The translations under genes were made by a program, and so were the position numbers. Positions 1 through 64,000 of a DNA stretch of 64,000 nt are shown here, piece after piece. Origin of the DNA: Myxococcaceae bacterium JPH2 (GTDB taxonomy: Bacteria > Myxococcota > Myxococcia > Myxococcales > Myxococcaceae); assembly GCA_016458225.1 (NCBI GenBank), contig JAEMGR010000009.1, forward strand, positions 310,001 to 374,000, in the 5' to 3' direction. Numbering within the stretch: position 1 is the first letter of the stretch; each line of letters starts with the position of its first letter. The notes under the pieces were generated by a model that saw nothing but the letters and a program-made list of their open reading frames with translations, had not been told where the DNA came from and ran no database searches.

Positions 1-1
1 C

Positions 2-103
2 GCGGTGCTGGATGCGCAGCGGCTCGAGGAGGGCCCGGTGGCGCGGTGCCACTTCGACCACGCCCTCCCCTTCACCTTCCACGGCGGCTTCGCGCCCGCG
101 TGA
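2..103 (+). CDS. C-terminal end of a probable carotenoid oxygenase (partial)
   Basis: Only the last 33 codons lie in the window; the frame is open from the left edge to TGA at 101-103. The end reads LDAQRLEEGPVAR, then HFDHALPFTFHGGF. This resembles the C-terminus of the carotenoid cleavage oxygenase (RPE65) family, where a late His ligates the active-site iron just before a phrase of the form PxxFHG. Those enzymes cleave polyene chains with a non-haem iron held by four His. The assignment rests on this short tail only. It ends 22 bases before the convergent end of the ATP-grasp gene. Confidence 0.55.
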   Translation, partial: AVLDAQRLEEGPVARCHFDHALPFTFHGGFAPA

Positions 104-125
104 GGCGCAAAGCCGCTCGGGTGAC

Positions 126-2315
126 TCAGGCCTTCAGCTCGGGCCGCGCGACGAGCGGCTCGCCGTTGGTCGTGCCGCCGTGGTTCGACACGCTGGAGTG
201 CGAACCGTGCTCCTCGATGCGCTGCGCCATCTTGTTGAGAGGCGGCGCCGGCGTTCCCGGGTGCTCGGTCTGGGCACGCCGCGCCTCCCGCTCTTTGTAG
301 CGGCGGATGGCCGGGGCCATGATCTCCCCGATGAGCGTGCGGTAGTCCATGCCCGCGCCCGCCGCGATGAGCACCAGGTCGCTCCAGCCAGGCGTGAGGC
401 CCGGCAGCGGGTTGCACTCGATGAAGTAGATGCGCCCCTTGTCGTCCATGCGGAAGTCGATGCGGGCCACATCGCGGCAGCCCAGCGCCATGAACGAGTT
501 GCGCGCCGCCGTGCGCAGCTTCTCCAGCAGCGCGGGCTCCAGCTTCGCGGGCGCGTCGTAGCGGATGCGGTCCGTCCAATCGAGCTTGTGCTGGAAGCTG
601 TAGACGGGGTTCTTCTCTTCCTTGTCCAGGAAGACGATCTCCATGGGCGGCAGCACGCGCGGGCGCCGCTCGCCCAACAAGCCCACCGTGAACTCACGCC
701 CGCCGATGTACTCCTCGATGAGCGCGGGCTGCTGGTACTTGCCGGCGATCTCCTTCACCACGTCGCGCAGCTCCGCCTCGCTGTGGCAGACGCTCTTGGT
801 GACGACGCCCTTGGAGCTGCCCTCCGCCACCGGCTTCACGATGAGCGGGAAGCTGGTGAACTCCTTGTTCAGCCGCTCCTTGCCGGTGACCATGAGCTGG
901 AAGTTGGGCGTGAGGATGCCCGCCTGCCGGACAATCTTCTTCGCCAGCGCCTTGTCCAGCGCGAGCGACAGCGTCGCGGGGTCCGAGCCCGTGTAGGGGA
1001 TGTCCAACAGCTCCAGCATCGCGGGCACCTGGCTCTCGCGATTGCGGCCCTTGAAGCCCTCGGCGATGTTGAAGACGATGTCCAGCGGCGTGCTGGAGAG
1101 CACCGTGGGCAGCTCCGCCGTGGCCTCCAGGTCGATGACCTCGTGGCCCCACGACGCGATGGCCTCGCGGATGGCCTGGAGCGTGTTGGGCGAGTCGTAC
1201 TCGGCCTCGCTGTCCTCCACGGTCTCCGCCGTGGCGCTCGGCTTCACGCGCTTGACGTTGAAGCTGAACCCCACGCGCAGAGGCCCCGACTTGCGCGCGG
1301 GCTTGCCCTGGCGCCGCGCCGAGTCGCGGATCTTGTTCCGCTTGGCCGCGCTCTGGATGATCGAGTTGATCACCCCGTCCAGGTGCAGGCCCTCGAGCGC
1401 CGCCGCCGAGTAGATGCCGGCGCCCGGCTCCAGGCTGGGCAGCGCGTTGATTTCGAGGAAGTACGGCACGCCCGCGTCGGACAGGCGGAAGTCCAGGCGC
1501 CCCAGGTCGCGGCAGTCCAGCACCTGGAAGATCTTCTGCGCCATCTTGCGAACGTCCTCGGAGATCTTCGCGGAGATGTTCGCGGGCGCGCGCACCGTGA
1601 CGGCCTTCTCGCGCTTCGTCTTCAGGTCGTAGTCGTAGATGGCGTACTTGCGCCCCGAGGCGGCCTCGGAGTCGATGACGTACTCCACGGGCGACAACAC
1701 GCCGTCGTAGTCGTTGTCCACCGCGGCGAGGAACGGCACCGTGAGGTCGCGCCCGCTGATGTACTCCTCGACGAGCACGCCAGCTGGATACTTCTCCAGC
1801 GCGCGGGCCACCTTCTCGCGCACCGCCTCCAGCGTCTCCGCGACGGAGTCCTGGGTGATGCCCTTGGAGGAGCCCTCGAAGTTGGGCTTCACGATGACGG
1901 GGAAGCGCAGGTTCTCCGCCGTCAACTCACTGAGCTTCTCCACGTACTGCCAGCCCGGCGTGCGGATGCCGTGCTTGGAGAGGATGAGCTTGGTGAGCTG
2001 CTTGTCGAGCGTGAGCGCCAGCGCGTACGCGTCCGAGCCCGTGTACGCGAAGCCCAGCTCGTCGAAGAGGGCGGGATAGAAGGCCTCGCGGAAGCGACCG
2101 CGGCGGCCCTCGGCGGTGTTGAAGATGAGGTCGGGGCTGTAGGCCTCCAGCCGCGCGACGGTGCGCGAAGCGGGTCCGCTGACCTCGAAGCGCTCCAGGC
2201 GGTGGCCGAGCCGCTCGATGGCGGCGGCGAGCGCGTTCACCGTCTCCTGCGTGTCGAACTCCGCTTCCTCTTCCGAATCCGACAACCGGAGGTTGTACGT
2301 CAGCGCGATGCGCAA
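126..2315 (-). CDS. Tandem ATP-grasp protein, two D-Ala-D-Ala-ligase-like halves
   Basis: A 729-residue protein made of two ATP-grasp ligase units, about residues 1-345 and 365-690, each resembling D-alanine-D-alanine ligase. Both halves repeat the same landmarks. These are an N(T/I)AEG motif followed by a YTGSD phrase and LDK, a GSSKG ATP-binding loop, and a metal-binding strand (LDFR...FLEINALP in the first, IDFR...FIECNPLP in the second). Single-unit Ddl enzymes are about 300-350 residues, so this is a fusion or internal duplication. The TTG start is chosen because it has a GGGAG ribosome site and begins directly with the fold's first strand (RIALTYNLRL). It overlaps the end of the RDD gene by 16 bases, indicating co-transcription. 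Substrates are unknown; amino acid or peptide ligation is inferred. The C-terminal 40 residues look disordered. Confidence 0.85.
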   Translation of the reverse strand: MRIALTYNLRLSDSEEEAEFDTQETVNALAAAIERLGHRLERFEVSGPASRTVARLEAYSPDLIFNTAEGRRGRFREAFYPALFDELGFAYTGSDAYALALTLDKQLTKLILSKHGIRTPGWQYVEKLSELTAENLRFPVIVKPNFEGSSKGITQDSVAETLEAVREKVARALEKYPAGVLVEEYISGRDLTVPFLAAVDNDYDGVLSPVEYVIDSEAASGRKYAIYDYDLKTKREKAVTVRAPANISAKISEDVRKMAQKIFQVLDCRDLGRLDFRLSDAGVPYFLEINALPSLEPGAGIYSAAALEGLHLDGVINSIIQSAAKRNKIRDSARRQGKPARKSGPLRVGFSFNVKRVKPSATAETVEDSEAEYDSPNTLQAIREAIASWGHEVIDLEATAELPTVLSSTPLDIVFNIAEGFKGRNRESQVPAMLELLDIPYTGSDPATLSLALDKALAKKIVRQAGILTPNFQLMVTGKERLNKEFTSFPLIVKPVAEGSSKGVVTKSVCHSEAELRDVVKEIAGKYQQPALIEEYIGGREFTVGLLGERRPRVLPPMEIVFLDKEEKNPVYSFQHKLDWTDRIRYDAPAKLEPALLEKLRTAARNSFMALGCRDVARIDFRMDDKGRIYFIECNPLPGLTPGWSDLVLIAAGAGMDYRTLIGEIMAPAIRRYKEREARRAQTEHPGTPAPPLNKMAQRIEEHGSHSSVSNHGGTTNGEPLVARPELKA

Positions 2316-2914
2316 GGCTTCTCCCTTCCCACTTTCCTGACCGAGCGGCCGCGGCGAACCTTGGCCGCCGACATGAGTCGTCCCGGGGCGCGCTGATGCG
2401 CCACCGGGGTGCGGGCAGCAACGGTTGCGCCCGCGACAACCTTCCCATCCACCACCTGCGTCTGCGCCCACGTGTCGCCGAGCCGCCAACCGAGCGGATC
2501 CCTCAACACGCGCCACGCCTCCACGCCGCCCATCACCACGAAGCCCGCCGCCGCGGCCACCACGCCTTGCGGCGCCGGCATCATTCCAAGCAGCACGACG
2601 AGCGCGAGCGGCGCGTTGCGAAGCGTGCTGTCCCGATGCCTGGCAGCCGAGCGCGTGGGCAGGTGCATCACCTTCACGCCGAAGATGCGCTTGCCCACGC
2701 TCTGCCCCTGGAGCATCCCGTCCGCGAGCAGGAGGAAGAGCAGCGCGACCACCGCGCCCGCGGCGCCGCACACGACGTACAGGCCCCACGCCACGCCCAC
2801 GTCCACCACGCGCGCGCAGACCCGCAGCCACACCGAGGCCTTCGGATACGGCGAGCCGGGGATGGAGTCTTCCTGGACGAGTCGCAGCGCGCGAGCCCCG
2901 CGGTTGGACGTCAT
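2300..2914 (-). CDS. RDD-family membrane protein
   Basis: A 204-residue integral membrane protein. Three hydrophobic stretches occupy about residues 30-60, 95-115 and 115-130. Between the first two is the phrase GQSVGKRIFGVKVM, which is typical of RDD domains (Arg-Asp-Asp family membrane proteins of unknown function, some linked to ion transport). The first helix pair includes VVDVGVAWGLYVV, with an Asp in the position usual for the family. The tail after about residue 150 is basic and probably cytoplasmic. ATG at 2914 follows a GGAGCG ribosome site and lies 23 bases after the DUF4177-like gene. Its end overlaps the ATP-grasp start, so it belongs to the hemB-DUF4177-RDD-ATP-grasp run. Confidence 0.75.
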   Translation of the reverse strand: MTSNRGARALRLVQEDSIPGSPYPKASVWLRVCARVVDVGVAWGLYVVCGAAGAVVALLFLLLADGMLQGQSVGKRIFGVKVMHLPTRSAARHRDSTLRNAPLALVVLLGMMPAPQGVVAAAAGFVVMGGVEAWRVLRDPLGWRLGDTWAQTQVVDGKVVAGATVAARTPVAHQRAPGRLMSAAKVRRGRSVRKVGREKPCASR

Positions 2915-2937
2915 CAGGGCGCGCTCCGGAACGGTGC

Positions 2938-3471
2938 TCACTCTTCGGGCTCCAGCATGAGGCCCTCCTCGACGGGGTCCGGTTCGTCCAGCCCCGCCAG
3001 CCGCGCCAGTCGCTCGCGCGCGCTCAGCGGATGAATCCGCGGCATGGCCACGTCTTCCGATTCCCCAGAAGGCTCGTTTGCCAGGCGGTGGGTCGCCAAG
3101 GGGTCGGTCGCCAGGAGGGCCGTGGGGCCACCCGTCTCCGACAGGCGCATCAGCCGGGCGCGCGCGGCGTCCTCGTCGTGCGTCGCGGCGGCACCTTCGC
3201 GGGTGAAGAAGACGAAGGCCATGGCGGGCCGCTTGGAGGCCTCTCGCATGGCGAACTGGACTCCGTCCAGGTTCCAGCCCTTCGCGGTCCACTCGTTGAG
3301 GGTGCGCTCGAGGGTGCCCTCCTCCACCGTGGAGAGTTCAACCACTTTGTACTGCAACTCTCTGGGGATGGAGACGACTGGGGCGCGGCCTCGGCGCTTC
3401 GGCGCGCTGCGAGGGCGTCTGGGCGGGGGCTTCGCCGGCTTGCGGCGAGGGCGCTTCTTCTTGGTGGGCAT
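2938..3471 (-). CDS. DUF4177-like protein with basic N-terminus
   Basis: A protein of about 177 residues. Residues 1-35 are extremely Lys/Arg/Pro rich (starts MPTKKKRPRRK). Residues 37-95 carry a small alpha/beta unit of the DUF4177 kind, with the pattern YKVVEL, LERTLNEWTAKGWNLDGVQF and then AFVFF. The rest is low complexity and acidic at the C-terminus. DUF4177 proteins are small and functionally uncharacterised; the basic head could bind nucleic acid, which is only inference. The start at 3471 is chosen because homology-like content begins after it; an ATG at 3486 is an alternative, and neither has a strong ribosome site. It sits between hemB (75 bases upstream) and the RDD gene (23 bases downstream). 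Confidence 0.65.
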   Translation of the reverse strand: MPTKKKRPRRKPAKPPPRRPRSAPKRRGRAPVVSIPRELQYKVVELSTVEEGTLERTLNEWTAKGWNLDGVQFAMREASKRPAMAFVFFTREGAAATHDEDAARARLMRLSETGGPTALLATDPLATHRLANEPSGESEDVAMPRIHPLSARERLARLAGLDEPDPVEEGLMLEPEE

Positions 3472-3546
3472 CGTGCTTCGCGCCATTTGGCCGCAAGCGC
3501 CGCGGCGGATCAAGCATCCCGCCACGGCGCGCATGCCGTGTGTTGC

Positions 3547-4515
3547 CTACAAGAGCTTCGCGGCTTCCAGCGCGTGGTAGGTGATGATGAGGTCCGCGCC
3601 CGCGCGGCGGATGGAGGTGAGGATCTCCATCATGAGGCGCTCGCCGTCCACCCAGCCGTTCTGCGCGGCGGCCTTCACCATCGAGTACTCGCCGGACACG
3701 TTGTAGGCGACCACCGGCAGGTCGAAGCGCTCGCGCACGGCGCGGATGACGTCCATGTAGGACAGGGCCGGCTTGACCATGATGAGGTCGGCGCCCTCCT
3801 CCACGTCCAGCGCGGTCTCCTTGAGGGCCTCGCGCACGTTGCCCGGGTCCATCTGGTAGCCCCGGCGGTCACCGAACTGGGGCGCGCTCTGGGCGGCCTC
3901 GCGGAACGGACCGTAGAAGCCCGAGGCGTACTTGGCGGAGTAGGCCATGATGGGCACCTCCGTCAGCTTGACTTCGTCCAGGGCCTTGCGAATGGCGCCG
4001 ATGCGCCCGTCCATCATGTCCGAGGGCGCGATGATGTCCGCGCCGGCCTGGGCGCACGTGACGGACATCTGCGCCAGCAGCGGAAGCGTGGCGTCGTTGG
4101 CCACGTGCCCGCCCTCCAGCACCCCGCAGTGGCCATGGTCCGTGTACTCACAGAGGCACACGTCCGCGATGACCTGCAGCTCGGGGACGGCCGCTTTGAT
4201 TTCCCGGATGGCGCGCTGGACGATGCCGTCGCGCGCGTAGGCCTGGGAGCCCTGGGCGTCCTTGTGGTCCGGGATGCCGAAGAGCAGCACGGAGGGAATC
4301 CCGAGCGCGTGCGCCCGCTTCGCCTCCGCGACGACGTGCTCCACGGAGAGGTTGAACACCCCTGGCATGGAGGCGATGGGGCGCCGCACGTCCCGACCTT
4401 CCACGACGAAGAGCGGGTAGATGAAGTCCGAGGGAGCGAGACGCGTCTCGCGAACCATGTCTCGGAGCGCGGCGGAGCGGCGGAGCCGACGGGGACGGTG
4501 GACGGGATAGGCCAT
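3547..4515 (-). CDS. hemB: Porphobilinogen synthase (delta-aminolevulinic acid dehydratase)
   Basis: HemB condenses two 5-aminolevulinate molecules to porphobilinogen, the first common step of tetrapyrrole synthesis, in the cytoplasm. The 322-residue length is standard. The catalytic lysine region [16 protein letters not shown] and the second Schiff-base lysine in [10 protein letters not shown] are present. The active-site loop [14 protein letters not shown] has the three cysteines of zinc-dependent enzymes rather than the Asp-rich magnesium type. ATG at 4515 is preceded at 4523-4536 by an inverted repeat that overlaps a TATACC -10-like element, implying a very short or absent leader. It appears to be first in the minus-strand run that continues into the DUF4177, RDD and ATP-grasp genes. 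Confidence 0.97.
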
Positions 4516-4522
4516 GGCGGAC

Positions 4523-4536
4523 GCGGTATAAACCGC
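4523..4536 (-). promoter_or_regulatory. Candidate hemB promoter with overlapping palindrome
   Basis: Perfect inverted repeat GCGGT-ATAA-ACCGC. On the minus strand it contains TATACC (4530 to 4525), which could be a -10 element and would place transcription start about 3 bases before the hemB ATG. The -35 match (GTGAAG at 17-base spacing) is weak. A repressor could bind the palindrome. This is inference from sequence pattern only. Confidence 0.35.
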
Positions 4537-4578
4537 TGGCGTCCGCGCTTCACGGTTTCCGTGGGGCCGCCCGCCCCC

Positions 4579-4788
4579 TCACCCCGCGACGGGCTTCCAG
4601 CTCTGCTGATGGCGGCGGTGATCGCGAACCATGCGCTCGGCGCGCCGCTCGGCGATGTCCGCTTCGTAGAGGGCTCGGGCGTAGCGCACGCGCGCCGCCT
4701 CGGTGCCGGCCGACAGCTCCCGCTCCGCATCCTTCAACTCACCACGAGCTTCCTGGAGCTGCTGTTCGGTCCGCTGTTCCCACGTCAT
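4579..4788 (-). CDS. Small coiled-coil protein of unknown function
   Basis: I do not recognise a family. The 69-residue product is almost entirely charged and helical: TEQQLQEARGELKDAERELS, then several Arg/Glu/Ala heptad-like turns, as expected of a short coiled coil. ATG at 4788 is favoured by a GGAGGAG ribosome site eight bases upstream. The frame stays open further upstream to 5028, and the upstream translation has a plausible amphipathic stretch (WGLKLLVRALHWLAPHLL), so a longer form starting at a GTG is possible. It ends 63 bases before hemB and is divergent from the ABC transporter operon. Confidence 0.5.
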   Translation of the reverse strand: MTWEQRTEQQLQEARGELKDAERELSAGTEAARVRYARALYEADIAERRAERMVRDHRRHQQSWKPVAG

Positions 4789-5021
4789 CTCCGGGTCTCC
4801 TCCGTGCAACAGGTGTGGAGCGAGCCAATGCAGGGCGCGGACCAACAGTTTCAGTCCCCAGTCATCACGCCAATCCCCTGAAACGACGGGCTTTCGCGCT
4901 GCGGCAGGCACGAAGGGTGTGCGCAAAAGACTTCCCACGGGCGCGAATCCGTCCGCGCGCAGACGCCTTCGCAGCCCGCGGGCCGCAATCAATGCCGCAC
5001 TCGGTCGTCTACAGTGCGACC

Positions 5022-5945
5022 GTGACAACCCGCCCCCCCGCCATCGAAGTGACAGGGCTGTGCAAGACCTACCGCCGAGCCTTCCGCCGCCAGGGCAGTG
5101 ACGCCCTTCGCGGCGTGGATCTCACCGTTCCCGAAGGGAGCGCCTTCGGGCTCATCGGACCGAACGGCGCCGGCAAGACGACCTTCATCAAGAGCATCCT
5201 GGGCATCGTGCAGCCGACCGCGGGCACGATCCGCGTGCTGGGAGGCTCGCCCGAGGATCCGCGGATCCGCGCGCGCATCGGCTACCTCCCGGAGCGGCTG
5301 CACCTGCCGGGGAGCTGGACCGCGACGGCGTTCCTCGCGACGGTGTCTCGATTGAAGGGCCTTCAGCCGGACGCAGCCGCGCACCTGAAGCTCCTCGAGC
5401 GCGTGGGACTGGCCGAGGCGGCGGGACGCAAGATTGGCGGCTACTCGAAGGGCATGCGGCAGCGGCTGGGCCTGGCGACCGCGCTGCTCGGTTCGCCGGC
5501 GCTGCTGATCCTCGACGAGCCCACGGACGGCATCGACCCCATGGGTCGCGTGGAGGTGCGCCGCATCCTTCAGGAAGAGGTGCAGCGCGGCACCACCCTC
5601 TTCTTGAACTCGCACCTGCTGGCGGAGACGGAGCGGGTCTGTGATCGCGTGGCCATCCTCGCGCAGGGGCGCGTGGTGCGCGAGGGGCGCTTGGAGGACC
5701 TGGCGCGCGGCGCGGCGCGGTGGCAAGCGCGCTTCGCACCCGGCGCCGACGCGGGAGCACTGGAGGCAGCGGGGCTTCAGCGCGCGGAGACAGAGGGCCT
5801 GTTCCGCATCGACGCGGAGGGGCCGGCGACACTCAACGCGGTGCTGGACAAGGCCCGCGCGACAGGGGCATTCCTGGTGGAGCTGAAGCGAGAGGGCGCG
5901 GATCTGGAGGCGGTGCTGGTGGGTACGGTGGGGGTGGCGGCATGA
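5022..5945 (+). CDS. ABC transporter ATP-binding protein
   Basis: A 307-residue ATPase subunit of an ABC-2 type exporter. Walker A GPNGAGKT is at residues 46-53, the ABC signature YSKGMRQRLG at 141-150, and Walker B LLILDE at 161-166 followed by PTDGID. The last 80 residues form a short accessory domain, as in CcmA/NosF-type ATPases. GTG at 5022 directly precedes the conserved AIEVTGLCKTY start of the domain. An ATG at 4992 is an alternative. A TACAGT hexamer seven bases before the GTG could be a -10 element giving a leaderless message. The stop overlaps the next start as ATGA. The substrate is not evident. Confidence 0.9.
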   Translation: MTTRPPAIEVTGLCKTYRRAFRRQGSDALRGVDLTVPEGSAFGLIGPNGAGKTTFIKSILGIVQPTAGTIRVLGGSPEDPRIRARIGYLPERLHLPGSWTATAFLATVSRLKGLQPDAAAHLKLLERVGLAEAAGRKIGGYSKGMRQRLGLATALLGSPALLILDEPTDGIDPMGRVEVRRILQEEVQRGTTLFLNSHLLAETERVCDRVAILAQGRVVREGRLEDLARGAARWQARFAPGADAGALEAAGLQRAETEGLFRIDAEGPATLNAVLDKARATGAFLVELKREGADLEAVLVGTVGVAA

Positions 5946-6778
5946 AGCCCGTCCTGGGGATCGCGGCCTATGTGCTGCGCGAGGCGGCGTCGCGGAAGTT
6001 CATCCTCGCGTTCCTGGTGGGCATCACCCTGGTGCTCGCGGTGGTGGCGCTGAGCCTGCGCATCGAGGTCATCGATGGTGCGCTCGCGGCCACGCGGCTG
6101 TTTGGGGACGTGATTCCCACGAGCATCCGCGCGGTGGACGTGGCGCTCAGGCCCGTCTTCAAGGCCGCGGCGTTCATCGTGTTCTACGGGGGCATCGTCT
6201 TCGGCATCGTCGCGTGCTCGGACTTCGCGCCGGGGCTGCTGTCGCCGGGCCGCATCGAGCACCTGCTCGCCCTGCCCTTGCGCCGCTGGCACCTGCTGGC
6301 GGGGACCTTCCTCGGGGTGATGACGCTCGCGCTGGGTGGAACACTGTATGGCGCGGGCGGGCTGACGCTCATCTTCGGCGTGAAGACAGGATACTGGACG
6401 CTCGGGCCGCTCATCGCGGGGTTGCTCGCGTGCGTGGGCTTCGCGGCGGTGTACGCGGTGATGCTCACCACCGCGACGTTCGTGCGCAGCGCGGCCTTGT
6501 GCGCGGCGGCGGGCGGGCTGTTCCTCGTGGGAGGCATCATCGCGGGCTTCCGCCAGCAGATGTCGCGCTTCTTCGAGGCGGGCATCGGGCGCAACGCGTT
6601 CGAGGCCGTGACGCTGCTCTTGCCTCGGTTCTCCGCGCTCGCGATGGCGGCAGCGGACCTGGCGGCGTCCACGCCTCCGCAGATCCGCTCGCTGGGGCTG
6701 CTCCTGGTGGGAGTGTTCGTGTTCGGGCTGGGTGCCCTGGTGGTGGGGTTCTGGCGCTTCGAGGGAAAGGATTACTGA
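5942..6778 (+). CDS. ABC-2 type transporter permease
   Basis: The 278-residue membrane partner of the preceding ATPase, starting in an ATGA overlap with it. Six hydrophobic segments are visible, beginning with FILAFLVGITLVLAVVAL after a short cytoplasmic head that ends in the amphipathic YVLREAASRKF, and ending with a helix just before GFWRFEGKDY. The phrase SPGRIEHLLALPLRRWHLLAGTF between helices two and three is typical of ABC-2 permeases (NosY/YhaP-like). Together the pair should form a 2+2 half-transporter in the inner membrane. Export or membrane-protein assembly are possible roles; substrate unknown. Confidence 0.85.
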   Translation: MKPVLGIAAYVLREAASRKFILAFLVGITLVLAVVALSLRIEVIDGALAATRLFGDVIPTSIRAVDVALRPVFKAAAFIVFYGGIVFGIVACSDFAPGLLSPGRIEHLLALPLRRWHLLAGTFLGVMTLALGGTLYGAGGLTLIFGVKTGYWTLGPLIAGLLACVGFAAVYAVMLTTATFVRSAALCAAAGGLFLVGGIIAGFRQQMSRFFEAGIGRNAFEAVTLLLPRFSALAMAAADLAASTPPQIRSLGLLLVGVFVFGLGALVVGFWRFEGKDY

Positions 6779-6779
6779 G

Positions 6780-7892
6780 ATGGAAAACCATCGTCGGCGT
6801 TGGATCTGGGTGGGCCTCGCGGCGTTGCTGTTCATCCTGGCCGCGGTCCTCATGTTCACCGGCCAGGGTGACGATGCTGCGATCGCCCGAGAGCCGAACG
6901 TGGAGTTCCCGCGCCGGATGCGCTCCGAGGATCGGCTGCGCGCGGATCAGCGGCGCACGTACATCATGCCGGTGGACGCGGGCACGCGCGCGGAGGCGCC
7001 GCAGCGCCCGAGGGATCCGGTCCTCGCCGCGCTGCCGCGAGGAGAAGGCCACACCGCGGTGGTCATCGAGGCGAACGCCGTGCGCAACTCGCCGCTGGGT
7101 GAGCTGCTGATGGACTGCTTGATGCGCGATGGCGGCAAGCCCTTGGAAGAGTTCCGCCGGGTGAGCGGCCTGGATCCGCTCCAGGATCTGGATCGCGTGG
7201 TCATCACCGACGAGGGGCTCATCCTGTCAGGCAACTTCGCCAAGGCGCGCTTCAAGGAACTGCTGGGTGAGCGAACCTCGGCGGACTACGGCCAGGGCGC
7301 GCGGGTGTACGAGCCGGGCGAGATGAGCGTGCCGCTCGCGGACGGCGGGACGATGCGCGGGCAGATGGGCTCGTCGGTGGGAACCTGGAATGACCAGATG
7401 ATGGTGGTGGGCCGCTCGTCGGACTCGGTGAAGGCCGTCATCGACCGGATGGAGGGACGCGGCTCGGACGAGCCTCCCGCCATCTCGGAGAGCAGCACGT
7501 ACGGCGAGATGTACGGCGTGCTGGGCGTGGATCAGATGGCGAAGATCCTGGCCGCGGATCAGCCCGAGCTGGCGCAGCGCCTGCGTGACGTCGCGCAGAA
7601 CGTGGAGCTGCACATGGACACGCGCTCGGATGTGGCGCTGGTGGCGGAGATCCGAGGCCCGGACGCCGAGAAGGTGACGGACCTGGGCAAGTCCCTGGGC
7701 GCGGCCCTGTCCGTGGCGCGGCTCAAGGCACAAGCCCAGGACGACAAGACACTGGCCCAGCTCATGGACTTCGCCCGCGTGGAGCCGGACGGCAACTCGT
7801 TCAAGCTGGAGATGGCGGTGCCAATTGACGTGATTCGCGATCGGCTCGCCTGGTGCCGTCAGGCACCGGACACCTCGGATGCTGGCAAGTAG
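6780..7892 (+). CDS. Membrane-anchored accessory protein of the ABC operon, unknown family
   Basis: I do not recognise the family with certainty. The 370-residue product has one N-terminal membrane helix (about residues 9-27, WVGLAALLFILAAVLMF) and a periplasmic domain of about 340 residues with mixed alpha/beta composition. Repeated short strands such as VVIEANAVR, DRVVITDEGLILSG and DVALVAEIRG resemble proteins that compare two halves of a duplicated fold, as in DUF3352-like proteins, but this is weak. The gene starts one base after the permease stop (TGAGATGG), so it is translationally coupled and probably serves the transporter. A hairpin at 7917-7933 follows. Confidence 0.7.
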   Translation: MENHRRRWIWVGLAALLFILAAVLMFTGQGDDAAIAREPNVEFPRRMRSEDRLRADQRRTYIMPVDAGTRAEAPQRPRDPVLAALPRGEGHTAVVIEANAVRNSPLGELLMDCLMRDGGKPLEEFRRVSGLDPLQDLDRVVITDEGLILSGNFAKARFKELLGERTSADYGQGARVYEPGEMSVPLADGGTMRGQMGSSVGTWNDQMMVVGRSSDSVKAVIDRMEGRGSDEPPAISESSTYGEMYGVLGVDQMAKILAADQPELAQRLRDVAQNVELHMDTRSDVALVAEIRGPDAEKVTDLGKSLGAALSVARLKAQAQDDKTLAQLMDFARVEPDGNSFKLEMAVPIDVIRDRLAWCRQAPDTSDAGK

Positions 7893-7916
7893 CCCTCGTC
7901 CGCCTGGAAACTGAAC

Positions 7917-7933
7917 GGGCCAGCCGCTGGCCC
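7917..7933 (+). terminator. Weak hairpin after the ABC operon
   Basis: GGGCCAG-CCG-CTGGCCC, a 7-bp perfect stem 24 bases after the stop of the accessory gene. There is no T tract, so it may mark the end of the operon only with other factors, or be incidental in GC-rich DNA. Confidence 0.35.
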
Positions 7934-8030
7934 CTCGCATTCTCCTCGTCGGGATGAGTCCGCTCTGACACACTCGGGCTCGCCTCTGCGTGCCCGCTTC
8001 GATGGCTCGCTTTCGCAAGGAGCGTCATCG

Positions 8031-11000
8031 ATGGCAGGACGGGTGGAACGGATTGCGCCGCTCCTATTCGGGTCGGGACTGTGTTCGCTCGTCTACCAGA
8101 CGGTGTGGCTGCGCGAGTTCCGGCTCATCTTCGGAGCCTCCACGGCGGCCTCGGCCGCGGTGCTCGCCATCTTCATGGGCGGGCTCGGCCTGGGCGGTGC
8201 CCTGCTGGGGGCGCGCGCGGATCGCCATGAGCGCCCGCTGACGTTCTACGCGAACCTGGAGCTGCTCGTCGCCGCGACCGCGGCGGTCAGCCCGTTCCTC
8301 GTCATGCTCGCCCGCGCCGCGTATGTCGGCATGGGGGGCACGCCGAACCTGGGCATGGGACTGGGCACCGTCGTGCGGTTGGTGCTGTCCGCGCTGGTGC
8401 TCGCCGCGCCCACCGTGTTGATGGGGGGCACGCTGCCCGCCGCCGCGCGCGCGGTCGGCTCGGACGCGGATCCTCAGCGCCGACACCTCGCCATCCTGTA
8501 CGGCGTCAACACGCTGGGCGCGGTGACGGGCGCGGCGCTCGCGACCTTCGCGCTGCTGGAGATCTTCGGCAATCGGACCACGCTCTGGCTCGCGTGTCTG
8601 GTCAACGCGCTCGTCGCGGTCATCGCGCGCTCGGTGAGTCGCACGCTCGGGCCCGCGGACGCGGCGACTCCGGCCCCCGCATCGACGACCGCCGTGGCGC
8701 CCCTGCCCTCCCGCGGCTTCGTCCTGGTGGCCGCGGCAGTGACTGGCTTCGCGTTCCTGCTGATGGAGCTGGTCTGGTACCGCATGTTGGGGCCGCTGCT
8801 CGGCGGCACGACGTTCACCTTCGGCCTCATCCTGGCGCTCGCCCTGCTGGGCATGGGGCTGGGCGGCGCGGCCTACGCCTGGGGCTTCCGCCATCGAAGC
8901 GCCACGCTGTCCGGCTTCGCGCTGACGTGCGCGGCCGAGGCGGCGCTCATCGCCCTCCCCTTCGCGCTGGGCGACAGGCTCGCGGTCATCGCCGCGCTGC
9001 TGCGGCCCCTGGGCGGCATGGGCTTTGGCGGCATGGTGTTGGGATGGACGCTCGTCACGGCCGTGGTGGTGCTGCCCGCGGCCTTCGTGGCGGGCGTGCA
9101 GTTTCCGCTCCTGCTCGCGCTCATGGGGCGCGGCGGGCACGAGGTCGGTCAGCAGGTGGGACGCGTCTACGCGTGGAACACCGCGGGCGCCATCGTCGGC
9201 TCACTGGGCGGCGGGTTCGGCATCCTGCCGCTGATCACCGCGCCGGTGACGTGGCAGCTCGTGGCCGGGATCCTCACGGCGCTCGGGCTGGGTTCATCGC
9301 TGCTCGCGTTCCGTACGGATCGCGCGCGCGGCGCACTCCTGATGCCCTTGGCCACGGGCGTCCTCACGGTGATGCTGCTGTCCGCGCAGGGCCCCACCGC
9401 GGCGTGGCGGCATGGGGGAGTGGGCGCGGGCCGCTCGGGACTGCATGAGCCGCACCTCAATGAAATCCAAGCGTGGCTCCGCTACAACGCGCGCGGCACC
9501 GTCTGGGAGCGCGAGGGCGTGGAGAGCAGCGTCGCGCTGGATGGCTCCAACGGCCTGAGCTTCATCATCAACGGCAAGGCCGACGGCAACAGCATTGGCG
9601 ACGCGCCCACGCAGGTGATGAGCGGCTTGCTCGGGGCGCTGTTGCATCCGGATCCGCGCGCGGCGCTCGTCATTGGGCTGGGCACCGGGAGCACGGCGGG
9701 CTGGCTCGGCGCCGTGCCCAGCATCGAGCGCGTGGACGCGGTGGAGATCGAACCCGCCATCCTCGACGTCGCGCGCCAGTGCCACGACGTCAACCACGCG
9801 GTGATGGATGATCCGAAGGTGCACGTCTCCATCGCCGACGCGCGCGAGGTGCTGTTGACCTCACGTCAGCGCTACGACATCATCTTCTCCGAGCCCTCCA
9901 ATCCCTACCGCGCCGGCATCTCCAGCCTCTTCACCCGCGACTTCTACCGGGTGGTGAAGGAGCGGCTCGCGGAGGGCGGCTACTTCCTCCAGTGGCTGCA
10001 GGCCTACGAGGTGGACGCGCTCACCGTGCAGAGTGTCTACGCCACGCTCAGCTCCGAGTTCGAGTCCGTGGAGACGTGGCAGCTCCACCACGGAGATCTG
10101 CTGCTCGTGGCCACACGCAAGCCCGTGACGCATGACGTGGCTCGATTGCGCGCGCGGCTCGCCGAGGAGCCCTATCTCACGGCCACGCGCTCCATCTGGC
10201 GCACGGACGAAGTCGAGGGCGTGCTCGCGCACTTCATCGCCTCGCCCGAGTTCACCCGCCACGTGGCGGAGGACAACGCCTCGCTCACCAACACGGACGA
10301 CCTGTCGTCCATGGAGTTCGCGCTCGCACGGAGCCTGGGGCGGGAGACGGGGTTCTCGGCGGGCTCGCTCTGGGAGGCGTCACGAAGGCTCGGCACGGAC
10401 CGCCCCGGGCTCGCGGGAGGCGAGGCGGACTGGGGCCGCGTGGAACAGCTCCGCCTGTGGAACGACGTGCCTGCGCCGGGCGGTGAGGCTGCCGAGGCCT
10501 CCGCACTGCGGCTTCGCGAGGCCTTCGTGCGCGCCGTGGAGACCCGAGACTTCGCGCGGGCTCGACAGCTGTGGATCCAGGGGGGGTGGGCTCCCCATGG
10601 CCCGCGCGAACAGGTCGCCGTGGCGCAGGCGCTGGCCGCATCCGGAGATGAGCAGGCGATGCCATTCATCGCCACCCTGCGCGCCACGCTTCCCGTCGAA
10701 GCGGACCTCCTCGAAGGGCTGCTGCGGATCCGCCAGCACCGTGCCGAAGATGCCGCCGCGCTGCTGGAGCGCGCCTTCACGGGGCTTCACGCCACGCCGT
10801 GGCCTCCGCGAGAGCTGACCTCGCTGTTGCTGGATGCAGTCCCGAGCATCGCCAGGCAGGACCGAGTCCTCGGACGACGGCTGTACGAGGTGCTCCGCAA
10901 GCCCTTCGCGGCGGCGTCCTTGTCGCAGGCCCGCGAGGACACGCGCCTCGCGCTGGCCCGCGTGGTGGACTGGCCGGGGCTCTGCGTCGATGCGCTCTCC

Positions 11001-11207
11001 GCGATGGAGCCGCATGTGCCGTGGGATGCGGAGACACTGGAGGGCCGACGCCAGTGCTACACCGCAGCGAGCCACCCGCTCGCCACGCGCGCGGCGCAGG
11101 AGCTGGAGGAGTTCGTGGCACAGGCTCCCATGCCGTTCCTCGGCGGTGAGTTCTCCCCGCCTGCCCCACCGGCACGTTCCGACGTGGCGGGCACGCCCGT
11201 GCGCTAG
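8031..11207 (+). CDS. Polytopic membrane protein fused to spermidine-synthase-like domain
   Basis: A 1058-residue protein in three parts. Residues 1-480 contain about twelve hydrophobic helices of MFS-like spacing with glycine-rich turns (GGLGLGGALLGARADR). Residues 490-705 form a SpeE-like Rossmann domain: SAM site VIGLGTGSTAGWLG near residue 545, acidic strand end VDAVEIEP, and SEPSNPYRAGISSLFT in the aminopropyl-transfer region. Residues 705-1058 are a helical, Ala/Arg-rich tail that may be TPR-like. This architecture is known as fused MFS/spermidine synthase; its substrate is not established. ATG at 8031 has AAGGAG at eight to nine bases. It looks monocistronic and converges on the nitronate-monooxygenase-like gene, 3 bases apart. 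Confidence 0.85.
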   Translation: MAGRVERIAPLLFGSGLCSLVYQTVWLREFRLIFGASTAASAAVLAIFMGGLGLGGALLGARADRHERPLTFYANLELLVAATAAVSPFLVMLARAAYVGMGGTPNLGMGLGTVVRLVLSALVLAAPTVLMGGTLPAAARAVGSDADPQRRHLAILYGVNTLGAVTGAALATFALLEIFGNRTTLWLACLVNALVAVIARSVSRTLGPADAATPAPASTTAVAPLPSRGFVLVAAAVTGFAFLLMELVWYRMLGPLLGGTTFTFGLILALALLGMGLGGAAYAWGFRHRSATLSGFALTCAAEAALIALPFALGDRLAVIAALLRPLGGMGFGGMVLGWTLVTAVVVLPAAFVAGVQFPLLLALMGRGGHEVGQQVGRVYAWNTAGAIVGSLGGGFGILPLITAPVTWQLVAGILTALGLGSSLLAFRTDRARGALLMPLATGVLTVMLLSAQGPTAAWRHGGVGAGRSGLHEPHLNEIQAWLRYNARGTVWEREGVESSVALDGSNGLSFIINGKADGNSIGDAPTQVMSGLLGALLHPDPRAALVIGLGTGSTAGWLGAVPSIERVDAVEIEPAILDVARQCHDVNHAVMDDPKVHVSIADAREVLLTSRQRYDIIFSEPSNPYRAGISSLFTRDFYRVVKERLAEGGYFLQWLQAYEVDALTVQSVYATLSSEFESVETWQLHHGDLLLVATRKPVTHDVARLRARLAEEPYLTATRSIWRTDEVEGVLAHFIASPEFTRHVAEDNASLTNTDDLSSMEFALARSLGRETGFSAGSLWEASRRLGTDRPGLAGGEADWGRVEQLRLWNDVPAPGGEAAEASALRLREAFVRAVETRDFARARQLWIQGGWAPHGPREQVAVAQALAASGDEQAMPFIATLRATLPVEADLLEGLLRIRQHRAEDAAALLERAFTGLHATPWPPRELTSLLLDAVPSIARQDRVLGRRLYEVLRKPFAAASLSQAREDTRLALARVVDWPGLCVDALSAMEPHVPWDAETLEGRRQCYTAASHPLATRAAQELEEFVAQAPMPFLGGEFSPPAPPARSDVAGTPVR

Positions 11208-11210
11208 GAC

Positions 11211-12299
11211 TCAGACCGAGCCCGGAGTGCCACTCAGCAGCGAGGCGGTCTCATCCAGCAAGGAGCGCATGCGCTCGGCGGCAGTGCCTTCTCGCACGAG
11301 CGTGACGCCCTGCCCCGCCCACAGCGCCAGGAAGCGCGCATCGCCCACGCGAGCGGCCGCACGACGCAGCGGAGTCGTGAGCCCGTGTTGATACGGAAAG
11401 GGCAACACCGCTTCGCTGCCTTCGAGCGCGGCGGAGAAGTCGTTGACAATGCCACGGGCCGGGCGACCCGAGAACGCCCGTGTGATTCGGGTGGCTCCCG
11501 CGGAGGCCGTGCGAAGCGCCGCACGATGTGTCGCGCTCGTCCCCGCCTCGGGGCACAGCATGAACGCGGTTCCTAGCTGCACGCCGCTCGCGCCGAGCCA
11601 GCGCGCCGCGACGATCCCGCGTCCATCCATGATGCCTCCGCTCGCGATGATCGGCAGTCGCACCGCATCGACGAGTTGTGGGACAAGCGCCATCGTGCCG
11701 ATCACCCCACCCTCGAAAGGTCCTGAGAACGTGCCTCGGTGACCGCCGGCCTCGGCGCCCTGGGCCACGATGAGATCCACGCCCGCGGCCTCCAACAAGC
11801 GCCCCTCCTCCACGTTCGTCGCGGTGCCCGCCAGCAAGACACCGCGAGCGCGAAAGGACTCCAGCACCCGCGCGGACGGAATGCCGAACGTGAAGCTGAA
11901 GACCGTGGGCGCGCATGCGAGCACGGCCTCGGCTTGAGCTTCGAAGTCCGGCAACGGCGAGGCCGTTGGCGCAACAGGTGGAGGCAGCCCGAGCTGCGCG
12001 TGGTACCGCGCCAGCTGCTCCAGCATGGGCGCCGCATTCGAGGGCGGCGGCGGCGCGGCCACGGGCGCGAACAAGTTGATGGCGAAGGGTCGCGAGGTCA
12101 GCGCTCGCAAGGCGCGCGCCTGCTGAACAATCTCATCGGGCGATTGATACGCCACGGCGAGCGAGCCCAGCCCCCCCGCGTTCGAGACCGCCGCCGCCAA
12201 TTCGGGAGTGCCCGGGCCTCCCGACATGGGCGCCAGGAGGAGTGATTGCTCCACGCCGAGCCGTACCGCGAGCCGATGCCAGCCGCTTGCATCCGTCAC
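11211..12299 (-). CDS. Nitronate monooxygenase-like FMN enzyme
   Basis: A 362-residue TIM-barrel flavoprotein of the 2-nitropropane dioxygenase/NMO family. These use FMN to oxidise alkyl nitronates, although some relatives are enoyl reductases of polyketide clusters. Landmarks are LLAPMSGGPGTPELAAAVSN at the N-terminus, GTATNVEEGRLLEAAGVDLI, the family motif AQGAEAGGHRG, and the phosphate-binding GGIMDGRGIVAARWLGA. GTG at 12299 follows AGGAGAGGGAAC. The upstream frame extends to 12371 but lacks conserved sequence. It stands alone between convergent and divergent neighbours, so its physiological role is not indicated by context. Confidence 0.85.
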   Translation of the reverse strand: MTDASGWHRLAVRLGVEQSLLLAPMSGGPGTPELAAAVSNAGGLGSLAVAYQSPDEIVQQARALRALTSRPFAINLFAPVAAPPPPSNAAPMLEQLARYHAQLGLPPPVAPTASPLPDFEAQAEAVLACAPTVFSFTFGIPSARVLESFRARGVLLAGTATNVEEGRLLEAAGVDLIVAQGAEAGGHRGTFSGPFEGGVIGTMALVPQLVDAVRLPIIASGGIMDGRGIVAARWLGASGVQLGTAFMLCPEAGTSATHRAALRTASAGATRITRAFSGRPARGIVNDFSAALEGSEAVLPFPYQHGLTTPLRRAAARVGDARFLALWAGQGVTLVREGTAAERMRSLLDETASLLSGTPGSV

Positions 12300-12434
12300 G
12301 TTCCCTCTCCTCGGTCCGGACGCGCCGTGCCACTCGGCAGTCCGAGCACACGTGACACTAGCCAGCACCACCCCGCCGCGCCGTGGGCTCGCACGCCTTG
12401 CGTCAACCCGACGATTCCGCCCGAGAAGTCGGCC

Positions 12435-13595
12435 TCATCCCCCGTAGGGAGACGACCCTGGCTCCAGGAACAGCAGGCCCGCGGGGACGCGGGGCTCCAC
12501 CGAGAGCGTTCGCGGAGGCAGCGTGTCCTGCGCCTCCATCACCGCGCGCACTTCCCACAGCGGTGGAGGATTGAGCGCGAAGCCCGCTTGGAACGTACCG
12601 GACTCCACCCCTTGCACGAGCGACTCCAGCCCCTGCACCGGGAACACCTGTGGATGCCCCGCGGCCTCCGGATCACGAATCCCGAGCACCGTGCGGAGCA
12701 CCAGCGCGTTGAGCAGCGCCAGGTCCAGACTGCGCAGCGTGGGACTGCGCGGCGCGCCCTTCAGATGCGCCAGGTCCAGCCCCTGTCTGAATCGCAAGAT
12801 GTGCCCGCGCCCGCCGGGCAGCACCAACACCACCGCGTGCTGTCCTCGGACGAGCGTGGCCAATCGCTCTCGCGCGGAGTTGAGCCCTTGCGCGGTGGTC
12901 AACGACTCCTCCAGTTCGGTCACGCGCGCGTACGCGGACACCAGCTTGAGGAACGTGTCTTCATCGAACGTGGACAGTCCCTTCAGCGCGCGATGAACGG
13001 GGCGCAGCTCCAGCCCTGGCTCCGACAGCGACACCACGGCCGCCAGCGAGAGGCCTTGCTCATTGAGCGCGGCCAAGGGCCTCAGCGGCGCACCGTCCAA
13101 CACATCCTGCAAGCGCTTGGATACCGGCGAGGGCTCGATGCGCCGCAGCGTCACCGGCGCGCCGTCGTACTGGCCCTGCCAGACGATGATGCCGCGCTCG
13201 GCGGCCTCGGCGAGCAAGTCGCGCAGCACGCCGTGGTCATCCGCCACCAGCGTGAGCGCCGGCTCGACCTCCCAGGCGCGCGGACGATACGGCTCGTACT
13301 CCAGGGGCATGGCCGCGTCGGGCTTCAGCCCTCCGAGCAGGTAGCGCACGGGTGGCCCGCCCAGCTTGCCGGCCAGCCCATGCAGCTCCACCACGTAGAG
13401 CGAGGGGCGCGAATCGCGCAGCACCGCGCCGGAGTCGCGCAGGCGCTTCAGCTCGCTCGTGGGGTTGGCGGCGTCCACCAGCGGCCTGACGCGCGTGGGG
13501 ACTGGCGCCGCGTTGTCCCGGGGCACCCCGCCTCCGGATTCGAGGGAGTGCTCCAGCGGGGCGACGAGGGCCGTGAAGGGCAGGACGCGTGCCAT
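12435..13595 (-). CDS. DUF1015 family protein
   Basis: A 386-residue protein matching DUF1015 over its length. The N-terminus (VLPFTALVAP) is typical, and the C-terminus carries the signature order FPVQGLESLVQ, then FALNPPPLWEVRAVMEAQ, then PRTLSVEPRVPAGLLF. DUF1015 proteins are soluble, widespread and often sit near serine biosynthesis genes; their reaction is unknown. That neighbourhood is not present here. The ATG at 13595 has no clear Shine-Dalgarno sequence. The gene is followed after 135 bases by the NMO-like gene and preceded after 69 bases by a membrane protein gene, all on the minus strand. Confidence 0.8.
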   Translation of the reverse strand: MARVLPFTALVAPLEHSLESGGGVPRDNAAPVPTRVRPLVDAANPTSELKRLRDSGAVLRDSRPSLYVVELHGLAGKLGGPPVRYLLGGLKPDAAMPLEYEPYRPRAWEVEPALTLVADDHGVLRDLLAEAAERGIIVWQGQYDGAPVTLRRIEPSPVSKRLQDVLDGAPLRPLAALNEQGLSLAAVVSLSEPGLELRPVHRALKGLSTFDEDTFLKLVSAYARVTELEESLTTAQGLNSARERLATLVRGQHAVVLVLPGGRGHILRFRQGLDLAHLKGAPRSPTLRSLDLALLNALVLRTVLGIRDPEAAGHPQVFPVQGLESLVQGVESGTFQAGFALNPPPLWEVRAVMEAQDTLPPRTLSVEPRVPAGLLFLEPGSSPYGG

Positions 13596-13664
13596 GTCAG
13601 CGGGAAGAGTGATACCGCCCCACCGCTCGCGCCACGGCGCCCGCCCGGCCGCTTCGTGGCCCGT

Positions 13665-14948
13665 CTACCACCAGACGCTGGTGTAGCGCCGCTCCTTGCT
13701 GGAGGAATGCCCACCGCGCCCAAGCGACGAGTGGTCCACGCTCTCCTCCCACAACAGGCTCACCGTGGTGATGGCCCCCGCGGAACCGAGGAACGACAGG
13801 ACATACGGCGTGGACTGATCGAACCCACCCAGCACCAGTCCGGAGATGAGCAGCACCGCGGCGCCCACGCCCGCTCCGAACATGTCGGCGCGCAATATCT
13901 GCGATGGCGTCGGGTCATAACGCATGGTCGCCAACGCCAGCGCGCCAGCACCGATGCCCGGGGCAATCAGCAAGGTGTCCTTCCACGTCTTGCCGGACAC
14001 CCGCGTGCCAGAGAAGTTGATGATGGCCAACAGCAGCGCGCTGTACGCCAGGCCCCAGCCCGCACCGGACGCCACGAGCAGGCCGTCATCCAGCGGCATC
14101 TGCCCGCCGCCGAGTCCCGCGGTGAGCCACGCCCCCAGCTCTGCGCCGATGAACGACGACCACGTCAGGACTCCCGCGTCCTGCGTCACCAGGTCCATGA
14201 AGCCCGCGGCGAACATGGCGCCCACGAACGAATTGGCGATGCCGAAGTCCGCCATCGGCTTGTCCACCCAGTGGTTGAACTGCCACCAGGCTGACGCACC
14301 AAAGCCCAGGCCGGCGCCGATCAACGTGCCCGCCAACATCGCCTCGCGCGAGCTGCGATCGAAGTTGAAGTCCTTCGCGAACGCCTGCGTGAAGAACCCG
14401 CCCAGCGCCCCCATGGTCGTGTGGTGCAGGACAAACGTCATGCTGCCCGGGCCGGAGAGGAACGGGCCCTGACGCGGACGGCCATCCAGCATCATCCCCG
14501 AGTCCTCGGGCGGAGACACATCGGCCGCGCTCAGCGTCGACGGCGCGCGAGTGTCCGGCTGCGTCAGCGACCCTGACGGCGCGCGAGTGTCCGGCTGCGT
14601 CAGCGACCCTGACTGCGGGCGCCCCGAGTCCGGCTCGGCCGCGCGGGTGGGCGCATCGGGCGTCGTCGGCGCGGGCTCCGAGGGCTGCGCGAAGCCGGAA
14701 CGAGGCTCCGTGGCCGAGTCTGGCGCGGGCGCACCCACCTCGGGCTGCGGCGCGGCGGCATCACCCGGCAGAGGCTGGGTGCGCGGGTCCGACTCGGGCG
14801 ACTGCGCGGTCGACTGCGGGGCCGCGTACACCGGCGGTGACGCGGGCGACACGGGTGGGTACGGCGACTGTCCACGGGCGAGCCCCGGCAGGGTCAGCGC
14901 CACCATGAGGACGGCGGTGGGGAGGCTCCAGGTTCTCAGAAGTGACAC
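13665..14948 (-). CDS. Repeat-containing multi-pass membrane protein, unknown
   Basis: Family not recognised. The 427-residue product has a signal peptide (cleavage likely after GLARG near residue 25) and a Pro/Ser/Thr/Asp-rich linker to about residue 155. A C-terminal membrane domain of roughly eight glycine-rich hydrophobic segments runs to about residue 400. The linker contains two perfect tandem copies of a 12-residue unit (GSLTQPDTRAPS). The membrane part resembles DUF-type glycine-zipper proteins such as ALIAPGIGAGALALATM. GTG at 14948 has GGAGTCC eight bases upstream. It is divergent from the photolyase gene. An envelope location is likely; function unknown. Confidence 0.65.
   Translation of the reverse strand: MSLLRTWSLPTAVLMVALTLPGLARGQSPYPPVSPASPPVYAAPQSTAQSPESDPRTQPLPGDAAAPQPEVGAPAPDSATEPRSGFAQPSEPAPTTPDAPTRAAEPDSGRPQSGSLTQPDTRAPSGSLTQPDTRAPSTLSAADVSPPEDSGMMLDGRPRQGPFLSGPGSMTFVLHHTTMGALGGFFTQAFAKDFNFDRSSREAMLAGTLIGAGLGFGASAWWQFNHWVDKPMADFGIANSFVGAMFAAGFMDLVTQDAGVLTWSSFIGAELGAWLTAGLGGGQMPLDDGLLVASGAGWGLAYSALLLAIINFSGTRVSGKTWKDTLLIAPGIGAGALALATMRYDPTPSQILRADMFGAGVGAAVLLISGLVLGGFDQSTPYVLSFLGSAGAITTVSLLWEESVDHSSLGRGGHSSSKERRYTSVWW
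14542..14613. repeat. Two perfect tandem copies of a 36-bp unit
   Basis: The unit at 14542-14577 is repeated exactly at 14578-14613, with flanking partial similarity. It lies inside the linker-coding part of the membrane protein gene and encodes two identical 12-residue repeats in frame. Confidence 0.95.
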
Positions 14949-15173
14949 GCGATGGACTCCTTGGGTCCGACCGCGGCCGAGAAGACCACAACCCAGCAAT
15001 GTCCGCTGGTTTTCTGTGCATGTCGCGAAGGACGCGGTTCGCCGGGGCCCGACGGGCGGCGTCACGCCCATCCGCCCGAGATGCCTGTCCGCGAGCCAAC
15101 GGACCTGACACGTTGTTCAACTCGGCGCGACTTCTTCCGCAACGCGGTTGGCTCGCCGGCATCTTCGGGCGCA

Positions 15174-16634
15174 ATGCCCTCTGGCTTCTCATGGTCCGAA
15201 CTGGGTGTGGACTCCGCTCGCATTCACGTCATCAAGGAAGCGGAGCTGCCCTCCGGCCGCCGAGAGTTCGTCTTGTACTGGTGCATGGTGAACCACCGCG
15301 CGGAGGAGAACCACGCGCTCGATGCGGCGCTCGCGCTGGGCAATCACCTGGGCCTGCCCGTGGTCGTCTATCTCGCGCTGCGACCGGACTACCCCCATGC
15401 CTCGGAGCGGCTGCATGCCTGGGCCCTGGAGGGAATGAGCGACGTCGCGGCCGGCTGCGCGTCGCGTGGCGTGCCCTGCTGGACAGAGCTGCCGCGCACG
15501 ACCGATGCGCACGTCGCTCGGCTGGCGGAGCTGGGGCGGCGCGCGGCCATCATCGTGTCGGATCTCTTCCCCACCTTCATCATCCCCGGGCACCTGCACG
15601 GCGCCGCGCGCGCGGTGCAGGTGCCAATCATCGCGGTGGATGCGTCATGCGTGGTGCCCATGCAGCGCGTGGCCACGCTCCAGGCGGGCGCGTACACCCT
15701 GCGCCCCAAGCTCCAGAAGCTCTGGCCTGAGTACCTGGGCCGCATCCTCCCCGCGCGCAAGCCCAAGGTCTCCGGGCATCGCCTGCATCCCGAGTTCGAG
15801 CCAGACGATGCGCGCGAGGCGCGAGAAGCCCTGGGCACGTTCGACATCGACCACGACGTGAAGCCGCTCGCCGAGCGCGGCGGACGCAAGGCGGGACTCG
15901 ATGCGCTGCGCACGTTCCTCCAGTCCCGCTTGGAGGGCTACGACACGCAACGCAATGATCCGGGCCACTCCCACCAGTCCAACCTCTCGCCCTTCTTCCA
16001 CTGGGGCAACCTGTTCGCGGGCGAGGCCGCGCGGGCCGCCATCCGAGCGCGCGGCACGGATCATCCCGCGGTGCGCAGCTTCCTGGAGGAGCTGCTCGTG
16101 CGTCGGGAGCTGGGCTTCAACTACTGCCTGCACACGCCCGTGAAACGGCAGCTCTCCGTGGAGTCCCTGCCCGCCTGGGCGCGCGACACGCTCACCGTGC
16201 ACCAGCAGGATCGCCGCGAGCACCTCTACACCCGGGAGGACCTGGATGCGGCGCGCACCGCGGACGGCCTGTGGAACGCGGCCCAACGTGAGCTGCGCGA
16301 GCGCGGACGCATCCACAACTACCTGCGCATGCTCTGGGGCAAGAAGATCCTCGAGTGGAGCCCCACTCCGCAGCAGGCGCTGGAGCACATCGCCTGGCTG
16401 AACGACAAGTACGCGGTGGACGGGAGAGATCCCGCGAGCGTGGCCAACTTCATGTGGGTGCTCGGGCTCCATGATCGCCCCTTCCAGGAGCGCAAGGTGC
16501 TGGGCAAGGTGCGGCCCATGAGCTCGCTGCGCACGGCGGACAAGTACGACCTGGGGCCCTATCTGGCGCGATGGGCGCGCCCGGAGGATGCGCCCGTGAA
16601 AATCAAGCGCGTCCGCAGGATGGCAGCGGACTGA
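15174..16634 (+). CDS. Class II deoxyribodipyrimidine (CPD) photolyase
   Basis: A 486-residue light-dependent repair enzyme that splits cyclobutane pyrimidine dimers using FADH-. Class II membership is shown by the C-terminal FAD-domain phrases WNAAQRELRERGRIHNYLRM and WGKKILEWSP, and by the N-terminal DNA-photolyase-like strand FVLYWCMVNHRAEENHALD. Class II enzymes are typically 450-490 residues, so ATG at 15174 fits better than the longer frame open to 14952. An ATG at 15080 is possible, but the intervening sequence has no family content. It is divergent from the membrane protein gene. Myxobacteria form carotenoids in light, so light-damage repair fits the biology. Confidence 0.92.
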   Translation: MPSGFSWSELGVDSARIHVIKEAELPSGRREFVLYWCMVNHRAEENHALDAALALGNHLGLPVVVYLALRPDYPHASERLHAWALEGMSDVAAGCASRGVPCWTELPRTTDAHVARLAELGRRAAIIVSDLFPTFIIPGHLHGAARAVQVPIIAVDASCVVPMQRVATLQAGAYTLRPKLQKLWPEYLGRILPARKPKVSGHRLHPEFEPDDAREAREALGTFDIDHDVKPLAERGGRKAGLDALRTFLQSRLEGYDTQRNDPGHSHQSNLSPFFHWGNLFAGEAARAAIRARGTDHPAVRSFLEELLVRRELGFNYCLHTPVKRQLSVESLPAWARDTLTVHQQDRREHLYTREDLDAARTADGLWNAAQRELRERGRIHNYLRMLWGKKILEWSPTPQQALEHIAWLNDKYAVDGRDPASVANFMWVLGLHDRPFQERKVLGKVRPMSSLRTADKYDLGPYLARWARPEDAPVKIKRVRRMAAD

Positions 16635-16740
16635 GCTGGGCTGTTGACTTCCGCCCCTCCACCAGCGAGACGGCGGATCCCTTCCCGCGCGAAGGCGCAG
16701 TCATGCGCGGGGCAAGCCATCCGGAATCAGGAGCCATGCC

Positions 16741-17061
16741 ATGGGCACGATGAAGTTCGAGGTCCCCCACACCCTCCCGAAGGACGAGGTTCGCAAGCGC
16801 GTCGAGCAGCTGCTCCAGTACTGGGGCACCAAGTACGGCGTGAAGGCGGACTGGCAGGGCGAAGGGGCCAAGCTGGCCGGCAAGGTGATGGGCATCCAGC
16901 TGGACGCCAGCTTCGTCATCACCGACAACGCCGTGCAGGGCGAGGGCACGGACCCGGGCATGCTGCTGCGCAGCAAGGCCAAGTCGTACCTGCAGGAGAA
17001 GTTCGCCTCCGTGCTGGATCCGAAGCAGTCGTTGGATCAGGTGAAGCGCACGCTGGGCTGA
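16741..17061 (+). CDS. Polyhydroxyalkanoic acid system family protein
   Basis: A 106-residue protein matching the small PHA_gran_rgn family (putative polyhydroxyalkanoate system protein). It reads as one alpha/beta unit: MKFEVPHTLPKDEVRKRVEQ, then KYGVKADWQGEGAKLAGKVMG, then a second half ending in DQVKRTLG. Family members are found beside PHA genes in some bacteria, but their function is not established and no PHA synthase is in this window. The ATG has AGGAG at 16729-16733 with seven-base spacing. It is convergent with frzF, four bases apart, so it is unlikely to be part of the Frz system. Confidence 0.8.
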   Translation: MGTMKFEVPHTLPKDEVRKRVEQLLQYWGTKYGVKADWQGEGAKLAGKVMGIQLDASFVITDNAVQGEGTDPGMLLRSKAKSYLQEKFASVLDPKQSLDQVKRTLG

Positions 17062-17065
17062 CGCT

Positions 17066-18808
17066 TCAGTTCGGCGGCTGTTCCTCCAGCGCGGCCAGCG
17101 CATAGCGGGCCGCGCGGGAGATGGCGTCCGCCGAGTCAGGCATCTCCGGGTAGTGCCCGGCCAGCGGGCGCTGCGGATACTTCAGCTGGGCAATCGCGTT
17201 GCGGTAGCTGCGCCGCGAGCCCTCGAAGTCCTTCGTGCGCTCCTGCACCTGCGCGAGCAGGTAATGGCCAATCGCCAGCGTGGGCTCCAGGAAGAGCGCC
17301 TTGCTCAGCTCCGAGCGCGCCTCCCCGAGGTTCCCCGCCTGCATCGCCGCCACGCCGCCGAAGACGCGTGCCTCCACGCAGAGCGGCTCGCGCTGGAGCG
17401 CCTGACCGAAGGCCTCGCGCGCCTCGGGGATGCGCCCGGTGAGCGAGAACAGGTTGCCCAAGGTCAACAGCGCATCCAGGTCGCTGGGCTCATCCACCAG
17501 GAGGCGCTGCACGCCCGCGATGGCCGCCGCGAAGTCTCCCTGCGCCATCTTCCGCACCGCGACGGCGAGCCGCTCCGCGGGAGGCATCAAGCTCGGCCAG
17601 GCCGGCACCTCGCTCGACGGCCGCTGAACACCCTCGGGCTTCGCGGCGCCGATGGCCGGGAACTCGCCACTGACGCGGACAGGGACTGGATCCGCGCCCG
17701 CGGAACGTGGCCGAGACGTGTCGACGCCCACCGCGGGCAACCCCGAAGCGGACTTCGGAGAGTTCCCCACCGTGGGGATCTCCGACGTCGTGCGCGGGCG
17801 GTCCCAGCTCGCGCGGGCACTGCGGACATCCGCGCGAATCTTCGCCGCGGCCGCGGCGTTGGCTTGAAGCCGCTCGCGCAGCTCGGCCGCGAAGGACTCG
17901 GGGCTGGGGGCCCGGCGAGCACCCGGCTCATCAGGACGGCCGTACGCCGCGGTCGTCAACGGAGGCGGACGCGGGCGATCCTGCAGCGGGCGTCGGTAGA
18001 CGAACGAGCCCTCGACCTCGATCATGTCGAAGCGGTCGTAGACCTTGAACAGGCTCTCCGAGTACCCGAGGAAGAGCAGTCCACCGGGTCGCAGCGCGCT
18101 GAGGAAGCGGTCCATCAGCGCGCGGATGGTGGGCAGGTCGAAGTAGATGATGACGTTGCGGCAGAGGATGAGGTCCAACGAGCCGGGCGCCACCTTGTCG
18201 AACACGGGCACGGCCAGGTTCTGACCATCGAAGCGGATGTACTCACGCAGGGTGGCCAGGGCCTCGACACCGTCATCCACGGGACGGAAGAAGCGCTGGA
18301 GGCGCTCGGCGCTGATGCTGATGGCGCGGCGCTGCGAGAAGCGGCCCTGTTGCGCGGCCTCGACCGCCGCGAGGTTCAGGTCGGTGGCCCACAGGTCCAC
18401 CTCCACCGCCAGCGCGCCCAGCTCCGCCAGCACCATCGCCACGCTGTAGGGCTCCTCACCCGTGGCGCAGCCCGCGGACCAGACAGACACCCGGCGCATC
18501 TCTCGGCGCGCCCGGGCCAGCAGCTCCGGCAGCACGCTCTTCTCCAGCGCGCGGAACTGCTTGGCGTCGCGGAAGAACTCGGTGTGCCCCACCGTCACCA
18601 GCGGCAACAGCGCGCGCAGCTCCTCTTCGCCGTGCGTCCCCGTGAGCAGCCGGATGTACTTGTCCGGATCCTCCAGCCCCACCACGGGCATGCGCGTGGA
18701 CATCGCCAACCGGAGGCTGTGGAAGCCATCCAAGGTGATCTTCAGGCCGGCCCGCTCCAAGAGGAGCGCAGCAAGCTGCTGGAGCACCTTGTTGCTGAAG
18801 GTCAGCAC
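17066..18808 (-). CDS. frzF: FrzF, CheR-type methyltransferase with TPR tail
   Basis: A 580-residue SAM-dependent methyltransferase that methylates glutamates of the receptor FrzCD. The CheR part spans residues 1-280: [13 protein letters not shown] near 73-85, SAM-binding [15 protein letters not shown] at 108-122, and [13 protein letters not shown] proline/serine-rich linker is followed by TPR-like helices over about 410-570 ([20 protein letters not shown] and similar). FrzF of M. xanthus likewise carries C-terminal TPRs, which regulate the methyltransferase. GTG at 18808 lies inside the last codons of frzG (GTGCTGA overlap), so translation is coupled. It is the last gene of the frz operon. 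Confidence 0.95.
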
Positions 18809-19833
18809 GCATCCACCCACTGCACCAGCGTCGGTCCAATTCGGTCGAGCGGAAGCACCTCCTCCGCCGCCCCGAGCTGCACAGCCTCTCGGGGCATGCC
18901 ATACACGACACAGGTGGACTCGTCTTGGGCAATGGTACGCCCGCCGCGCTCGCGAATCTCCTTGAGGCCCCGGGCGCCGTCGCGCCCCATGCCGGTCATG
19001 ATGACGCCAATACACCGAGGCCCGAAGGCCTCGGCGGCGGAGGTGAGCAACATGTCGCACGACGGACGGAAACCCCGCAGCGGCGGCCCGGCGTCCAGCT
19101 CCAGCCGTCCGTCCGGACGCACCAGCAGGTGCCCACCCGAGGGCGCGATGTAGACCGTCCCCGGCTCCATCATCGCCTCATGCGTGGCCTCTCGGACCCG
19201 CAGTGCCGTCTCCGAGGCCAACCAGTGCGCCAGCCCCTCCGTGAAGCCTTCGCTGATGTGCTGGCAGTAGGCGATGGGCGCGGGGAAGCCGCGCGGAATC
19301 ATCCGCAGCACCTGCGCCACCGCCTTGGGCCCCCCCAGCGACGCGGCGAGCGCGACCACCGGAAACGGCGCGGAGGGTCCCTCCACCACGCCCGAGGCGC
19401 GGCGCACGGACAGCCCATGCGTGGCGCGAGGCACCTTCACCTGCGCCAGCATGACGAGCTTGCGCCCCACCGAGCCCCAGAACTCCACCGCGGGCTGGAC
19501 CGGGCGCTCCACCACGTCGAGGGCCCCCAGGGCCAGGGCCTGGAACGCGTCCTGCCCCGAGAGCGCCCCGGGATGCAGCGCGAGGATGGGCACGGGGCGC
19601 TCGGCCATGATGCGCTCGATGGCGCCCAGCGCGTCCCGCACGCTCAGGTCCACCACCACCACGTCCGGGAAGTGGCGCTGCACGGCGGCCGCGGCCGCCC
19701 CGAAGTCGCTCTCCGGGGGGCCTACCTGGACGAGTGACTCGCTGTCGAAGAGGCCGCGCGCCAACGGGCGCACTCCCCTGCCGACCATGAGCACCCGATA
19801 CGCCAGCCCTGTTGCCGCCGTGCCGCCCGCCAA
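18802..19833 (-). CDS. frzG: FrzG, CheB-type methylesterase with degenerate receiver
   Basis: A 343-residue methylesterase that removes methyl groups from FrzCD. The catalytic triad is present: Ser165 in AASLGG, His192 in QHISEG, Asp285 in MTGMGRDGA. The N-terminal receiver-like domain (residues 12-112) keeps the phospho-acceptor-like Asp62 (VVVVDLS). It lacks the acidic pair that binds magnesium (VLMVGRG instead of VLVVDDS) and has Arg for the usual Lys before Pro111. It is therefore probably not phosphorylated normally. The TTG start at 19833 is supported by a GAGGAG ribosome site. It lies 10 bases after frzE and overlaps frzF. Confidence 0.95.
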
Positions 19834-19843
19834 ACGTCGCTCC

Positions 19844-22132
19844 TCAAGTCAGTCTGTCGATGGACTGCGCGAGGCTCTCCACGCCCAGCTCGCCCTTGAC
19901 CAGGTACGCATCCGCGCCCGCGTCCAGTCCTCGACGCTTGTCCTCGGGCGAGGCGAGCGACGAGAGGATGATGACCGGAATCCGGGCCACGGAAGGCGTG
20001 GACTTCAGGCGCCGTGTCAACGAGAAGCCATCCAGCTTGGGCATCTGCACGTCGGTGAGGATGAGGTCGTACGAGTTGGTCTGGACCTTCGCGTAGGCCT
20101 CCTCGCCGTCCTGGGCCTCTTCCACGACGTGGCCCAGCGCCTTCACGAGCGCGCCCTCGGTGGCGCGAGCGATGGGCGAGTCATCCACCAAGAGCACGCG
20201 CAGCCGCCGCGTCGTGGGGGCCTGGGTGACGGGCCGCGCCATGCGGCGCACCTCCGTCATGATGTCCGGCACGTGCAGCAGCACGGCGATGCGCCCATCC
20301 TCCAGCGCCGCCGTGCCCGCGATGAACGGCGCGCCCTTGAGGAACTCGCCGCCGCAGGGCTTCACCGCCACCTCGCGCTCATCCACGAAGCCGTCCACCA
20401 CCAGGGCCGCGTGGTCCTCGCCGTGGCGGACCACCACGGCCGGAGGACGGTCGAACCGGTTGCCACCATTGAGACCCAGCAGCGGCCCCAGCGCGACGAG
20501 CGCCGTGGGCTTGCCGCGATGACGAACCGCCAGCGTTCCGAAGACCTCCAGCCGGTCCTCGGGCTTCACGCGCATCACGGCTTCCACGTCCGCGGCGGGC
20601 ATGCCGTAGACGTCGTCGCCCAGGCGCACGAGCAGCACCTTCATCAACGCCAGCGACTGAGGCAGCCGCAGGGTGACGGACGTGCCGCGCCCCTGACGGC
20701 TGGAGACCGCCACGGATCCACCGAGCGTCTCCACCTTGCGCTTCACCACGTCCATGCCCACGCCGCGGCCGGACAGCTCGCTGACCTGCTCCCGCGTGGA
20801 GAAGCCTGGACGGAAGATGAGTTCGACGGCCTCGCGCTCGGACATGGCGGCGGCCTGTACGGCGGAGATCAGCTTCTTGCCCACCGCCACCTGCTTCAGG
20901 CGCTCCGGGTCGATGCCGCGCCCGTCGTCCTCCACCTCGATGTGGAGCATGTCGCCATCCACGCGCACGCGGATGCGCACGCGCCCCGTGGCGGGCTTGC
21001 CGAGCTGCTGGCGGAAGTCCGGGGACTCCAAACCGTGGTCCACGGCGTTGCGCAGCAGATGGACCAGCGCATCGCGGACATCGGCGAGCATGGAACGATC
21101 CACGCCGATGTCCGCGTTCTCGATGACGAGGTCGACCTCCTTGTTCTGCGTCTTCGCGATGTCGCGCACGGCGCGAGGGAACGCATCGAAGACGGTGGAG
21201 AGCGGCACGAGCCGCGCCTCGGCGACATGGTCCGCCAGCTGGGCCAGGTTGCCGTGCAGCGTGTTGATGCCGTCACCGTTGCGGCGCACGAAGCGGAACG
21301 CATCGTCGCGCAGCATGTGGAGGTCGGCCTCCACGCGCTCCAGCTCGGTGCGCACCTCGTTCGGGATCTCCACGCGGTCAGCCAGGCGCAGGAAGCGATC
21401 TCCCAGCCGGCTGAAGCGCTCGAACAGCCCCGCCGTCTCCGAGCTGCGCAGTCGGCCGCGCGCGCTCTCCACGAGCAGGTCACCGGCGAGCAACCCCAAC
21501 GAGTCCAGCACCTCCACGTTGACCCGGATGGAGCGGTCCGCGATGGACGCCTTGGCCGCGCTCGGCGCGTCCTCCTCGGCGCGCGGCGCGATGGCCTCCG
21601 CGGACCGAGGCGCCAAGGCAGTCGTCGCCGCGGGCGGCGCGACCACGGGCGCCTGCACCGGCACCGGAACGGCCACCCGGGCGGGCGGCGGCGCGACGGG
21701 CGGCGGCGCGGCCGGCTTCGGCTTGGCTCCGCCAATGGCGGGCGGCGACATCCCCGACACCGCGGAGAGGGCGCGGACCATCTCCTCGCTGGCCGCGTTG
21801 CCGGTGTTGCCAGCGTCGAGGTCCTCCAGAAGATCCGACACGACGTCGCATGCGCGCAGCATGACGTCCGTGGCGATCTCCGTGGCCGTCTTGCCCTCGC
21901 GCTCGGCGCGCAAGACGTCCTCGGCGGCGTGCGCCAGCTGCCCGATGGCGGCGAGCCCCAACATGCGGGCCTCGCCCTTCATCGTGTGCAACTCGCGCGC
22001 GACGTCCTCCGCGGCCTGATCCGCGGTTTCCTTCTCCAGGTCGATCACCCCCAGCTGAATCTTCTGGAGACGGTCGGTGGTGACCTCCTGGAACTTCTTC
22101 AGGAGTGATTTCTTGAGGGCCTCGGTGTCCAT
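19844..22132 (-). CDS. frzE: FrzE, hybrid CheA kinase with fused receiver
   Basis: The 762-residue central kinase of the Frz pathway. Domains in order: Hpt/P1 with the phospho-accepting His49 in ELHTMKGEARM; Ala/Pro linker about 130-205; dimerisation region; HATPase with HLLRNAVDHG, EVEDDGRGIDP and LSGRGVGMDVV; a CheW-like domain with KVLLVRLGDDVYGMPAADV; and a C-terminal receiver (LRVLLVDDSPIARA, LILTDVQMPKLDG, SDA-type lysine in AYLVKGE). In M. xanthus, FrzE autophosphorylates at His49 and passes phosphate to FrzZ and FrzX, while its own receiver modulates the kinase. ATG at 22132 starts the conserved MDTEALKKSLLKKFQE. It is 62 bases after frzCD. Confidence 0.97.
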   Translation of the reverse strand: MDTEALKKSLLKKFQEVTTDRLQKIQLGVIDLEKETADQAAEDVARELHTMKGEARMLGLAAIGQLAHAAEDVLRAEREGKTATEIATDVMLRACDVVSDLLEDLDAGNTGNAASEEMVRALSAVSGMSPPAIGGAKPKPAAPPPVAPPPARVAVPVPVQAPVVAPPAATTALAPRSAEAIAPRAEEDAPSAAKASIADRSIRVNVEVLDSLGLLAGDLLVESARGRLRSSETAGLFERFSRLGDRFLRLADRVEIPNEVRTELERVEADLHMLRDDAFRFVRRNGDGINTLHGNLAQLADHVAEARLVPLSTVFDAFPRAVRDIAKTQNKEVDLVIENADIGVDRSMLADVRDALVHLLRNAVDHGLESPDFRQQLGKPATGRVRIRVRVDGDMLHIEVEDDGRGIDPERLKQVAVGKKLISAVQAAAMSEREAVELIFRPGFSTREQVSELSGRGVGMDVVKRKVETLGGSVAVSSRQGRGTSVTLRLPQSLALMKVLLVRLGDDVYGMPAADVEAVMRVKPEDRLEVFGTLAVRHRGKPTALVALGPLLGLNGGNRFDRPPAVVVRHGEDHAALVVDGFVDEREVAVKPCGGEFLKGAPFIAGTAALEDGRIAVLLHVPDIMTEVRRMARPVTQAPTTRRLRVLLVDDSPIARATEGALVKALGHVVEEAQDGEEAYAKVQTNSYDLILTDVQMPKLDGFSLTRRLKSTPSVARIPVIILSSLASPEDKRRGLDAGADAYLVKGELGVESLAQSIDRLT

Positions 22133-22194
22133 GGCCGGCAGGCGTTGGGGCTCGCTCAGCAAGCCCCGCAGCCCTCATCTCCCCTCGGGAAGTT

Positions 22195-23448
22195 CTAGTC
22201 GGCCTTGAAACGCTTGATGAGCTCGGCGAGCCGTCCCGCCAGTTGCGTGAGCTCGGCGGCGGCCCCGGTGGCCTGCTTCGACGCCTGCGTCGTCTGGCGC
22301 GTCACATCCTCGATCTCCGCCATGGACGCCACCACCTGCTCGGTGGCCGTGCGCTGCTGCTGCGTGGCCAGGTTGATGACGCGGGCCGCGTCGCTCGTCT
22401 CCTGGACACCGGAGAGGATGCCCTCCACCGCCTGGGCCGCGACCGCGCCCAGCTTCTCGCCGGACTCGGTGGCGGACTTGGACGCATCCGCCGCGCCGGC
22501 CGCGGCGGCCGTGGCCTCGCGGATCTCGGTGATGAGGTTCTTGATCTCCTTGGTGGAGTCCAGGACGTTCTCCGCCAGGCGGCGCATCTCGGCCGCGACG
22601 ATGGAGAAGCCCTTGCCCGCCTCGCCCGCGCGGCTGCCCTCGAGCGCGGCGTTGAGCGCCAGCAGGTCGGAGCGGTCGGCGATCTCGTCGATGACCTCCA
22701 CCACCGTGCCGATGCGCTCCACGCGCTTGGACAGCTTGGCGATGGAGTCCGCCACCGCCACGCCGTCGCTGCGGATCTGCTGCATGGCCTGGATGAACTC
22801 GCCGATGGCGCCGCGACCCGCGCGGGCCGCACCGAGCGTCTCCTCGGCGACGCGCGCCACGCTGCCCGCGTTCTCCGCGATCTGCGCGGACGCGTGCTTC
22901 AGCTCCTCCATGGTCGCGGTCGTCTCATGGATGGCCGCGGCCTGCTCCGTGGAGGACGTCTCGTGCTGCGTGGACGCCGCCAGCACCTGGTTCGCGGAGG
23001 ACGAGAGCCGCAGCGCCGCCTCGTTGATCTCCCGGACGAAGGTGCGCAGCGTCTCGATGACCTTGCCGAAGCCCTCGAGCAAGGGCCCAAGCTGGGGGTC
23101 TTCGGTGGTGGTGTTCCAGCGGGAGAGGTCACCCTCGCGCACCAGCGCGATGAGCGAGTCGAGCGCCTGATCAATTTCCTGCGCCGCCACCTGCTTGCGG
23201 TGCTCGGCGGCCGCGAACTGCTCGAGCACCTGGTTGAGCAGGTGTCCCAGCTCGGCGGCGTCGCCGGACAGGATGTCTCGCGGCACGCGCGTCTGAAGGT
23301 TGCCGGCGAGCACCGACAGCAGCGCGTCCGTCACGGGCTTGTATGGAGAGACAGCAGGGGCGGCGGAAGTGCCGGTCTTGCTGGCCGCGGGCTTCTTGCC
23401 AGCGCGGGGCTTACCCGCGGGCTTCTCGTTCGGGGTCTCCAGTGACAT
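22195..23448 (-). CDS. frzCD: FrzCD, cytoplasmic methyl-accepting chemoreceptor
   Basis: A 417-residue receptor, the same length as M. xanthus FrzCD, lacking membrane helices and a periplasmic domain. Residues 1-30 are basic and unstructured (KPRAGKKPAASK). In M. xanthus this head tethers Frz clusters to the nucleoid. Residues 130-417 form the long signalling coiled coil with the hairpin tip EVIDEIADRSDLLALNAALE, plus flanking methylation-type glutamine/glutamate pairs. The receptor sets cell reversal frequency through FrzE. It begins five bases after frzB on the minus strand. The sequence is very strongly conserved with what is known for the family. Confidence 0.98.
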   Translation of the reverse strand: MSLETPNEKPAGKPRAGKKPAASKTGTSAAPAVSPYKPVTDALLSVLAGNLQTRVPRDILSGDAAELGHLLNQVLEQFAAAEHRKQVAAQEIDQALDSLIALVREGDLSRWNTTTEDPQLGPLLEGFGKVIETLRTFVREINEAALRLSSSANQVLAASTQHETSSTEQAAAIHETTATMEELKHASAQIAENAGSVARVAEETLGAARAGRGAIGEFIQAMQQIRSDGVAVADSIAKLSKRVERIGTVVEVIDEIADRSDLLALNAALEGSRAGEAGKGFSIVAAEMRRLAENVLDSTKEIKNLITEIREATAAAAGAADASKSATESGEKLGAVAAQAVEGILSGVQETSDAARVINLATQQQRTATEQVVASMAEIEDVTRQTTQASKQATGAAAELTQLAGRLAELIKRFKAD

Positions 23449-23453
23449 TGCGC

Positions 23454-23837
23454 TCAGTGCCTTCCTTGAGTCTTCGCGGTTTCGACCAAATCGATGAGGA
23501 GCACGGGGCGCGGCGCCTGCTCATCCAGGCACACGCCCACGGCATACGGAGCCGCCGCGACCGCAGCGGGCATTCGCCGCAGGGCGGCGACGGGAATCGA
23601 GCGGACCCCGTTCACGGCGTCCACCTTGAGGTGGCCCTCGCCCTCGGGCGTGTCGAACACGAGGGCGCGCAGGCCCCGGTGCGGCAGCCCCAGCTCGGGC
23701 AGGGTGATGTCTTCGGGCAGAGAACGATCGATGCGCAGCACCTGGGACGCGTCGGTGCCGTAGAGCGACTCGCCGATGAGGAAGAAGAGGATGTCCACAT
23801 CCTCGGTCCCCCGCTCTGGCGCCAGCACGTCGTTCAT
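23454..23837 (-). CDS. frzB: FrzB, short CheW-like coupling protein
   Basis: A 127-residue CheW-fold protein. It has ILFFLIGESLYGTDASQVLRI at the N-terminus, then the second subdomain RALVFDTPEGEGHLKVDAVNGV and the end RPVLLIDLVET. It is shorter than typical CheW (about 150-170), lacking part of the first subdomain. In M. xanthus FrzB is the second coupling protein of the system, required with FrzA for full signalling and cluster behaviour. The ATG overlaps the frzA stop in ATGA, giving translational coupling. Confidence 0.93.
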   Translation of the reverse strand: MNDVLAPERGTEDVDILFFLIGESLYGTDASQVLRIDRSLPEDITLPELGLPHRGLRALVFDTPEGEGHLKVDAVNGVRSIPVAALRRMPAAVAAAPYAVGVCLDEQAPRPVLLIDLVETAKTQGRH

Positions 23838-24316
23838 CGCGCCACCGCCCGCTGTCTGGCGGTCTGCAAAAGCTTGGTGAAGTTCAGGAGGTTGATGGCC
23901 TCCTGGGTGCCCGAGGCCTGTACCACGCCCAGCAGGTGCTCGGCGGCGGCGTCTCCTCCGAGCGGCGGCGGGAGGATCTCCGACACCGGAATGCGCCGCA
24001 GGCCCAGCACCGTGTCGGCCACCACACCGGCCACGAAGCTGCCGCTGACGCCGACGAACAGGCGCGTGCGCGGCCCGATGCGAGCCTCGCCCTTGCTGAG
24101 GAAACGCAGCAGGTCCACCACGGGGAGCACCACGCCGCGGTGCCCGGTGACGCCCATGACGAAGGACGGGGTGCGCGGCAGAGGGGTGAGCAACCCGGCG
24201 CGCAGCACCTCCAGCACGTTCTCGCTGGGGACACCGAGCCGCAGGTCACCCACGCGGAAGCAGAAGAACTCCTGCTCCGGGCGGGCCTGGGTGGCCACAG
24301 CCCGTTCCGGAGCCAT
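23834..24316 (-). CDS. frzA: FrzA, CheW-type coupling protein
   Basis: A 160-residue CheW protein linking the receptor FrzCD to the kinase FrzE. It shows the two-barrel pattern: FFCFRVGDLRLGVPSENVLEV, PSFVMGVTGHRGVVLPVVDL, then GLRRIPVSEILPPP. ATG at 24316 (MAPERAVATQAR) is preferred because it gives the length I recall for M. xanthus FrzA and lies about 40 bases after the predicted transcription start. The in-frame TTG at 24355 would start almost at that point. First gene of the operon frzA-B-CD-E-G-F. Confidence 0.94.
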   Translation of the reverse strand: MAPERAVATQARPEQEFFCFRVGDLRLGVPSENVLEVLRAGLLTPLPRTPSFVMGVTGHRGVVLPVVDLLRFLSKGEARIGPRTRLFVGVSGSFVAGVVADTVLGLRRIPVSEILPPPLGGDAAAEHLLGVVQASGTQEAINLLNFTKLLQTARQRAVAR

Positions 24317-24363
24317 CCGGAGTGCACGCTGGAGAGGGGTGGGAGTCGAGATCAAGGCAGCAA

Positions 24364-24392
24364 AGTATCCGGATGCGACGAAAACCGGTCAA
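24364..24392 (-). promoter_or_regulatory. sigma70-type promoter of the frz operon
   Basis: On the minus strand, TTGACC at 24392-24387 is separated by 17 bases from GATACT at 24369-24364. These match the -35 and -10 consensus at five of six and four or five of six positions. Transcription would begin near 24357, just before frzA. The divergent frzZ gene starts 95 bases away, so the two share this regulatory region. Confidence 0.6.
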
Positions 24393-24486
24393 GGGCGCAT
24401 CCACGTCTGCCCGCCTGGTCGCCGTTTCGATGGTTCGCGCTCCATCAAAGGTGTAGGGTTGTGGCGGCATTCCATTGAGGAGGACG

Positions 24487-25344
24487 ATGTCGCGCGTACT
24501 GGTCATTGATGACAGCCCGATGCTGGTGGAACTCACCGTCCGGGCCCTGACCGCCGCCGGCTATCAAGCGGTAGGCGCCCAGGACCTGGCCACGCTCGAC
24601 CAGAAGCTCGCCGAGGGCCCGTTCTCGCTCATCATCATGGACGTCAACATGCCGGAGATGTTCGGCGACGACGTCGTCGAGTACCTGCGCCGGCACAAGA
24701 AGGTCACCGCGACCCTCGTGCTGTACTCGGACATCCCCGAGGCCGAGCTGGCCGCCAAGACGAAGGCCTCCGGCGCGGACGGCTACATCCTCAAGAGCGG
24801 CGGCCTGGAGGCAGTGCTCGGCGGGGTGATGCAGCTCATCGGGGCCCCCGCGCTGGGCGTTCCGGCGGCGGTGCCTGCCTCGATGGCCTCCCCCACGACG
24901 CCCTCGGCCCCCTCCCCCACCCCGGCGGCGGCTCCGGCCGCGCCCAAGACGGTGGCAGGCGGGGCGCGCAAGCCGCGCATCCTCATCGTGGATGACAGCG
25001 AGATGACCGCGCGGATCATCGAGGCCGACCTGGTGACCAAGGGCTTCGAGGTCCACGTCGCGGACACCGCCGACAAGGCCACGAAGATCATCCTGAAGAA
25101 GCAGACGCGCCCGGACCTGGTCCTCCTGGACGTGCGCATGCCCAACGTGAACGGCGAGCAGTTCTGCCGCTTCATCAAGAGCAACAGCCTCTTCAAGGGC
25201 ATCAAGGTGCTGCTGTGCTCCGGCGAGAACGTCGAGGAGCTGCAGCGCATCTGCCGCGAGGCGGGCGCCGACGGCTACATCCCCAAGGACGCGGTGATGA
25301 GCAACCTGGTCGCCAAGGAGCTGATGCCCGCGGGCGGCGAGTAG
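24487..25344 (+). CDS. frzZ: FrzZ, dual receiver-domain output protein
   Basis: A 285-residue response regulator made of two CheY-like receivers joined by an Ala/Pro linker. Receiver one (residues 1-120) has VLVIDDS and the phospho-acceptor Asp52 in IIMDVNMPEM. Receiver two (163-280) has ILIVDDS and Asp215 in VLLDVRMPN. In M. xanthus FrzE phosphorylates FrzZ, which then signals to the polarity module (MglA/RomR) to trigger reversals. ATG at 24487 is preceded by GAGGAGG; the TTG 12 bases upstream is not needed. It is transcribed divergently from frzA. A palindrome (AGCCGGAACCGGCT, 25343-25356) overlaps the stop and may end transcription. Confidence 0.96.
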   Translation: MSRVLVIDDSPMLVELTVRALTAAGYQAVGAQDLATLDQKLAEGPFSLIIMDVNMPEMFGDDVVEYLRRHKKVTATLVLYSDIPEAELAAKTKASGADGYILKSGGLEAVLGGVMQLIGAPALGVPAAVPASMASPTTPSAPSPTPAAAPAAPKTVAGGARKPRILIVDDSEMTARIIEADLVTKGFEVHVADTADKATKIILKKQTRPDLVLLDVRMPNVNGEQFCRFIKSNSLFKGIKVLLCSGENVEELQRICREAGADGYIPKDAVMSNLVAKELMPAGGE

Positions 25345-25356
25345 CCGGAACCGGCT
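25343..25356. terminator. Short palindrome between frzZ and the convergent lipoprotein gene
   Basis: AGCCG-GAAC-CGGCT, a five-base stem overlapping the frzZ TAG stop. It sits between convergent genes and could act in both directions, but there is no T tract and the stem is short. Confidence 0.3.
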
Positions 25357-25374
25357 CACCGCCGCCCGGTGGCG

Positions 25375-26046
25375 TCACTGCTTCGCTGGGGGCGCGGCGG
25401 TCTCCGGGGGACACGACAGATCGTCCCCGAGCCGCTTGAGTCCGTCCTGCACCTCGGTGGACTGCGCTGCCTCGGGGCGCGCGGCGACGGCCCGGCGGAA
25501 CGCGGCCAGCTTCACGCAGGGCTGATCCACCTTCACGTAGGCCGTGATGAGCTGGTTGAGGACCTGCGCGGCCGCGGGCTGGAGCAGGAACGCCTCCTGG
25601 AAGTCCTCCGCGGCGGGACCGTTCTCGCCTCGCGCCGAGTGGGACATGCCGCGCCACACGCGGTAGTTCGCGTTCTTCGGCTGGGCATCCACCAGCGCGG
25701 TCGCGTCGCGCAGCGCCAGCTCGTGCTCTTCCAGCTGGGAATGCGCCGTGTACGAAAGCTGACGCAACGCCACGTGCTCACCGCACTGGGCGAAGAACGC
25801 GTCGGCCACGCGGCCCGTCTGCGGCAGGTTCTTCAGCGAGAAGATGAGCTGGGCGTAGGCGAGTGCCTTGGCCTTGTCGCACGGCGCCTGGGCCAGCTCC
25901 TCGCGCAGGCGGCGCACCATGGGCGCCTTCGCGCCGTAGTCGAAGGCGGGCTCGTCGGGCGTCTTCTCACAGCCCACCGCGAGGAGGCCCGAGGTCAAGC
26001 CGAGGGTCAACAGCCCTCGGCCACGCATCATGGAAGAGGCAGTCAC
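25375..26046 (-). CDS. TPR-like lipoprotein
   Basis: A lipoprotein of about 218-223 residues. The signal peptide ends in the lipobox LLAVGC near residue 26, followed by a helical repeat domain. Four TPR-like helix pairs are visible, for example ALAYAQLIFSLKNLPQTGRV, ALRDATALVDAQPKNANYRV and AAEDFQEAFLLQPAAAQ, and a proline-rich tail. The start is uncertain: GTG at 26046 or ATG at 26031 or 26028; the later ATGs leave a standard-length signal peptide. It lies between frzZ and a radical SAM gene; a role in motility is possible by position only. Confidence 0.75.
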   Translation of the reverse strand: MTASSMMRGRGLLTLGLTSGLLAVGCEKTPDEPAFDYGAKAPMVRRLREELAQAPCDKAKALAYAQLIFSLKNLPQTGRVADAFFAQCGEHVALRQLSYTAHSQLEEHELALRDATALVDAQPKNANYRVWRGMSHSARGENGPAAEDFQEAFLLQPAAAQVLNQLITAYVKVDQPCVKLAAFRRAVAARPEAAQSTEVQDGLKRLGDDLSCPPETAAPPAKQ

Positions 26047-26056
26047 GCCTCGGCTT

Positions 26057-27382
26057 CTAACGTGCGGCTCGACGCGAGGGCAATCTCCCCGCCGCGTTGT
26101 CGCGCTCCTCGAGACCGCGCGCGAAGTTGCCGATGACGAGCCCCGGCCGAGCAGCCTTCAGCCGCTGGAGCAGCTCGCGGATGCCCACCGGCTCACCGCC
26201 CGGTCCCTTGTCCCGCGCGACCTCCAGATACTGGAGCGGATCGATGCACAGCGAGCGCGTCTGGACCTGATCCACCTTGTACTTCTTCACCAGCCGCTCC
26301 AGCGCCTTCACCTCGCCCTCGCGGTCGGTGACGCCGGGGAAGAGCAACAGGTTCAGCGCCAGGTAGGCCCCTCGCTGACGCGCGAGGGCGATGGAGGCCT
26401 CCACGTCCTCCCAGCCGTACTTCACCGGCTTGTAGTAGGCCTCGTAGAGCTCCTTCGACGCCGAGTTGAGCGACACGCGCACGGCATCGAGGCCCGCGTC
26501 CAACAGCGCCTCCAAGCCGTGGGTGAGGCTGGCGTTGGTGTTGATGTTGATGGAGCCCTTGTCGGTGCGCTCGCGCATGTAGCGAATGGCCTCCGCGATG
26601 AACTTCCAGCGCGTCAGCGGCTCGCCCTCGCAGCCCTGCCCGAAGCTCACCATGGTCCGGCCCGGCGCGCGCTCCAGGTGGTACAGGCCAATCTGGCCCA
26701 TCTCCTCCGCGGTGGGCCCGTCATCCATGCGCTCGTGCGACGCGGGCGGACCATCCGCGGGCTGATCCGAGATGCAGCCCACGCAGCGCGCGTTGCACAT
26801 CACCGACGCGGGGATGGCGCCCTCGTCCCGCGCGTAGAAGATGTTCTGGGACGTGAAGCACCGGTACAGCAGCGCGCACGTCTTGAGCTGCTTGAGCACG
26901 CGATTGCCCGGGAAGCGCTCCAGGTGCTCCGTCACCAGCTCCTTCATGTCCGGCGTGGAGTAGCGCGCGGGATCCCAATGCGAGCGGCGATCCGTGTGGA
27001 TGGCCCACGCCACCGGCCCGTCATCGCCCCACGCCGCCGCCGTATACGCCCACTGCGGCAGCACGGGCCCCTCCCCCTTCACCTCGCCCGGAAGGAACGT
27101 GCGCGTGTAGCCCGGTGGCAAGAGCGCGCCCACGGCGGAGGGCACGAAGGGCTTCCCTCCCACTTTCATCTCGCGCACCAGCTCCAGCTCGCCCGTCTCC
27201 GGATGGAGCCCGACTGGCAGCCGACCTGGCAGATGGACGAGCCGCCCATCGGACGGCAGAGGAATGGGCTTGTCCTGCGGAGGAACGAGCTCTTCGCCGC
27301 TGCGCAGCGTGGCCACGAGGTAGGGATGCTCCATCACCCGGCCCTTGGGGTCTGCGAAGAGGAGCTTGGGTTCGCGCGTCAT
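26057..27382 (-). CDS. Radical SAM protein of unknown function
   Basis: A 441-residue radical SAM enzyme. The [4Fe-4S]-binding motif is CNARCVGC (CxxxCxxC) in the middle of the protein, near residue 195, after an unusually long N-terminal domain (1-185) that is not recognised. Later radical SAM elements are FGQGCEGEPL (GGE-like), SININTNASL and DAVRVSLNSAS. Radical SAM enzymes generate a 5'-deoxyadenosyl radical; the substrate here is not indicated. The neighbours are a TPR lipoprotein downstream (10 bases away) and divergent ald upstream. The two minus-strand genes may form a pair. Confidence 0.85.
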   Translation of the reverse strand: MTREPKLLFADPKGRVMEHPYLVATLRSGEELVPPQDKPIPLPSDGRLVHLPGRLPVGLHPETGELELVREMKVGGKPFVPSAVGALLPPGYTRTFLPGEVKGEGPVLPQWAYTAAAWGDDGPVAWAIHTDRRSHWDPARYSTPDMKELVTEHLERFPGNRVLKQLKTCALLYRCFTSQNIFYARDEGAIPASVMCNARCVGCISDQPADGPPASHERMDDGPTAEEMGQIGLYHLERAPGRTMVSFGQGCEGEPLTRWKFIAEAIRYMRERTDKGSININTNASLTHGLEALLDAGLDAVRVSLNSASKELYEAYYKPVKYGWEDVEASIALARQRGAYLALNLLLFPGVTDREGEVKALERLVKKYKVDQVQTRSLCIDPLQYLEVARDKGPGGEPVGIRELLQRLKAARPGLVIGNFARGLEERDNAAGRLPSRRAAR

Positions 27383-27521
27383 GACTCGCTAACTACCATC
27401 GCGCCCGTTTCCCTTCGATGAAGGAATCTCCAGGTCAGGCGCAGCGCGTCCAACGCCTCGCGTCATGTGCGCCACGAATACGACACGTGATGAAGCATTG
27501 CGCACGAGGGCTGTGCACTCC

Positions 27522-27550
27522 TTGAAACCCAGGGGGCGCTGGTCTATGGG
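27522..27550 (+). promoter_or_regulatory. sigma70-type promoter of ald
   Basis: TTGAAA at 27522-27527, 17-base spacer, TATGGG at 27545-27550. Transcription would start about 33 bases before the ald GTG. Ribosome site GGAGG follows at 27579-27583. Confidence 0.55.
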
Positions 27551-27589
27551 TCCGCGCACTTTCTTTCCCCTCTTCACCGGAGGCAGGTC

Positions 27590-28717
<1,128 letters not shown>

Positions 28718-28744
28718 GCCCGCCCGCTCGCCGGGCCAGTGAAC

Positions 28745-28784
28745 GAGGGGAGGTGGAAGTCCGCGCGACTTCCTCCTCCCCTTT
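28745..28784 (+). terminator. Strong rho-independent terminator after ald
   Basis: A 15-position stem with one mismatch (AGGGGAGGTGGAAGT paired with its complement) around a seven-base loop, ending in TTT. It lies 28 bases after the ald stop and separates ald from the rpoE1 promoter. Confidence 0.85.
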
Positions 28785-28868
28785 GCATCTTCTGGGAATA
28801 GAGTCCTCCGTCAGACGTATCCCGATTTCGGAAGCGGGCGTGCGGGCGACGTGGTGGGGATGGCGTTG

Positions 28869-28896
28869 TTGACCCTTCTGTTCCCGTGCATACATT
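28869..28896 (+). promoter_or_regulatory. Candidate promoter of the ECF sigma operon
   Basis: TTGACC at 28869-28874, a 16-base spacer, and TACATT at 28891-28896. The sigma gene starts at 28953. The elements look like housekeeping sigma recognition rather than the GAAC-type boxes of many autoregulated ECF sigmas. Confidence 0.5.
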
Positions 28897-28952
28897 GACG
28901 GGTAGACAACGACTCATTCCCCAATGGTTTCGGGCTCTTGGAAGGCGGGAGC

Positions 28953-29594
28953 ATGTTGGACTTCAGGCAACCCAACCGGACGAAGCAAGAGTTCGAGGAG
29001 CTGGCGCTGGCCCATCTGGACCCGCTCTACTCGGCCGCGCTCCGTCTGACGAAGAATGAGCGGGACGCGGAGGACCTGGTGCAGGACACCTGCATGCGGG
29101 CCTACCGCTTCTTCGACAAGTTCGAGCGGGGCACCAACATCAAGGCCTGGCTCTTCAAGATCCTCACCAACACCTTCATCAACCGCTACCGGCGCAAGGT
29201 GAAGGAGCGCACGGTGGTGGAAGGCGTGGAGCGCGAGGCTGTCCACGAGCGCTTCGTGAGCCGGGACGCGACGGACTTCGCCGCGAACCCGGAGCAGTAC
29301 TTCTTTGATCGACTGCTGTCGGACGACGTGTTGCGGGCCATCGACTCGCTGCCCATCGACTTCCGGCTGGTGGTCATCCTCGCGGACCTGCAGGAGTTCT
29401 CCTACAAGGAGATCGCCGAGATCCTCGAGTGCCCGGTGGGCACGGTGATGAGCCGGCTGTTCCGCGGGCGGAAGCTGCTCCAGAAGACGCTGCGGGAGTA
29501 CGCCGAGGGCCAGGGTGTCTTCCGGCAAGAAGGTCTGCCCCCTTCCATCCCAGCCGATATGGAAGAATATCGACGTCGGAAGAAGACTGGGTAG
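28953..29594 (+). CDS. rpoE1: ECF sigma factor of the RpoE1 type
   Basis: A 213-residue extracytoplasmic-function sigma factor. Region 2 shows [33 protein letters not shown] and the core-binding [20 protein letters not shown]. Region 4 shows [26 protein letters not shown] and the helix-turn-helix [19 protein letters not shown]. In M. xanthus an ECF sigma called RpoE1 is encoded beside the frz genes together with a membrane partner and affects motility; the location here is equivalent. ATG at 28953 has GGCGGGAGC upstream; the TTG at 28938 would need no ribosome site. TAG overlaps the next gene's possible GTG. Confidence 0.92.
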
Positions 29595-29617
29595 TGAGCG
29601 GTTGGCCTCGGGCGCCC

Positions 29618-30460
29618 ATGACCTGCCAGGAACTGGATCGACTTCTGTACCCGTACCTCGACGGCGAGTTTCAGCCCGAGGAGCGGCTCGACTTCGAAGC
29701 GCACCTCTCCGGCTGCGCGCCGTGCCAACGGCGCGTGGCCGAGGAGCGGGGGATGCGGCAGATGCTCCGCCGCGCGGCACGGCACTCCGTGCCGCGGATG
29801 CAGGCGCCCGCGTCGCTGCGCTCGGGCATCCAGCTCGGGCTCCAGCGTGAGCAGCGCCGCGCGCAGGTGGGGCAATGGCTGCGCGTGGGCGCGGTGGCCC
29901 TGGTGATGGTGACGACGGGCGGCGGGTGGATGGCGTTCCAGTCCGGCCTGCGCCAGCGGGCCTCGGTGGAAGAGGCCGTCCAGCGCCACATGCGCAACCG
30001 CCCGCTGGAGTTCGTCGCCGGCACGCCGGAGATGATCGAAGGGTGGTTCAACGACAAGGTCGACCACCGCGTCACCCTGCCCCATCTGCCCCGGATGCGC
30101 CCGGTGGGCGCGCGCTTCTCGACGCTCAACGGGCAGGAAGTCGTCTACGTGAGCTACGAGACGCTGCCGGATCGCACCACCGAGCCCCAGCGGCGCGTGG
30201 GCGTGTTCGTCTACCCGGCGGATGGGCGCAAGGTGAAGGTCGAAGAGGCGCCCACGGTGGAGATGGTCGGGCTGGACTCGAGCGCGGGATACAACGTCGT
30301 CACCCTGCGCGAGAACGAGATCACCTACGAACTCGTCACCGACATGAACGAGGCGGACATCCGCCGGCTCCTGCGCGACCAGGAGCAGAAGGCCTCGGGG
30401 CCGCCGCGTCCCGCGGCGATGTCCTCCGAAGCCACGTATCAGCCTGTATCACTGCCGTAG
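29618..30460 (+). CDS. Zinc-finger membrane protein, probable anti-sigma partner of RpoE1
   Basis: A 280-residue single-pass membrane protein. Residues 1-40 form a zf-HC2 anti-sigma domain (MTCQELDRLLYPYLDGE, then HLSGCAPC, i.e. HxxxCxxC), which grips ECF sigma factors. A membrane helix follows at about residues 85-105 (WLRVGAVALVMVTTGGGWMAF) and then an extracytoplasmic domain of 170 residues with strands such as VVYVSYETLP and VGVFVYPADG. It is probably the sensor that holds the sigma factor until an envelope signal arrives. ATG at 29618 is preferred. A GTG at 29594 overlapping the sigma stop is an alternative. Confidence 0.85.
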   Translation: MTCQELDRLLYPYLDGEFQPEERLDFEAHLSGCAPCQRRVAEERGMRQMLRRAARHSVPRMQAPASLRSGIQLGLQREQRRAQVGQWLRVGAVALVMVTTGGGWMAFQSGLRQRASVEEAVQRHMRNRPLEFVAGTPEMIEGWFNDKVDHRVTLPHLPRMRPVGARFSTLNGQEVVYVSYETLPDRTTEPQRRVGVFVYPADGRKVKVEEAPTVEMVGLDSSAGYNVVTLRENEITYELVTDMNEADIRRLLRDQEQKASGPPRPAAMSSEATYQPVSLP

Positions 30461-30552
30461 TCCGCGATTGGGGCGTGGCGCGTGCTCGCGCCCCCCTGTC
30501 AGGGCTGCTTGCCCGCTGACCTGAATACCGGGCATTTCAGCCGGTGCGAAGA

Positions 30553-30581
30553 TTGACGGTCCCATGCGTGGCCGATAGCCT
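30553..30581 (+). promoter_or_regulatory. Possible promoter of frzS
   Basis: TTGACG at 30553-30558, 17 bases, then TAGCCT at 30576-30581. The -35 is good and the -10 is weak (three matches of six). frzS starts at 30663, so the leader would be about 75 bases. Confidence 0.35.
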
Positions 30582-30662
30582 CGAAGGCGTCTTTCTTCTC
30601 GCGCGCCGCTGCCCGCTCATGGCGTGCTCCGCGCGCCGAACTCCAGGACGGGCCGTCCCTCC

Positions 30663-32462
30663 ATGTCCAAGCGAATCCTGATTGTCGAAAGCGACGCCAC
30701 GCTCTCTGCCTCCTTGCGCCAGGCCCTGGAGGGCCGCGGCTTCTCGGTGACGGAGACGACGGACGGAAAGGGCAGCGTGGAGCTGATCCGGCGCGAGCGG
30801 CCGGAGCTGGTGGTCCTGGCGGTGGACCTGTCCGCGGGCCAGAACGGCTACCTCATCTGCGGCAAGCTGAAGAAGGACGACGAACTCAAGAACGTCCCCA
30901 TCGTCATCATCGGCAACCCGGATGGCTTCGCGGCGCACAGCAAGCTGAAGGCCCGCGCCGACGAATACGTCGCCAAGCCCGTGGACACCCACGTCCTCGT
31001 GGAGCGCGCGGGTGGGCTGATCGGCTTCCCGGAGCCCCCCGCCTCCGTCGACGAGGTCGTGGACGAGAGCCTCACGCTGGACGCGCTCGGCGAGGGCGAT
31101 GAGCCGCTGACGGCGGACTTCGGCGAGGAGATCGCCGTCGAGGCGGGCGAGGAGCCCACCGTGGCCGGCGAAGAGCTGGACATGCTCGACGAGGCGTTCG
31201 GAGACATCTCCGAGCCCGTCACCGGCACCGTCGAAGAAGAGCCGGTGGTCGCACCGCCGGAGACCGAGTCCGCCGATGAGGAGCTGTCCGCGCTGGACAC
31301 GCTCGGCACGGACGACGACTCCGCCCTCGACTCGCTGGGCGACCTGGACGAGGACGCGGACTCCGAGAAGACGGTGATCGGCTTCATGCCGACGGAGCTG
31401 GCCCCGCCGCCCGCCGCGCCGCCTCCCCTCCCCGTTCGCGCCGCCCCCGAGCCGGCCCGCGCTCCGACTCCCGCGCCCGCGCGCACGCCGGTGCCCGCCG
31501 CGCCTCCTACCCGCGCCGCCACGGTGACGCCGCTCGCGCCCGCCGCTCCGGCCATGTCCGCCGCGGACGCGGCCGAGCTGCGCACCCTGCGCGCTCGGGT
31601 CGCGGAGCTTCAGGGCGCGCTGGAGGACTCACGCGCGCAAGCCACGCAGGCCGAGGATCGCGTGCGCGAGCTGGAGTCCGAGCTCGAGACCAAGTCCACC
31701 GAGCTGGAGACCGCGCGCTCCAGCGCGGGGAAGAACGACAAGGACACCTTCGCCCTCCGCGACGCGGTCAACAAGCGCGACAAGGAGATCCTCCGCCTCA
31801 AGACGGAGCTGAACCAGAAGGACCAGGAGATCGTCGAGCTGAAGGATCAGCACCTGGAGCTGGAGCAGAAGGCGAGCACCGCCGACGGGGAGATGTCCCG
31901 CCGCGACGCGCAGATCAAGACGCTCACCACCAAGACGGAGCAGCTCACCACGGAGCGCAAGCGCGTGGATCAGCAGCTCGCCGCCGCCAAGGACGAGGCC
32001 CGGGGCGCGAGCGCGAAGCTGACCGCGCTGCAGACCGAGCTGGATCAGCACCAGGCCCAGAGCCAGGCGCTCCATGGAGAGATTGAGGAGCTGCGCGGGC
32101 GCACCGGAGCCCTGGAGGCGGACGTCCAGGCCGCGCGCGACGAGGCCGACGGCCTCCGCCCTCAGCTGGAGGCGGCGCAGCAGGAGTCCGAGGCGATCCG
32201 CGGACAGCTCGAGCAGGCCCAGGCGGACCTGGAGGCCCAGGGCACTCGGGCGGCCGAGGAAGCCGATGGCCTCCGCGCTCGCATCGCCGAGCTGGAGCAG
32301 GCCGCGGTGCGCAGCGAGGAGCGCGTCACGAAGCTCTACGCGCGCATCAAGGGCGACGAGAAGCTCCGCGAGAAGACCAAGAAGGCCTTGGCCATCGCGC
32401 AGCAGTTGTTGGAGGAGCCGGGCTCGGCCGTCGGTGAGGACGGCGACGAGGCCGCGGCCTGA
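30663..32462 (+). CDS. frzS: FrzS, pseudo-receiver coiled-coil motility protein
   Basis: A 599-residue protein of type IV pilus (S) motility that moves between cell poles. Residues 1-120 form an atypical receiver starting MSKRILIVES. It has Asp55 (VVLAVD), but the usual Thr/Ser after the fourth strand is Gly84 (IVIIG), and His92 and Tyr102 are kept as in M. xanthus FrzS, whose receiver is not activated by phosphorylation. An acidic linker and a Pro/Ala region (about 130-300) lead to a coiled coil from about 300 to 560 and a conserved tail KLYARIKGDEKLREKTKKAL. It is longer than the M. xanthus protein (555 by recollection), mainly in the linker. It converges on the HEAT-like gene across a terminator. 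Confidence 0.95.
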   Translation: MSKRILIVESDATLSASLRQALEGRGFSVTETTDGKGSVELIRRERPELVVLAVDLSAGQNGYLICGKLKKDDELKNVPIVIIGNPDGFAAHSKLKARADEYVAKPVDTHVLVERAGGLIGFPEPPASVDEVVDESLTLDALGEGDEPLTADFGEEIAVEAGEEPTVAGEELDMLDEAFGDISEPVTGTVEEEPVVAPPETESADEELSALDTLGTDDDSALDSLGDLDEDADSEKTVIGFMPTELAPPPAAPPPLPVRAAPEPARAPTPAPARTPVPAAPPTRAATVTPLAPAAPAMSAADAAELRTLRARVAELQGALEDSRAQATQAEDRVRELESELETKSTELETARSSAGKNDKDTFALRDAVNKRDKEILRLKTELNQKDQEIVELKDQHLELEQKASTADGEMSRRDAQIKTLTTKTEQLTTERKRVDQQLAAAKDEARGASAKLTALQTELDQHQAQSQALHGEIEELRGRTGALEADVQAARDEADGLRPQLEAAQQESEAIRGQLEQAQADLEAQGTRAAEEADGLRARIAELEQAAVRSEERVTKLYARIKGDEKLREKTKKALAIAQQLLEEPGSAVGEDGDEAAA

Positions 32463-32471
32463 AGTCAGCGG

Positions 32472-32501
32472 GGGGAGGCGCGGTGTTCACCGCCCCTCCC
32501 C
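32472..32501. terminator. Bidirectional hairpin between frzS and the HEAT-like gene
   Basis: GGGGAGG...CCTCCCC with an inner CGGT/ACCG stem: twelve pairs, one C-C mismatch, GTTC loop. It lies 10 bases after the frzS stop and 10 bases after the end of the convergent gene, so it can stop both. Confidence 0.8.
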
Positions 32502-32511
32502 TGCTTCCGCT

Positions 32512-33650
32512 TCAATGACCGTCCTTCTTGGGCGCGGTCTTCTTCTCGAGCAGCTTCTTCGCGAAGGCCTGCACCGCGGACGGCACATTCTTGTCGCGCG
32601 ACAGGTCCTTCAGCTCCGTCTCCCGCACCATGTTGAGGAACTTCATGGTGACCGTGAGGGGCACCTTGGGGTTCTTCAGGAGCGCGAGCTTCACCTTCTG
32701 GTTCTTGGTCCACTCGCGGTTGTTGTAGATGACGCGCAGCACGTCGTCGGTCATCGCGCGGTTGGCGGCGGCGGACAGCACCTCGCCATCCGTGATGCGC
32801 GGACTGCGAATGGCGGCCACGCTCACCAGCTTGTTGGTGTCTCGGATGAGCGCGGTGCGAGCCTCCTTGTTGCCCAGCGTCGCCAGCTTGATCTTCTCCG
32901 AGATGGACATCTTCAGGATGCGCTGAGAGAGCGTCAGCCGCTTGCCCTCGTCCATGGGCGCGGCCTCCTCCTGCGCCACGTCCTGGAACTCCTGGAGGAT
33001 TTGCTCGGCGGTGGGGCCCGCGTCCGGCGGCGGCGCCTCGGCGGCCTCGGGACCGAAGAGGCGCACGCGCGCGGCCTTCATCTGCGGCACGTCCACCAGC
33101 ATCAACCCGCTGCGCACCGCGAAGTCACAGACGCCGTCGATGAGCGACGCCGTCGCGTTCGGGTTCCCGCAGAGGTTGCGCAGGATGTCCTCGTGGCGCA
33201 GCAGGCGGAGCTGGTTCTGGCTGATGATTTCCGCCAGCTTCGCACTGCAGTTCCCCGCCACTCCGGCCACCGCGTCGTCCGGGGTCTCGGGGTTGAGGAT
33301 GAGCATCTCCGCGTAGGCTTCCTTGTCCTTCAGCTGGCCCAGGAAGAAGCCCAGCACCTGCGGCTGCACGCCTTCATCGCGCAGCGCCGAGCCGAGGATG
33401 CGGTCCGGCAGGCCGACGCACGTCTTCGCCGCCGTCTCACGCACGCCCGCGTCGGGATCGAACGTGAGCATGAAGAGCGCGCCCACCATGTCCGAGGGAT
33501 TCAGCGGCACCAGCGACTTGGCGGCCATCATCCGCAGCGGCACGGGCGCGGCCGGGTCGACATGCTTGCGCAGGTTGGGCGGGAGGAACTCCGCGTTGAA
33601 GGGACAGCCGGGGGGCGGAGCCGGGATGTTGTCGGCGGGGGTCGCGGTGC

Positions 33651-33654
<4 letters not shown>
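32512..33654 (-). CDS. HEAT-like repeat protein, unknown
   Basis: A 380-residue soluble protein with no recognised family motif. After a short Pro-rich head ([18 protein letters not shown]) it consists of alternating helices of about 15-18 residues with spacing like HEAT or armadillo repeats, for example [20 protein letters not shown] and [17 protein letters not shown]. An acidic Pro/Ala break at about 205-225 divides two helical halves. Such solenoids usually bind other proteins. The ATG overlaps the coaX stop in ATGA, so it is coupled to coaX, although no functional link is known. It converges on frzS. Confidence 0.65.
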
Positions 33655-34421
<767 letters not shown>

Positions 34422-34477
34422 TGCCGCCCCATTCTACCTTGAAGGCGGGCCTGGCGACCGTCGCCATGCCGCGAACC

Positions 34478-35497
34478 TCAAGGCGACCGAACATCCTGGC
34501 GCGGTCGCAGCCGCTCCACGTCGCCGGCCAACACCCGCTCCAGGACCCCCGCCTCGGTGCGGACCAGCAGCGCGCCCGAAGGGTCGATGTCCTCGGCCCG
34601 CCCGCGCAGCTCGCTGCGGTCCGTGCGGACCAGGACGTCCTGCCCCAGGGTGCTGGACAGCGCCTTCCAGCGCGCCCGCACGGGCTCGAACCCCGACTCC
34701 AGATAGCGATCCAACCACTCCTCCAGGCACGTCCACAGGGCGGCGGTGAACGCGGCGCGCGCCACCCGCTTGCCCAGCGCGATGGAGAGCGACGTCGCCG
34801 ACTCGCGCAGCTCCTCCGGGAAGTGCTCCAGGGTGGAGTTGAGGTTGACGCCCACGCCGACGACGACGAAGTGGACCCGCTCGGGCTCGGCTGACAGCTC
34901 CGTGAGGATGCCCGCCACCTTGCGGCCGCCGATCTGCACATCGTTGGGCCACTTGATGGCCGCGTCGCTGCCGGCCTCGCGCAGCGCCTCGGCCAGGGCC
35001 ACGGCCGCCACGAGCGTCAGCTCCGGCGCGCGCTGTGGCGGCAGCTCGGGGCGGAGGATGGCGGAGAAGTAGAGATTGAGCCCGGCCGGAGACGCCCAGG
35101 CGCGGCCTCGACGGCCCTTGCCCGCGGTCTGCTGCTCGGCCACCACCACCTCGCCGTGCTCGGCGCCGTCCTGGGCGCGGCGGAAGGCGGCCTCGTTGGT
35201 CGAGCCGATGGTCTCGTGGTGGTGGATGACACGACCGAGGTCCCGCGTGCCGAGCAGTGGGCCCAGCTCCAGCGCGCTCAGCCGATCCGGAACCTCGACC
35301 AGGCGGTAGCCCCGGGCGGGCACCGCCTCGATGACGTAGCCCTTGAGCCGCAGGGCCTCCACGCGCTTCCACACGGCGGTGCGCGACAGGCCCAACTTGC
35401 TGGAGAGCACCTCCCCGGACAGGTATGCGTCCCCGCCCTCGGAGAGGAAGCCCAGGATGAGTTCCTCCTGCGTCTGCTCACTCGTGTCAGCGGCCAC
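34478..35497 (-). CDS. birA: BirA, biotin ligase and repressor
   Basis: A 339-residue bifunctional protein. An N-terminal winged helix spans residues 10-70 (LSGEVLSSKLGLSRTAVWKR, then GYRLVEVPD) for DNA binding. The catalytic domain has the GSTN-type start IGSTNEAAFRRA, the biotinyl-AMP loop AGKGRRGRAWASP, KWPNDVQIGGRKVAGIL and the late strand VVGVGVNLN. A C-terminal SH3-like domain includes GRAEDIDPSGALLV. It attaches biotin to carboxylase carrier proteins and probably represses biotin genes. GTG at 35497 has AGGCAGGG upstream. It is followed by coaX. Confidence 0.95.
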   Translation of the reverse strand: MAADTSEQTQEELILGFLSEGGDAYLSGEVLSSKLGLSRTAVWKRVEALRLKGYVIEAVPARGYRLVEVPDRLSALELGPLLGTRDLGRVIHHHETIGSTNEAAFRRAQDGAEHGEVVVAEQQTAGKGRRGRAWASPAGLNLYFSAILRPELPPQRAPELTLVAAVALAEALREAGSDAAIKWPNDVQIGGRKVAGILTELSAEPERVHFVVVGVGVNLNSTLEHFPEELRESATSLSIALGKRVARAAFTAALWTCLEEWLDRYLESGFEPVRARWKALSSTLGQDVLVRTDRSELRGRAEDIDPSGALLVRTEAGVLERVLAGDVERLRPRQDVRSP

Positions 35498-35587
35498 GTC
35501 TGCCCTGCCTCTCGAAGAAGCCCGCAGGCTAGGGAGCGCGGACGCGCCTTACAACCTCCGAGCGCGGGACGCGGCGTCGCTCGCCCG

Positions 35588-36211
35588 TCAGCCCGCCGTC
35601 GGCGAGGTGGGCGCCGGGGGGCTCGCCGCGGGCCGAAGCTGGAAGGACTCGAGCGACAGCGAGGTCTGCGGGACGCGCTGGCCGTCGTGCTCGGCCGCCA
35701 CCTCCACGCGCACCATGCCCACGCCCGGCGCGAAGGTCATGGTGTTGATCAGCGTGGTGCGGGTATCCACGCGGTTGCGGCCTTCCACCTGGACGCAGTT
35801 CTGGAAGGTGCCGGCAGGGGCCTCGCAGGAGGCTCCCGCCTGGAGGATCTGATAGCGCTCCGTGGAGGACACCGACACCACGTTCGTCCACGAGCGCCCC
35901 GTCTCGAGCGGGCCGCGCAGGAGGTAGCGCTTGGGGTCGCGCAGGCCGAAGCCGTCCACCGCGAGCTGACCGCCCTGGCTGTCGAGGAAGAAGCCGGCCT
36001 CTTCCTTGACGATCTCCACCGTGACGGCCTTGTCGTCGCGCCCGTTGACCCGGTACGTCCAGCGGTTGCCCACCGCGAGGGGGTAGTACTCCGACAGCGA
36101 GGCGACCGAGGACGCGGAGGCCTCGGCCTCCACGTGCTTCGCGCAGCCAGAGCCCGCGAGCGCCAGGGACACCAGGGCCGCGCTTCCCACCGAGAACAGC
36201 GAGTGCTTCAT
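35588..36211 (-). CDS. Lipoprotein, unknown
   Basis: A 207-residue lipoprotein. The signal peptide ends in LALAGSGC near residue 23. The mature part begins EYYPLAVGNRWTYRVNG, a phrase common in secreted beta-sandwich proteins, and continues as strands with a late pair CEAPAGTFQNCVQVEG. A Pro-rich tail follows (ASPPAPTSPTAG). Function not recognised. It starts one base after the stop of the HEAT lipoprotein gene, so the two are coupled. birA follows 90 bases downstream on the same strand. Confidence 0.75.
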   Translation of the reverse strand: MKHSLFSVGSAALVSLALAGSGCAKHVEAEASASSVASLSEYYPLAVGNRWTYRVNGRDDKAVTVEIVKEEAGFFLDSQGGQLAVDGFGLRDPKRYLLRGPLETGRSWTNVVSVSSTERYQILQAGASCEAPAGTFQNCVQVEGRNRVDTRTTLINTMTFAPGVGMVRVEVAAEHDGQRVPQTSLSLESFQLRPAASPPAPTSPTAG

Positions 36212-36212
36212 G

Positions 36213-37130
36213 TCAGGGCTCCGCGTGGTCCGAGCCACGCGCCTCCGCGTTGGCGTGCTTGCGTGATGCGTAGAGCGTGTCGAGGGCCTGCTGCGCGGCG
36301 GCCTGCACCGACGGCGTGTCGTGGCCCTGAGCGACCGTGTAGAGGTAGGCCTCGGCCTCGGGACCGCCAATCTCCCCCACCGCGAAGACGATCTCCTGCA
36401 CGAAGCCTGTGTCTCGGCCACGCGCCAGGTCGATGAGCGCGGGCACCGCGCCTCGGGCCTTCATCTCGGCGAGCGAGCCGATGGTGCGACGCACCACATC
36501 CGCGTCGCTCGTGTCCGTCAGGCGCTCGATGAGGAGCGGTGCGGCGGCGGGATGCTTGCGCTCCGCCAGGGTGCGCAACGCGAACTCGCGGATGCGGGAG
36601 TCACTGGCGCGCAGGTCCGCCACGAGCTGATCGTCCCCGCGCTCCAGCGCCGCGAGCTGGAGCACCGCGGACTCCGTCAGCTGCCGGAGCGCGGACTCCA
36701 AGGCGGACCGCATGGCGGCGCGGCGGCCCTCCACCGTGTCCGGGTCGACGACCGCCTCGCCCAGCCCCACCACTTCGTAGCGCTGGGGCAGGTCCCCACC
36801 GAAGCGCTCCAGCGAGAGGCTCGCGCCCACCTCGGCGTAGCTGTGCGGGTTGCCGTCCTTCAGGACCTCGCGGGTGAACGGGACCTCCAGCGTCAGCCGC
36901 CAAGGCCTGGCCTTGCGAGGGACCTCCTCGCCGAGCTGCTCGAACCGTCCGGAGGCGGTGAGCGCTTCGCTGAAGAGGATACGAACCCCCTCTGGCCCCA
37001 TGCCGAGCAGCGCGTTGTCACGCACCGTGGCCCCCGACAGCTCCACCGGCGCCACGGGATGGCGCGGCGCCTGCGAGCGGCAGGCGCTGAGGAGCACGAG
37101 GCAGGTGGCGAGCAGCAGGGCCGGCTTCAT
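36213..37130 (-). CDS. HEAT-repeat lipoprotein
   Basis: A 305-residue lipoprotein with lipobox LLSAC (cleavage after about residue 16). The first half (to 150) has beta-strand character (WRLTLEVPFTREV, RYEVVGLGEAVVD). The second half has at least three HEAT-like helical repeats: LRASDSRIREFALRTLAERK, DADVVRRTIGSLAEMKARG and FVQEIVFAVGEIGGPEAEA. Such repeats resemble the phycobilisome-lyase type used for protein binding. Envelope location expected. Its upstream gap contains imperfect repeats, see 37131-37693. Confidence 0.75.
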   Translation of the reverse strand: MKPALLLATCLVLLSACRSQAPRHPVAPVELSGATVRDNALLGMGPEGVRILFSEALTASGRFEQLGEEVPRKARPWRLTLEVPFTREVLKDGNPHSYAEVGASLSLERFGGDLPQRYEVVGLGEAVVDPDTVEGRRAAMRSALESALRQLTESAVLQLAALERGDDQLVADLRASDSRIREFALRTLAERKHPAAAPLLIERLTDTSDADVVRRTIGSLAEMKARGAVPALIDLARGRDTGFVQEIVFAVGEIGGPEAEAYLYTVAQGHDTPSVQAAAQQALDTLYASRKHANAEARGSDHAEP

Positions 37131-37460
37131 GAGCCCCCCTACGCTAACACTCCCGCGTGGGCCGCACCCGATTCGCGTGAGGACGAAGTTCAGCCCTCTC
37201 CACCTTCCGACAGGCCCATGCTCGGAGGAGGAGGAAGCAAGGGGCCACCGCCCCTCGCAACACGCACGGAGCCTTCACAGGAGGCGCCTGCTTCGCGTCG
37301 CGATGGAGTGCAGCCAGCGCCACCGTTGACCAGGTCTGTACCGAGCCGGAGCGACTGAGACCCTCCCGACGCCAACGCGCCGCGAGCAAGGCCTACGCGC
37401 CACGAGGACACGACGTTCAGTGGTCACTGCGCTCGTGAGCGGAGTTGGATCCGCGTGCGC

Positions 37461-37680
37461 GAGGTTGAGCCCTCACTGGCCTCCGCGGATTCTGTGCACT
37501 GCGCAAGAAGCGGGGAGGCTTCGACCTCTCCCGACATGCGCTCGTGGACTGAACAGGATCCTCGGGGGCGTGAGGTTCAGCGCTCACTGCCCTCCATGGA
37601 TCCCGTGCGCTGCGACAGAAGCGGGGAGGCTTCGACCTCCCCGACTCCCGACACGCGCTCGTGGACTCGACCGCGACCAC
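37461..37680. repeat. Two imperfect copies of a 111-bp unit
   Basis: Copy one begins GAGGTTGAGCCCTCACTGGC at 37461 and copy two GAGGTTCAGCGCTCACTGCC at 37572. Both carry the shared block AAGCGGGGAGGCTTCGACCT (37507 and 37618) and end in GCGCTCGTGGACT. They differ by point changes and a 6-bp insertion. In copy two the block forms a hairpin, GGGGAGG-CTTCGA-CCTCCCC (37623-37642). Confidence 0.85.
37623..37642 (-). terminator. Hairpin downstream of the HARE-HTH gene
   Basis: Seven-base stem with a six-base loop inside repeat copy two, 52 bases after the stop of the minus-strand HARE-HTH gene. It may act as its terminator; no T tract follows. Confidence 0.4.
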
Positions 37681-37693
37681 GAGCGCGCGAGAC

Positions 37694-39799
37694 TCAGCCC
37701 TCTCCGCCTTCCGTCGGGCCCGCGCTCGGCGAAGGCGCCGCAGCCTCCGCGGACTCCTTGCGCTCTGGCTCGGATTCCTCGGCGACCGGCGCGCTCGCGG
37801 CCTCCGCTGCCGCCGTCACGGCCGCGGCGAGAGGGCTTCCCTCGCTCGGCGTCGCGACCGCCGGCATCTCGCCAGCGGACTCGCTCGGGGCCGAGGCGAT
37901 GGACTCGCTCGTCGGCGCAGAAGTGGCTTCCGTCGATGCCGTGGTCTCTCCGGATCCAGGCGCAGCCTCTGCGGGTGCGGTGGCCTCACTTGTCGGCGCG
38001 GCGGCCTCGCCCGGAGCGCCCTCGGCGCCGCGGTTGCCACGCCCCCGGCGCCCACGACGGCGACGACGACGGCGCTTGCGCTCGGACGGAGTGCCCTCGG
38101 CGGCGCCCTCCGGCGAGCCCTCCACGCGGCCTCCCGCGACGAACGCGCTGGCGGCCTCGAGGTCCTCGTCATCGCCCTCCTCGTCGCCCTCTTCGCTGTC
38201 ATCGTCCTCGGAGGACGGCGTGAAGCCGGCTCCCGCGGGCGGCGCGGCGACCTTGGCGGGTGCCTCGCGCGGCGCCTCGGCCGAGGCCTCCCCCCCCTTG
38301 GCCTCGCCCTCACCGCCGCCCTTGGACGCCTCGCGGGCCGCCTCACGCTCTTCACGCGCGCGGCGCTTCTCGCGGCGGCGCTCCGAGCGCTCCGAGCGTT
38401 CGGAACGCTCCGTCGACTCGGCGGGCGTGGCCTCGGCGGTCTCGCCCTCCGCGCCTTCCTCGCGCGCCTGCTTCTCGTGCTTGCGCTCTTCGCGGCGGCG
38501 CTGCGCCTCGTCGGCATCGACCTTGGCGGTCTCGAAGAATCGATCGTCGATGTCGTACAGCTCCACCTGCGTGACGGTGACGGCCGTCTTCGCCTCGAGG
38601 AACTTCTCCCCGAGCGCATCGCCGCACCAGAGCATCACCAGCGCGCCGCTGGCCTGCGCCTCGGAGCGCGCGTCGCCGCGCACGTCCCCCGCGCTGACCA
38701 GCAGGCCGACCTGCGCCGAGTAGTGGCCCAGGTCGCGCCGCAGCTCCTGCACCGTCTTGCGATCGATGGCCGGCGTGCCCTTCAGCATGCGCACCGCGTA
38801 GCGCAGCTCCACGCTGCCCTCGCGCTTGCGAGCCGTGAGCAAGGGGCCTTCCTTCGAGCGCTTGGCGACCTTCAGCTCGCGGAAGCCCAGCCCGTGCATC
38901 ATCTTCACCACGGACTTCTCGAAGGTACCGACCTCGAGGTCGCCCAGGCGCTTGCGCAGCGCCCGAGCCACCGCGCGCCGCGCGTCCTTGAGCGCCGTGC
39001 GCACCGTGGTGATGAGCGCGGCATCCACCGCCGCCTCGCCCGTGGCCGCAGCCGACGGCTTGCTCAGCACCGGACGGCCACCCTCGAGCGGAATCCCGAG
39101 CGCCTGCGCAAACGCGGCCTGGAGCTCCAGGGGCGGCGCCTCGCTGGGCATGCCCGCGCGCTCCAACGTCACCTCGCCCGTCTCCTTGTTCAGCGAGTAC
39201 TGGGGCCGGCGACCCGCATCGATGCGGCGCTGGTTGTCCTCCAGCAGGGCGGTGAGCACCGCCTCCACCGTGGTCTCCTCCGCACACAGCTCCTTGCCGC
39301 GAGCCCGCTCGATGATCTGATCCGTGCGCAGCGCGACCTCGGCCTCGCTGAGGATCTCGAACACCACCTCGGGCAGCGGCGGGAAGCGCTTGCGACGTCC
39401 ACCCCGCTCCTCTTCCTCGTCGCGGCGACGCTTGCGCTCGCTGCCACGCCCCGCCACTCGCACGTTGTCCGTGCGCGGCTCGGGGTGTCGTTCCACCGGA
39501 CGCAGCGGCGGGAGATCTTCCTCCACGTGCGGCTCAAGCACTCCGGTCTGCGCCAGCGCCTCGGCATCCTCTGGGAGCGACCAATCCGTCAGCGCGAAGG
39601 TGTCCTTCGCCGTGACAATGACCTTGCGATCCCGCGTGCGGCGCGCCATGGCAGCGAGGCGCGACAGCATCGTCACCTCGGGCGTCTTGCCGACGTGGGA
39701 CAGCAGGTTCTGCTGGATGGATTTCTCCGTGATTTCGAGGAAATGCAGGGGGCGCCCTTCGCTCTCCAGGACGCGGAGCGCGGCCTCGTAAAATGTCAT
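37694..39799 (-). CDS. HARE-HTH / Mrr-like domain protein with acidic and Arg-rich tail
   Basis: A 701-residue protein. Residues 1-65 match the HARE-HTH fold (TFYEAALRVLESEGRPLHFLE, KTPEVTMLSRLAAMARR), found in RNA polymerase delta, ASXL and restriction enzymes. A basic and acidic linker precedes a second HARE-like unit near 140-210. Residues 300-415 resemble the Mrr restriction fold (MHGLGFRELKVAKRSKEG, VQELRRDLGHYSAQVGLLVS), but the catalytic D...QxK residues are not seen. From 430 the chain is low complexity: Glu/Arg-rich, an RRRRRRRGRRGRGNRG nucleic-acid-binding-like run, then Ala/Ser/Glu repeats. A DNA or RNA binding role is inferred; nuclease activity is doubtful. It is divergent from the beta-propeller gene. 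Confidence 0.75.
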   Translation of the reverse strand: MTFYEAALRVLESEGRPLHFLEITEKSIQQNLLSHVGKTPEVTMLSRLAAMARRTRDRKVIVTAKDTFALTDWSLPEDAEALAQTGVLEPHVEEDLPPLRPVERHPEPRTDNVRVAGRGSERKRRRDEEEERGGRRKRFPPLPEVVFEILSEAEVALRTDQIIERARGKELCAEETTVEAVLTALLEDNQRRIDAGRRPQYSLNKETGEVTLERAGMPSEAPPLELQAAFAQALGIPLEGGRPVLSKPSAAATGEAAVDAALITTVRTALKDARRAVARALRKRLGDLEVGTFEKSVVKMMHGLGFRELKVAKRSKEGPLLTARKREGSVELRYAVRMLKGTPAIDRKTVQELRRDLGHYSAQVGLLVSAGDVRGDARSEAQASGALVMLWCGDALGEKFLEAKTAVTVTQVELYDIDDRFFETAKVDADEAQRRREERKHEKQAREEGAEGETAEATPAESTERSERSERSERRREKRRAREEREAAREASKGGGEGEAKGGEASAEAPREAPAKVAAPPAGAGFTPSSEDDDSEEGDEEGDDEDLEAASAFVAGGRVEGSPEGAAEGTPSERKRRRRRRRGRRGRGNRGAEGAPGEAAAPTSEATAPAEAAPGSGETTASTEATSAPTSESIASAPSESAGEMPAVATPSEGSPLAAAVTAAAEAASAPVAEESEPERKESAEAAAPSPSAGPTEGGEG

Positions 39800-39827
39800 C
39801 GAGTATTCCCCAAGAATTCCGAACGGT

Positions 39828-39869
39828 TACAAAAATGTAGGTCCGTATAGGTGGCGGATGCTAGCCACC
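39828..39869. promoter_or_regulatory. Divergent promoter region with two inverted repeats
   Basis: Between the HARE-HTH and propeller genes lies TACA-AAAA-TGTA (an unusually AT-rich palindrome for this DNA) and, further on, GGTGGC...GCCACC (39850-39855 with 39864-39869). TATAGG at 39846-39851 could be a -10 for the plus-strand gene. Either palindrome could be an operator. Pattern only. Confidence 0.35.
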
Positions 39870-39897
39870 GCTAAACTGGCTTGTCAACGAACGTAAG

Positions 39898-42090
39898 ATG
39901 ACCCGCATACGCATCGGACAGCGCTGGAAGCGCGAACCCTCAGCCCCCCCGTTGGATTCCATCGCCCTGGAACTCGACGGGGTGAACCTGCTTTCCGGAG
40001 CAGTGGAGGAGCCCTTGGCAGAGGTCGTCCCCGCCCTGGCGGAGGCCGTCGCGGCGCTCCACGGTGGGACTCGGAGGCTGGCCCAGGTCTCACTCCCAGA
40101 GGCACACCTGGAGCTGGTGCTGCGCCGGGTGGGAACGGAAATCGAGCTGTCGGTGGCCAGCCTCGCCCGACCGGCCCGGCTGCTGCGGCCCCCGGTTCGC
40201 GTGGAAACGGAGGAGCTGGCGAGCGCGGTGCGGATGGCCAGCCAGCGCTTCCTGGCGGACGTGTCGGTGGTCGCGCCCCGAGCCCTGGCGCCGGCCGTGG
40301 CCCGCAAGCTCGCTGACTCCCTCAAGCAGCTGGGCAAGGCCTCGCCTGCTCCGTCGGAGGGCGCGTCCCGGCCCGAGCCTCGCCGCGTGGAGCCGCCTGG
40401 GGCGCCCGGATTCGGCTTCGAGCTGCGTGAGCCTCCCCTCCCCGCCACCCGTGCCACACGAGGCCCTCACGGCGCGCTGGCGCCCCTCCTGGGCCCTGGC
40501 GAAGTGTGGCTGGCGGTTCCGGGACGCCCCCAGGCCTGGCGCGCCCAGGGACCGCCGTTCCTCACGGTCCTGGAGCTGTCCCGGCAGGCGGCCGAGCTGG
40601 CAAGGGCGGTGGAGCTGGGCGAGCCTCGCCACGCGCTGGAGCTGGGCGGCTCGCGGCCCGCGCTCTCGCTCGACCTCCGGGGCGGAAAGGCCCGGCTTGG
40701 GCCCACGGGCGCGCCCTTCGCGCTGGACGCCCGCGAGCTGGTGGCGGCCATGTTCCATCTGGGCGAGGCGCTCGTGCTCGCGTTCGCCGAGGAGGACCGG
40801 GCGCAGGTGAACAACCCGTACCTCGTGGAGTTGGCCGAGCGGTGTCGCGAAGGCCTGTCCCACTTGAGGGACCCGGCGAAGCCTCCCGAGTCGGAGGGGG
40901 CCGCGCGCGAGCCTCGCAGCGCCCCAGGCCGAGGTGAGTCCAAGCCCCTCAAGGTCCCTGGACGCCTGCGGCGCCTGCGGTTCGAGAAGCTGTGGGAGCA
41001 GCGCGGACTGGAGGACGCGGAGGAGGCCCGCTTGTTGTCGGGTCGCCATGGCCCCGTCTATTGCGCGCCCCGACTGGCCTGCGCGTTCTCCCGCCGGGAT
41101 GGCGCGCTGCTGTGGCGGCGGGCCGCGTCCCTGGGCGTGGCGGCCGCGGCGGACGGGCACGCGGTGGCGGCGGACACGGCGCGCGTCTATGGCTTCACGG
41201 GCCGAGGCGCCGGCGCGCGCTGGCTGCACGACCATGACGGCATCCCGCTCGGCCCCCTCCTGCTGCGCAAGGATCGGCTGCTGCTGACGCTGTCCGAGGA
41301 GCGCACGGTGGTGGCCTTCGCCGAGGCCACCGGGCGCGAGATGTGGCGACTGGCCCCTCCGCGCGCGCAGCGCAGCTGGCTCACGCCGCAGGGGCACCGG
41401 GCGCTGCTCGCCACCGACTCAGGCTATCTCTACGGCCTCGATCTCGCGGACGGTCAGGTGCGCTACCGGCTGCGCGCGCCCCTCCCCTTCCACGGTGCAC
41501 CGGTGCCCTGGGGACGGCGGGCGCTGGCCATGCTCGGACGTGGCTCACACTGGGCGGTGCTGCTCGCGGACGCGCACACGGGCCAGGCGGTGTGGACCCA
41601 CGAGCTGGACCTCACCCATCCCTCGCCGCCGCTGCCGCTCGGGGCTCGCGTGTACCTGGCGGGAGAGCGGGACCGGGAGGGGCTGCTGGTGTGCCTGGAC
41701 GCTCGCGGCAAGAAGCTCTGGGAGCGCGCGCTGCACCTGGGGCCAGGGCCCTTCGCGCTGGCTCCGCTCCAACGCGCCGTCATCGTGACGAGCGCCTCGG
41801 GCGCGGCCGCTCGCGTGACGGCCTCTGGACAGGTGGACTGGCGCGTAGGCGCCACCGGCGAGCCCCTGCTCGCGGCCCTCCCTGCTCGAACGGCGCGGGG
41901 CGTGACCCTGCTTCCGGGGGAGCACGTGCGCGCGGTGGAGCCACGCGGTGGACAGGTGCTCGCGGAGGTCCGCGCGGGCGAGGGGCTCGTCGCGCTCCAG
42001 GCCGACGTGCACCTCAACCTCTACTTCCTCGACGAGGCTGGCACGCTGTCCGCGTACCAGCTCGGGTCGCACTTCACCGTCGTGGAGTGA
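39898..42090 (+). CDS. PQQ-type beta-propeller protein with novel N-terminal domain
   Basis: A 730-residue protein without a signal peptide. Residues 1-340 are not recognised: an Arg/Ala-rich, mostly helical domain with two similar halves (ALELDGVNLLSGAVEEPLAE and LSLDLRGGKARLGPTGAPFA). Residues 360-730 form PQQ-like blades: GPVYCAPRLACAFSRRDGALLWRR, LYGLDLADGQVRYRL, VWTHELDLTHPSPPLPLGARV and GKKLWERALHLG, i.e. the Trp-containing repeats of the BamB/quinoprotein type. No catalytic PQQ ligands are evident, so a scaffold role is more likely. The lack of an export signal is unusual for the family. Divergent from the HARE-HTH gene. Confidence 0.7.
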   Translation: MTRIRIGQRWKREPSAPPLDSIALELDGVNLLSGAVEEPLAEVVPALAEAVAALHGGTRRLAQVSLPEAHLELVLRRVGTEIELSVASLARPARLLRPPVRVETEELASAVRMASQRFLADVSVVAPRALAPAVARKLADSLKQLGKASPAPSEGASRPEPRRVEPPGAPGFGFELREPPLPATRATRGPHGALAPLLGPGEVWLAVPGRPQAWRAQGPPFLTVLELSRQAAELARAVELGEPRHALELGGSRPALSLDLRGGKARLGPTGAPFALDARELVAAMFHLGEALVLAFAEEDRAQVNNPYLVELAERCREGLSHLRDPAKPPESEGAAREPRSAPGRGESKPLKVPGRLRRLRFEKLWEQRGLEDAEEARLLSGRHGPVYCAPRLACAFSRRDGALLWRRAASLGVAAAADGHAVAADTARVYGFTGRGAGARWLHDHDGIPLGPLLLRKDRLLLTLSEERTVVAFAEATGREMWRLAPPRAQRSWLTPQGHRALLATDSGYLYGLDLADGQVRYRLRAPLPFHGAPVPWGRRALAMLGRGSHWAVLLADAHTGQAVWTHELDLTHPSPPLPLGARVYLAGERDREGLLVCLDARGKKLWERALHLGPGPFALAPLQRAVIVTSASGAAARVTASGQVDWRVGATGEPLLAALPARTARGVTLLPGEHVRAVEPRGGQVLAEVRAGEGLVALQADVHLNLYFLDEAGTLSAYQLGSHFTVVE

Positions 42091-42097
42091 GTCGCAC

Positions 42098-43024
42098 TCA
42101 GTTCTGCTTGGCCGCCTTGGCCGGGTCGATCTCCTCCTCGGGGCGCTCCTCCTGGGTGGCGCCCTCCCACTTCTCGCCCGCGCCGAGCTTCCAGTCGGAC
42201 GGCACATCCAGCTTCCACACGTAGCTGGCGGCCGCGTCGCCGCCCGTGGAGGCGTGCGACGAGACGTGGATGGTCATCTCGATCTTCGCCACCTCGGCCG
42301 GCATCAGGTCCAGGTCGTAGTGGCCCAGGAGCATCTGCGGCGGGAACTCGGCGATGAAGCGCTCGGGGTAGTCGATCTTCATCGAGGGATCCGCGCCGCG
42401 CATCTCCCCCAGCAACTTGCCCTTCGCGTCGGTGAGCTTCCAGACCGTGTCGAAGGAGGCGCTGGTGACCATCTTCTTCACCTTGCCCTCGTCCTTCACC
42501 GAGCGCTGCGCACCCCAGAGCGCCAGCTGGAGCCGGATCTGCGGCTTGCCCAGCACCATCACCACATCCGAGCTGACGACATCCAGGCGCATGCCCCGGT
42601 CCGTCGCGGTCCACACCGGCTGGTAGCGGCCCTCGCGCAGCAGGTCGAACACCTTGCGCGTGTAGTCGTAGAACGCCTTGCGGTCCCCCGCGCGGTCGTC
42701 CTTCTTCTCCTTGCCGCCCTCGGCGGAGCGCTTCTCCAGCTCCGCCAGGTACGCGTCGAACTGCTTGTTGCCGCCGTAGCGCGTGAGGTGCTCGTCCACC
42801 TGCTCGAAGTAGGCCTTGAAGAAGGGCTTCACCTCCTCGCGGTACTTGGCTTCATCCGGGTTGGCGCGCATCCAGCCCACCCGCTCCAGGTACTCCGTCT
42901 GGATGCGCTGGAAGTCCGCATCCCGCTGCGCCTCCTTCGCCTTGGCGCTCGCGCTCCGGTACGACATCACGGCCGCGAGCAGCACTCCTGCGACGAGAAC
43001 GAGAACTCCGAAGTAGCGCTTCAA
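42098..43024 (-). CDS. Membrane-anchored protein of unknown function
   Basis: A 308-residue protein with one N-terminal hydrophobic segment (KRYFGVLVLVAGVLLAAVMS). A charged helical stretch to about 110 (KAKEAQRDADFQRIQTEYLE, EKKDDRAGDRK) follows, and then a beta-rich domain (RGMRLDVVSSDVVMVLGKPQ, LGHYDLDLMPAEVAKIEMT). An acidic tail ends the chain (EERPEEEIDPAK). I do not recognise the family. The start is TTG at 43024: AGGAG lies eight bases before it, and the signal anchor begins immediately. It is convergent with the propeller gene (7 bases) and divergent from the hydrolase gene. Confidence 0.7.
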   Translation of the reverse strand: MKRYFGVLVLVAGVLLAAVMSYRSASAKAKEAQRDADFQRIQTEYLERVGWMRANPDEAKYREEVKPFFKAYFEQVDEHLTRYGGNKQFDAYLAELEKRSAEGGKEKKDDRAGDRKAFYDYTRKVFDLLREGRYQPVWTATDRGMRLDVVSSDVVMVLGKPQIRLQLALWGAQRSVKDEGKVKKMVTSASFDTVWKLTDAKGKLLGEMRGADPSMKIDYPERFIAEFPPQMLLGHYDLDLMPAEVAKIEMTIHVSSHASTGGDAAASYVWKLDVPSDWKLGAGEKWEGATQEERPEEEIDPAKAAKQN

Positions 43025-43075
43025 GCGGCAGTCTCCTATGCGTTCGGGCGGGCAGTGATATGAGATTCCATCACT

Positions 43076-44107
43076 GTGATCCAGGTCGGGGGAACACACC
43101 TGTTGTCCGTGCCGCTCCCCTTGGAAGAGGGAGAGCTGCTCGGCAATCCCCAAGTGGCGTGGGAAGCCCATGGAGAACCGTCGGACGGCAAAGCGGTGGT
43201 GTTGCTGCACGACCTCTCGCATTCGCACCAGGCGCTAGGCCCCGTGGAGGCCGGCGCGTACCAGGCCTCGGGCTGGGCGCGGGAGTTCATTGGACCGGGC
43301 AAGGTGCTGGATCCGGCCGAGACGCCGCTGCTCGTGCTCAACCTGCTCGGGAGCCCCTTCGGCTCGACGTCGCCCGTGACGGTGGATGGCGCGACGGGCG
43401 AGCGACTGGGGCCCGCGATGCCGGGGCTCACGGTGCTGGACATGGCGCGAGCGGTGTCAGCGGGGCTGCGTGCGCACGGGCTCCAGCACGTTCGCGCGCT
43501 CGTGGGCGTGGGGTTGGGCGGGATGGTGGCGCTGCGGCTCGCGGCCCTGTTCCCTGAGCTTGCGGGCGCCGTCGTCGCCATTGGCGCGGGCCGCTCCCTG
43601 CCCGAGGGCCTGCGCGAGAAGCTGGGCCTCACGGCGCAAGTGTTGCGGATGGATCCCGACTTCCATGGCGGCTGGTACGAGCCGGGGAATGGGCCGCGCA
43701 AGACGATGCGCAAGCTGCGCCTGGACTTCCTCAAGCTCGTCCATGGACGTGATTCCCTGCGCCAGCGCCATCCGGAGCGAGACTCGGCCCAAGCGGCCTT
43801 GGAGGCGGAGGCGGAGTCCTTCGCGGAGACGTTCGATCCGCTGGCCTGGGCGCTGCTGTGCTCGGCCTATGCGGGGTGCGATCTCGCGGACTGCCTGCCG
43901 CGCATCCGCTCACGCGTGCTGCTGCTGGCGGCCGCCACGGATGCGCTGGCACCCGCCGCCCGAGTCCGAGACACGTACCACCTGCTGAGCGCCGCGGGCG
44001 CACCCGCGCGCTTCCACGAACTGCAGGATGTAGCGGATCACGGCACGCTGCTGGCGGACCCTCGGCCACTGCGAGGGCCCCTCCACGACTTCCTCCGGCG
44101 CCGGTGA
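43076..44107 (+). CDS. MetX-like alpha/beta hydrolase lacking the nucleophile
   Basis: A 343-residue protein of the homoserine O-acetyltransferase-like alpha/beta hydrolase group. It has the family phrase NLLGSPFGSTSP (oxyanion region, usually NVLGG..GSTGP) and GLGGMVALRLAALFPE. The nucleophile elbow reads GVGLGGM, with Gly146 where active members have Ser in GxSMGG. The His motif DVADHGTLLADP and a preceding Asp (AAATDALAPA) remain. Acyltransfer by the usual Ser mechanism is therefore unlikely. GTG at 43076 is the first start; there is no clear ribosome site. It converges on udk with one base between. Confidence 0.75.
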   Translation: MIQVGGTHLLSVPLPLEEGELLGNPQVAWEAHGEPSDGKAVVLLHDLSHSHQALGPVEAGAYQASGWAREFIGPGKVLDPAETPLLVLNLLGSPFGSTSPVTVDGATGERLGPAMPGLTVLDMARAVSAGLRAHGLQHVRALVGVGLGGMVALRLAALFPELAGAVVAIGAGRSLPEGLREKLGLTAQVLRMDPDFHGGWYEPGNGPRKTMRKLRLDFLKLVHGRDSLRQRHPERDSAQAALEAEAESFAETFDPLAWALLCSAYAGCDLADCLPRIRSRVLLLAAATDALAPAARVRDTYHLLSAAGAPARFHELQDVADHGTLLADPRPLRGPLHDFLRRR

Positions 44108-44108
44108 G

Positions 44109-44747
44109 CTAGTCGCGCTCCTGCGCCTGCGCCGCGAGCCGGGCTCGGAGCGCGCCCACCAGCATCCCGATGGCGATGTCGTTGTTGCCGCCGTGCGGGA
44201 TGATGATGTCCGCGTGGTGCTTGGACGGCTCGACGAAGCCCATGTGCATGGGGCGCACGTGGCGCAGGTACTGGGCCACCACGTGGTCGAAGTCGCGGCC
44301 GCGGTCCTTGATGTCGCGCGTGAGGCGCCGGAGGATCCGCAGGTCGTCGTCCGCGTCCACGTAGATCTTCACGTCCATCTCGTCGCGCACTTCCTTCATG
44401 TGCAGGACGAGGATGCCCTCGATGAGGATGATGTCGCCCGGATCCAACCGCTGGGTGTGCGGCTGACGCGAGGACGTGACGAAGTCGTAGACGGGCTTCT
44501 GCACCGCGCGGCCCGCCTTCAGCTCACGCAGATGACTGACGAGCAGGTCCGTGTCGAAGGCGTCGGGGTGATCGAAGTTCACCTCCCGCCGATCCGCCAG
44601 GGAGATGTCCTTGAGGTCCCGGTAGTACGAGTCCTGGTCGATGAAGGCGACCCGGCAGTCCGCGAGTGCCTCGCGGACCTTGCGGGCGACCGTCGTCTTG
44701 CCTGACGCGGTACCACCCGCGATGCCAACGACGAGAGGTGACGACAT
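44109..44747 (-). CDS. udk: Uridine kinase
   Basis: A 212-residue nucleoside kinase making UMP (and CMP) from uridine and cytidine in pyrimidine salvage. The P-loop GGTASGKT is at residues 11-18. FIDQDSYYRDL has the catalytic Asp, VNFDHPDAFDTDLL the substrate motif, and IILIEGILVL the Walker-B-like strand. The lid has RRLTRDIKDRGRD with catalytic arginines. Standard length. ATG at 44747. It stands 63 bases after the DUF692 gene on the minus strand. Confidence 0.95.
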   Translation of the reverse strand: MSSPLVVGIAGGTASGKTTVARKVREALADCRVAFIDQDSYYRDLKDISLADRREVNFDHPDAFDTDLLVSHLRELKAGRAVQKPVYDFVTSSRQPHTQRLDPGDIILIEGILVLHMKEVRDEMDVKIYVDADDDLRILRRLTRDIKDRGRDFDHVVAQYLRHVRPMHMGFVEPSKHHADIIIPHGGNNDIAIGMLVGALRARLAAQAQERD

Positions 44748-44810
44748 GGCGGCCGCACCTATCCCACCCGACGGGCTGGCGCAAGACTCCGTCGAAAATC
44801 GGACAGGTTC

Positions 44811-46460
44811 CTATCCCGGTCCCCACCGGACGAGGCCACGCGCCCGGGCCTCCGCGAGCACCGCCGGGGACAGCTCCGCTGGCGCCTTGGGGGACTCGGC
44901 CAACGCGCGCAGAAGGGCCACCAGCTCCGAGGAGACCGGCACGATTTCGTGACGTCGCCCATGACGGTGGATGGCGAAGTGCCAGGGCCCCGGACCGGGC
45001 CGAGCCGCCACCTGCTGGAGTCCCTCCAAGCCTGAGAGTTCCACCTCTCCGCCGGCCCACGCACGCCCGGTGAGGTGGCGTCGCAAGGCCCGCGCGGCAA
45101 AGACGCACTCCGTCAGGTCTACCGGGAAGGCCCCCAACCGCACCTCCTCGGCGAGTCCCACCTGTCCGGGCCCTGGCGTCGAAGCGGGCCACAGGAAGGC
45201 ATTGGGCAGGAGCGTCTCCAGGGCGACCACGGAGGCAAGCGCCTCACCGGGGGCCTGGAGCAAATGGCGCCGCGCCCACGACGCGAACACCTGCCCCAGT
45301 GAGCGCCCCAGGCCATCGAACATCGAGCGGTACTCGCGCGAGGACGTGAAGCCTCGGAGCGCCTCGGGCGTCGGCGCGAGCAGAAGCCGCGTGAGGGGCC
45401 ACGTCTGGTCGAGCTGCTCGGCCACCACCGCCAGGCGGAAGTCGCGGTCCGCGCGAACGCCCTCGGCGTCCTCGGATGCCTCCACGGGAGTGACGCCGTG
45501 GCCCGCGTCGAACAGCTCCCACGGCTTGCTCTCGCCCGTGAGCACGGGCACCGGCGCGCGCACCGCGGGCCAGGAGAGCGGCTCACGGGCACCCGCGGGG
45601 ACCATGCGCCTCAGCCGGCGAAGCTCCAAGAGCGCCACTTCGGGAGGATGGCCATCGCCCTCGAAGGTCACCGCGCGCAGACGCGAGCAGCGCGGCAGGA
45701 GGGTCTCCAGGAGTTGGAACAGCTCCTCGCGCACGGGCTGGGTGTGATCATCCACGTAGAACCGGCGCGAACCGCGACGCGTCACCACGCCGCCCGCGAT
45801 GTGGATCTCCACGACCTTGTCCAACGGGAACCCATCCAGCCCAGCGTCCAGCGGCAGCCCCGCGGAGAGCTGGTGGCTCAGCAGGTGCCCCAGGTCGAGC
45901 AGCAGCGGCAGCCCCGTGCGCGCATGGAGCTTCGCCATGAAGTCCAGCACGTGCCAGCTCCCGCGCCGCGCGAGCACCGCTGGATTCTCCAGCACGAGGG
46001 GCACGTCGAGATGCGACTGCACGTGGAGCGCATGGGCCGCGCAATCACGCAGCCCTTCCTCGGTGAACGGCGGAGTGAAGTAGAGGTAGCCCGGGAAGGG
46101 CTCGCCTTCCTCGTGCCACCAGCCCACGTCGTTGCCCACCCAGGGACTCTTCACGGCGCGGGCATGCTCGGCCAGCGCGGTCAGCGCCGAGGTAGGCTCG
46201 AGGCTCGGCCCCCACAGGTTGAGGTGGACCGGATGGAAGAGGACGGGCACGTCCGACAGCCGCCGCCACATCTCGGGGAAGAGCGTGGCCTGCGCGCGGG
46301 CCTCCTCCAGGGAGAGCGGCGCGCTGTACTCCACGAAGTCGAACAGGCCGGGCGACGCATCCCACAGCCGATAGGGCTGCGGCACGTCCGAGGCGCTCAG
46401 GTTGCTGCTCAGCCCCAGCCCAAGCCAGGGCAGCGACCAGGTGTCGGCGGCGGGTGTCAT
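44811..46460 (-). CDS. Two-domain DUF692 (MNIO) protein
   Basis: A 549-residue protein. Residues 1-285 form a DUF692 TIM barrel, the multinuclear non-haem iron oxidase family that modifies Cys, Asp or C-terminal residues of RiPP peptides. The expected metal-ligand motifs are seen: VLFHPVHLNLWG, LENPAV, LLLDLGHLL, EIHIAGG, DDHTQPV and FEGDG. Residues 300-549 are an added domain with helical pattern (AVVAEQLDQTWPLTRLLLAP) resembling the partner proteins that bind the peptide. Single-domain relatives have about 280 residues. No small Cys-rich peptide gene is evident within 200 bases on either side. The substrate may be encoded elsewhere. It is followed by udk and divergent from the VWA gene. Confidence 0.75.
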   Translation of the reverse strand: MTPAADTWSLPWLGLGLSSNLSASDVPQPYRLWDASPGLFDFVEYSAPLSLEEARAQATLFPEMWRRLSDVPVLFHPVHLNLWGPSLEPTSALTALAEHARAVKSPWVGNDVGWWHEEGEPFPGYLYFTPPFTEEGLRDCAAHALHVQSHLDVPLVLENPAVLARRGSWHVLDFMAKLHARTGLPLLLDLGHLLSHQLSAGLPLDAGLDGFPLDKVVEIHIAGGVVTRRGSRRFYVDDHTQPVREELFQLLETLLPRCSRLRAVTFEGDGHPPEVALLELRRLRRMVPAGAREPLSWPAVRAPVPVLTGESKPWELFDAGHGVTPVEASEDAEGVRADRDFRLAVVAEQLDQTWPLTRLLLAPTPEALRGFTSSREYRSMFDGLGRSLGQVFASWARRHLLQAPGEALASVVALETLLPNAFLWPASTPGPGQVGLAEEVRLGAFPVDLTECVFAARALRRHLTGRAWAGGEVELSGLEGLQQVAARPGPGPWHFAIHRHGRRHEIVPVSSELVALLRALAESPKAPAELSPAVLAEARARGLVRWGPG

Positions 46461-46621
46461 GTCCGCTCCCTATAGACCCAGCCGCTCCGGCCCGCAGCAT
46501 CTGGATGTTCTCTTCGGAACGATGACCAGCGAGCCGAACGGGCCCCCGGCGCCCCGACGGGAACCTTTCTCGCGCCGCATTGTCGAAGGACTCCGCGAAC
46601 CCAGGACAGGAGCGAGCGTCG

Positions 46622-48424
46622 ATGAAGCGAGCCGCAATGGCTGGCAGCGGTGGAGTCGTGTGCGCACTCGTCGCGGCGAGCACGCTGATGGTCCTCGCCT
46701 GCGCTCAGCGCAGTCCGCCGGAGCCCACGCCGCCCCCCGCGACAGCCGCACCCCATGAGCCCTCGAAGCTGGAGGCACTGCTCGCATCGAAACAGGCGCC
46801 TGGGCGTGTGGACATGAATCCCGTCGCCGAGCCTTCCGCGACGCCCGCCGCGCCCGTGGTCACGGAAGCAATGGTCCGGCGTGCCTTCAGCGCGGGACAT
46901 GGCGTGGGCGTGGAGGGCCGAGGCATGGGACTCGGGATGATAGGCAAAGGCGCGGGAGGCGCGGGCCTCAGCTCCGGTTCGTTCCGAGGCGGCGACATCA
47001 ATGGGGTTCTCGGGGGCAAGCCGAACCCGGACGCCCCGAGACCACGCGTCGTGACAACGGATCCACCCGACACCGCGCCTTCAAGAATCCACGGCTACGT
47101 CGAGACGACGAGCGATGCCCTGTCCACCTTCGCGGTGGACGTCGACACCGCGTCCTACACACTCGCCCGCCGACAGGTGAACGAAGGCGCCCTGCCCGCT
47201 CCGGAAACAGTCCGCGTGGAGGAGTTCCTCAACTACTTCCACTATCGCTACCCCGCACCCACCGACGATGCGCTGACGGTCCAGATGGACGCAGCGCCCT
47301 CGCCCTTCACGCCGGGCCGTCACCTGTTGCGCGTGGGCGTTCAGGGCCGCCGCTTGAGCGTGACCGAGCGGAAGCCCGCGCACCTCACGTTCCTCGTGGA
47401 CGTGTCGGGCTCCATGTCCTCACCGGATCGCCTGCCGCTGGCGAAGCGCGCGCTGCGCCTGTTGGTGGATCAGCTGCGCGACGGCGACACCGTGGCGCTC
47501 GTCACCTATGCGGGCGCCGTGCGGCTCGTGCTTCCACCGACGGGCATGGAGCACAAGGCCACCATCCACGCCGCCATCGAGGACCTGACCGCGGGGGGCT
47601 CCACCGCGATGGCCTCGGGCATCGAGCTCGCCTATCAGCAGGCGATGCGCACGCTCGACGGGCAATCGATCTCGCGTGTCATCATCCTGTCTGACGGCGA
47701 CGCCAACGTGGGCCCCACGCATCACGACGCGCTGCTGGCGCTCATCCGGGGCCACGTCAAGGAAGGCATCACGCTGACGACCGTGGGCTTTGGCCTGGGC
47801 AACTACCGGGACACGACCATGGAGCAGCTCGCGGACCGAGGGAATGGGAACCACTACTACGTGGACTCGCTCATGGCCGCGCGTCGCATCTTCCAAGAGC
47901 AGCTTGGCTCCACGCTGGAGGTCATCGCCCAGGACGTGAAGCTGCAGGTCGAGTTCGATCCCAAGCAGGTCGAGCGCTACCGGCTCGTGGGCTACGAGAA
48001 CCGAGACATCGCGGACCGTGACTTCCGCAACGACCGCGTGGACGCGGGAGAGCTGGGCGCGGGCCACACCGTCACCGCGCTGTACGAGCTGGTCCTGCGG
48101 CCGGGCGCGGGAGCGGGGCTCGCCACGGTGCGCGTGCGCGCGAAGCGACCGCGCGGAGAGACGGCGACGGAGCACGCCTATGCCTTCGAGGCCACGGCCC
48201 TGGCCCCTCGCTTCGCCAACGCGAGCCAGGACTTCCGCTTCGCCACAGCCGTCATGGGCGCGGCGGAAGTGCTGCGGCGCAGTCCCCATGCGGAGCGCTG
48301 GAGCTTGGAGGGTGTGCTGTCCATCGCGCGTGCGGCGACCCCCCCGGGAGATGTCGAGCGCGAGGAGTTCATCACCTGGATGGAGCGCACCCGTCCGCTG
48401 CTGCACGGAGTGGCCGCGCGTTGA
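46622..48424 (+). CDS. VWA-domain lipoprotein (YfbK-like)
   Basis: A 600-residue lipoprotein. The lipobox MVLAC ends the signal peptide near residue 26. Pro-rich and Gly-rich stretches run to about 155. A Von_Willebrand N-terminal region has the motif TFAVDVDTASYTLARRQVNE. The VWA domain (250-430) has a full metal site: DVSGSMS, a Thr in AGGSTAM, and ILSDGDANVG. A C-terminal DUF3520-like domain follows (ELVLRPGAGAGLATVRVRAK and on). YfbK-type proteins bind partners through the metal site in the envelope; their role is unknown. ATG at 46622 has AGGAG nine bases upstream. Confidence 0.85.
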   Translation: MKRAAMAGSGGVVCALVAASTLMVLACAQRSPPEPTPPPATAAPHEPSKLEALLASKQAPGRVDMNPVAEPSATPAAPVVTEAMVRRAFSAGHGVGVEGRGMGLGMIGKGAGGAGLSSGSFRGGDINGVLGGKPNPDAPRPRVVTTDPPDTAPSRIHGYVETTSDALSTFAVDVDTASYTLARRQVNEGALPAPETVRVEEFLNYFHYRYPAPTDDALTVQMDAAPSPFTPGRHLLRVGVQGRRLSVTERKPAHLTFLVDVSGSMSSPDRLPLAKRALRLLVDQLRDGDTVALVTYAGAVRLVLPPTGMEHKATIHAAIEDLTAGGSTAMASGIELAYQQAMRTLDGQSISRVIILSDGDANVGPTHHDALLALIRGHVKEGITLTTVGFGLGNYRDTTMEQLADRGNGNHYYVDSLMAARRIFQEQLGSTLEVIAQDVKLQVEFDPKQVERYRLVGYENRDIADRDFRNDRVDAGELGAGHTVTALYELVLRPGAGAGLATVRVRAKRPRGETATEHAYAFEATALAPRFANASQDFRFATAVMGAAEVLRRSPHAERWSLEGVLSIARAATPPGDVEREEFITWMERTRPLLHGVAAR

Positions 48425-48496
48425 CGGGTCGCGGTGTGGACTCCGTCTCGACACCTTGCGGACAATGACTGTTCCCTCCTGCTGGAGCGTCCGCTC

Positions 48497-49300
48497 ATGT
48501 CCGCCTCTGAGATTGACGAGTCCCACGCGCAGTTCCGCGGTGCCTGGAGATTGTTCGCGTTGAGCAGTCCCCAAGGAGAGGTGGTGGAGCGGCGTGAGGT
48601 GTTCATCGCCGCGAGCCATGTGACGTGGGCCCTGATGAACGCCGCGTTCCTGACCGCGCCGGTGGAGCGCGAGCAGGACCTGGCATGGGCCATCGAGTCC
48701 GCCGCGCGCTACTTCGCGCAGGGTCGGAATGGATGGTCCTTCGCCTTCAGCGAGGACTGGCTGTCACCCACGTTGCGCCCTCGGGCCACCTCGCTCCTTC
48801 AGGAGCATGGCCTGTCGCCGGGCATGAGCATCATGGGGATGGCCGCGGAGCGACTGCAGACCCCCGTGCGGCCCCCCCCGCCGCTGGACCTGCTGCGGGT
48901 GAAAGACACGTGGGGCTACAACGCCGTCGCCGACATCAACGCCACTTGCTACGACGTGCCGCGCGAGGTGGGGCGCGAGGCCCTCGCGTCTCCCGACCTC
49001 TACGGCCCTGCCTGCCGAGCCTTCGTCGGATGCCTGGAGGACAAGCCCGTCACGACCACGTCGGTGTTGAAGGTCAATGACATCGCCTATGTCGCGCTCG
49101 TGGCCACGCTCCCCGAGCACCGTCGCACGGGCGCCGCGGAGTCCGTCATGCGGCAGGCGCTGATGGCCGCGAGACAGGACTGGGGCATCGAGCGCGCGGT
49201 GCTGCATGCGACACCCGCCGGACGCCCCGTCTACCAGCGCATGGGCTTCCACGACGTCACCCCGTTCCAGTTGTTCTTCAGCCCCCCGCCCAGCGGGTAG
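48497..49300 (+). CDS. GNAT-family acetyltransferase
   Basis: A 267-residue protein with a GNAT fold in its second half. The acetyl-CoA motif is VALVATLPEHRRTGAAESVMRQAL (RRTGAA as the Q/RxxGxG/A loop), followed by VLHATPAGRPVYQRMGFHDV, the usual last strand. The N-terminal half (1-130) is a degenerate second GNAT-like unit. The substrate is unknown. ATG at 48497 has TGGAG eight to nine bases upstream. It lies 72 bases after the VWA gene and may be co-transcribed with it. Confidence 0.8.
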   Translation: MSASEIDESHAQFRGAWRLFALSSPQGEVVERREVFIAASHVTWALMNAAFLTAPVEREQDLAWAIESAARYFAQGRNGWSFAFSEDWLSPTLRPRATSLLQEHGLSPGMSIMGMAAERLQTPVRPPPPLDLLRVKDTWGYNAVADINATCYDVPREVGREALASPDLYGPACRAFVGCLEDKPVTTTSVLKVNDIAYVALVATLPEHRRTGAAESVMRQALMAARQDWGIERAVLHATPAGRPVYQRMGFHDVTPFQLFFSPPPSG

Positions 49301-49361
49301 ACCGCCCGGGCCTTGCACGGGCTGGACGCCGGGGCGTCCTCCGGAAACAATCCGCGGCCCC

Positions 49362-51764
49362 ATGCAGCCCCCTCGCAGGACGGACCCTTCCAGTGCCCCC
49401 TCGTCGCGTTGGGCGATGGGGCTCGCGGTGGTGGGGGGCGCTCTCGGGTTGACGTGCCTCTTCTTCTATCGCGCGGTGTTCACGCGAGACGTCTTCACCG
49501 CGCGGGACATGCTGCTCGTCTACGCCCCCGTGCGCCGCTACTGGGCCGAGCGCGTGTCGCGGGGCGAGTTCCCTGAGTGGTATCCGTTCGACGGGCTCGG
49601 GCAGTCCTTCCCGGGCATGGTGCTGTCCGGAGTGCTCCACCCATCGCAGCTCCTCGGGTTGGTGTTCTCCACGGGCGACGCCATGAAGCTCACCGTCCTG
49701 GGCTGCTTCCCGCTCGCGCTCCTTGGGACGTACCTGTTGCTGCGCGAAGCCCAGGTTCCGCGAGCAGGCGCCGGGATGGGCGCGGGAGTGTTCGCGTTCA
49801 GCGGCTACCTCGTCTGCATCACCAACAACCTGGGGTATCTGCTGGCGGGGGCCACCCTGCCCCTCGCGCTGTGGGCCGCGCTGCGATTCATCCGAGCAGG
49901 AGGCCCGGGCCGCGCGGTGCTCGCGGGGGCATTGCTCGCCAGCGTGCTGCTGGCGGGCGACACCTGGACGTACGCGCTCGCGAATGCGTTCGTGCTGCTG
50001 CTCGCGAGCCTGGGAGATGACTCCATCGCGGTCTCCGTGCGGGCGCGCCGAAGCATGATGCTCGTCCTCGTGGGCGCGCTGATCGCCGCGCCGCAGCTCC
50101 TCGCGGGGAGCGCGGTCCTCGCGGCGGGGGCACCTGGGGCCAGTTCGCTCGAAGACGCTCAGCGCTGGTCGCTCGATCCATGGCGACTCCTCGAGCTGGG
50201 GTTGGGTCCCTTCCTCGCCAATCCCGCTCAAGAGCGCGGCGTGCCCGAGGAGTTGGTGAAGGGGCTGCTGCGCACGGGAGGGTTCTCCAGCCTCTGGGTG
50301 GACTCGGTGTTCCTCGGCGTGCCCGCGCTCGTGCTCGCGCTCACGGGACTGCGGTCGCTGCCTCGGCGTGCCTGGCTCTTCGTCGCGGCGGGCATCGTGC
50401 TGCTCCTCCTCGCGATGGGTTCGGCGCTGCCGCTCTATCGGCTGCTCTACGGCGTGCTCCCGCTGTGGCGTCCGTTCCGCTACCCCGAGAAGCTGATGGT
50501 CCACGTCTCCCTCGGTGCGGCCCTCTTGGCGGGACTCGGCTGGAAGGCCGTGCTGGAGAATCCCGCGCGCGCACGTTGGGCTGCATGGGCAAGCGGAGCG
50601 ATGGCGCTCCTCGGCGCGCTCATGGCCGGCGCGGAACAGTGGGCGGGAGCATGGACCACGCTCTGCGTCCGCGCGCGCTGGCCCACCGTCGCGCCCGAGC
50701 AACTCACCCACGTCTCGAGCGCGTTCACGAACGCAGCGTGGGTGGCCTGTGCAATCGCCGGGGTCACCGCGCTGCTCGTGCGCGGCCTCGCGGAGTCGAG
50801 GGTCCATCGGCTGGCGCTCGCGCTGGTGCAAGGCGCCTCGGTCTTCGTCGCGAACGAGCCGCTCTACATCGTCGGTCCGCCCTCGCTGTTGGAGACACCT
50901 CCCGCCTTCGCGGACGTGCTGCGCGCGATTCCCGCGAAGGACGGCGCGCCCCATCACCGCGTGGCCTCGCGCGTGGATCGCCTCAACCTGCCCCGCTTCG
51001 ACGCCTTCGAGTTCCAAGACAGCGTCGCGCTGATGTCCCGCGCGTCGTTCACCCCCAACACGCCGGCGCTGTGGGAAATCGAGAGCGCGGAGAGCTATCT
51101 GCCCGCGGCGAGCGCACGCCTTCAACATCTGGAGGAGGACCTCCCCGCGAGCTTCACCGCGCTCCTGCCGGTGTACGGCGTGGGCTACAGCGTCTACGCG
51201 CCCGAGCAGTACCAGCGCCTCGCGACGAAGCCCGGTCCCGTCGTCGCCCGGGATGAAGCCTTTGGGCTCTGGTTGGTCGCGCATCCCAACGCGCTCCCCC
51301 GCGTCGCGCTCGTGCGTCCTCGCTGCGTGCTCGATGCCGACGCGGCCTTGCACCTGCTCATGGATCCGCGCTTCCCCATCACCCGCGAGGCGGCGGTCGA
51401 GTGCGGCGACGCTCCGCTGGCCCACCCAGAAGGCGCAGAGGGAACCGTCCGCATCGAGCGCTTCGAGCCCGAGCACATCGCGCTCGACGTCTCGGCCACC
51501 ACCGACGCGGTGGTGCTCGTCAACGACGCGTGGCAGCGCGGCTGGGAGGCGCGACAGGACGGAGTGCCCGTTCCCATCCTGCCGGCGAATGTCGCCGTGC
51601 GCGCGATTCCGGTCTCAGCGGGAGCCCACCACGTCGTCCTGCGCTATCGCGCACCCGGCCTGCGCGAGGGCCTCGCGGTGTCGCTCATGACGCTGATGTC
51701 CTTGCTGGTGTGGACGGGTTGGCTTCGGGTGCGCCCTCACATGCGACATCGCGTGCGCGCCTGA
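49362..51764 (+). CDS. YfhO-like large membrane protein
   Basis: An 800-residue protein with about twelve transmembrane helices over residues 15-490 and a soluble extracytoplasmic part at 500-770. A last helix lies near 775-790. After the first helix comes DVFTARDMLLVYAPVRRYWAER, with the acidic residues typical of the YfhO/GT-C type. A hallmark GxGQSFPGM phrase follows at about 85, and the motif LWRPFRYPEKLM marks the loop before the later helices. YfhO proteins are linked to glycosylation of wall polymers, so a lipid-linked sugar transfer is inferred. ATG at 49362. It is 61 bases after the GNAT gene. Confidence 0.8.
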   Translation: MQPPRRTDPSSAPSSRWAMGLAVVGGALGLTCLFFYRAVFTRDVFTARDMLLVYAPVRRYWAERVSRGEFPEWYPFDGLGQSFPGMVLSGVLHPSQLLGLVFSTGDAMKLTVLGCFPLALLGTYLLLREAQVPRAGAGMGAGVFAFSGYLVCITNNLGYLLAGATLPLALWAALRFIRAGGPGRAVLAGALLASVLLAGDTWTYALANAFVLLLASLGDDSIAVSVRARRSMMLVLVGALIAAPQLLAGSAVLAAGAPGASSLEDAQRWSLDPWRLLELGLGPFLANPAQERGVPEELVKGLLRTGGFSSLWVDSVFLGVPALVLALTGLRSLPRRAWLFVAAGIVLLLLAMGSALPLYRLLYGVLPLWRPFRYPEKLMVHVSLGAALLAGLGWKAVLENPARARWAAWASGAMALLGALMAGAEQWAGAWTTLCVRARWPTVAPEQLTHVSSAFTNAAWVACAIAGVTALLVRGLAESRVHRLALALVQGASVFVANEPLYIVGPPSLLETPPAFADVLRAIPAKDGAPHHRVASRVDRLNLPRFDAFEFQDSVALMSRASFTPNTPALWEIESAESYLPAASARLQHLEEDLPASFTALLPVYGVGYSVYAPEQYQRLATKPGPVVARDEAFGLWLVAHPNALPRVALVRPRCVLDADAALHLLMDPRFPITREAAVECGDAPLAHPEGAEGTVRIERFEPEHIALDVSATTDAVVLVNDAWQRGWEARQDGVPVPILPANVAVRAIPVSAGAHHVVLRYRAPGLREGLAVSLMTLMSLLVWTGWLRVRPHMRHRVRA

Positions 51765-51906
51765 GCGAACGCGATGGCGGAAACGTCCACTCGTCAACGG
51801 GATCACGGCTCACGCACTCCAGGCCACGTGAGGTGTTGGTCACCTGATGCCTAGCTTGACTTCCGCGGAGCCTCCGTTCCGCCGGATAGACCTCGGGAGC
51901 CACACC

Positions 51907-53181
51907 ATGCGCACCTCTTCCGTTCGTCACACCAGGACACGCGACGCGCTCGCACGACTGTCTTCACTCGCCCTGGGACTGTGCCTCCTGCTCGGTGCCA
52001 GCGCCGCACGCGCCGCGCCCACGCCGCTGGAGGACAACCGCCGCATCACCCGGGGCTACATCGAGCTCGCGTACGAGGTCGGCGCGGTGTTGGACCCCAC
52101 GCTGCAACCCGGTGGCAGCAGCGCGGTGCGGCCCAACTGGTACACGTTCGCGCCCCATGCGTCACAGACTGGCGGCATGGGCATGTACAGCACGGCGGTC
52201 GCCACCAAGCTGATCAACGCGCTGCGCGGCAGGCCCATCCTCACGGTGCTCGAGGCGCTCGGCCGTGTGGACCTCGATGACGTCCTGAAGGCCAGCGCCG
52301 AGCAGCGCGCCGCGGAGTTCCTCACCGCCGGCCTCCCCTTGGATGTGTCCACCATCTTCGCCGTGCTGACGTCCTCCCTCAACGCCAAGGCCCTGCTGGA
52401 TCCGCGCACGCTCGCGACGACGACCGGGCGCTTCGTGTCGCTGTACTGGACCGCCCCCGGCATCCTGCCGCTCGACAAGGCCGAGGCCGTGGTCCGCACG
52501 CTGGAGCGCGCGCTGCACGAGGGCAACCTCGCCATCTACTCGGACATTGGTGGCGCGGGGCGCGCCTACCTGGACTGGCGGGCGGGCGCGGGGGTCGTGA
52601 CGCCCGGACGCGTGCTGACGGAGTTCGTCCTTCCCGAGGCGGTGCCCGCCGAGGCTCGCGTGGCCTACGACTTCGCGCTCGCGCACGCCAACGACACGCC
52701 GCGCCCCAACCAGTTCGACGCGCTGTTCCCGGGCATGCACTGGAAGAGCCTGCTCGTCGCCGCGTTCGCCGTGTACGAGGAGTCGCGACTGGCTTCATCG
52801 CCGGCACGCCGCGATGCGCTCATCGCCATGGGCAACAACTACGTGGCGTGGCGCGAGCAGCACGACATGGCTCAGCCGGTGTTCAACCCCTCGGGCGCTC
52901 CGGACGAAGTCTCCCGCCCCGCGCTCCTTCAGGCGCTGACGCCGCTGTTGCAGACGGACTTCGGCAAGGTGCACTGGACGTACGCCGACTACGCCAACAC
53001 CCAGCCGGATCGCGACGGCAATCCCTTCACGTCGAAGCCCACGGAGTACAACTGGGCCGTGTTCCTCGACCGGTGGCACGGCATCCTGTACGCGTTCGAC
53101 CTGACGTATTCCCGACCGCGTGACGCGTGGGTCATGCCCACGCCCCTGGAGGATCCGCTGACCCCGTTCAACGGGACCTGA
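51907..53181 (+). CDS. Secreted protein of unknown function
   Basis: A 424-residue exported protein. The signal peptide is about 36 residues (LSSLALGLCLLLGASAARA). The mature part is mostly helical with a few aromatic-rich phrases (GGMGMYSTAVATKLINALRG, GRFVSLYWTAPGILPLDKAE, EYNWAVFLDRWHGILYAFDL). It contains no cysteines after the signal, and I recognise no family. GGGAGCC precedes ATG at 51907. It lies 142 bases after the YfhO gene and is likely to have its own promoter; nothing in its context suggests a role. Confidence 0.65.
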   Translation: MRTSSVRHTRTRDALARLSSLALGLCLLLGASAARAAPTPLEDNRRITRGYIELAYEVGAVLDPTLQPGGSSAVRPNWYTFAPHASQTGGMGMYSTAVATKLINALRGRPILTVLEALGRVDLDDVLKASAEQRAAEFLTAGLPLDVSTIFAVLTSSLNAKALLDPRTLATTTGRFVSLYWTAPGILPLDKAEAVVRTLERALHEGNLAIYSDIGGAGRAYLDWRAGAGVVTPGRVLTEFVLPEAVPAEARVAYDFALAHANDTPRPNQFDALFPGMHWKSLLVAAFAVYEESRLASSPARRDALIAMGNNYVAWREQHDMAQPVFNPSGAPDEVSRPALLQALTPLLQTDFGKVHWTYADYANTQPDRDGNPFTSKPTEYNWAVFLDRWHGILYAFDLTYSRPRDAWVMPTPLEDPLTPFNGT

Positions 53182-53335
53182 GCGACCCGCGCCCGGGCGG
53201 GAGGGACGGCGACGGTGCGTGCGCATGGCGCGAGGAGCCTTCTCCGCGCCACCAGCCATCCGTCCTCCCGGGCCGTCGCGGCAGATCCACGGCGGTCTGC
53301 TTGACGACATGGGGGACGTGGGAGAGCGTTCTGTC

Positions 53336-54931
53336 ATGAGTCCCGCCTCGGGTCGCACGACGAAGCCCGGCTCCCGCGCCTCGGGTGATGCTTCCTCCGC
53401 GACGAATCCCGCCGCCTGGCGGCCCCTGGACGCCGCGATGCCAGTCCCGGCCGATGAGGCCAGCATGTCGGCCGATACGCGGCTTCAGCTCCTGCGCGAG
53501 ATGATGGGCGAGGCCTTCGCGGTGCTCGACGCCCACGGCCGCCTGGGAGAGCTGAACCACCGCGCCGCCACGCTGCTGGGGCTGCATCCCGATGCCAGCG
53601 TGGGACAAGAGCCCTGGGTCGCTCAGCCCGCCCTCGCGGGCACCCTGCTTCACGAGCGATTGATGAGTGTGCTCGCCACGCGGGAGCCCACTCGCTTCTT
53701 GTGCGAGCTACCGCCCGGAACGTGGCTGGAGGTCAGTGTTCGTCCCGTGGGCGGGGAAACGTGGGTGCTCGCCAGCGACATCACCCGCCGCCAGCAAGCC
53801 GAGTCCGAGGCCACACACAACGACGAGCGGCTGCGGCAGCTGGGCGATCGCTTCCAGGTCGCGCTCGAGTCCGCCGAGATGGCGGTCTGGGAGACGAACC
53901 TCGCCACCGGACAGGTGTTTCGTTCCGAGGGGCATGATCGCCTCTACGGCTTCCCCCAGCCGCTCGAGGAATGGACGCACGAGAAATTCCTGGCGTCGCT
54001 GCACCCGGATGACCGCTCCGAGGTGGAGGCCCAGGTGACGGGCATCTTCGACAGCGACGTGGACTCCTACTCGTCCACCTTTCGCACCCACTGGCCGGAC
54101 GGCTCGTGGCACTGGCTCAACAGTCGCGCCAAGGTGATTCGCGACGCGACGGGCCGGGTGATGGTGGTGCGAGGCGCGGTGCTGGACATCACCGCGCTCA
54201 AGGAAACGGAGGCCGCGCTCCAGGACGCCGTGCGCACGCGCGACGACTTCCTCTCCCTGGCGAGTCATGAACTGCGCACGCCGCTCACCTCGCTGCGCCT
54301 GCAGGTGGACATGCTGCGGCGACAGTCCACGGGCAGCCCCGGCGAGCCGCTCGCGTCTCCCAAGGTGGTGGCGAAGCTGGAGGCGGCCGAGCGACAACTG
54401 CGAAGGCTCGGTGCGCTGGTGGACAACCTGCTGGATGTCAGCCGCATGCGCACGGGCAAGCTCGACTTCCACTTCGCGGATGGAGACCTGGCCGCCGTGG
54501 TGTCCGACCTGGCGGCGCGGTTCGCGGACGAGTCGCGACAGGCCGGCGTGGTGCTGGAGGCGAACATCGAGTCCCCTGCCCCAGGACATTTTGATCGCCT
54601 ACGACTGGAGCAGGTGGTCAACAACCTGATGACCAACGCCTTCCGGCACGGCAAGGGGAGCCCCGTGCACGTGTCACTCACCTCCTGCGACAGCACGTTG
54701 CGATTGATGGTGCGCGACCATGGTCCGGGCGTTCCTCCTTCAGAGCGCGAGCGCGTCTTCCAGCGCTTCGCACAAGGCCGAGACTCGCAGCGCGCTGGCG
54801 GCTTGGGCCTGGGGCTCTACATCGTGCGGCAGATCGTCGAAGCGCACGGTGGGCGCGTCTGGGTCGAAGACGCACCCGGTGGGGGCGCGGCGTTCATGGT
54901 GGAGCTGCCGCCTGGCGCCGCCCGAGAATGA
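53336..54931 (+). CDS. PAS-containing sensor histidine kinase (orphan)
   Basis: A 531-residue soluble kinase without membrane helices. A first PAS-like unit lies at about 45-150 (AFAVLDAHGRLGELNHRAAT). A second, PAS_3-type with PAC, is at 165-290 (HPDDRSEVEAQVTGIF, THWPDGSWHWLNSRAKVI). HisKA follows with the phospho-accepting His311 (SHELRTPLTSL), and HATPase with VVNNLMTNAFRHGKG, RDHGPGVP and GGLGLGLYIVRQ. No response regulator is adjacent, so its partner is elsewhere. ATG at 53336 with GGGAGAG upstream is chosen over the longer frame to 53219, whose extra residues lack structure. Confidence 0.9.
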   Translation: MSPASGRTTKPGSRASGDASSATNPAAWRPLDAAMPVPADEASMSADTRLQLLREMMGEAFAVLDAHGRLGELNHRAATLLGLHPDASVGQEPWVAQPALAGTLLHERLMSVLATREPTRFLCELPPGTWLEVSVRPVGGETWVLASDITRRQQAESEATHNDERLRQLGDRFQVALESAEMAVWETNLATGQVFRSEGHDRLYGFPQPLEEWTHEKFLASLHPDDRSEVEAQVTGIFDSDVDSYSSTFRTHWPDGSWHWLNSRAKVIRDATGRVMVVRGAVLDITALKETEAALQDAVRTRDDFLSLASHELRTPLTSLRLQVDMLRRQSTGSPGEPLASPKVVAKLEAAERQLRRLGALVDNLLDVSRMRTGKLDFHFADGDLAAVVSDLAARFADESRQAGVVLEANIESPAPGHFDRLRLEQVVNNLMTNAFRHGKGSPVHVSLTSCDSTLRLMVRDHGPGVPPSERERVFQRFAQGRDSQRAGGLGLGLYIVRQIVEAHGGRVWVEDAPGGGAAFMVELPPGAARE

Positions 54932-55047
54932 TTTGGCGCGCGGATGGAAACACGCGGCGCGCGTTGCGTGCATTCTCTCTCCACGCGTGATGAGGGGGCC
55001 GCCGCCCCGCTTCGTCCGTGTCCTGTGATTCAAGTGGGGGGTATCCG

Positions 55048-55314
55048 ATGCCGTGGCTCGAGACCATTGTCATGTCCGCGCCAAAGTCCGGTCCCGCGCG
55101 AGCGAAACCTGTCCGGGACGAGGGCCGCCAACTGCGCGACTCACTGCTGGACTACCTCACGAAGCACGAGCTGCTCGACGGTGTTCGCTGGATGAGTGAA
55201 CCCGGACAGTTGCCGCTCGTGACGATGCACTGCACGCCTCAGGCGCAGGAGCGTCTGCGCAAGGCCGGGCAGTTCACGGTGGGCACCGGCATGCCGCTGG
55301 ACCTGCACGGCTGA
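55048..55314 (+). CDS. Small protein of unknown function
   Basis: An 88-residue protein; family not recognised. A Lys/Arg-rich stretch at 9-30 precedes helix RDSLLDYLTKHELLDGVRWM and strand LPLVTMHCTPQAQERL, and it ends with a Gly-rich phrase. The ATG has GGGGGGT upstream. It is convergent with the PARG gene (6 bases). The clean ribosome site and ordered helix/strand pattern suggest a real gene. Confidence 0.55.
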   Translation: MPWLETIVMSAPKSGPARAKPVRDEGRQLRDSLLDYLTKHELLDGVRWMSEPGQLPLVTMHCTPQAQERLRKAGQFTVGTGMPLDLHG

Positions 55315-55320
55315 AGCACC

Positions 55321-56133
55321 TCAGCCGAACCGCTCGCGGAAGGCCCGCTGATTGGGCCCTCCCGAGCCCCGCTCATAAACGGCGAAGACGACGCGCTCGA
55401 AGCGGCCCGGCAGCGCGCGCAGGCCCTGGGCGAAGGCCTCGGCCACGTCGCGCGGGTTGTTGCGGAACACGCCACAGCCCCACGCCCCCAGCACGAGCGT
55501 GCGGTGCCCTTGATGCGCCGCGACCTGGAGCACCTTGAGCGCGCGCGCGAACAGCACCTCGCGCAGCCTCGGGCCCACGCCTGCGTCCGCGCGCAGCGCC
55601 TGCCCCGCATTGGGCGCGGGCGCGGTCATGAGCGAGACGGAGAAGGGCCGCTCCAACAGCTCCAGCGACTCGTTGCGGAAGAACGGCACGTCGGGTGAGT
55701 AGATGACGTGGTCCGTGTACAGCAGCGTGCGCGCCTCGCGGTTCGCGTCGTAGTACTCGGGCTGCGTGACGAGGCACGCGTAGAGGGCCGAGCAGCGCGC
55801 CAGGTCCTCCTCCTGCGCCTTCGCCCCGCCGAGGAAGCCCCCTCCCGGGTTGCGCGCGGACGCGAAGTTGAGCGCGAGCACTCGCGCGCCCTCCATCTCC
55901 ACCAAGCGCCGCGCCGCCTCGCCCGTCTTCTCGGGCGTCACCTCGATGCGCATTCCTCCGCCGGGCGCATCGGGCAGCGCGAGGGACTCGAAGTCACCGG
56001 GCCGGTACAGCCGCGTCCCCTCGACGGCGTGCGACACGGCGTCGCGGATGGACACCTCCTGGCCGGACAGCGCCACGTAGGAGCCCCGCTTGGCGATGCG
56101 CACCGTCTCTTCGCCGATGTCCTCGAGTCCCAT
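55321..56133 (-). CDS. Bacterial-type poly(ADP-ribose) glycohydrolase (TIGR02452)
   Basis: A 270-residue macrodomain-fold protein. The signature is NFASARNPGGGFLGGAKAQEED at about residues 89-110: GGG, seven residues, then QEE, with the catalytic Glu in QEE. A later conserved part is LGAWGCGVFRNNPRDVAEAF. PARG-like enzymes remove ADP-ribose from proteins or other targets. Bacterial ones often stand alone, as here. It is preceded 15 bases upstream by a lectin-fold lipoprotein gene and converges on a small gene. No ADP-ribosyltransferase is in the window. Confidence 0.85.
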   Translation of the reverse strand: MGLEDIGEETVRIAKRGSYVALSGQEVSIRDAVSHAVEGTRLYRPGDFESLALPDAPGGGMRIEVTPEKTGEAARRLVEMEGARVLALNFASARNPGGGFLGGAKAQEEDLARCSALYACLVTQPEYYDANREARTLLYTDHVIYSPDVPFFRNESLELLERPFSVSLMTAPAPNAGQALRADAGVGPRLREVLFARALKVLQVAAHQGHRTLVLGAWGCGVFRNNPRDVAEAFAQGLRALPGRFERVVFAVYERGSGGPNQRAFRERFG

Positions 56134-56148
56134 GCGCCCGCGTGTCTC

Positions 56149-56970
56149 TCAGTTGCAGCCGATGCGCGTGGGCGCGACCGCGAGATCGTCGATCCACGTC
56201 TCGGAGTCCGAGTCGCCGTGCGGATGCACGAAGCCCCAGCCCACCGCGAAGTTGGTGAAGGGGCGCATGCCCACCTTGGGGAAGTCAAAGGCCTGCGTGC
56301 CATCCACCCAGACCTGCGCGTGGCCCGTGGTGTCCGTGGGCTTGGCGCGGCTCACGCCCCACTCGATGCACGTCCAGCGGCCCGCCTGCATCACCACCAC
56401 CGCGGGGTCCTCCAGGTTCCATCCCGTGCCCAGGATGCCGCTCCAGTCATCCAGCGCGAAGCCGCCGTTCTTCATCGCCTGGAGCTCGATTCCGCCCCAG
56501 TCATTGTCCTTGGGCGAGAAGAGGATGAAGAACGTCCCCATCACGCCCTCTTGCGGCACGCGCGCCAGGTACACCCACGCGCGCGTGTACAGCGTGGTGC
56601 CGAACGCGGGCATGTCCTTGCGGTAGTGCGCGATGGCCTGGGGATGATCCGGCGCGTCCTCGTGCAGGTTGTCCTCCGTCGTCACGTGCAACGCGCCCTT
56701 GCCGCCGTGCGCCCGCGTGCCGTCCACCGCGACGGTGGCGTGCTGCTTCTCGTCGGGCTCCTTCCAGCCGTTCTGCCCCTTCTCGAAGTCCTCGCAGAGG
56801 ATGGCGTTCGCGGGACACCCAGCGGACTGCTGCGGCGTGCCCGAGTCCACCTCCGACCCCGGAGTGCCACTGTCAGGCGTCTCGCCCTGAGGCTTCGAGT
56901 CACCGCAGGCCAGCATCCCGCCCATGGCGAGTCCGGCGACAATCACCGCCACTACCGATGTGGAGCGCAT
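56149..56970 (-). CDS. Lipoprotein with concanavalin/polysaccharide-lyase-like fold
   Basis: A 273-residue lipoprotein, lipobox MLAC near residue 22, then a Thr/Ser/Pro/Gly linker to about 50. The mature domain (52-273) has the beta-sandwich character of carbohydrate-binding proteins: CEDFEKGQNGWKEPD, TLYTRAWVYLARVPQEG, WTCIEWGV and HAQVWVDGTQAFDF, ending in ETWIDDLAV. Such phrases are common in ConA-like or polysaccharide-lyase relatives, but no catalytic residues can be assigned. Outer-membrane anchoring is likely. It is followed by the PARG gene. Confidence 0.75.
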   Translation of the reverse strand: MRSTSVVAVIVAGLAMGGMLACGDSKPQGETPDSGTPGSEVDSGTPQQSAGCPANAILCEDFEKGQNGWKEPDEKQHATVAVDGTRAHGGKGALHVTTEDNLHEDAPDHPQAIAHYRKDMPAFGTTLYTRAWVYLARVPQEGVMGTFFILFSPKDNDWGGIELQAMKNGGFALDDWSGILGTGWNLEDPAVVVMQAGRWTCIEWGVSRAKPTDTTGHAQVWVDGTQAFDFPKVGMRPFTNFAVGWGFVHPHGDSDSETWIDDLAVAPTRIGCN

Positions 56971-57116
56971 TCACTCTTCCAGAGCCGGGCGGCCTGGACG
57001 CACGCAAGCCCTCGCGAAATGTCGAAGGCGGGCCACCCGCATCCGGTCTGTCTAACACGGGCCCTTGGAGCGACGAACGGGGTCACCACGACCCTGCCCT
57101 CGAGGGTCAGGAGGCG

Positions 57117-58742
57117 TCACCGCACTCCGGCATCCGCCGGTGACACGGACGTGGCGAAGCGGCGGAAGAAGCTGTCGTCGTTCCAGCGCGGACGCTCGGC
57201 CCCATCCGCTACGGCGCGCGTCAGCACCGAGAGGAACTGAACGAATCGCGCCGCACCCTCCTGGTCCACCGGCTGTCGCACGTCATCCGAGGGCGCGTGA
57301 TAGCGCTCGGGGAACCACTGCTTCATCAATCGTTCGGCGGTCGAGCCCGGCTCGTAGCCGAACTTGAACGCGAGCGCGGGGATGCCCTCGCGAACAAACG
57401 AGTACTGATCGCTGCGGACGAACAAGAGGCGATCCGGCTCGGGATCCGCGAGCACCTTCACGCCCCGCTCCGCGGCCACCCGACGCAGCGGCTCGATGAG
57501 GGAGGACTCGTTCATGCCCAGCGCCACCACATGCGTGAAGGGCACCAGCGGCAGGAACATGTCCAGGTTCAAGTCCGCTACGCACGACGTCCCAGGCGCC
57601 GGAGGATGCTGCGCGAGGTAGCGCGACCCAAGGAGCCCCTTCTCCTCACCCGTCACCAGGGCGAACAGCACGGAGCGCCGGGGCCTCACGGGCGCCTGAG
57701 CCAGGGCACGCGCCACCTCCAGCACCGCGGCCACGCCCGAGGCGTTGTCCATGGCGCCGTTATAGATGCGGTCCCCTCGCACGGGCTCGCCCACGCCCAG
57801 GTGATCCAGATGCGCGGAGACGATGACGTACTCGCGCGACAGCACCGGATCCGTGCCGGGCAGCACGCCCACCACGTTGACGGACGTCACGGGCTCGGTC
57901 GCAATGTCGAGCGTGGCTCGCAGGCGCCAGGGCAGCTCGAACTTCGGCAGCGGCTTGCCATCATTCGCGAGCGCCACCAACTCGTTGTAGGAGTGTGGCG
58001 CCCCCTCGAACCACACGCCGGCCCGCGTGGCATTCACGCTGACCTGCACCTTCAGGCGAGTCCCCTCCTGCAGCGCGGGCTCGGCGAAGGTCATCGCGGG
58101 ATTCTTTCGGGCCGCCGCGGTGCGCTCCCAGGGGACCTCGATGTACTTCGGGTTCTGGAGCATCACCACGCCCACGGCCCCCAGCCGCTCGAGCACCGCC
58201 GCGCGCTCCGTCCACGAGCCATGGTGCGCGCGCTGCACGCCCGACACGTCCCGCGGTCCCCCACCCACGAGGATGACCGCCACCTTGCCCCGGAGGTCCA
58301 GGCCGGCGAAGTCGTCATGCCCCGCCTCGGGCATGGACAGCCCCTGCCCCACGAAGACGAGCGGCGCATCCACCGAGCCCGTCGCCCCCGTGCGCGACAC
58401 CAGGATGGCATCCAGGCCCAGCGTCAACGCCTTCTCCCGCCCATCCCGCGCGAGCGACAGCCGCGACTTCTCCTCCACGAGCCGCCGCGAGCGCAGCGCG
58501 ACCTCCTGGTAGTAGCCACTCGGGAACGCGGGCTTCACGCCGAGCGACGCCAGCGTGTCCGCCACATAGGCCGCGGCCTTCCGGTGGCCCTCGCTGCCAG
58601 TGGCGCGGCCCTCCAGCGCATCGCTCGCGAGGAACTCCACGTGCGACCACCAGCGCGCCGCGTCGGACGGCGGTGGGGATTCAGCCCCCGCCCCAGACGC
58701 CACCAACAGCCCGAGAACGGCGAGGACGGCGGCACGGCGCAT
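57117..58742 (-). CDS. M28-family aminopeptidase-like protein
   Basis: A 541-residue secreted zinc peptidase. A signal peptide spans about residues 1-20. A PA-type inserted domain (about 120-240, GLDLRGKVAVILVGGGPRD) precedes the catalytic part. Zinc ligands and catalytic acids appear in order: SAHLDHLG (His, Asp-adjacent), GAMDNASG (bridging Asp), TGEEKGLLGS (catalytic Glu), DLNLDMF (Asp) and ERYHAPSDD (His). Family members hydrolyse amino-terminal residues. ATG at 58742 begins a normal signal sequence; the frame upstream to 58805 has no export signal. Confidence 0.9.
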   Translation of the reverse strand: MRRAAVLAVLGLLVASGAGAESPPPSDAARWWSHVEFLASDALEGRATGSEGHRKAAAYVADTLASLGVKPAFPSGYYQEVALRSRRLVEEKSRLSLARDGREKALTLGLDAILVSRTGATGSVDAPLVFVGQGLSMPEAGHDDFAGLDLRGKVAVILVGGGPRDVSGVQRAHHGSWTERAAVLERLGAVGVVMLQNPKYIEVPWERTAAARKNPAMTFAEPALQEGTRLKVQVSVNATRAGVWFEGAPHSYNELVALANDGKPLPKFELPWRLRATLDIATEPVTSVNVVGVLPGTDPVLSREYVIVSAHLDHLGVGEPVRGDRIYNGAMDNASGVAAVLEVARALAQAPVRPRRSVLFALVTGEEKGLLGSRYLAQHPPAPGTSCVADLNLDMFLPLVPFTHVVALGMNESSLIEPLRRVAAERGVKVLADPEPDRLLFVRSDQYSFVREGIPALAFKFGYEPGSTAERLMKQWFPERYHAPSDDVRQPVDQEGAARFVQFLSVLTRAVADGAERPRWNDDSFFRRFATSVSPADAGVR

Positions 58743-58822
58743 GGAGGGCTCGCTTTCGTGGAGGGAACCGGGGCTGACAACCCTCACAGTGGGGGGACAT
58801 TCCAAGTCCCCTCCGCGGGCCT

Positions 58823-60850
58823 TCAGGAGGGCTGGCCCAGCCTACGCCCTCGGGCCTCGGCGAGCGTACGCGCATCGAGCAGCACGGCCACCTTCTCCTG
58901 CGCGGAGAGGGGCTCGGGCACCGGGGCCAGCAGCTTGCGTCGACCGGAGGCGAGCGCGCCGGCCACTCCCGACAACGCGGGCTGCTCGTCCAAGAGGGCC
59001 AGGTGGAGCGTATGGGCCCGAGCGTCCGACAGGACGTGGTCCACGGCATCCTCCACCGTCGCGGCGCCGTCCTCGGTCAGCACCTGCGCGCGCGCCAGCA
59101 CGGCCGGAGGCGCCACTTCCTCGGGGATGAGGAAGAGCCCGTGCTGCTCGGCCCACAGCCCCAGCGACGCGCGCGCGGTGAAGACAGACAGCGGGATGGA
59201 CAGCAGGAGCCCCGCCACCACCGGCGCGGCCCACGCCAGCAAGCCCGGAGAGAACACCCAGAGCAGCACCCCGAGCCCCACGCCCACGGCGGTGTGCACC
59301 GCGTGGCGCCGGGCAGCCTCGGCCCAGGGCAGGTCCGCGTCATCCCGCTGCTGGCTCGACCACGACACGCGGTAGCCCAGGATGGTGCCGAACACGAAGT
59401 GCGACTGGAACAGCATCATCACGGGCGCAAGCAGCGTGGACAGCACGCCTTCGATGAGCACGCTGAGCAGCAGTCGTGCCCGCCCGCCCATGTTCGCCGC
59501 CACGTCCGAGCGCGCGAACACCAGCGCGACCCCGAGCAGCCGAGGCAGCCACAACATCGCCAGCGACACGGCCATCAAGCGCAGCGCGGCCGGTGAGTCG
59601 AAGGTCGCGCCGCTGGCCAGGACCGCGTCCACGCTCCCGAACCGCGAGGGCTGCGTGAGCCACGCGTGCGCCGCGGACACGAGCCCCGCCACGAGGAAGA
59701 GCAGCCACAAGGGCGAGGCCACATAGGACATCACGCCCATCAGGAAGTGCGCCCGACTCATCGGGTGCAGTCCGCCCGCGAGCACCAGGCTCAAGTGCTG
59801 GAGGTTGCCCTGGCACCAGCGCCGATCTCGCTGCGCGTACGTCAGCAGGTTGGGTGGGGGCTGCTCGTAGCTGCCGCCCATGTCCGCGAGCAACCAGACG
59901 GTGTAGCCCGCGCGGCGCATCAGCGCGGCCTCGACGAAGTCATGGCTCAGGATGTGGCCACCGAAGGGCTGCTGCCCGGGCAGCACCGGCAGGCCGCAGT
60001 GCTCGATGAACGCCGCCATGCGCAGGATGGCGTTGTGGCCCCAGTAGTTGGACTCGCCGAGCTGCCACGCCGCCGCGCCCGCGGCCACCACGGGGCCATA
60101 CACGCGACCCGCGAACTGCTGGAGCCGCGCGAACAACGTGGAGCGCCCCACGCACAGGGGCGGCGCCTGCAGGATGCCCGCGCCCGGGTTCAGCTCCATC
60201 AGCCGCGCCATGCGCACCACGGTGGCGCCGTCCATCAAGCTGTCCGCGTCGAGGACGAACAGGAAGTCGTGGCGGCGCCCCCAGCGCTCGCAGAACTCGG
60301 TCAGGTTGCCGGCCTTCTTGCCGGTGTTGTCCGTCCGGCGGCGATAGAAGATGCGCCCCTGCCCGCCCACGCGCCGGCACAGCTCGGACCAGGCCAGCTC
60401 CTCGGCCACCCAGGCTTCGGCCCGCGTCGAGTCGCTCAGCACATAGAAGTCGAAGGCGTCGATATGGCCCGTCGCCGCGATGGACTCGTACGTGGCCTGC
60501 ACGTGCGCGAAGACGGCCGCCGGGTCCTCGTTGTGGATGGGCATCACCACCGCGGTGCGGCTCTGCAGCGGAGCCGCCTCCCGCTCGGCGTCTGGCCAAC
60601 GCAAGCCCGGCACGCGCCGCCCCGAGGCCAACTGCACGAAGCCCGCGACCGCCGCCCAGAAGGACAGCGCGATCCACGCGAAGCACGGGGTGAACAGCGC
60701 CAGGACGACCCACTCGGGCGCGGTGGTCCCTCCCGCGCTCAACAATCGGGACATCTCCACCGCCGCGCCCAGCGTGGAGGCTCCCGCGAGGCCGAGCACC
60801 CACGCGCGGCGGAGCCCGGTCGAGCCGGGCGAGAACGAATGGGCCTGCAT
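58823..60850 (-). CDS. opgH: Glucans biosynthesis glucosyltransferase OpgH (MdoH)
   Basis: A 675-residue membrane glucosyltransferase making the beta-1,2-linked backbone of osmoregulated periplasmic glucans. A GT2 core lies between helices: VVMPIHNEDP at 101-110, the DxD motif VLDADS with D201-D203, the acceptor-site acid in LSHDF (Asp304), and QRDRRW at 340-345. N-terminal helices are at 17-70 and a group of helices follows at 365-590. UDP-glucose is the expected donor. ATG at 60850. It follows the small intervening gene by 16 bases, and that in turn overlaps opgG. Confidence 0.93.
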   Translation of the reverse strand: MQAHSFSPGSTGLRRAWVLGLAGASTLGAAVEMSRLLSAGGTTAPEWVVLALFTPCFAWIALSFWAAVAGFVQLASGRRVPGLRWPDAEREAAPLQSRTAVVMPIHNEDPAAVFAHVQATYESIAATGHIDAFDFYVLSDSTRAEAWVAEELAWSELCRRVGGQGRIFYRRRTDNTGKKAGNLTEFCERWGRRHDFLFVLDADSLMDGATVVRMARLMELNPGAGILQAPPLCVGRSTLFARLQQFAGRVYGPVVAAGAAAWQLGESNYWGHNAILRMAAFIEHCGLPVLPGQQPFGGHILSHDFVEAALMRRAGYTVWLLADMGGSYEQPPPNLLTYAQRDRRWCQGNLQHLSLVLAGGLHPMSRAHFLMGVMSYVASPLWLLFLVAGLVSAAHAWLTQPSRFGSVDAVLASGATFDSPAALRLMAVSLAMLWLPRLLGVALVFARSDVAANMGGRARLLLSVLIEGVLSTLLAPVMMLFQSHFVFGTILGYRVSWSSQQRDDADLPWAEAARRHAVHTAVGVGLGVLLWVFSPGLLAWAAPVVAGLLLSIPLSVFTARASLGLWAEQHGLFLIPEEVAPPAVLARAQVLTEDGAATVEDAVDHVLSDARAHTLHLALLDEQPALSGVAGALASGRRKLLAPVPEPLSAQEKVAVLLDARTLAEARGRRLGQPS

Positions 60851-60866
60851 GGGGACCTTGTCGATA

Positions 60867-61364
60867 TCAGGGCGAGGTGGAGACGCCCGGCTGGCCGAGC
60901 CGCAGCCACCGCCGCAGCATCTCCGCCAGCGGGTTGAGCACCAACACCTGCTCGGGCATCACGGAGGGCGCGGAGAGCGGCACGGGCACGGGCACCGCGG
61001 CGCGGAACGTCCGGCGCCAGGCCTCAGGCAGATGGCGCGGCTCACGCACGAGGACGTCTGCGCCCAGGCGAGCGCCATCGACGAGAACGAAGGCCGCGCG
61101 GCCACGGGAGAGCAGCTTGCCGCTCGCGTGCGCTGGTCCGAGCAGCTCGCCCAGCCACGCCTCCACGCGCTCGCGGGCCAGCGCCAGGGCCATGTCCGGC
61201 GAGACACCCGCGCCGCGCGCCGACAGCACCCAACCCGCCAGCCGCTCCAGGTCAGCGCGAGCGGTGAAGCCGAAGTCGCGGAAGAAGGCGTCGAGCGCGT
61301 TGCGAGTGTCCTGGCGATCCGCGAACAGGATGGGCGCGGACAGGCGGGAGGGCAGCAGCGTCAC
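60867..61364 (-). CDS. Unknown protein inserted between opgG and opgH
   Basis: A 165-residue protein of no recognised family. It is helical and Arg/Ala-rich, without signal peptide or membrane helix (DRQDTRNALDAFFRDFGFTA, LALARERVEAWLGELLGPAH). A Pro/Val-rich piece follows at about 130 and a C-terminal helix (LNPLAEMLRRWLRLGQ). GTG at 61364 overlaps the opgG stop as GTGA; a GTG nine bases earlier is an alternative. Its position between two glucan genes, with tight coupling, suggests a role in their product. Confidence 0.65.
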   Translation of the reverse strand: MTLLPSRLSAPILFADRQDTRNALDAFFRDFGFTARADLERLAGWVLSARGAGVSPDMALALARERVEAWLGELLGPAHASGKLLSRGRAAFVLVDGARLGADVLVREPRHLPEAWRRTFRAAVPVPVPLSAPSVMPEQVLVLNPLAEMLRRWLRLGQPGVSTSP

Positions 61365-62899
61365 GGAATCCACAGGTCGCTCCAGGTCTCGGTGAGAGTC
61401 TCGGAACCGCGTTTCAGGAAGCAGCGGAGCTCGACGGGGGCGTCCCCGTCAGGCACCAGCTCAAAAGTGGCGCGCCAGCCGCCCGTCACGGCGTGGGGCT
61501 GCGCGATGGGATGCAACACCTGGCCCCGCGAGGCGGTGACGACAGCCTCCACGGGACCCTCCGCGCTCGAAGCCGCGCGGGTGAAGTCGATGACGAAGCG
61601 CCGGGCGCCCTTCACGCTGCCCGCCGCGACGCGCGTGGCGGACACGCCGCCCGGAGTCGGGACACCCTGCGGCGACGCGCCCCAGGACAGGCGGTAGGCG
61701 AAGCGCAGCGCGGTGCCCGGGACGACGGGCGCGTCCGGAACCCAGAACGCGACGATGTTGTCGTCCATCTCGCTCGCGGTCGGGATCTCCACCAGCCGCA
61801 CCGAGCCAGGCCCCCAATCCCCCACCGGCTCCACCCAAGCGCTCGGGCGCAGCTCGTAGCGCGCCTCCAGGTCCTCGTAGCTCGCGAAGGACTGGTCCCG
61901 CTGCAAGAGCCCGAAGCCGCGCGGGTTGTCCGCCCGGAAGCTGGCGACGCTCAGGTGAGCGGGGTTCTCCAGGGGGCGCCACAGCTTCTCGCCCTCCTTC
62001 ATCCAGATGGCGAGCCCGTCCGAGTCGTGCACCTCGGGGCGGAAGTCATCGAACGTGCCCCGGTCGTTCTCGCCGAACTGGTACATGCTGGTGAGAGGCG
62101 CCATGCCGAGCTGCCGCACGCCCTTGCGCGCGAAGAGCGACACCTCCACCTCCATGACCGTCCGCTCGCCCGGATGGATGACGAAGCGGTACGCGCCGGC
62201 CACGCTCGGACTGTCCAGGAGCGCATGGACGACCACGCGCGACTCGCCCGGCACCGGCGTCTCCAGCCAGAACTCACGGAACGACGGGAACTCCTCACCG
62301 CCCGGCAGCCCGGTGTCGATGGAAAGGCCACGCGCGGACAGCCCGTAGCGGTTGCCCTGCCCCAGCCCGCGGAAGTAGCTGGCCCCCAGGAACGCCACCA
62401 GCTCGTCCATGACGTCGGGCCGGTTGAGCGGATACGCCAGCCGGAAGCCCGCGAACCCCTCGGACTTCGCGAGCGGCGGCACCTTCACGAGCGGCCCGTA
62501 GGTGAAGAGCGAAGGCGAGAAGGGAACGGGCCGCGAGCGGCCGCCGTCCACCACGTTCATCGCCACCGGGCGCGGAAAGAAGAGACCCGGGTGGAAGAAC
62601 TGTGCCTGGAAGGGCAGCCCCGCGGAGCGCCACAGCGCCTGGTCCGCGCGATAGCGGATGTCGCGATAGGCGTCGTAGGACAGGTTCGCGTACTCGGGGG
62701 GAACCCCCACGGGCGGCTCGCGGTAGGGCCGCGCGGCCAGGGCCCGGGCACGCTCACGGACCACCTCGGCGGAGAACGCCACCGTCCCGCTCGCTCGCGC
62801 CCCCGGAGTCGCGGCCTCCCCGCCAAAGCAGGCAAGCAGCACCACGAGGCATCCCCCGAGCACCCACGAGCGACGCGACGATGGCTGCCACTGCTTCAA
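61361..62899 (-). CDS. opgG: Periplasmic glucans biosynthesis protein OpgG (MdoG)
   Basis: A 512-residue protein that modifies the OPG backbone in the periplasm. Typical OpgG phrases are YDAYRDIRYRADQALWRSAG, GSRPVPFSP-type strands, VRQLGMAPLTSMYQFGEND, GLAIWMKEGEKLWRPLENP and EMDDNIVAFWVPD. The TTG start at 62899 is supported by GGAGGAG seven bases before. A hydrophobic signal (WVLGGCLVVLLACFGGEAA) follows; it contains LLAC, so lipidation is possible, which would be unusual. First gene of opgG-orf-opgH. Confidence 0.92.
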   Translation of the reverse strand: MKQWQPSSRRSWVLGGCLVVLLACFGGEAATPGARASGTVAFSAEVVRERARALAARPYREPPVGVPPEYANLSYDAYRDIRYRADQALWRSAGLPFQAQFFHPGLFFPRPVAMNVVDGGRSRPVPFSPSLFTYGPLVKVPPLAKSEGFAGFRLAYPLNRPDVMDELVAFLGASYFRGLGQGNRYGLSARGLSIDTGLPGGEEFPSFREFWLETPVPGESRVVVHALLDSPSVAGAYRFVIHPGERTVMEVEVSLFARKGVRQLGMAPLTSMYQFGENDRGTFDDFRPEVHDSDGLAIWMKEGEKLWRPLENPAHLSVASFRADNPRGFGLLQRDQSFASYEDLEARYELRPSAWVEPVGDWGPGSVRLVEIPTASEMDDNIVAFWVPDAPVVPGTALRFAYRLSWGASPQGVPTPGGVSATRVAAGSVKGARRFVIDFTRAASSAEGPVEAVVTASRGQVLHPIAQPHAVTGGWRATFELVPDGDAPVELRCFLKRGSETLTETWSDLWIP

Positions 62900-63478
62900 G
62901 AAGGCACTCCTCCAGGCGGCCGCGGGAACGCGGCGCAATGCGGCAGGCCCCTCGCAACACACGTGCCATGCGTCAGGACCGCCCCATGCCCCGGCGAGTC
63001 CCGGGGGAAGACCTCGCCACCTCCTTGCGCCCCCAAGCGCTTTCGCCCCAGACACGCACTCAAAGCGAACAACGCCAGCTCGCGAAGTGAACGAGCTGTG
63101 GAGGAGAGGGGCAACACCTCCAGGCTTGCTGTCCGATTCCTCCACAGCAGGACAGGGCGTAGCTGCTGCATCCCATTAGGCGGCACGCCATTCCACGCGT
63201 GTCAGCCCCCCTGACGCGGGGAGCGAGGGAGCGAGCCGCAGGGCGCCCGGCCGAAAGGATTTCCCGCGACAAGGCAGCGCGAAGCGGGCAGTGTGCGCCG
63301 CCGTCAGCGCCCCGGAATGCTCCGGGGCGGGCTGCTTGTTCCACCAGTTCTCAGGCGCTTCGGGCCATCGGGTCCGACCGCGCACCGCCCAGGCGCCCTC
63401 GATTTCCGAGCGAGCGCGCTGCGCGGGCGGCCCTCCACCCGGGAGGGACCGCGCCACCCTCACTCGCTTCAGGACCTC
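62900..63478. other. Intergenic region between opgG and the helicase gene
   Basis: A 579-bp divergent region with no convincing gene; long frames here are fragments with high Arg/Pro and no conserved content. It should hold the promoters of opgG and the helicase, but no clear -35/-10 pair was found. The only notable structure is a hairpin at 63309-63328. Confidence 0.5.
63309..63328 (+). other. Hairpin in the helicase leader region
   Basis: GCCCCGGA-ATGC-TCCGGGGC, a perfect eight-base stem with a four-base loop, 151 bases before the helicase ATG. It may be an RNA leader structure or an upstream terminator. Confidence 0.4.

Positions 63479-64000
<522 letters not shown>

Follow-up and report, generated by a model that had tools for sequence, protein, structure and literature searches.

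A gene for a protein with HARE-HTH and Mrr_cat domains is followed, in the genome of Myxococcaceae bacterium JPH2, by a HEAT-repeat gene, and the stretch between the two genes carries imperfect repeats that resemble the end of the first gene. How did these repeats arise, and do they serve a purpose? A preliminary description of the sequence offered two answers: repeated duplication of the gene end, or a regulatory or structural RNA element with a hairpin in each copy. We addressed the question in a 64,000-nucleotide stretch of contig JAEMGR010000009.1 (positions 310,001 to 374,000; referred to below as the window, whose coordinates are used throughout), in the genome (8,994,968 bases searched) and at related loci.

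Organization of the Repeat Array

The features of the locus are listed in Table 1. The stop codon of the HARE-HTH/Mrr gene occupies 37694-37696. Judged from its sequence, the N-terminus of the HEAT-repeat protein would be lipoprotein-like.

Table 1. Features of the HARE-HTH/Mrr and HEAT-repeat gene pair and of the stretch between them.
Feature	Position	Strand	Remarks
HARE-HTH + Mrr_cat gene	37694..39799	minus	701 aa; Pfam PF05066 E 6.5e-15, PF04471 E 1.5e-11; ORF
Hairpin 1	37652..37689	minus	13-bp stem just past the stop; stem kept in Citreicoccus inhibens, where the loop is 7 nt shorter
Hairpin 2	37616..37650	minus	core GGGGAGG-loop-CCTCCCC at 37623-37642
Unit 1, 117 bp	37577..37693	minus	post-stop region, two hairpins, then degraded gene-tail copy ending with a relic TGA at 37577-37579
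Unit 2, 111 bp	37466..37576	minus	second copy; relic stop position 37466-37468 reads TCA (minus strand)
Partial unit 3	37428..37465	minus	post-stop part; within the 196-column self-match
Stretch between array and ancestral gene end, ~196 bp	37232..37427	n/a	no clear relation to the units
Gene end and stop at ancestral position	37190..37231	minus	83% to 37694-37735; stop 37190-37192
Old gap, 59 bp, up to HEAT gene start	37131..37189	minus	kept in related genera
HEAT-repeat gene, 3′ neighbor of the HARE-HTH/Mrr gene	36213..37130	minus	305 aa; Pfam PF13646 E 3.5e-19

When the window was compared with itself by blastn, 37428-37615 and 37537-37732 were joined in a single gapped alignment (74% identity, 196 columns, 123 bits, E 7e-28), which ranks first of the 160 direct repeats with a spacing below 1 kb among the blastn matches listed; blastn is apt to omit matches that lie very close to the main diagonal. 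Two repeat spacings can be recognized, one of 111 bp (37452-37531 versus 37563-37642, 83% identical) and one of 117 bp (37528-37615 versus 37645-37732, 73% identical), confirming that there are tandem repeats past the HARE-HTH gene. Second among the 160 (45.5 bits) is the match of the gene end, 37694-37735, to 37190-37231, which is absent from the preliminary description. The array does not appear in the output of Tandem Repeats Finder (TRF), even at a minimum score of 30, because its copies are too diverged. The top TRF score in the window (152) belongs to a separate 36-bp tandem repeat at 14539-14621 (2.3 copies, 95% matches).

The span originally assigned to the repeats, 37131-37700, is repeat in part; its far end is the old gap, and 37232-37427 has no clear relation to the units. 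The best match of the latter stretch elsewhere in the genome has an E of 0.018 (best 40 of 46 candidates scored).

That the gene's own 3′ end is another copy was borne out by direct comparison. The coding end, 37694-37732, agrees with unit 1 (37577-37615) at 28 of 39 bases, a level that none of the other 60,950 positions in the window attains, and with unit 2 (37466-37504) at 24 of 39 bases, attained at five of these positions. We also scored local alignments of four junction segments, designated gene, B, A and ancestral end, against 400 shuffles. No shuffle was as good as the pairs gene/B, B/A and gene/ancestral end, and the pair gene/A was marginal (8/400 shuffles reach its score). A was weakly similar to the ancestral end (score 26, null mean 15.2, 0/400 shuffles), and B, compared with the ancestral end alone, was not above chance (94/400). 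A candidate for a further copy near 37310 was rejected: its scores against gene, B and A were equalled by 333, 232 and 106 of 400 shuffles, those against two C. inhibens segments by 400 and 53, and that against the ancestral end by 15. The value of 1/400 obtained for this candidate against a segment designated S is an artefact, both segments sharing 15 bases.

Searches for Dispersed Copies

At E of at most 0.001, the array was found at this locus only, as judged from the best 40 of 140 genomic candidates scored. The best match of a single unit outside the locus had an E of 0.045 (best 40 of 70 candidates scored). A blastn search of phage and plasmid records yielded no good match to the region, and a phage or plasmid origin is rejected at this sensitivity. 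Elements of the REP, BIME and ERIC type are extragenic palindromes that follow stop codons and fold into long hairpins. The array resembles them in being extragenic, in its post-stop location and in its long hairpins; unlike them, it lies at one locus as far as searched, and a dispersed repeat of this type, which would require many genome copies, is rejected.

Length of the Gap in Related Genomes

Among 22 related named loci, the gap between the HARE-HTH stop and the HEAT start was measured by script in 21 (L019 was left out). It is 47-67 bp long, with no array, in 19 of the 21. Longer gaps are found in the sister C. inhibens M34 (270 bp; contig NZ_JAHNZT010000047.1), in Myxococcus sp. RHSTA-1-4 (230 bp before a HEAT start at 4001 of locus L030) and in the window (563 bp). 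The gene pair also occurs in BNCN01000004.1 (locus L027), whose title names Comamonas sp. KCTC 72670, a label that may be wrong; the gap there is 66 bp, as in the Myxococcus loci.

A second set of loci, overlapping the first, was gathered with the HEAT protein, which is matched with E up to 1e-40 in 38 of 58 genomes. Thirty loci were returned, two being the window and C. inhibens and one (L069) giving no motif. In 26 of the 27 left, the stop and the beginning of the match are 39-76 bases apart, the match start falling inside the HEAT protein in five of those loci; in the remaining one, from genome G072, the distance is 641.

As can be seen, the last 59 bp of the window gap are the old gap. They differ from C. 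inhibens at five positions, match other relatives (e.g., 85% over 63 bp in genome G031) and are probably the promoter or leader of the HEAT gene. The adjoining stop copy at 37190 occupies the ancestral position of the gene end, and the present stop at 37694-37696 belongs to the upstream copy produced by the duplication. Since the gap is short in relatives and a gene-end copy stands beside the old gap, it follows that the gene end was duplicated across the stop codon. The repeated duplication of the gene end that had been proposed is thus supported by the coding end present in the unit copies, by the 37190-37231 copy and by the 19 of 21 loci without an array.

Two Citreicoccus genomes were compared, C. 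inhibens and that of the window, which is taken to come from Citreicoccus or a close relative. The C. inhibens gene tail showed no similarity to its own gap in excess of chance (206/500 shuffles as good, and 256/400 in another test), but the C. inhibens gene end matches the ancestral copy of the window (0/400 shuffles as good). Similarity between array and gene end in relatives, on which the preliminary description had made its duplication model depend, is seen in the second comparison and is at chance level in the first. The ancestral stop and the gene stop of C. inhibens are in different frames. Beside the ancestral stop, the C. inhibens gap carries four copies of a 21-bp unit (L003 1571-1654; the same stretch in L009).

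Local Repeats in the 3′ Part of the HARE-HTH/Mrr Gene

Fifty orthologous loci with their flanks, 294,637 bases altogether (22 + 27 + the window; the sets overlap, and the loci are not all independent), were each compared with themselves by blastn, and matches spaced by 40-1000 bp with at least 44 bits were collected. All 38 local repeats found in these 50 loci lie upstream of the HEAT start codon (122,069 bases); the 172,568 bases that begin with this codon yielded none by blastn. Thirty-four of the 38, in 15 loci, precede the HARE-HTH stop (25 in the tail past the basic motif and nine further up), and their offsets are divisible by three in 33 of the 34 matches. The other four touch the gap in two loci, two being located in the G072 gap and two across the stop of the window. 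Because the blastn self-comparison probably drops repeats spaced under about 50 bp (the C. inhibens 21-bp array is absent from it), these loci were also scanned with TRF. With a score of at least 80, TRF gave 70 rows upstream (27 loci) and one downstream (L018, 30 bp x 2). The length of the tail past the basic motif ranges from 61 to 380 residues across relatives. We conclude that the low-complexity 3′ part of the HARE-HTH/Mrr gene is duplication-prone.

Two of the other long gaps contain repeats or gene-end copies. In RHSTA-1-4, the tail of the HARE gene recurs past its stop, within the gap (0/500 shuffles). An 8-bp-stem hairpin is visible in the sequence just past the HARE stop of this strain. 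The G072 gap (L053 2711-3009) contains a tandem array of 95-bp units (3.1 copies, 81%) that is unrelated to the window array and whose best match elsewhere in the G072 genome has an E of 0.033. Compared with its own gene tail, the G072 array was not above chance (31/500 shuffles), and a derivation from that tail would be a weak claim. It thus follows that not every array at this position is shown to be gene-end-derived.

Folding of the Units

The predicted fold of unit 1 (-66.3 kcal/mol, z -4.0) and that of unit 2 (-54.1, z -4.6; one long imperfect hairpin) were each more stable than all of 200 shuffles. The C. inhibens counterpart folds with a z of -5.3, and the whole 570 nt of the window region with a z of -3.9. 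Both unit 1 stems persist in C. inhibens with different loops. When three sequences were aligned, two-sided changes were seen at 2 of 28 pairs, and 101 of 500 shuffles reached the covariation values. Pairing stands at 89.7% and falls to 60.5% at most when the partner is slid. In the second copy, four pairs of hairpin 1 are disrupted; trimmed to 94 nt, that copy has a less stable fold (z -2.6). The core pattern of hairpin 2, with a loop of 3-9, has one exact match in the genome. No terminator-like site was found in 36900-38000, there being no U-tract after a stem, and no Rfam covariance model matched 36000-39900 up to an E of 5.

Coding Potential of the Array

The stops and stop-like triplets at 37694, 37577, 37466 and 37190 share one phase, 37466 reading TCA. 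The 6-bp difference between units, which had been noted for preserving a reading frame, is present; what the frame holds, however, is stops, and substitutions in it are without codon bias. By codon position in the HARE frame, there are 5/3/7 differences from C. inhibens and 10/7/6 between the units (small numbers); the corresponding counts for the true coding tail are 13/3/31. In the open frame at 37417-37680, G+C content is flat across the three codon positions (0.64, 0.68, 0.68). The evidence is weak, since the last 300 nt of the gene itself have a nearly flat profile as well (0.70, 0.76, 0.77). A protein read from this stretch is rejected on the lack of codon-position bias and, weakly, on the flat G+C. 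The array is best read as non-coding, chance being the simplest explanation of the difference that preserves the frame.

Discussion

The stable folds raise the possibility that the array functions as a structured 3′ UTR or a regulatory RNA, whose hairpins would protect the HARE-HTH mRNA, or terminate it, and keep it uncoupled from the HEAT gene, the copies being kept for that reason. Both units and the C. inhibens counterpart are more stable than shuffles, the unit 1 stems survive in C. inhibens with changed loops and some two-sided changes, and pairing drops when the partner is slid. On the other hand, shuffles of the three sequences equal the covariation often, hairpin 1 is disrupted in the second copy, whose shortened form folds less well, neither a terminator-like U-tract nor an Rfam match was found over the intervals searched, and the gaps of most relatives are too short for the hairpin pair. 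The RNA element with hairpins of the preliminary description is thus a weak possibility. We consider that selection for such an RNA is an improbable explanation of the array, and that a structured 3′ UTR is possible. It is less probable still that lineages as different as Citreicoccus, G072 and RHSTA-1-4 independently build hairpin arrays in the gap after the HARE-HTH/Mrr gene, kept to insulate the HEAT gene from the nuclease-like gene or to autoregulate the latter.

Two further explanations concern the array as a whole. A small element could have inserted at the 3′ end of the gene and left a scar, flanked by the copies of the gene end at 37190 and 37694 as direct repeats; 42-bp direct repeats of 83% identity do flank about 460 bp, and none of the units contains a counterpart of 37232-37427. 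Much of the interior, however, is itself built of gene-end units, no good match was found elsewhere in the genome (among the candidates scored) or in phage and plasmid records, and no mobility gene is seen in the ORF list of the gap, which makes a scar of this kind very unlikely. The units might instead be in-frame protein repeats, either of a formerly longer HARE-HTH coding tail or of a tail reached by TGA read-through. The phase of the three stops and of the TCA at 37466 agrees with this, and many relatives have longer tails; against it are the missing codon-position bias, the different frames of the two C. inhibens stops and, weakly, the flat G+C, and we give this explanation hardly any credence.

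We therefore regard the array as very probably the decaying remains of local tandem duplications that repeatedly affected the 3′ end of the HARE-HTH/Mrr gene. One such event in the Citreicoccus lineage would have run over the stop codon to produce two successive tail-stop-gap segments. The upstream copy would have stayed the working gene end, while downstream copies would have become spacer and decayed by substitution and deletion, and the copy at the old position would have retained its stop together with the 59-bp HEAT leader. Slippage or unequal recombination would be the mechanism, and the array would have no selected function beyond a possible role of its hairpins as a structured 3′ UTR. 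The duplication model leaves about 196 bp (37232-37427) unaccounted for by unit copies.

In its head-to-tail units of about 100 bp and lineage-specific lengths, the array is similar to minisatellite-like intragenic repeats in low-complexity protein tails; in the relatives, unit offsets within the gene are divisible by three (33/34). The difference is that the duplicated segment here spans the stop, so that the copies are extragenic and free of frame constraint. The rtT repeats at tyrT in E. coli form a tandem array downstream of a gene, with a copy of the gene 3′ end in every unit. The array shares with them the tandem 3′-end copies downstream of a gene; unlike here, tyrT is a tRNA gene, and the array has no Rfam match. 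Among the literature matches listed, there was no title on gene-end duplication, and we do not claim its absence from print. The array is a product of ordinary tandem duplication and not a new genetic element or system.

What the locus illustrates is that a duplication-prone tail can overrun its stop, turning coding repeats into spacer and, here, making the gap of a closely spaced gene pair about ten times longer. The locus offers, at most, a natural experiment on whether the next gene is expressed differently once repeats have expanded beyond a stop.

Follow-up and report, generated by a model that had tools for sequence, protein, structure and literature searches.

The locus and its features

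The window is the whole stretch of DNA analysed here, 64,000 nucleotides from Myxococcaceae bacterium JPH2, and the gene under study lies on its reverse strand. The initial annotation had read the ORF at 44811-46460 as a DUF692 (MNIO) enzyme fused to a partner-like domain of about 250 residues; its coordinates proved exact, and both halves of that reading have been borne out, the first by a Pfam match of 103.9 bits and the second by the fold that the C-terminal part shares with TglI and NGO1945. The features of the gene and of its downstream neighbour are as follows:

44811..46460 (-): fused MNIO-partner gene, 549 aa, ATG at 46460, stop codon counted in
46466..46470 (-): GGGAG Shine-Dalgarno-like sequence, 5 nt ahead of the ATG (sequence inspection)
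45591..46460 (-): MNIO (DUF692) TIM-barrel domain, residues 1-290 (PF05114, TglH match, ligand alignment)
45459..45590 (-): variable linker, residues 291-334, poorly conserved and with little structure predicted
45186..45458 (-): helical DUF2063-like partner domain, residues 335-425 (resembles TglI 8hi7_A/8hci_A and NGO1945 3dee in fold)
44814..45173 (-): RRE-like domain, residues 430-549 (matches TglI in fold, as well as the RREs of TbtB, MadB and PqqD)
44109..44747 (-): udk, uridine kinase (NCBIfam NF004018, 278 bits, cut-off 180)

A scan for promoters and terminators found none. Compared with Citreicoccus inhibens, w (dN/dS) amounts to 0.09 for the barrel, 0.12 for the helical module and 0.16 for the RRE; the linker gave 0.47, with values there of 0.27-0.56. 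Purifying selection acts on the MNIO part as well as on the C-terminal part, and the fused ORF is therefore no chance read-through.

The MNIO barrel

Residues 39-277 match PF05114 far above the curated cut-off of 25 bits (E 1.2e-29), and the top sequence match among solved structures is TglH (8hci). A full-length model based on 20 aligned homologues reached a mean pLDDT of 74.6, residues 1-61 being poorly modelled. Against all seven solved MNIO entries, MbnB, TglH and HS_1138 among them, its barrel half scores Z 17.7-21.1, while the next fold follows at 13.6, and TglH is again the closest solved structure (Z 21.1). As judged from profile, modelled fold and nine ligand-type positions, the N-terminal part is a member of the MNIO (PF05114) superfamily. 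Within the superfamily, the fused protein scores below the curated cut-offs of all five NCBIfam equivalogs considered (ApyH, BufB, HvfB, ChrH and MbnB). It comes near ApyH and BufB, the best being ApyH with 94.7 bits versus a cut-off of 400. A ChrH-like identity was rejected on its lower NCBIfam score, and a sugar-isomerase identity on a structural match lower than that to TglH.

An Asp/His variant of the predicted iron ligands

Nine iron ligands are predicted, namely H76, D111 and E158; H192, D237 and H239; and D189, H220 and E267. All of them are invariant across 31 diverse homologues, which contradicts the possible loss of His/Asp/Glu ligands that the initial annotation had raised: they are kept in every member. 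This also bears on whether the protein might be a catalytically inactive or regulatory relative of MNIOs that competes for a partner, as known for the pseudo-MNIO PesX (PMC13060819). PesX, however, is devoid of iron ligands, and the fused enzyme, having a partner in its own chain, has none to compete for; such a role is extremely unlikely.

Compared with the canonical set, a site-1 His is replaced by Asp111 and a site-3 Asn by His192. The canonical myxobacterial MNIOs in the alignment (n=7) carry His at ligand position two and Asn at ligand position five, whereas Asp and His occupy these positions in the fused family and in nearly all of ten other aligned sequences, one of which (L141) also differs at two more ligand positions. 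In an unrooted tree with several long branches, the Asp/His and canonical groups fall on opposite sides of one branch with a support of 100/100. The Asp/His pair is absent from all solved MNIO structures examined. It does occur in PbsC, which catalyzes the ortho-hydroxylation of Phe and for which His97/Asp133/Glu178, His216/Asp260/His262 and Asp213/His247/Glu290 have been predicted as ligands (PMC12257519). Using this published residue list, which is itself an AlphaFold 3 prediction, both the ligand set and the tight spacings (D-3-H, D-2-H, H-28-E) of the fused enzyme were found to equal those of PbsC. Hence, the Asp/His change represents a second ligand type and no decay of the site.

By analogy with PbsC, the chemistry of the fused enzyme probably spares Cys, and the Asp/His variant offers an easily read sequence marker by which non-Cys chemistry may be told from Cys chemistry. 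Because the ligand set is of this PbsC-like type, the Cys-rich precursor that the initial annotation had in mind was probably the wrong kind to look for. PbsC and its partner PbsD, which act on biphenomycin-like peptides, nevertheless differ from the present system in being two proteins, clustered with a B12-radical-SAM enzyme, an arginase and FRF precursors. None of these three is found beside the fused gene, the neighbours of which are udk, a VWA protein and others.

The C-terminal domain as a built-in partner

No Pfam family could be assigned to the C-terminal 250 or so residues even at E 10, the PF09836 (DUF2063) signature included. Modelled alone, residues 296-549 gave a pLDDT of 81, and a Foldseek search with this model returned two matches below 1e-3, both of them TglI, with NGO1945, the founding member of the PME proteins, next. 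VIA-align likewise placed TglI first (Z 12.0 and 11.8), followed by NGO1945 (9.3) and then by entries at Z 6.0 or less, among them the RREs of TbtB, MadB and PqqD, which align with model residues 135-254. The concern that the C-terminal domain might be unrelated to partner proteins, also voiced in the initial annotation, is thus answered by a relationship in fold to TglI and NGO1945. PME-type 2 proteins have been defined by an NGO1945-like structure lacking the Pfam signature (PMC12452194). By this published definition, the modelled C-terminal domain is a PME-type 2 partner, here in fused form. The combination of an MNIO barrel with a TglI/NGO1945-like C-terminal domain therefore makes the protein a natural fusion of an MNIO with a PME-type 2 partner. 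While the fused domain shares both the NGO1945-like structure and the missing DUF2063 signature with the PME-type 2 proteins of that study, the latter were reported as stand-alone proteins whose genes follow that of the MNIO, whereas here both parts belong to the same ORF.

Profile-profile comparison by hhalign gave P 0.23 against five myxobacterial PME-type 1 proteins, colinear over 184 columns. Homology to the 183-aa partner of the canonical MNIO on contig C3 of the same genome was discarded as insignificant (P 0.58). As these comparisons fell short of significance, the partner assignment rests on the fold. Across 145 genomes, every occurrence of the C-terminal domain was joined to the barrel. 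Its RRE end (the last 40-60 residues) is missing in some deep-branching members, so leader binding may be dispensable in places.

Several known systems resemble this architecture in part. The closest solved counterpart is TglH-TglI of the pearlin pathway in Pseudomonas syringae (8hci, 8hi7), with Z 21 between barrel and TglH and Z 12 between partner domain and TglI; it differs in consisting of two proteins, in its canonical His/Asn ligands, in its precursor TglA and in its C-terminal Cys chemistry. An artificial HvfB-HvfC fusion has the same domain order in one chain and shows that such a fusion works (PMC13419390), but it is laboratory-made, has canonical ligands and targets Cys residues of oxazolin precursors. 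MovX from a methanobactin-like cluster of Vibrio combines an MNIO with a fused C-terminal winged-helix/RRE and has no separate partner; in contrast to the present enzyme, no DUF2063-like helical domain has been reported for it, and it is clustered with its precursor MovA. Enzymes of the ChrH/DybH family carry a helical extension behind the MNIO part and act independently of a partner, yet the extra domain is a different one and precursors with Cys motifs adjoin. In the published literature, built-in extra domains of MNIOs are thus those of MovX (RRE only) and ChrH/DybH (another C-terminal bundle), and the MNIO landscape paper names MNIO-nitroreductase fusions and no MNIO-PME fusion. The initial annotation had presented the fusion as a departure from the usual separate partner; the fusion itself is confirmed, whereas its novelty is qualified by the precedents MovX, ChrH and the artificial HvfB-HvfC chain. 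The papers searched contained no earlier description of the present fusion. The domain arrangement is real, conserved and so far undescribed, within a known enzyme class and in a non-cluster setting.

Neighbourhood and search for a precursor

No precursor had been seen within 200 bases of the gene in the initial annotation. This holds, and extending the search to positions 36001-56000 of the window and to 45 homologous loci uncovered no conserved candidate either. The extended region contains 16 unassigned ORFs of 20-150 aa, none of which is conserved past the nearest relative save one, an antisense ORF at 46402-46758 that encodes no Cys and matches two further genera. Across the 45 loci no short gene recurs, except for a Corallococcus-only gene three to four places off. 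A conventional RiPP enzyme with a very short or unannotated precursor ORF close by would still be conceivable from the size of such genes, given the 33-aa ORFs beside another MNIO of the same genome. Against it stand the lack of any ORF of 20-150 aa within 10 kb that is kept past the nearest relative, the Cys-free antisense ORF aside, the lack of a recurring short gene at the 45 homologues, and its lack by unfused relatives as well, so that this arrangement appears quite improbable. As no substrate gene lies nearby, the substrate of the fused enzyme is probably a peptide or protein whose gene is located elsewhere.

Uridine kinase is encoded directly downstream on the same strand in 30 of the 45 loci and can be taken as a conserved neighbour in the sense of genomic context. 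Together with prs next to unfused relatives and with the resemblance of the barrel to sugar isomerases, it might hint at an enzyme that is tied to uridine kinase, has a barrel like that of xylose isomerase and isomerises or oxygenates small (sugar- or nucleoside-related) molecules. Isomerase matches, however, reach only Z ~13, far under the Z of 21 for TglH, and a TglI-like partner with RRE is a peptide-binding device that has been kept in the fusion; this function is very unlikely.

Upstream, six loci carry a MacB-like permease gene directly adjacent on the same strand, at a distance of 3-41 bp, itself preceded by genes for a MacB ATPase, a MacA-like and a TolC-like protein. From these loci, the fused protein could be regarded as serving a MacAB-TolC export system, whose cargo it would modify. 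Yet in other genomes the exporter operon lies 11-30 kb off behind unrelated genes (about 27 kb in the genome studied here, outside the window), and genomes G002, G011 and G018, which lack the fusion, have the operon as well. This scattered distance and presence without the fusion are read as an old gene order that is decaying. MacAB-TolC was therefore rejected as a dedicated partner system, adjacency being confined to some lineages, and an exporter-coupled function is unlikely. A further neighbour is a divergent gene at 46580-48424 of the window for a VWA/YfbK-like probable lipoprotein, which adjoins the enzyme gene in its own genus and is not kept beside it in most relatives.

Distribution and unfused relatives

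The fusion was detected in 76 of 147 genomes of the class, each time as a single copy, and the wider survey of the fused family covered 195 genomes of the phylum. Carriers are nearly all Myxococcaceae, with named GTDB matches in Myxococcus, Corallococcus, Pyxidicoccus, Archangium, Hyalangium and Citreicoccus. The gene has been inherited vertically as a single copy. Matches on plasmids are unfused MNIOs alone and cover at most 45% of the query. One locus carries the GTDB title Comamonas sp. KCTC 72670 (L052); its gene order round the fused gene is that of Myxococcaceae, and the label is probably wrong.

The closest unfused relatives (L134-L138) are two-gene pairs of MNIO and partner that likewise neighbour ordinary genes; three of them (L135, L137, L138) belong to one family, f25, and L136 to another, f13. 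With names read from sequence, the pair at L134 (genome G171) appears to adjoin TDO-like and MnmC-like genes, and the f25 pairs a putative PRPP synthetase gene (prs) and/or a DUF493-like gene. No short precursor gene was found beside any of these five pairs. Since the unfused pairs also sit without a precursor, the absence of a cluster predates the fusion. Downstream of the L134 pair (L134:10080-16076) follow genes for two large Cys-rich proteins, the ends of which are MYXO-CTERM-like (SC...RRRR).

Proposed function

Work on MNIOs has dealt with them as RiPP enzymes dependent on a partner and a precursor from the same cluster. A fused, single-copy and cluster-free MNIO in most of a family suggests a role outside natural products. 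On balance, we favour a self-contained MNIO oxygenase that modifies a leader-bearing peptide or protein in trans, probably at a residue other than Cys. The proposal of the initial annotation that the enzyme may act on a distant peptide or on a protein agrees with all the evidence, while the trans substrate as such is what we infer from it.

In the proposed mechanism, the TIM barrel would hold the predicted two- or three-iron centre, and the DUF2063-like helical module would dock on the barrel within the same chain and bring the iron centre to its active state. The RRE would bind a recognition segment of the substrate, the gene of which would lie elsewhere in the genome, and O2 together with a reductant would then allow oxidation, most likely hydroxylation, of a non-Cys residue. 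Partner proteins are known to dock via their helical part and to bind leaders via the RRE, and the diiron centre reaches its active mixed-valent state only with the help of HvfC (PMC13419390). In the same study, a linker-free artificial HvfB-HvfC fusion was fully active and outperformed the co-expressed pair; the native fusion may similarly fix a 1:1 stoichiometry. As a more tentative extension, which we consider possible though rather doubtful, the Asp/His MNIOs of myxobacteria might form an ancient lineage outside clusters, passed on vertically, whose members are general protein or peptide modifiers and not tailoring enzymes of natural products; the partner would have been welded on in Myxococcaceae to give a stand-alone oxygenase that modifies a cellular protein. 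With the fused enzyme, it becomes testable whether MNIOs modify ordinary proteins, and a one-chain enzyme is a handy object for structural and spectroscopic work.

Other MNIO loci

Two canonical MNIO loci occur in the same genome. At C3:385671-386467 (-), in part also seen at L116:11602-11956, seven tandem 128-bp repeats each contain a 33-aa ORF starting MYIQSEIVRVSAAADKCTCSSGM. Downstream of the repeats come genes for an MFS protein, a methyltransferase-like protein, a canonical MNIO and a partner-like protein, and the locus is a probable RiPP cluster with a precursor array. The second locus, C7 (L117:5493-7438), comprises an 87-aa Cys-rich probable precursor, an MNIO and a DUF2063 partner, and is of the oxazolin/bufferin kind. 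As both clusters share a genome with the fusion, the fused enzyme could in principle mature one of their precursors, either the 87-aa peptide of C7 or the tandem 33-aa peptides of C3. The MNIOs of C3 and C7, however, have partners of their own. Moreover, the 33-aa repeat is present in one copy in Citreicoccus inhibens and in none of 12 other genomes; the tandem peptides were accordingly rejected as substrate, being genus-restricted among 14 genomes, whereas the fusion is family-wide. Finally, in G009, a genome 99% complete, the fusion is the sole MNIO, so the fused enzyme cannot depend on another MNIO cluster. Service to either cluster is hence decidedly improbable, and modification in trans of a substrate encoded elsewhere remains the preferred reading.

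Asp/His-type MNIOs also occur in other settings. In myxobacterium G028 (L121:293-7830), two of them flank a partner-like protein, accompanied by two B12-radical-SAM-like genes and an arginase-like gene, an arrangement that resembles a biphenomycin-like cluster. Two further apparent natural fusions of MNIO and partner were noted, judged from length and sequence alone: a 610-aa protein of Corallococcus with canonical His/Asn ligands (L142:6318-8150), and an MNIO of the Asp/His type to which a DUF2063-like part is apparently fused (L140:1-2167) and which is sister to the unfused L139 with a support of 100/99. Counting these two besides the fused family, fusion may have arisen at least three times in the phylum. 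The L140 gene is adjoined by one for a 141-aa protein with repeated CYxxPC motifs. As a general substrate this protein was dismissed, having no homologue in the genome studied here or in 12 others; it may be the substrate of L140, and in the corresponding position L139 is accompanied by a protein of 201 aa that contains a CPSCY motif.
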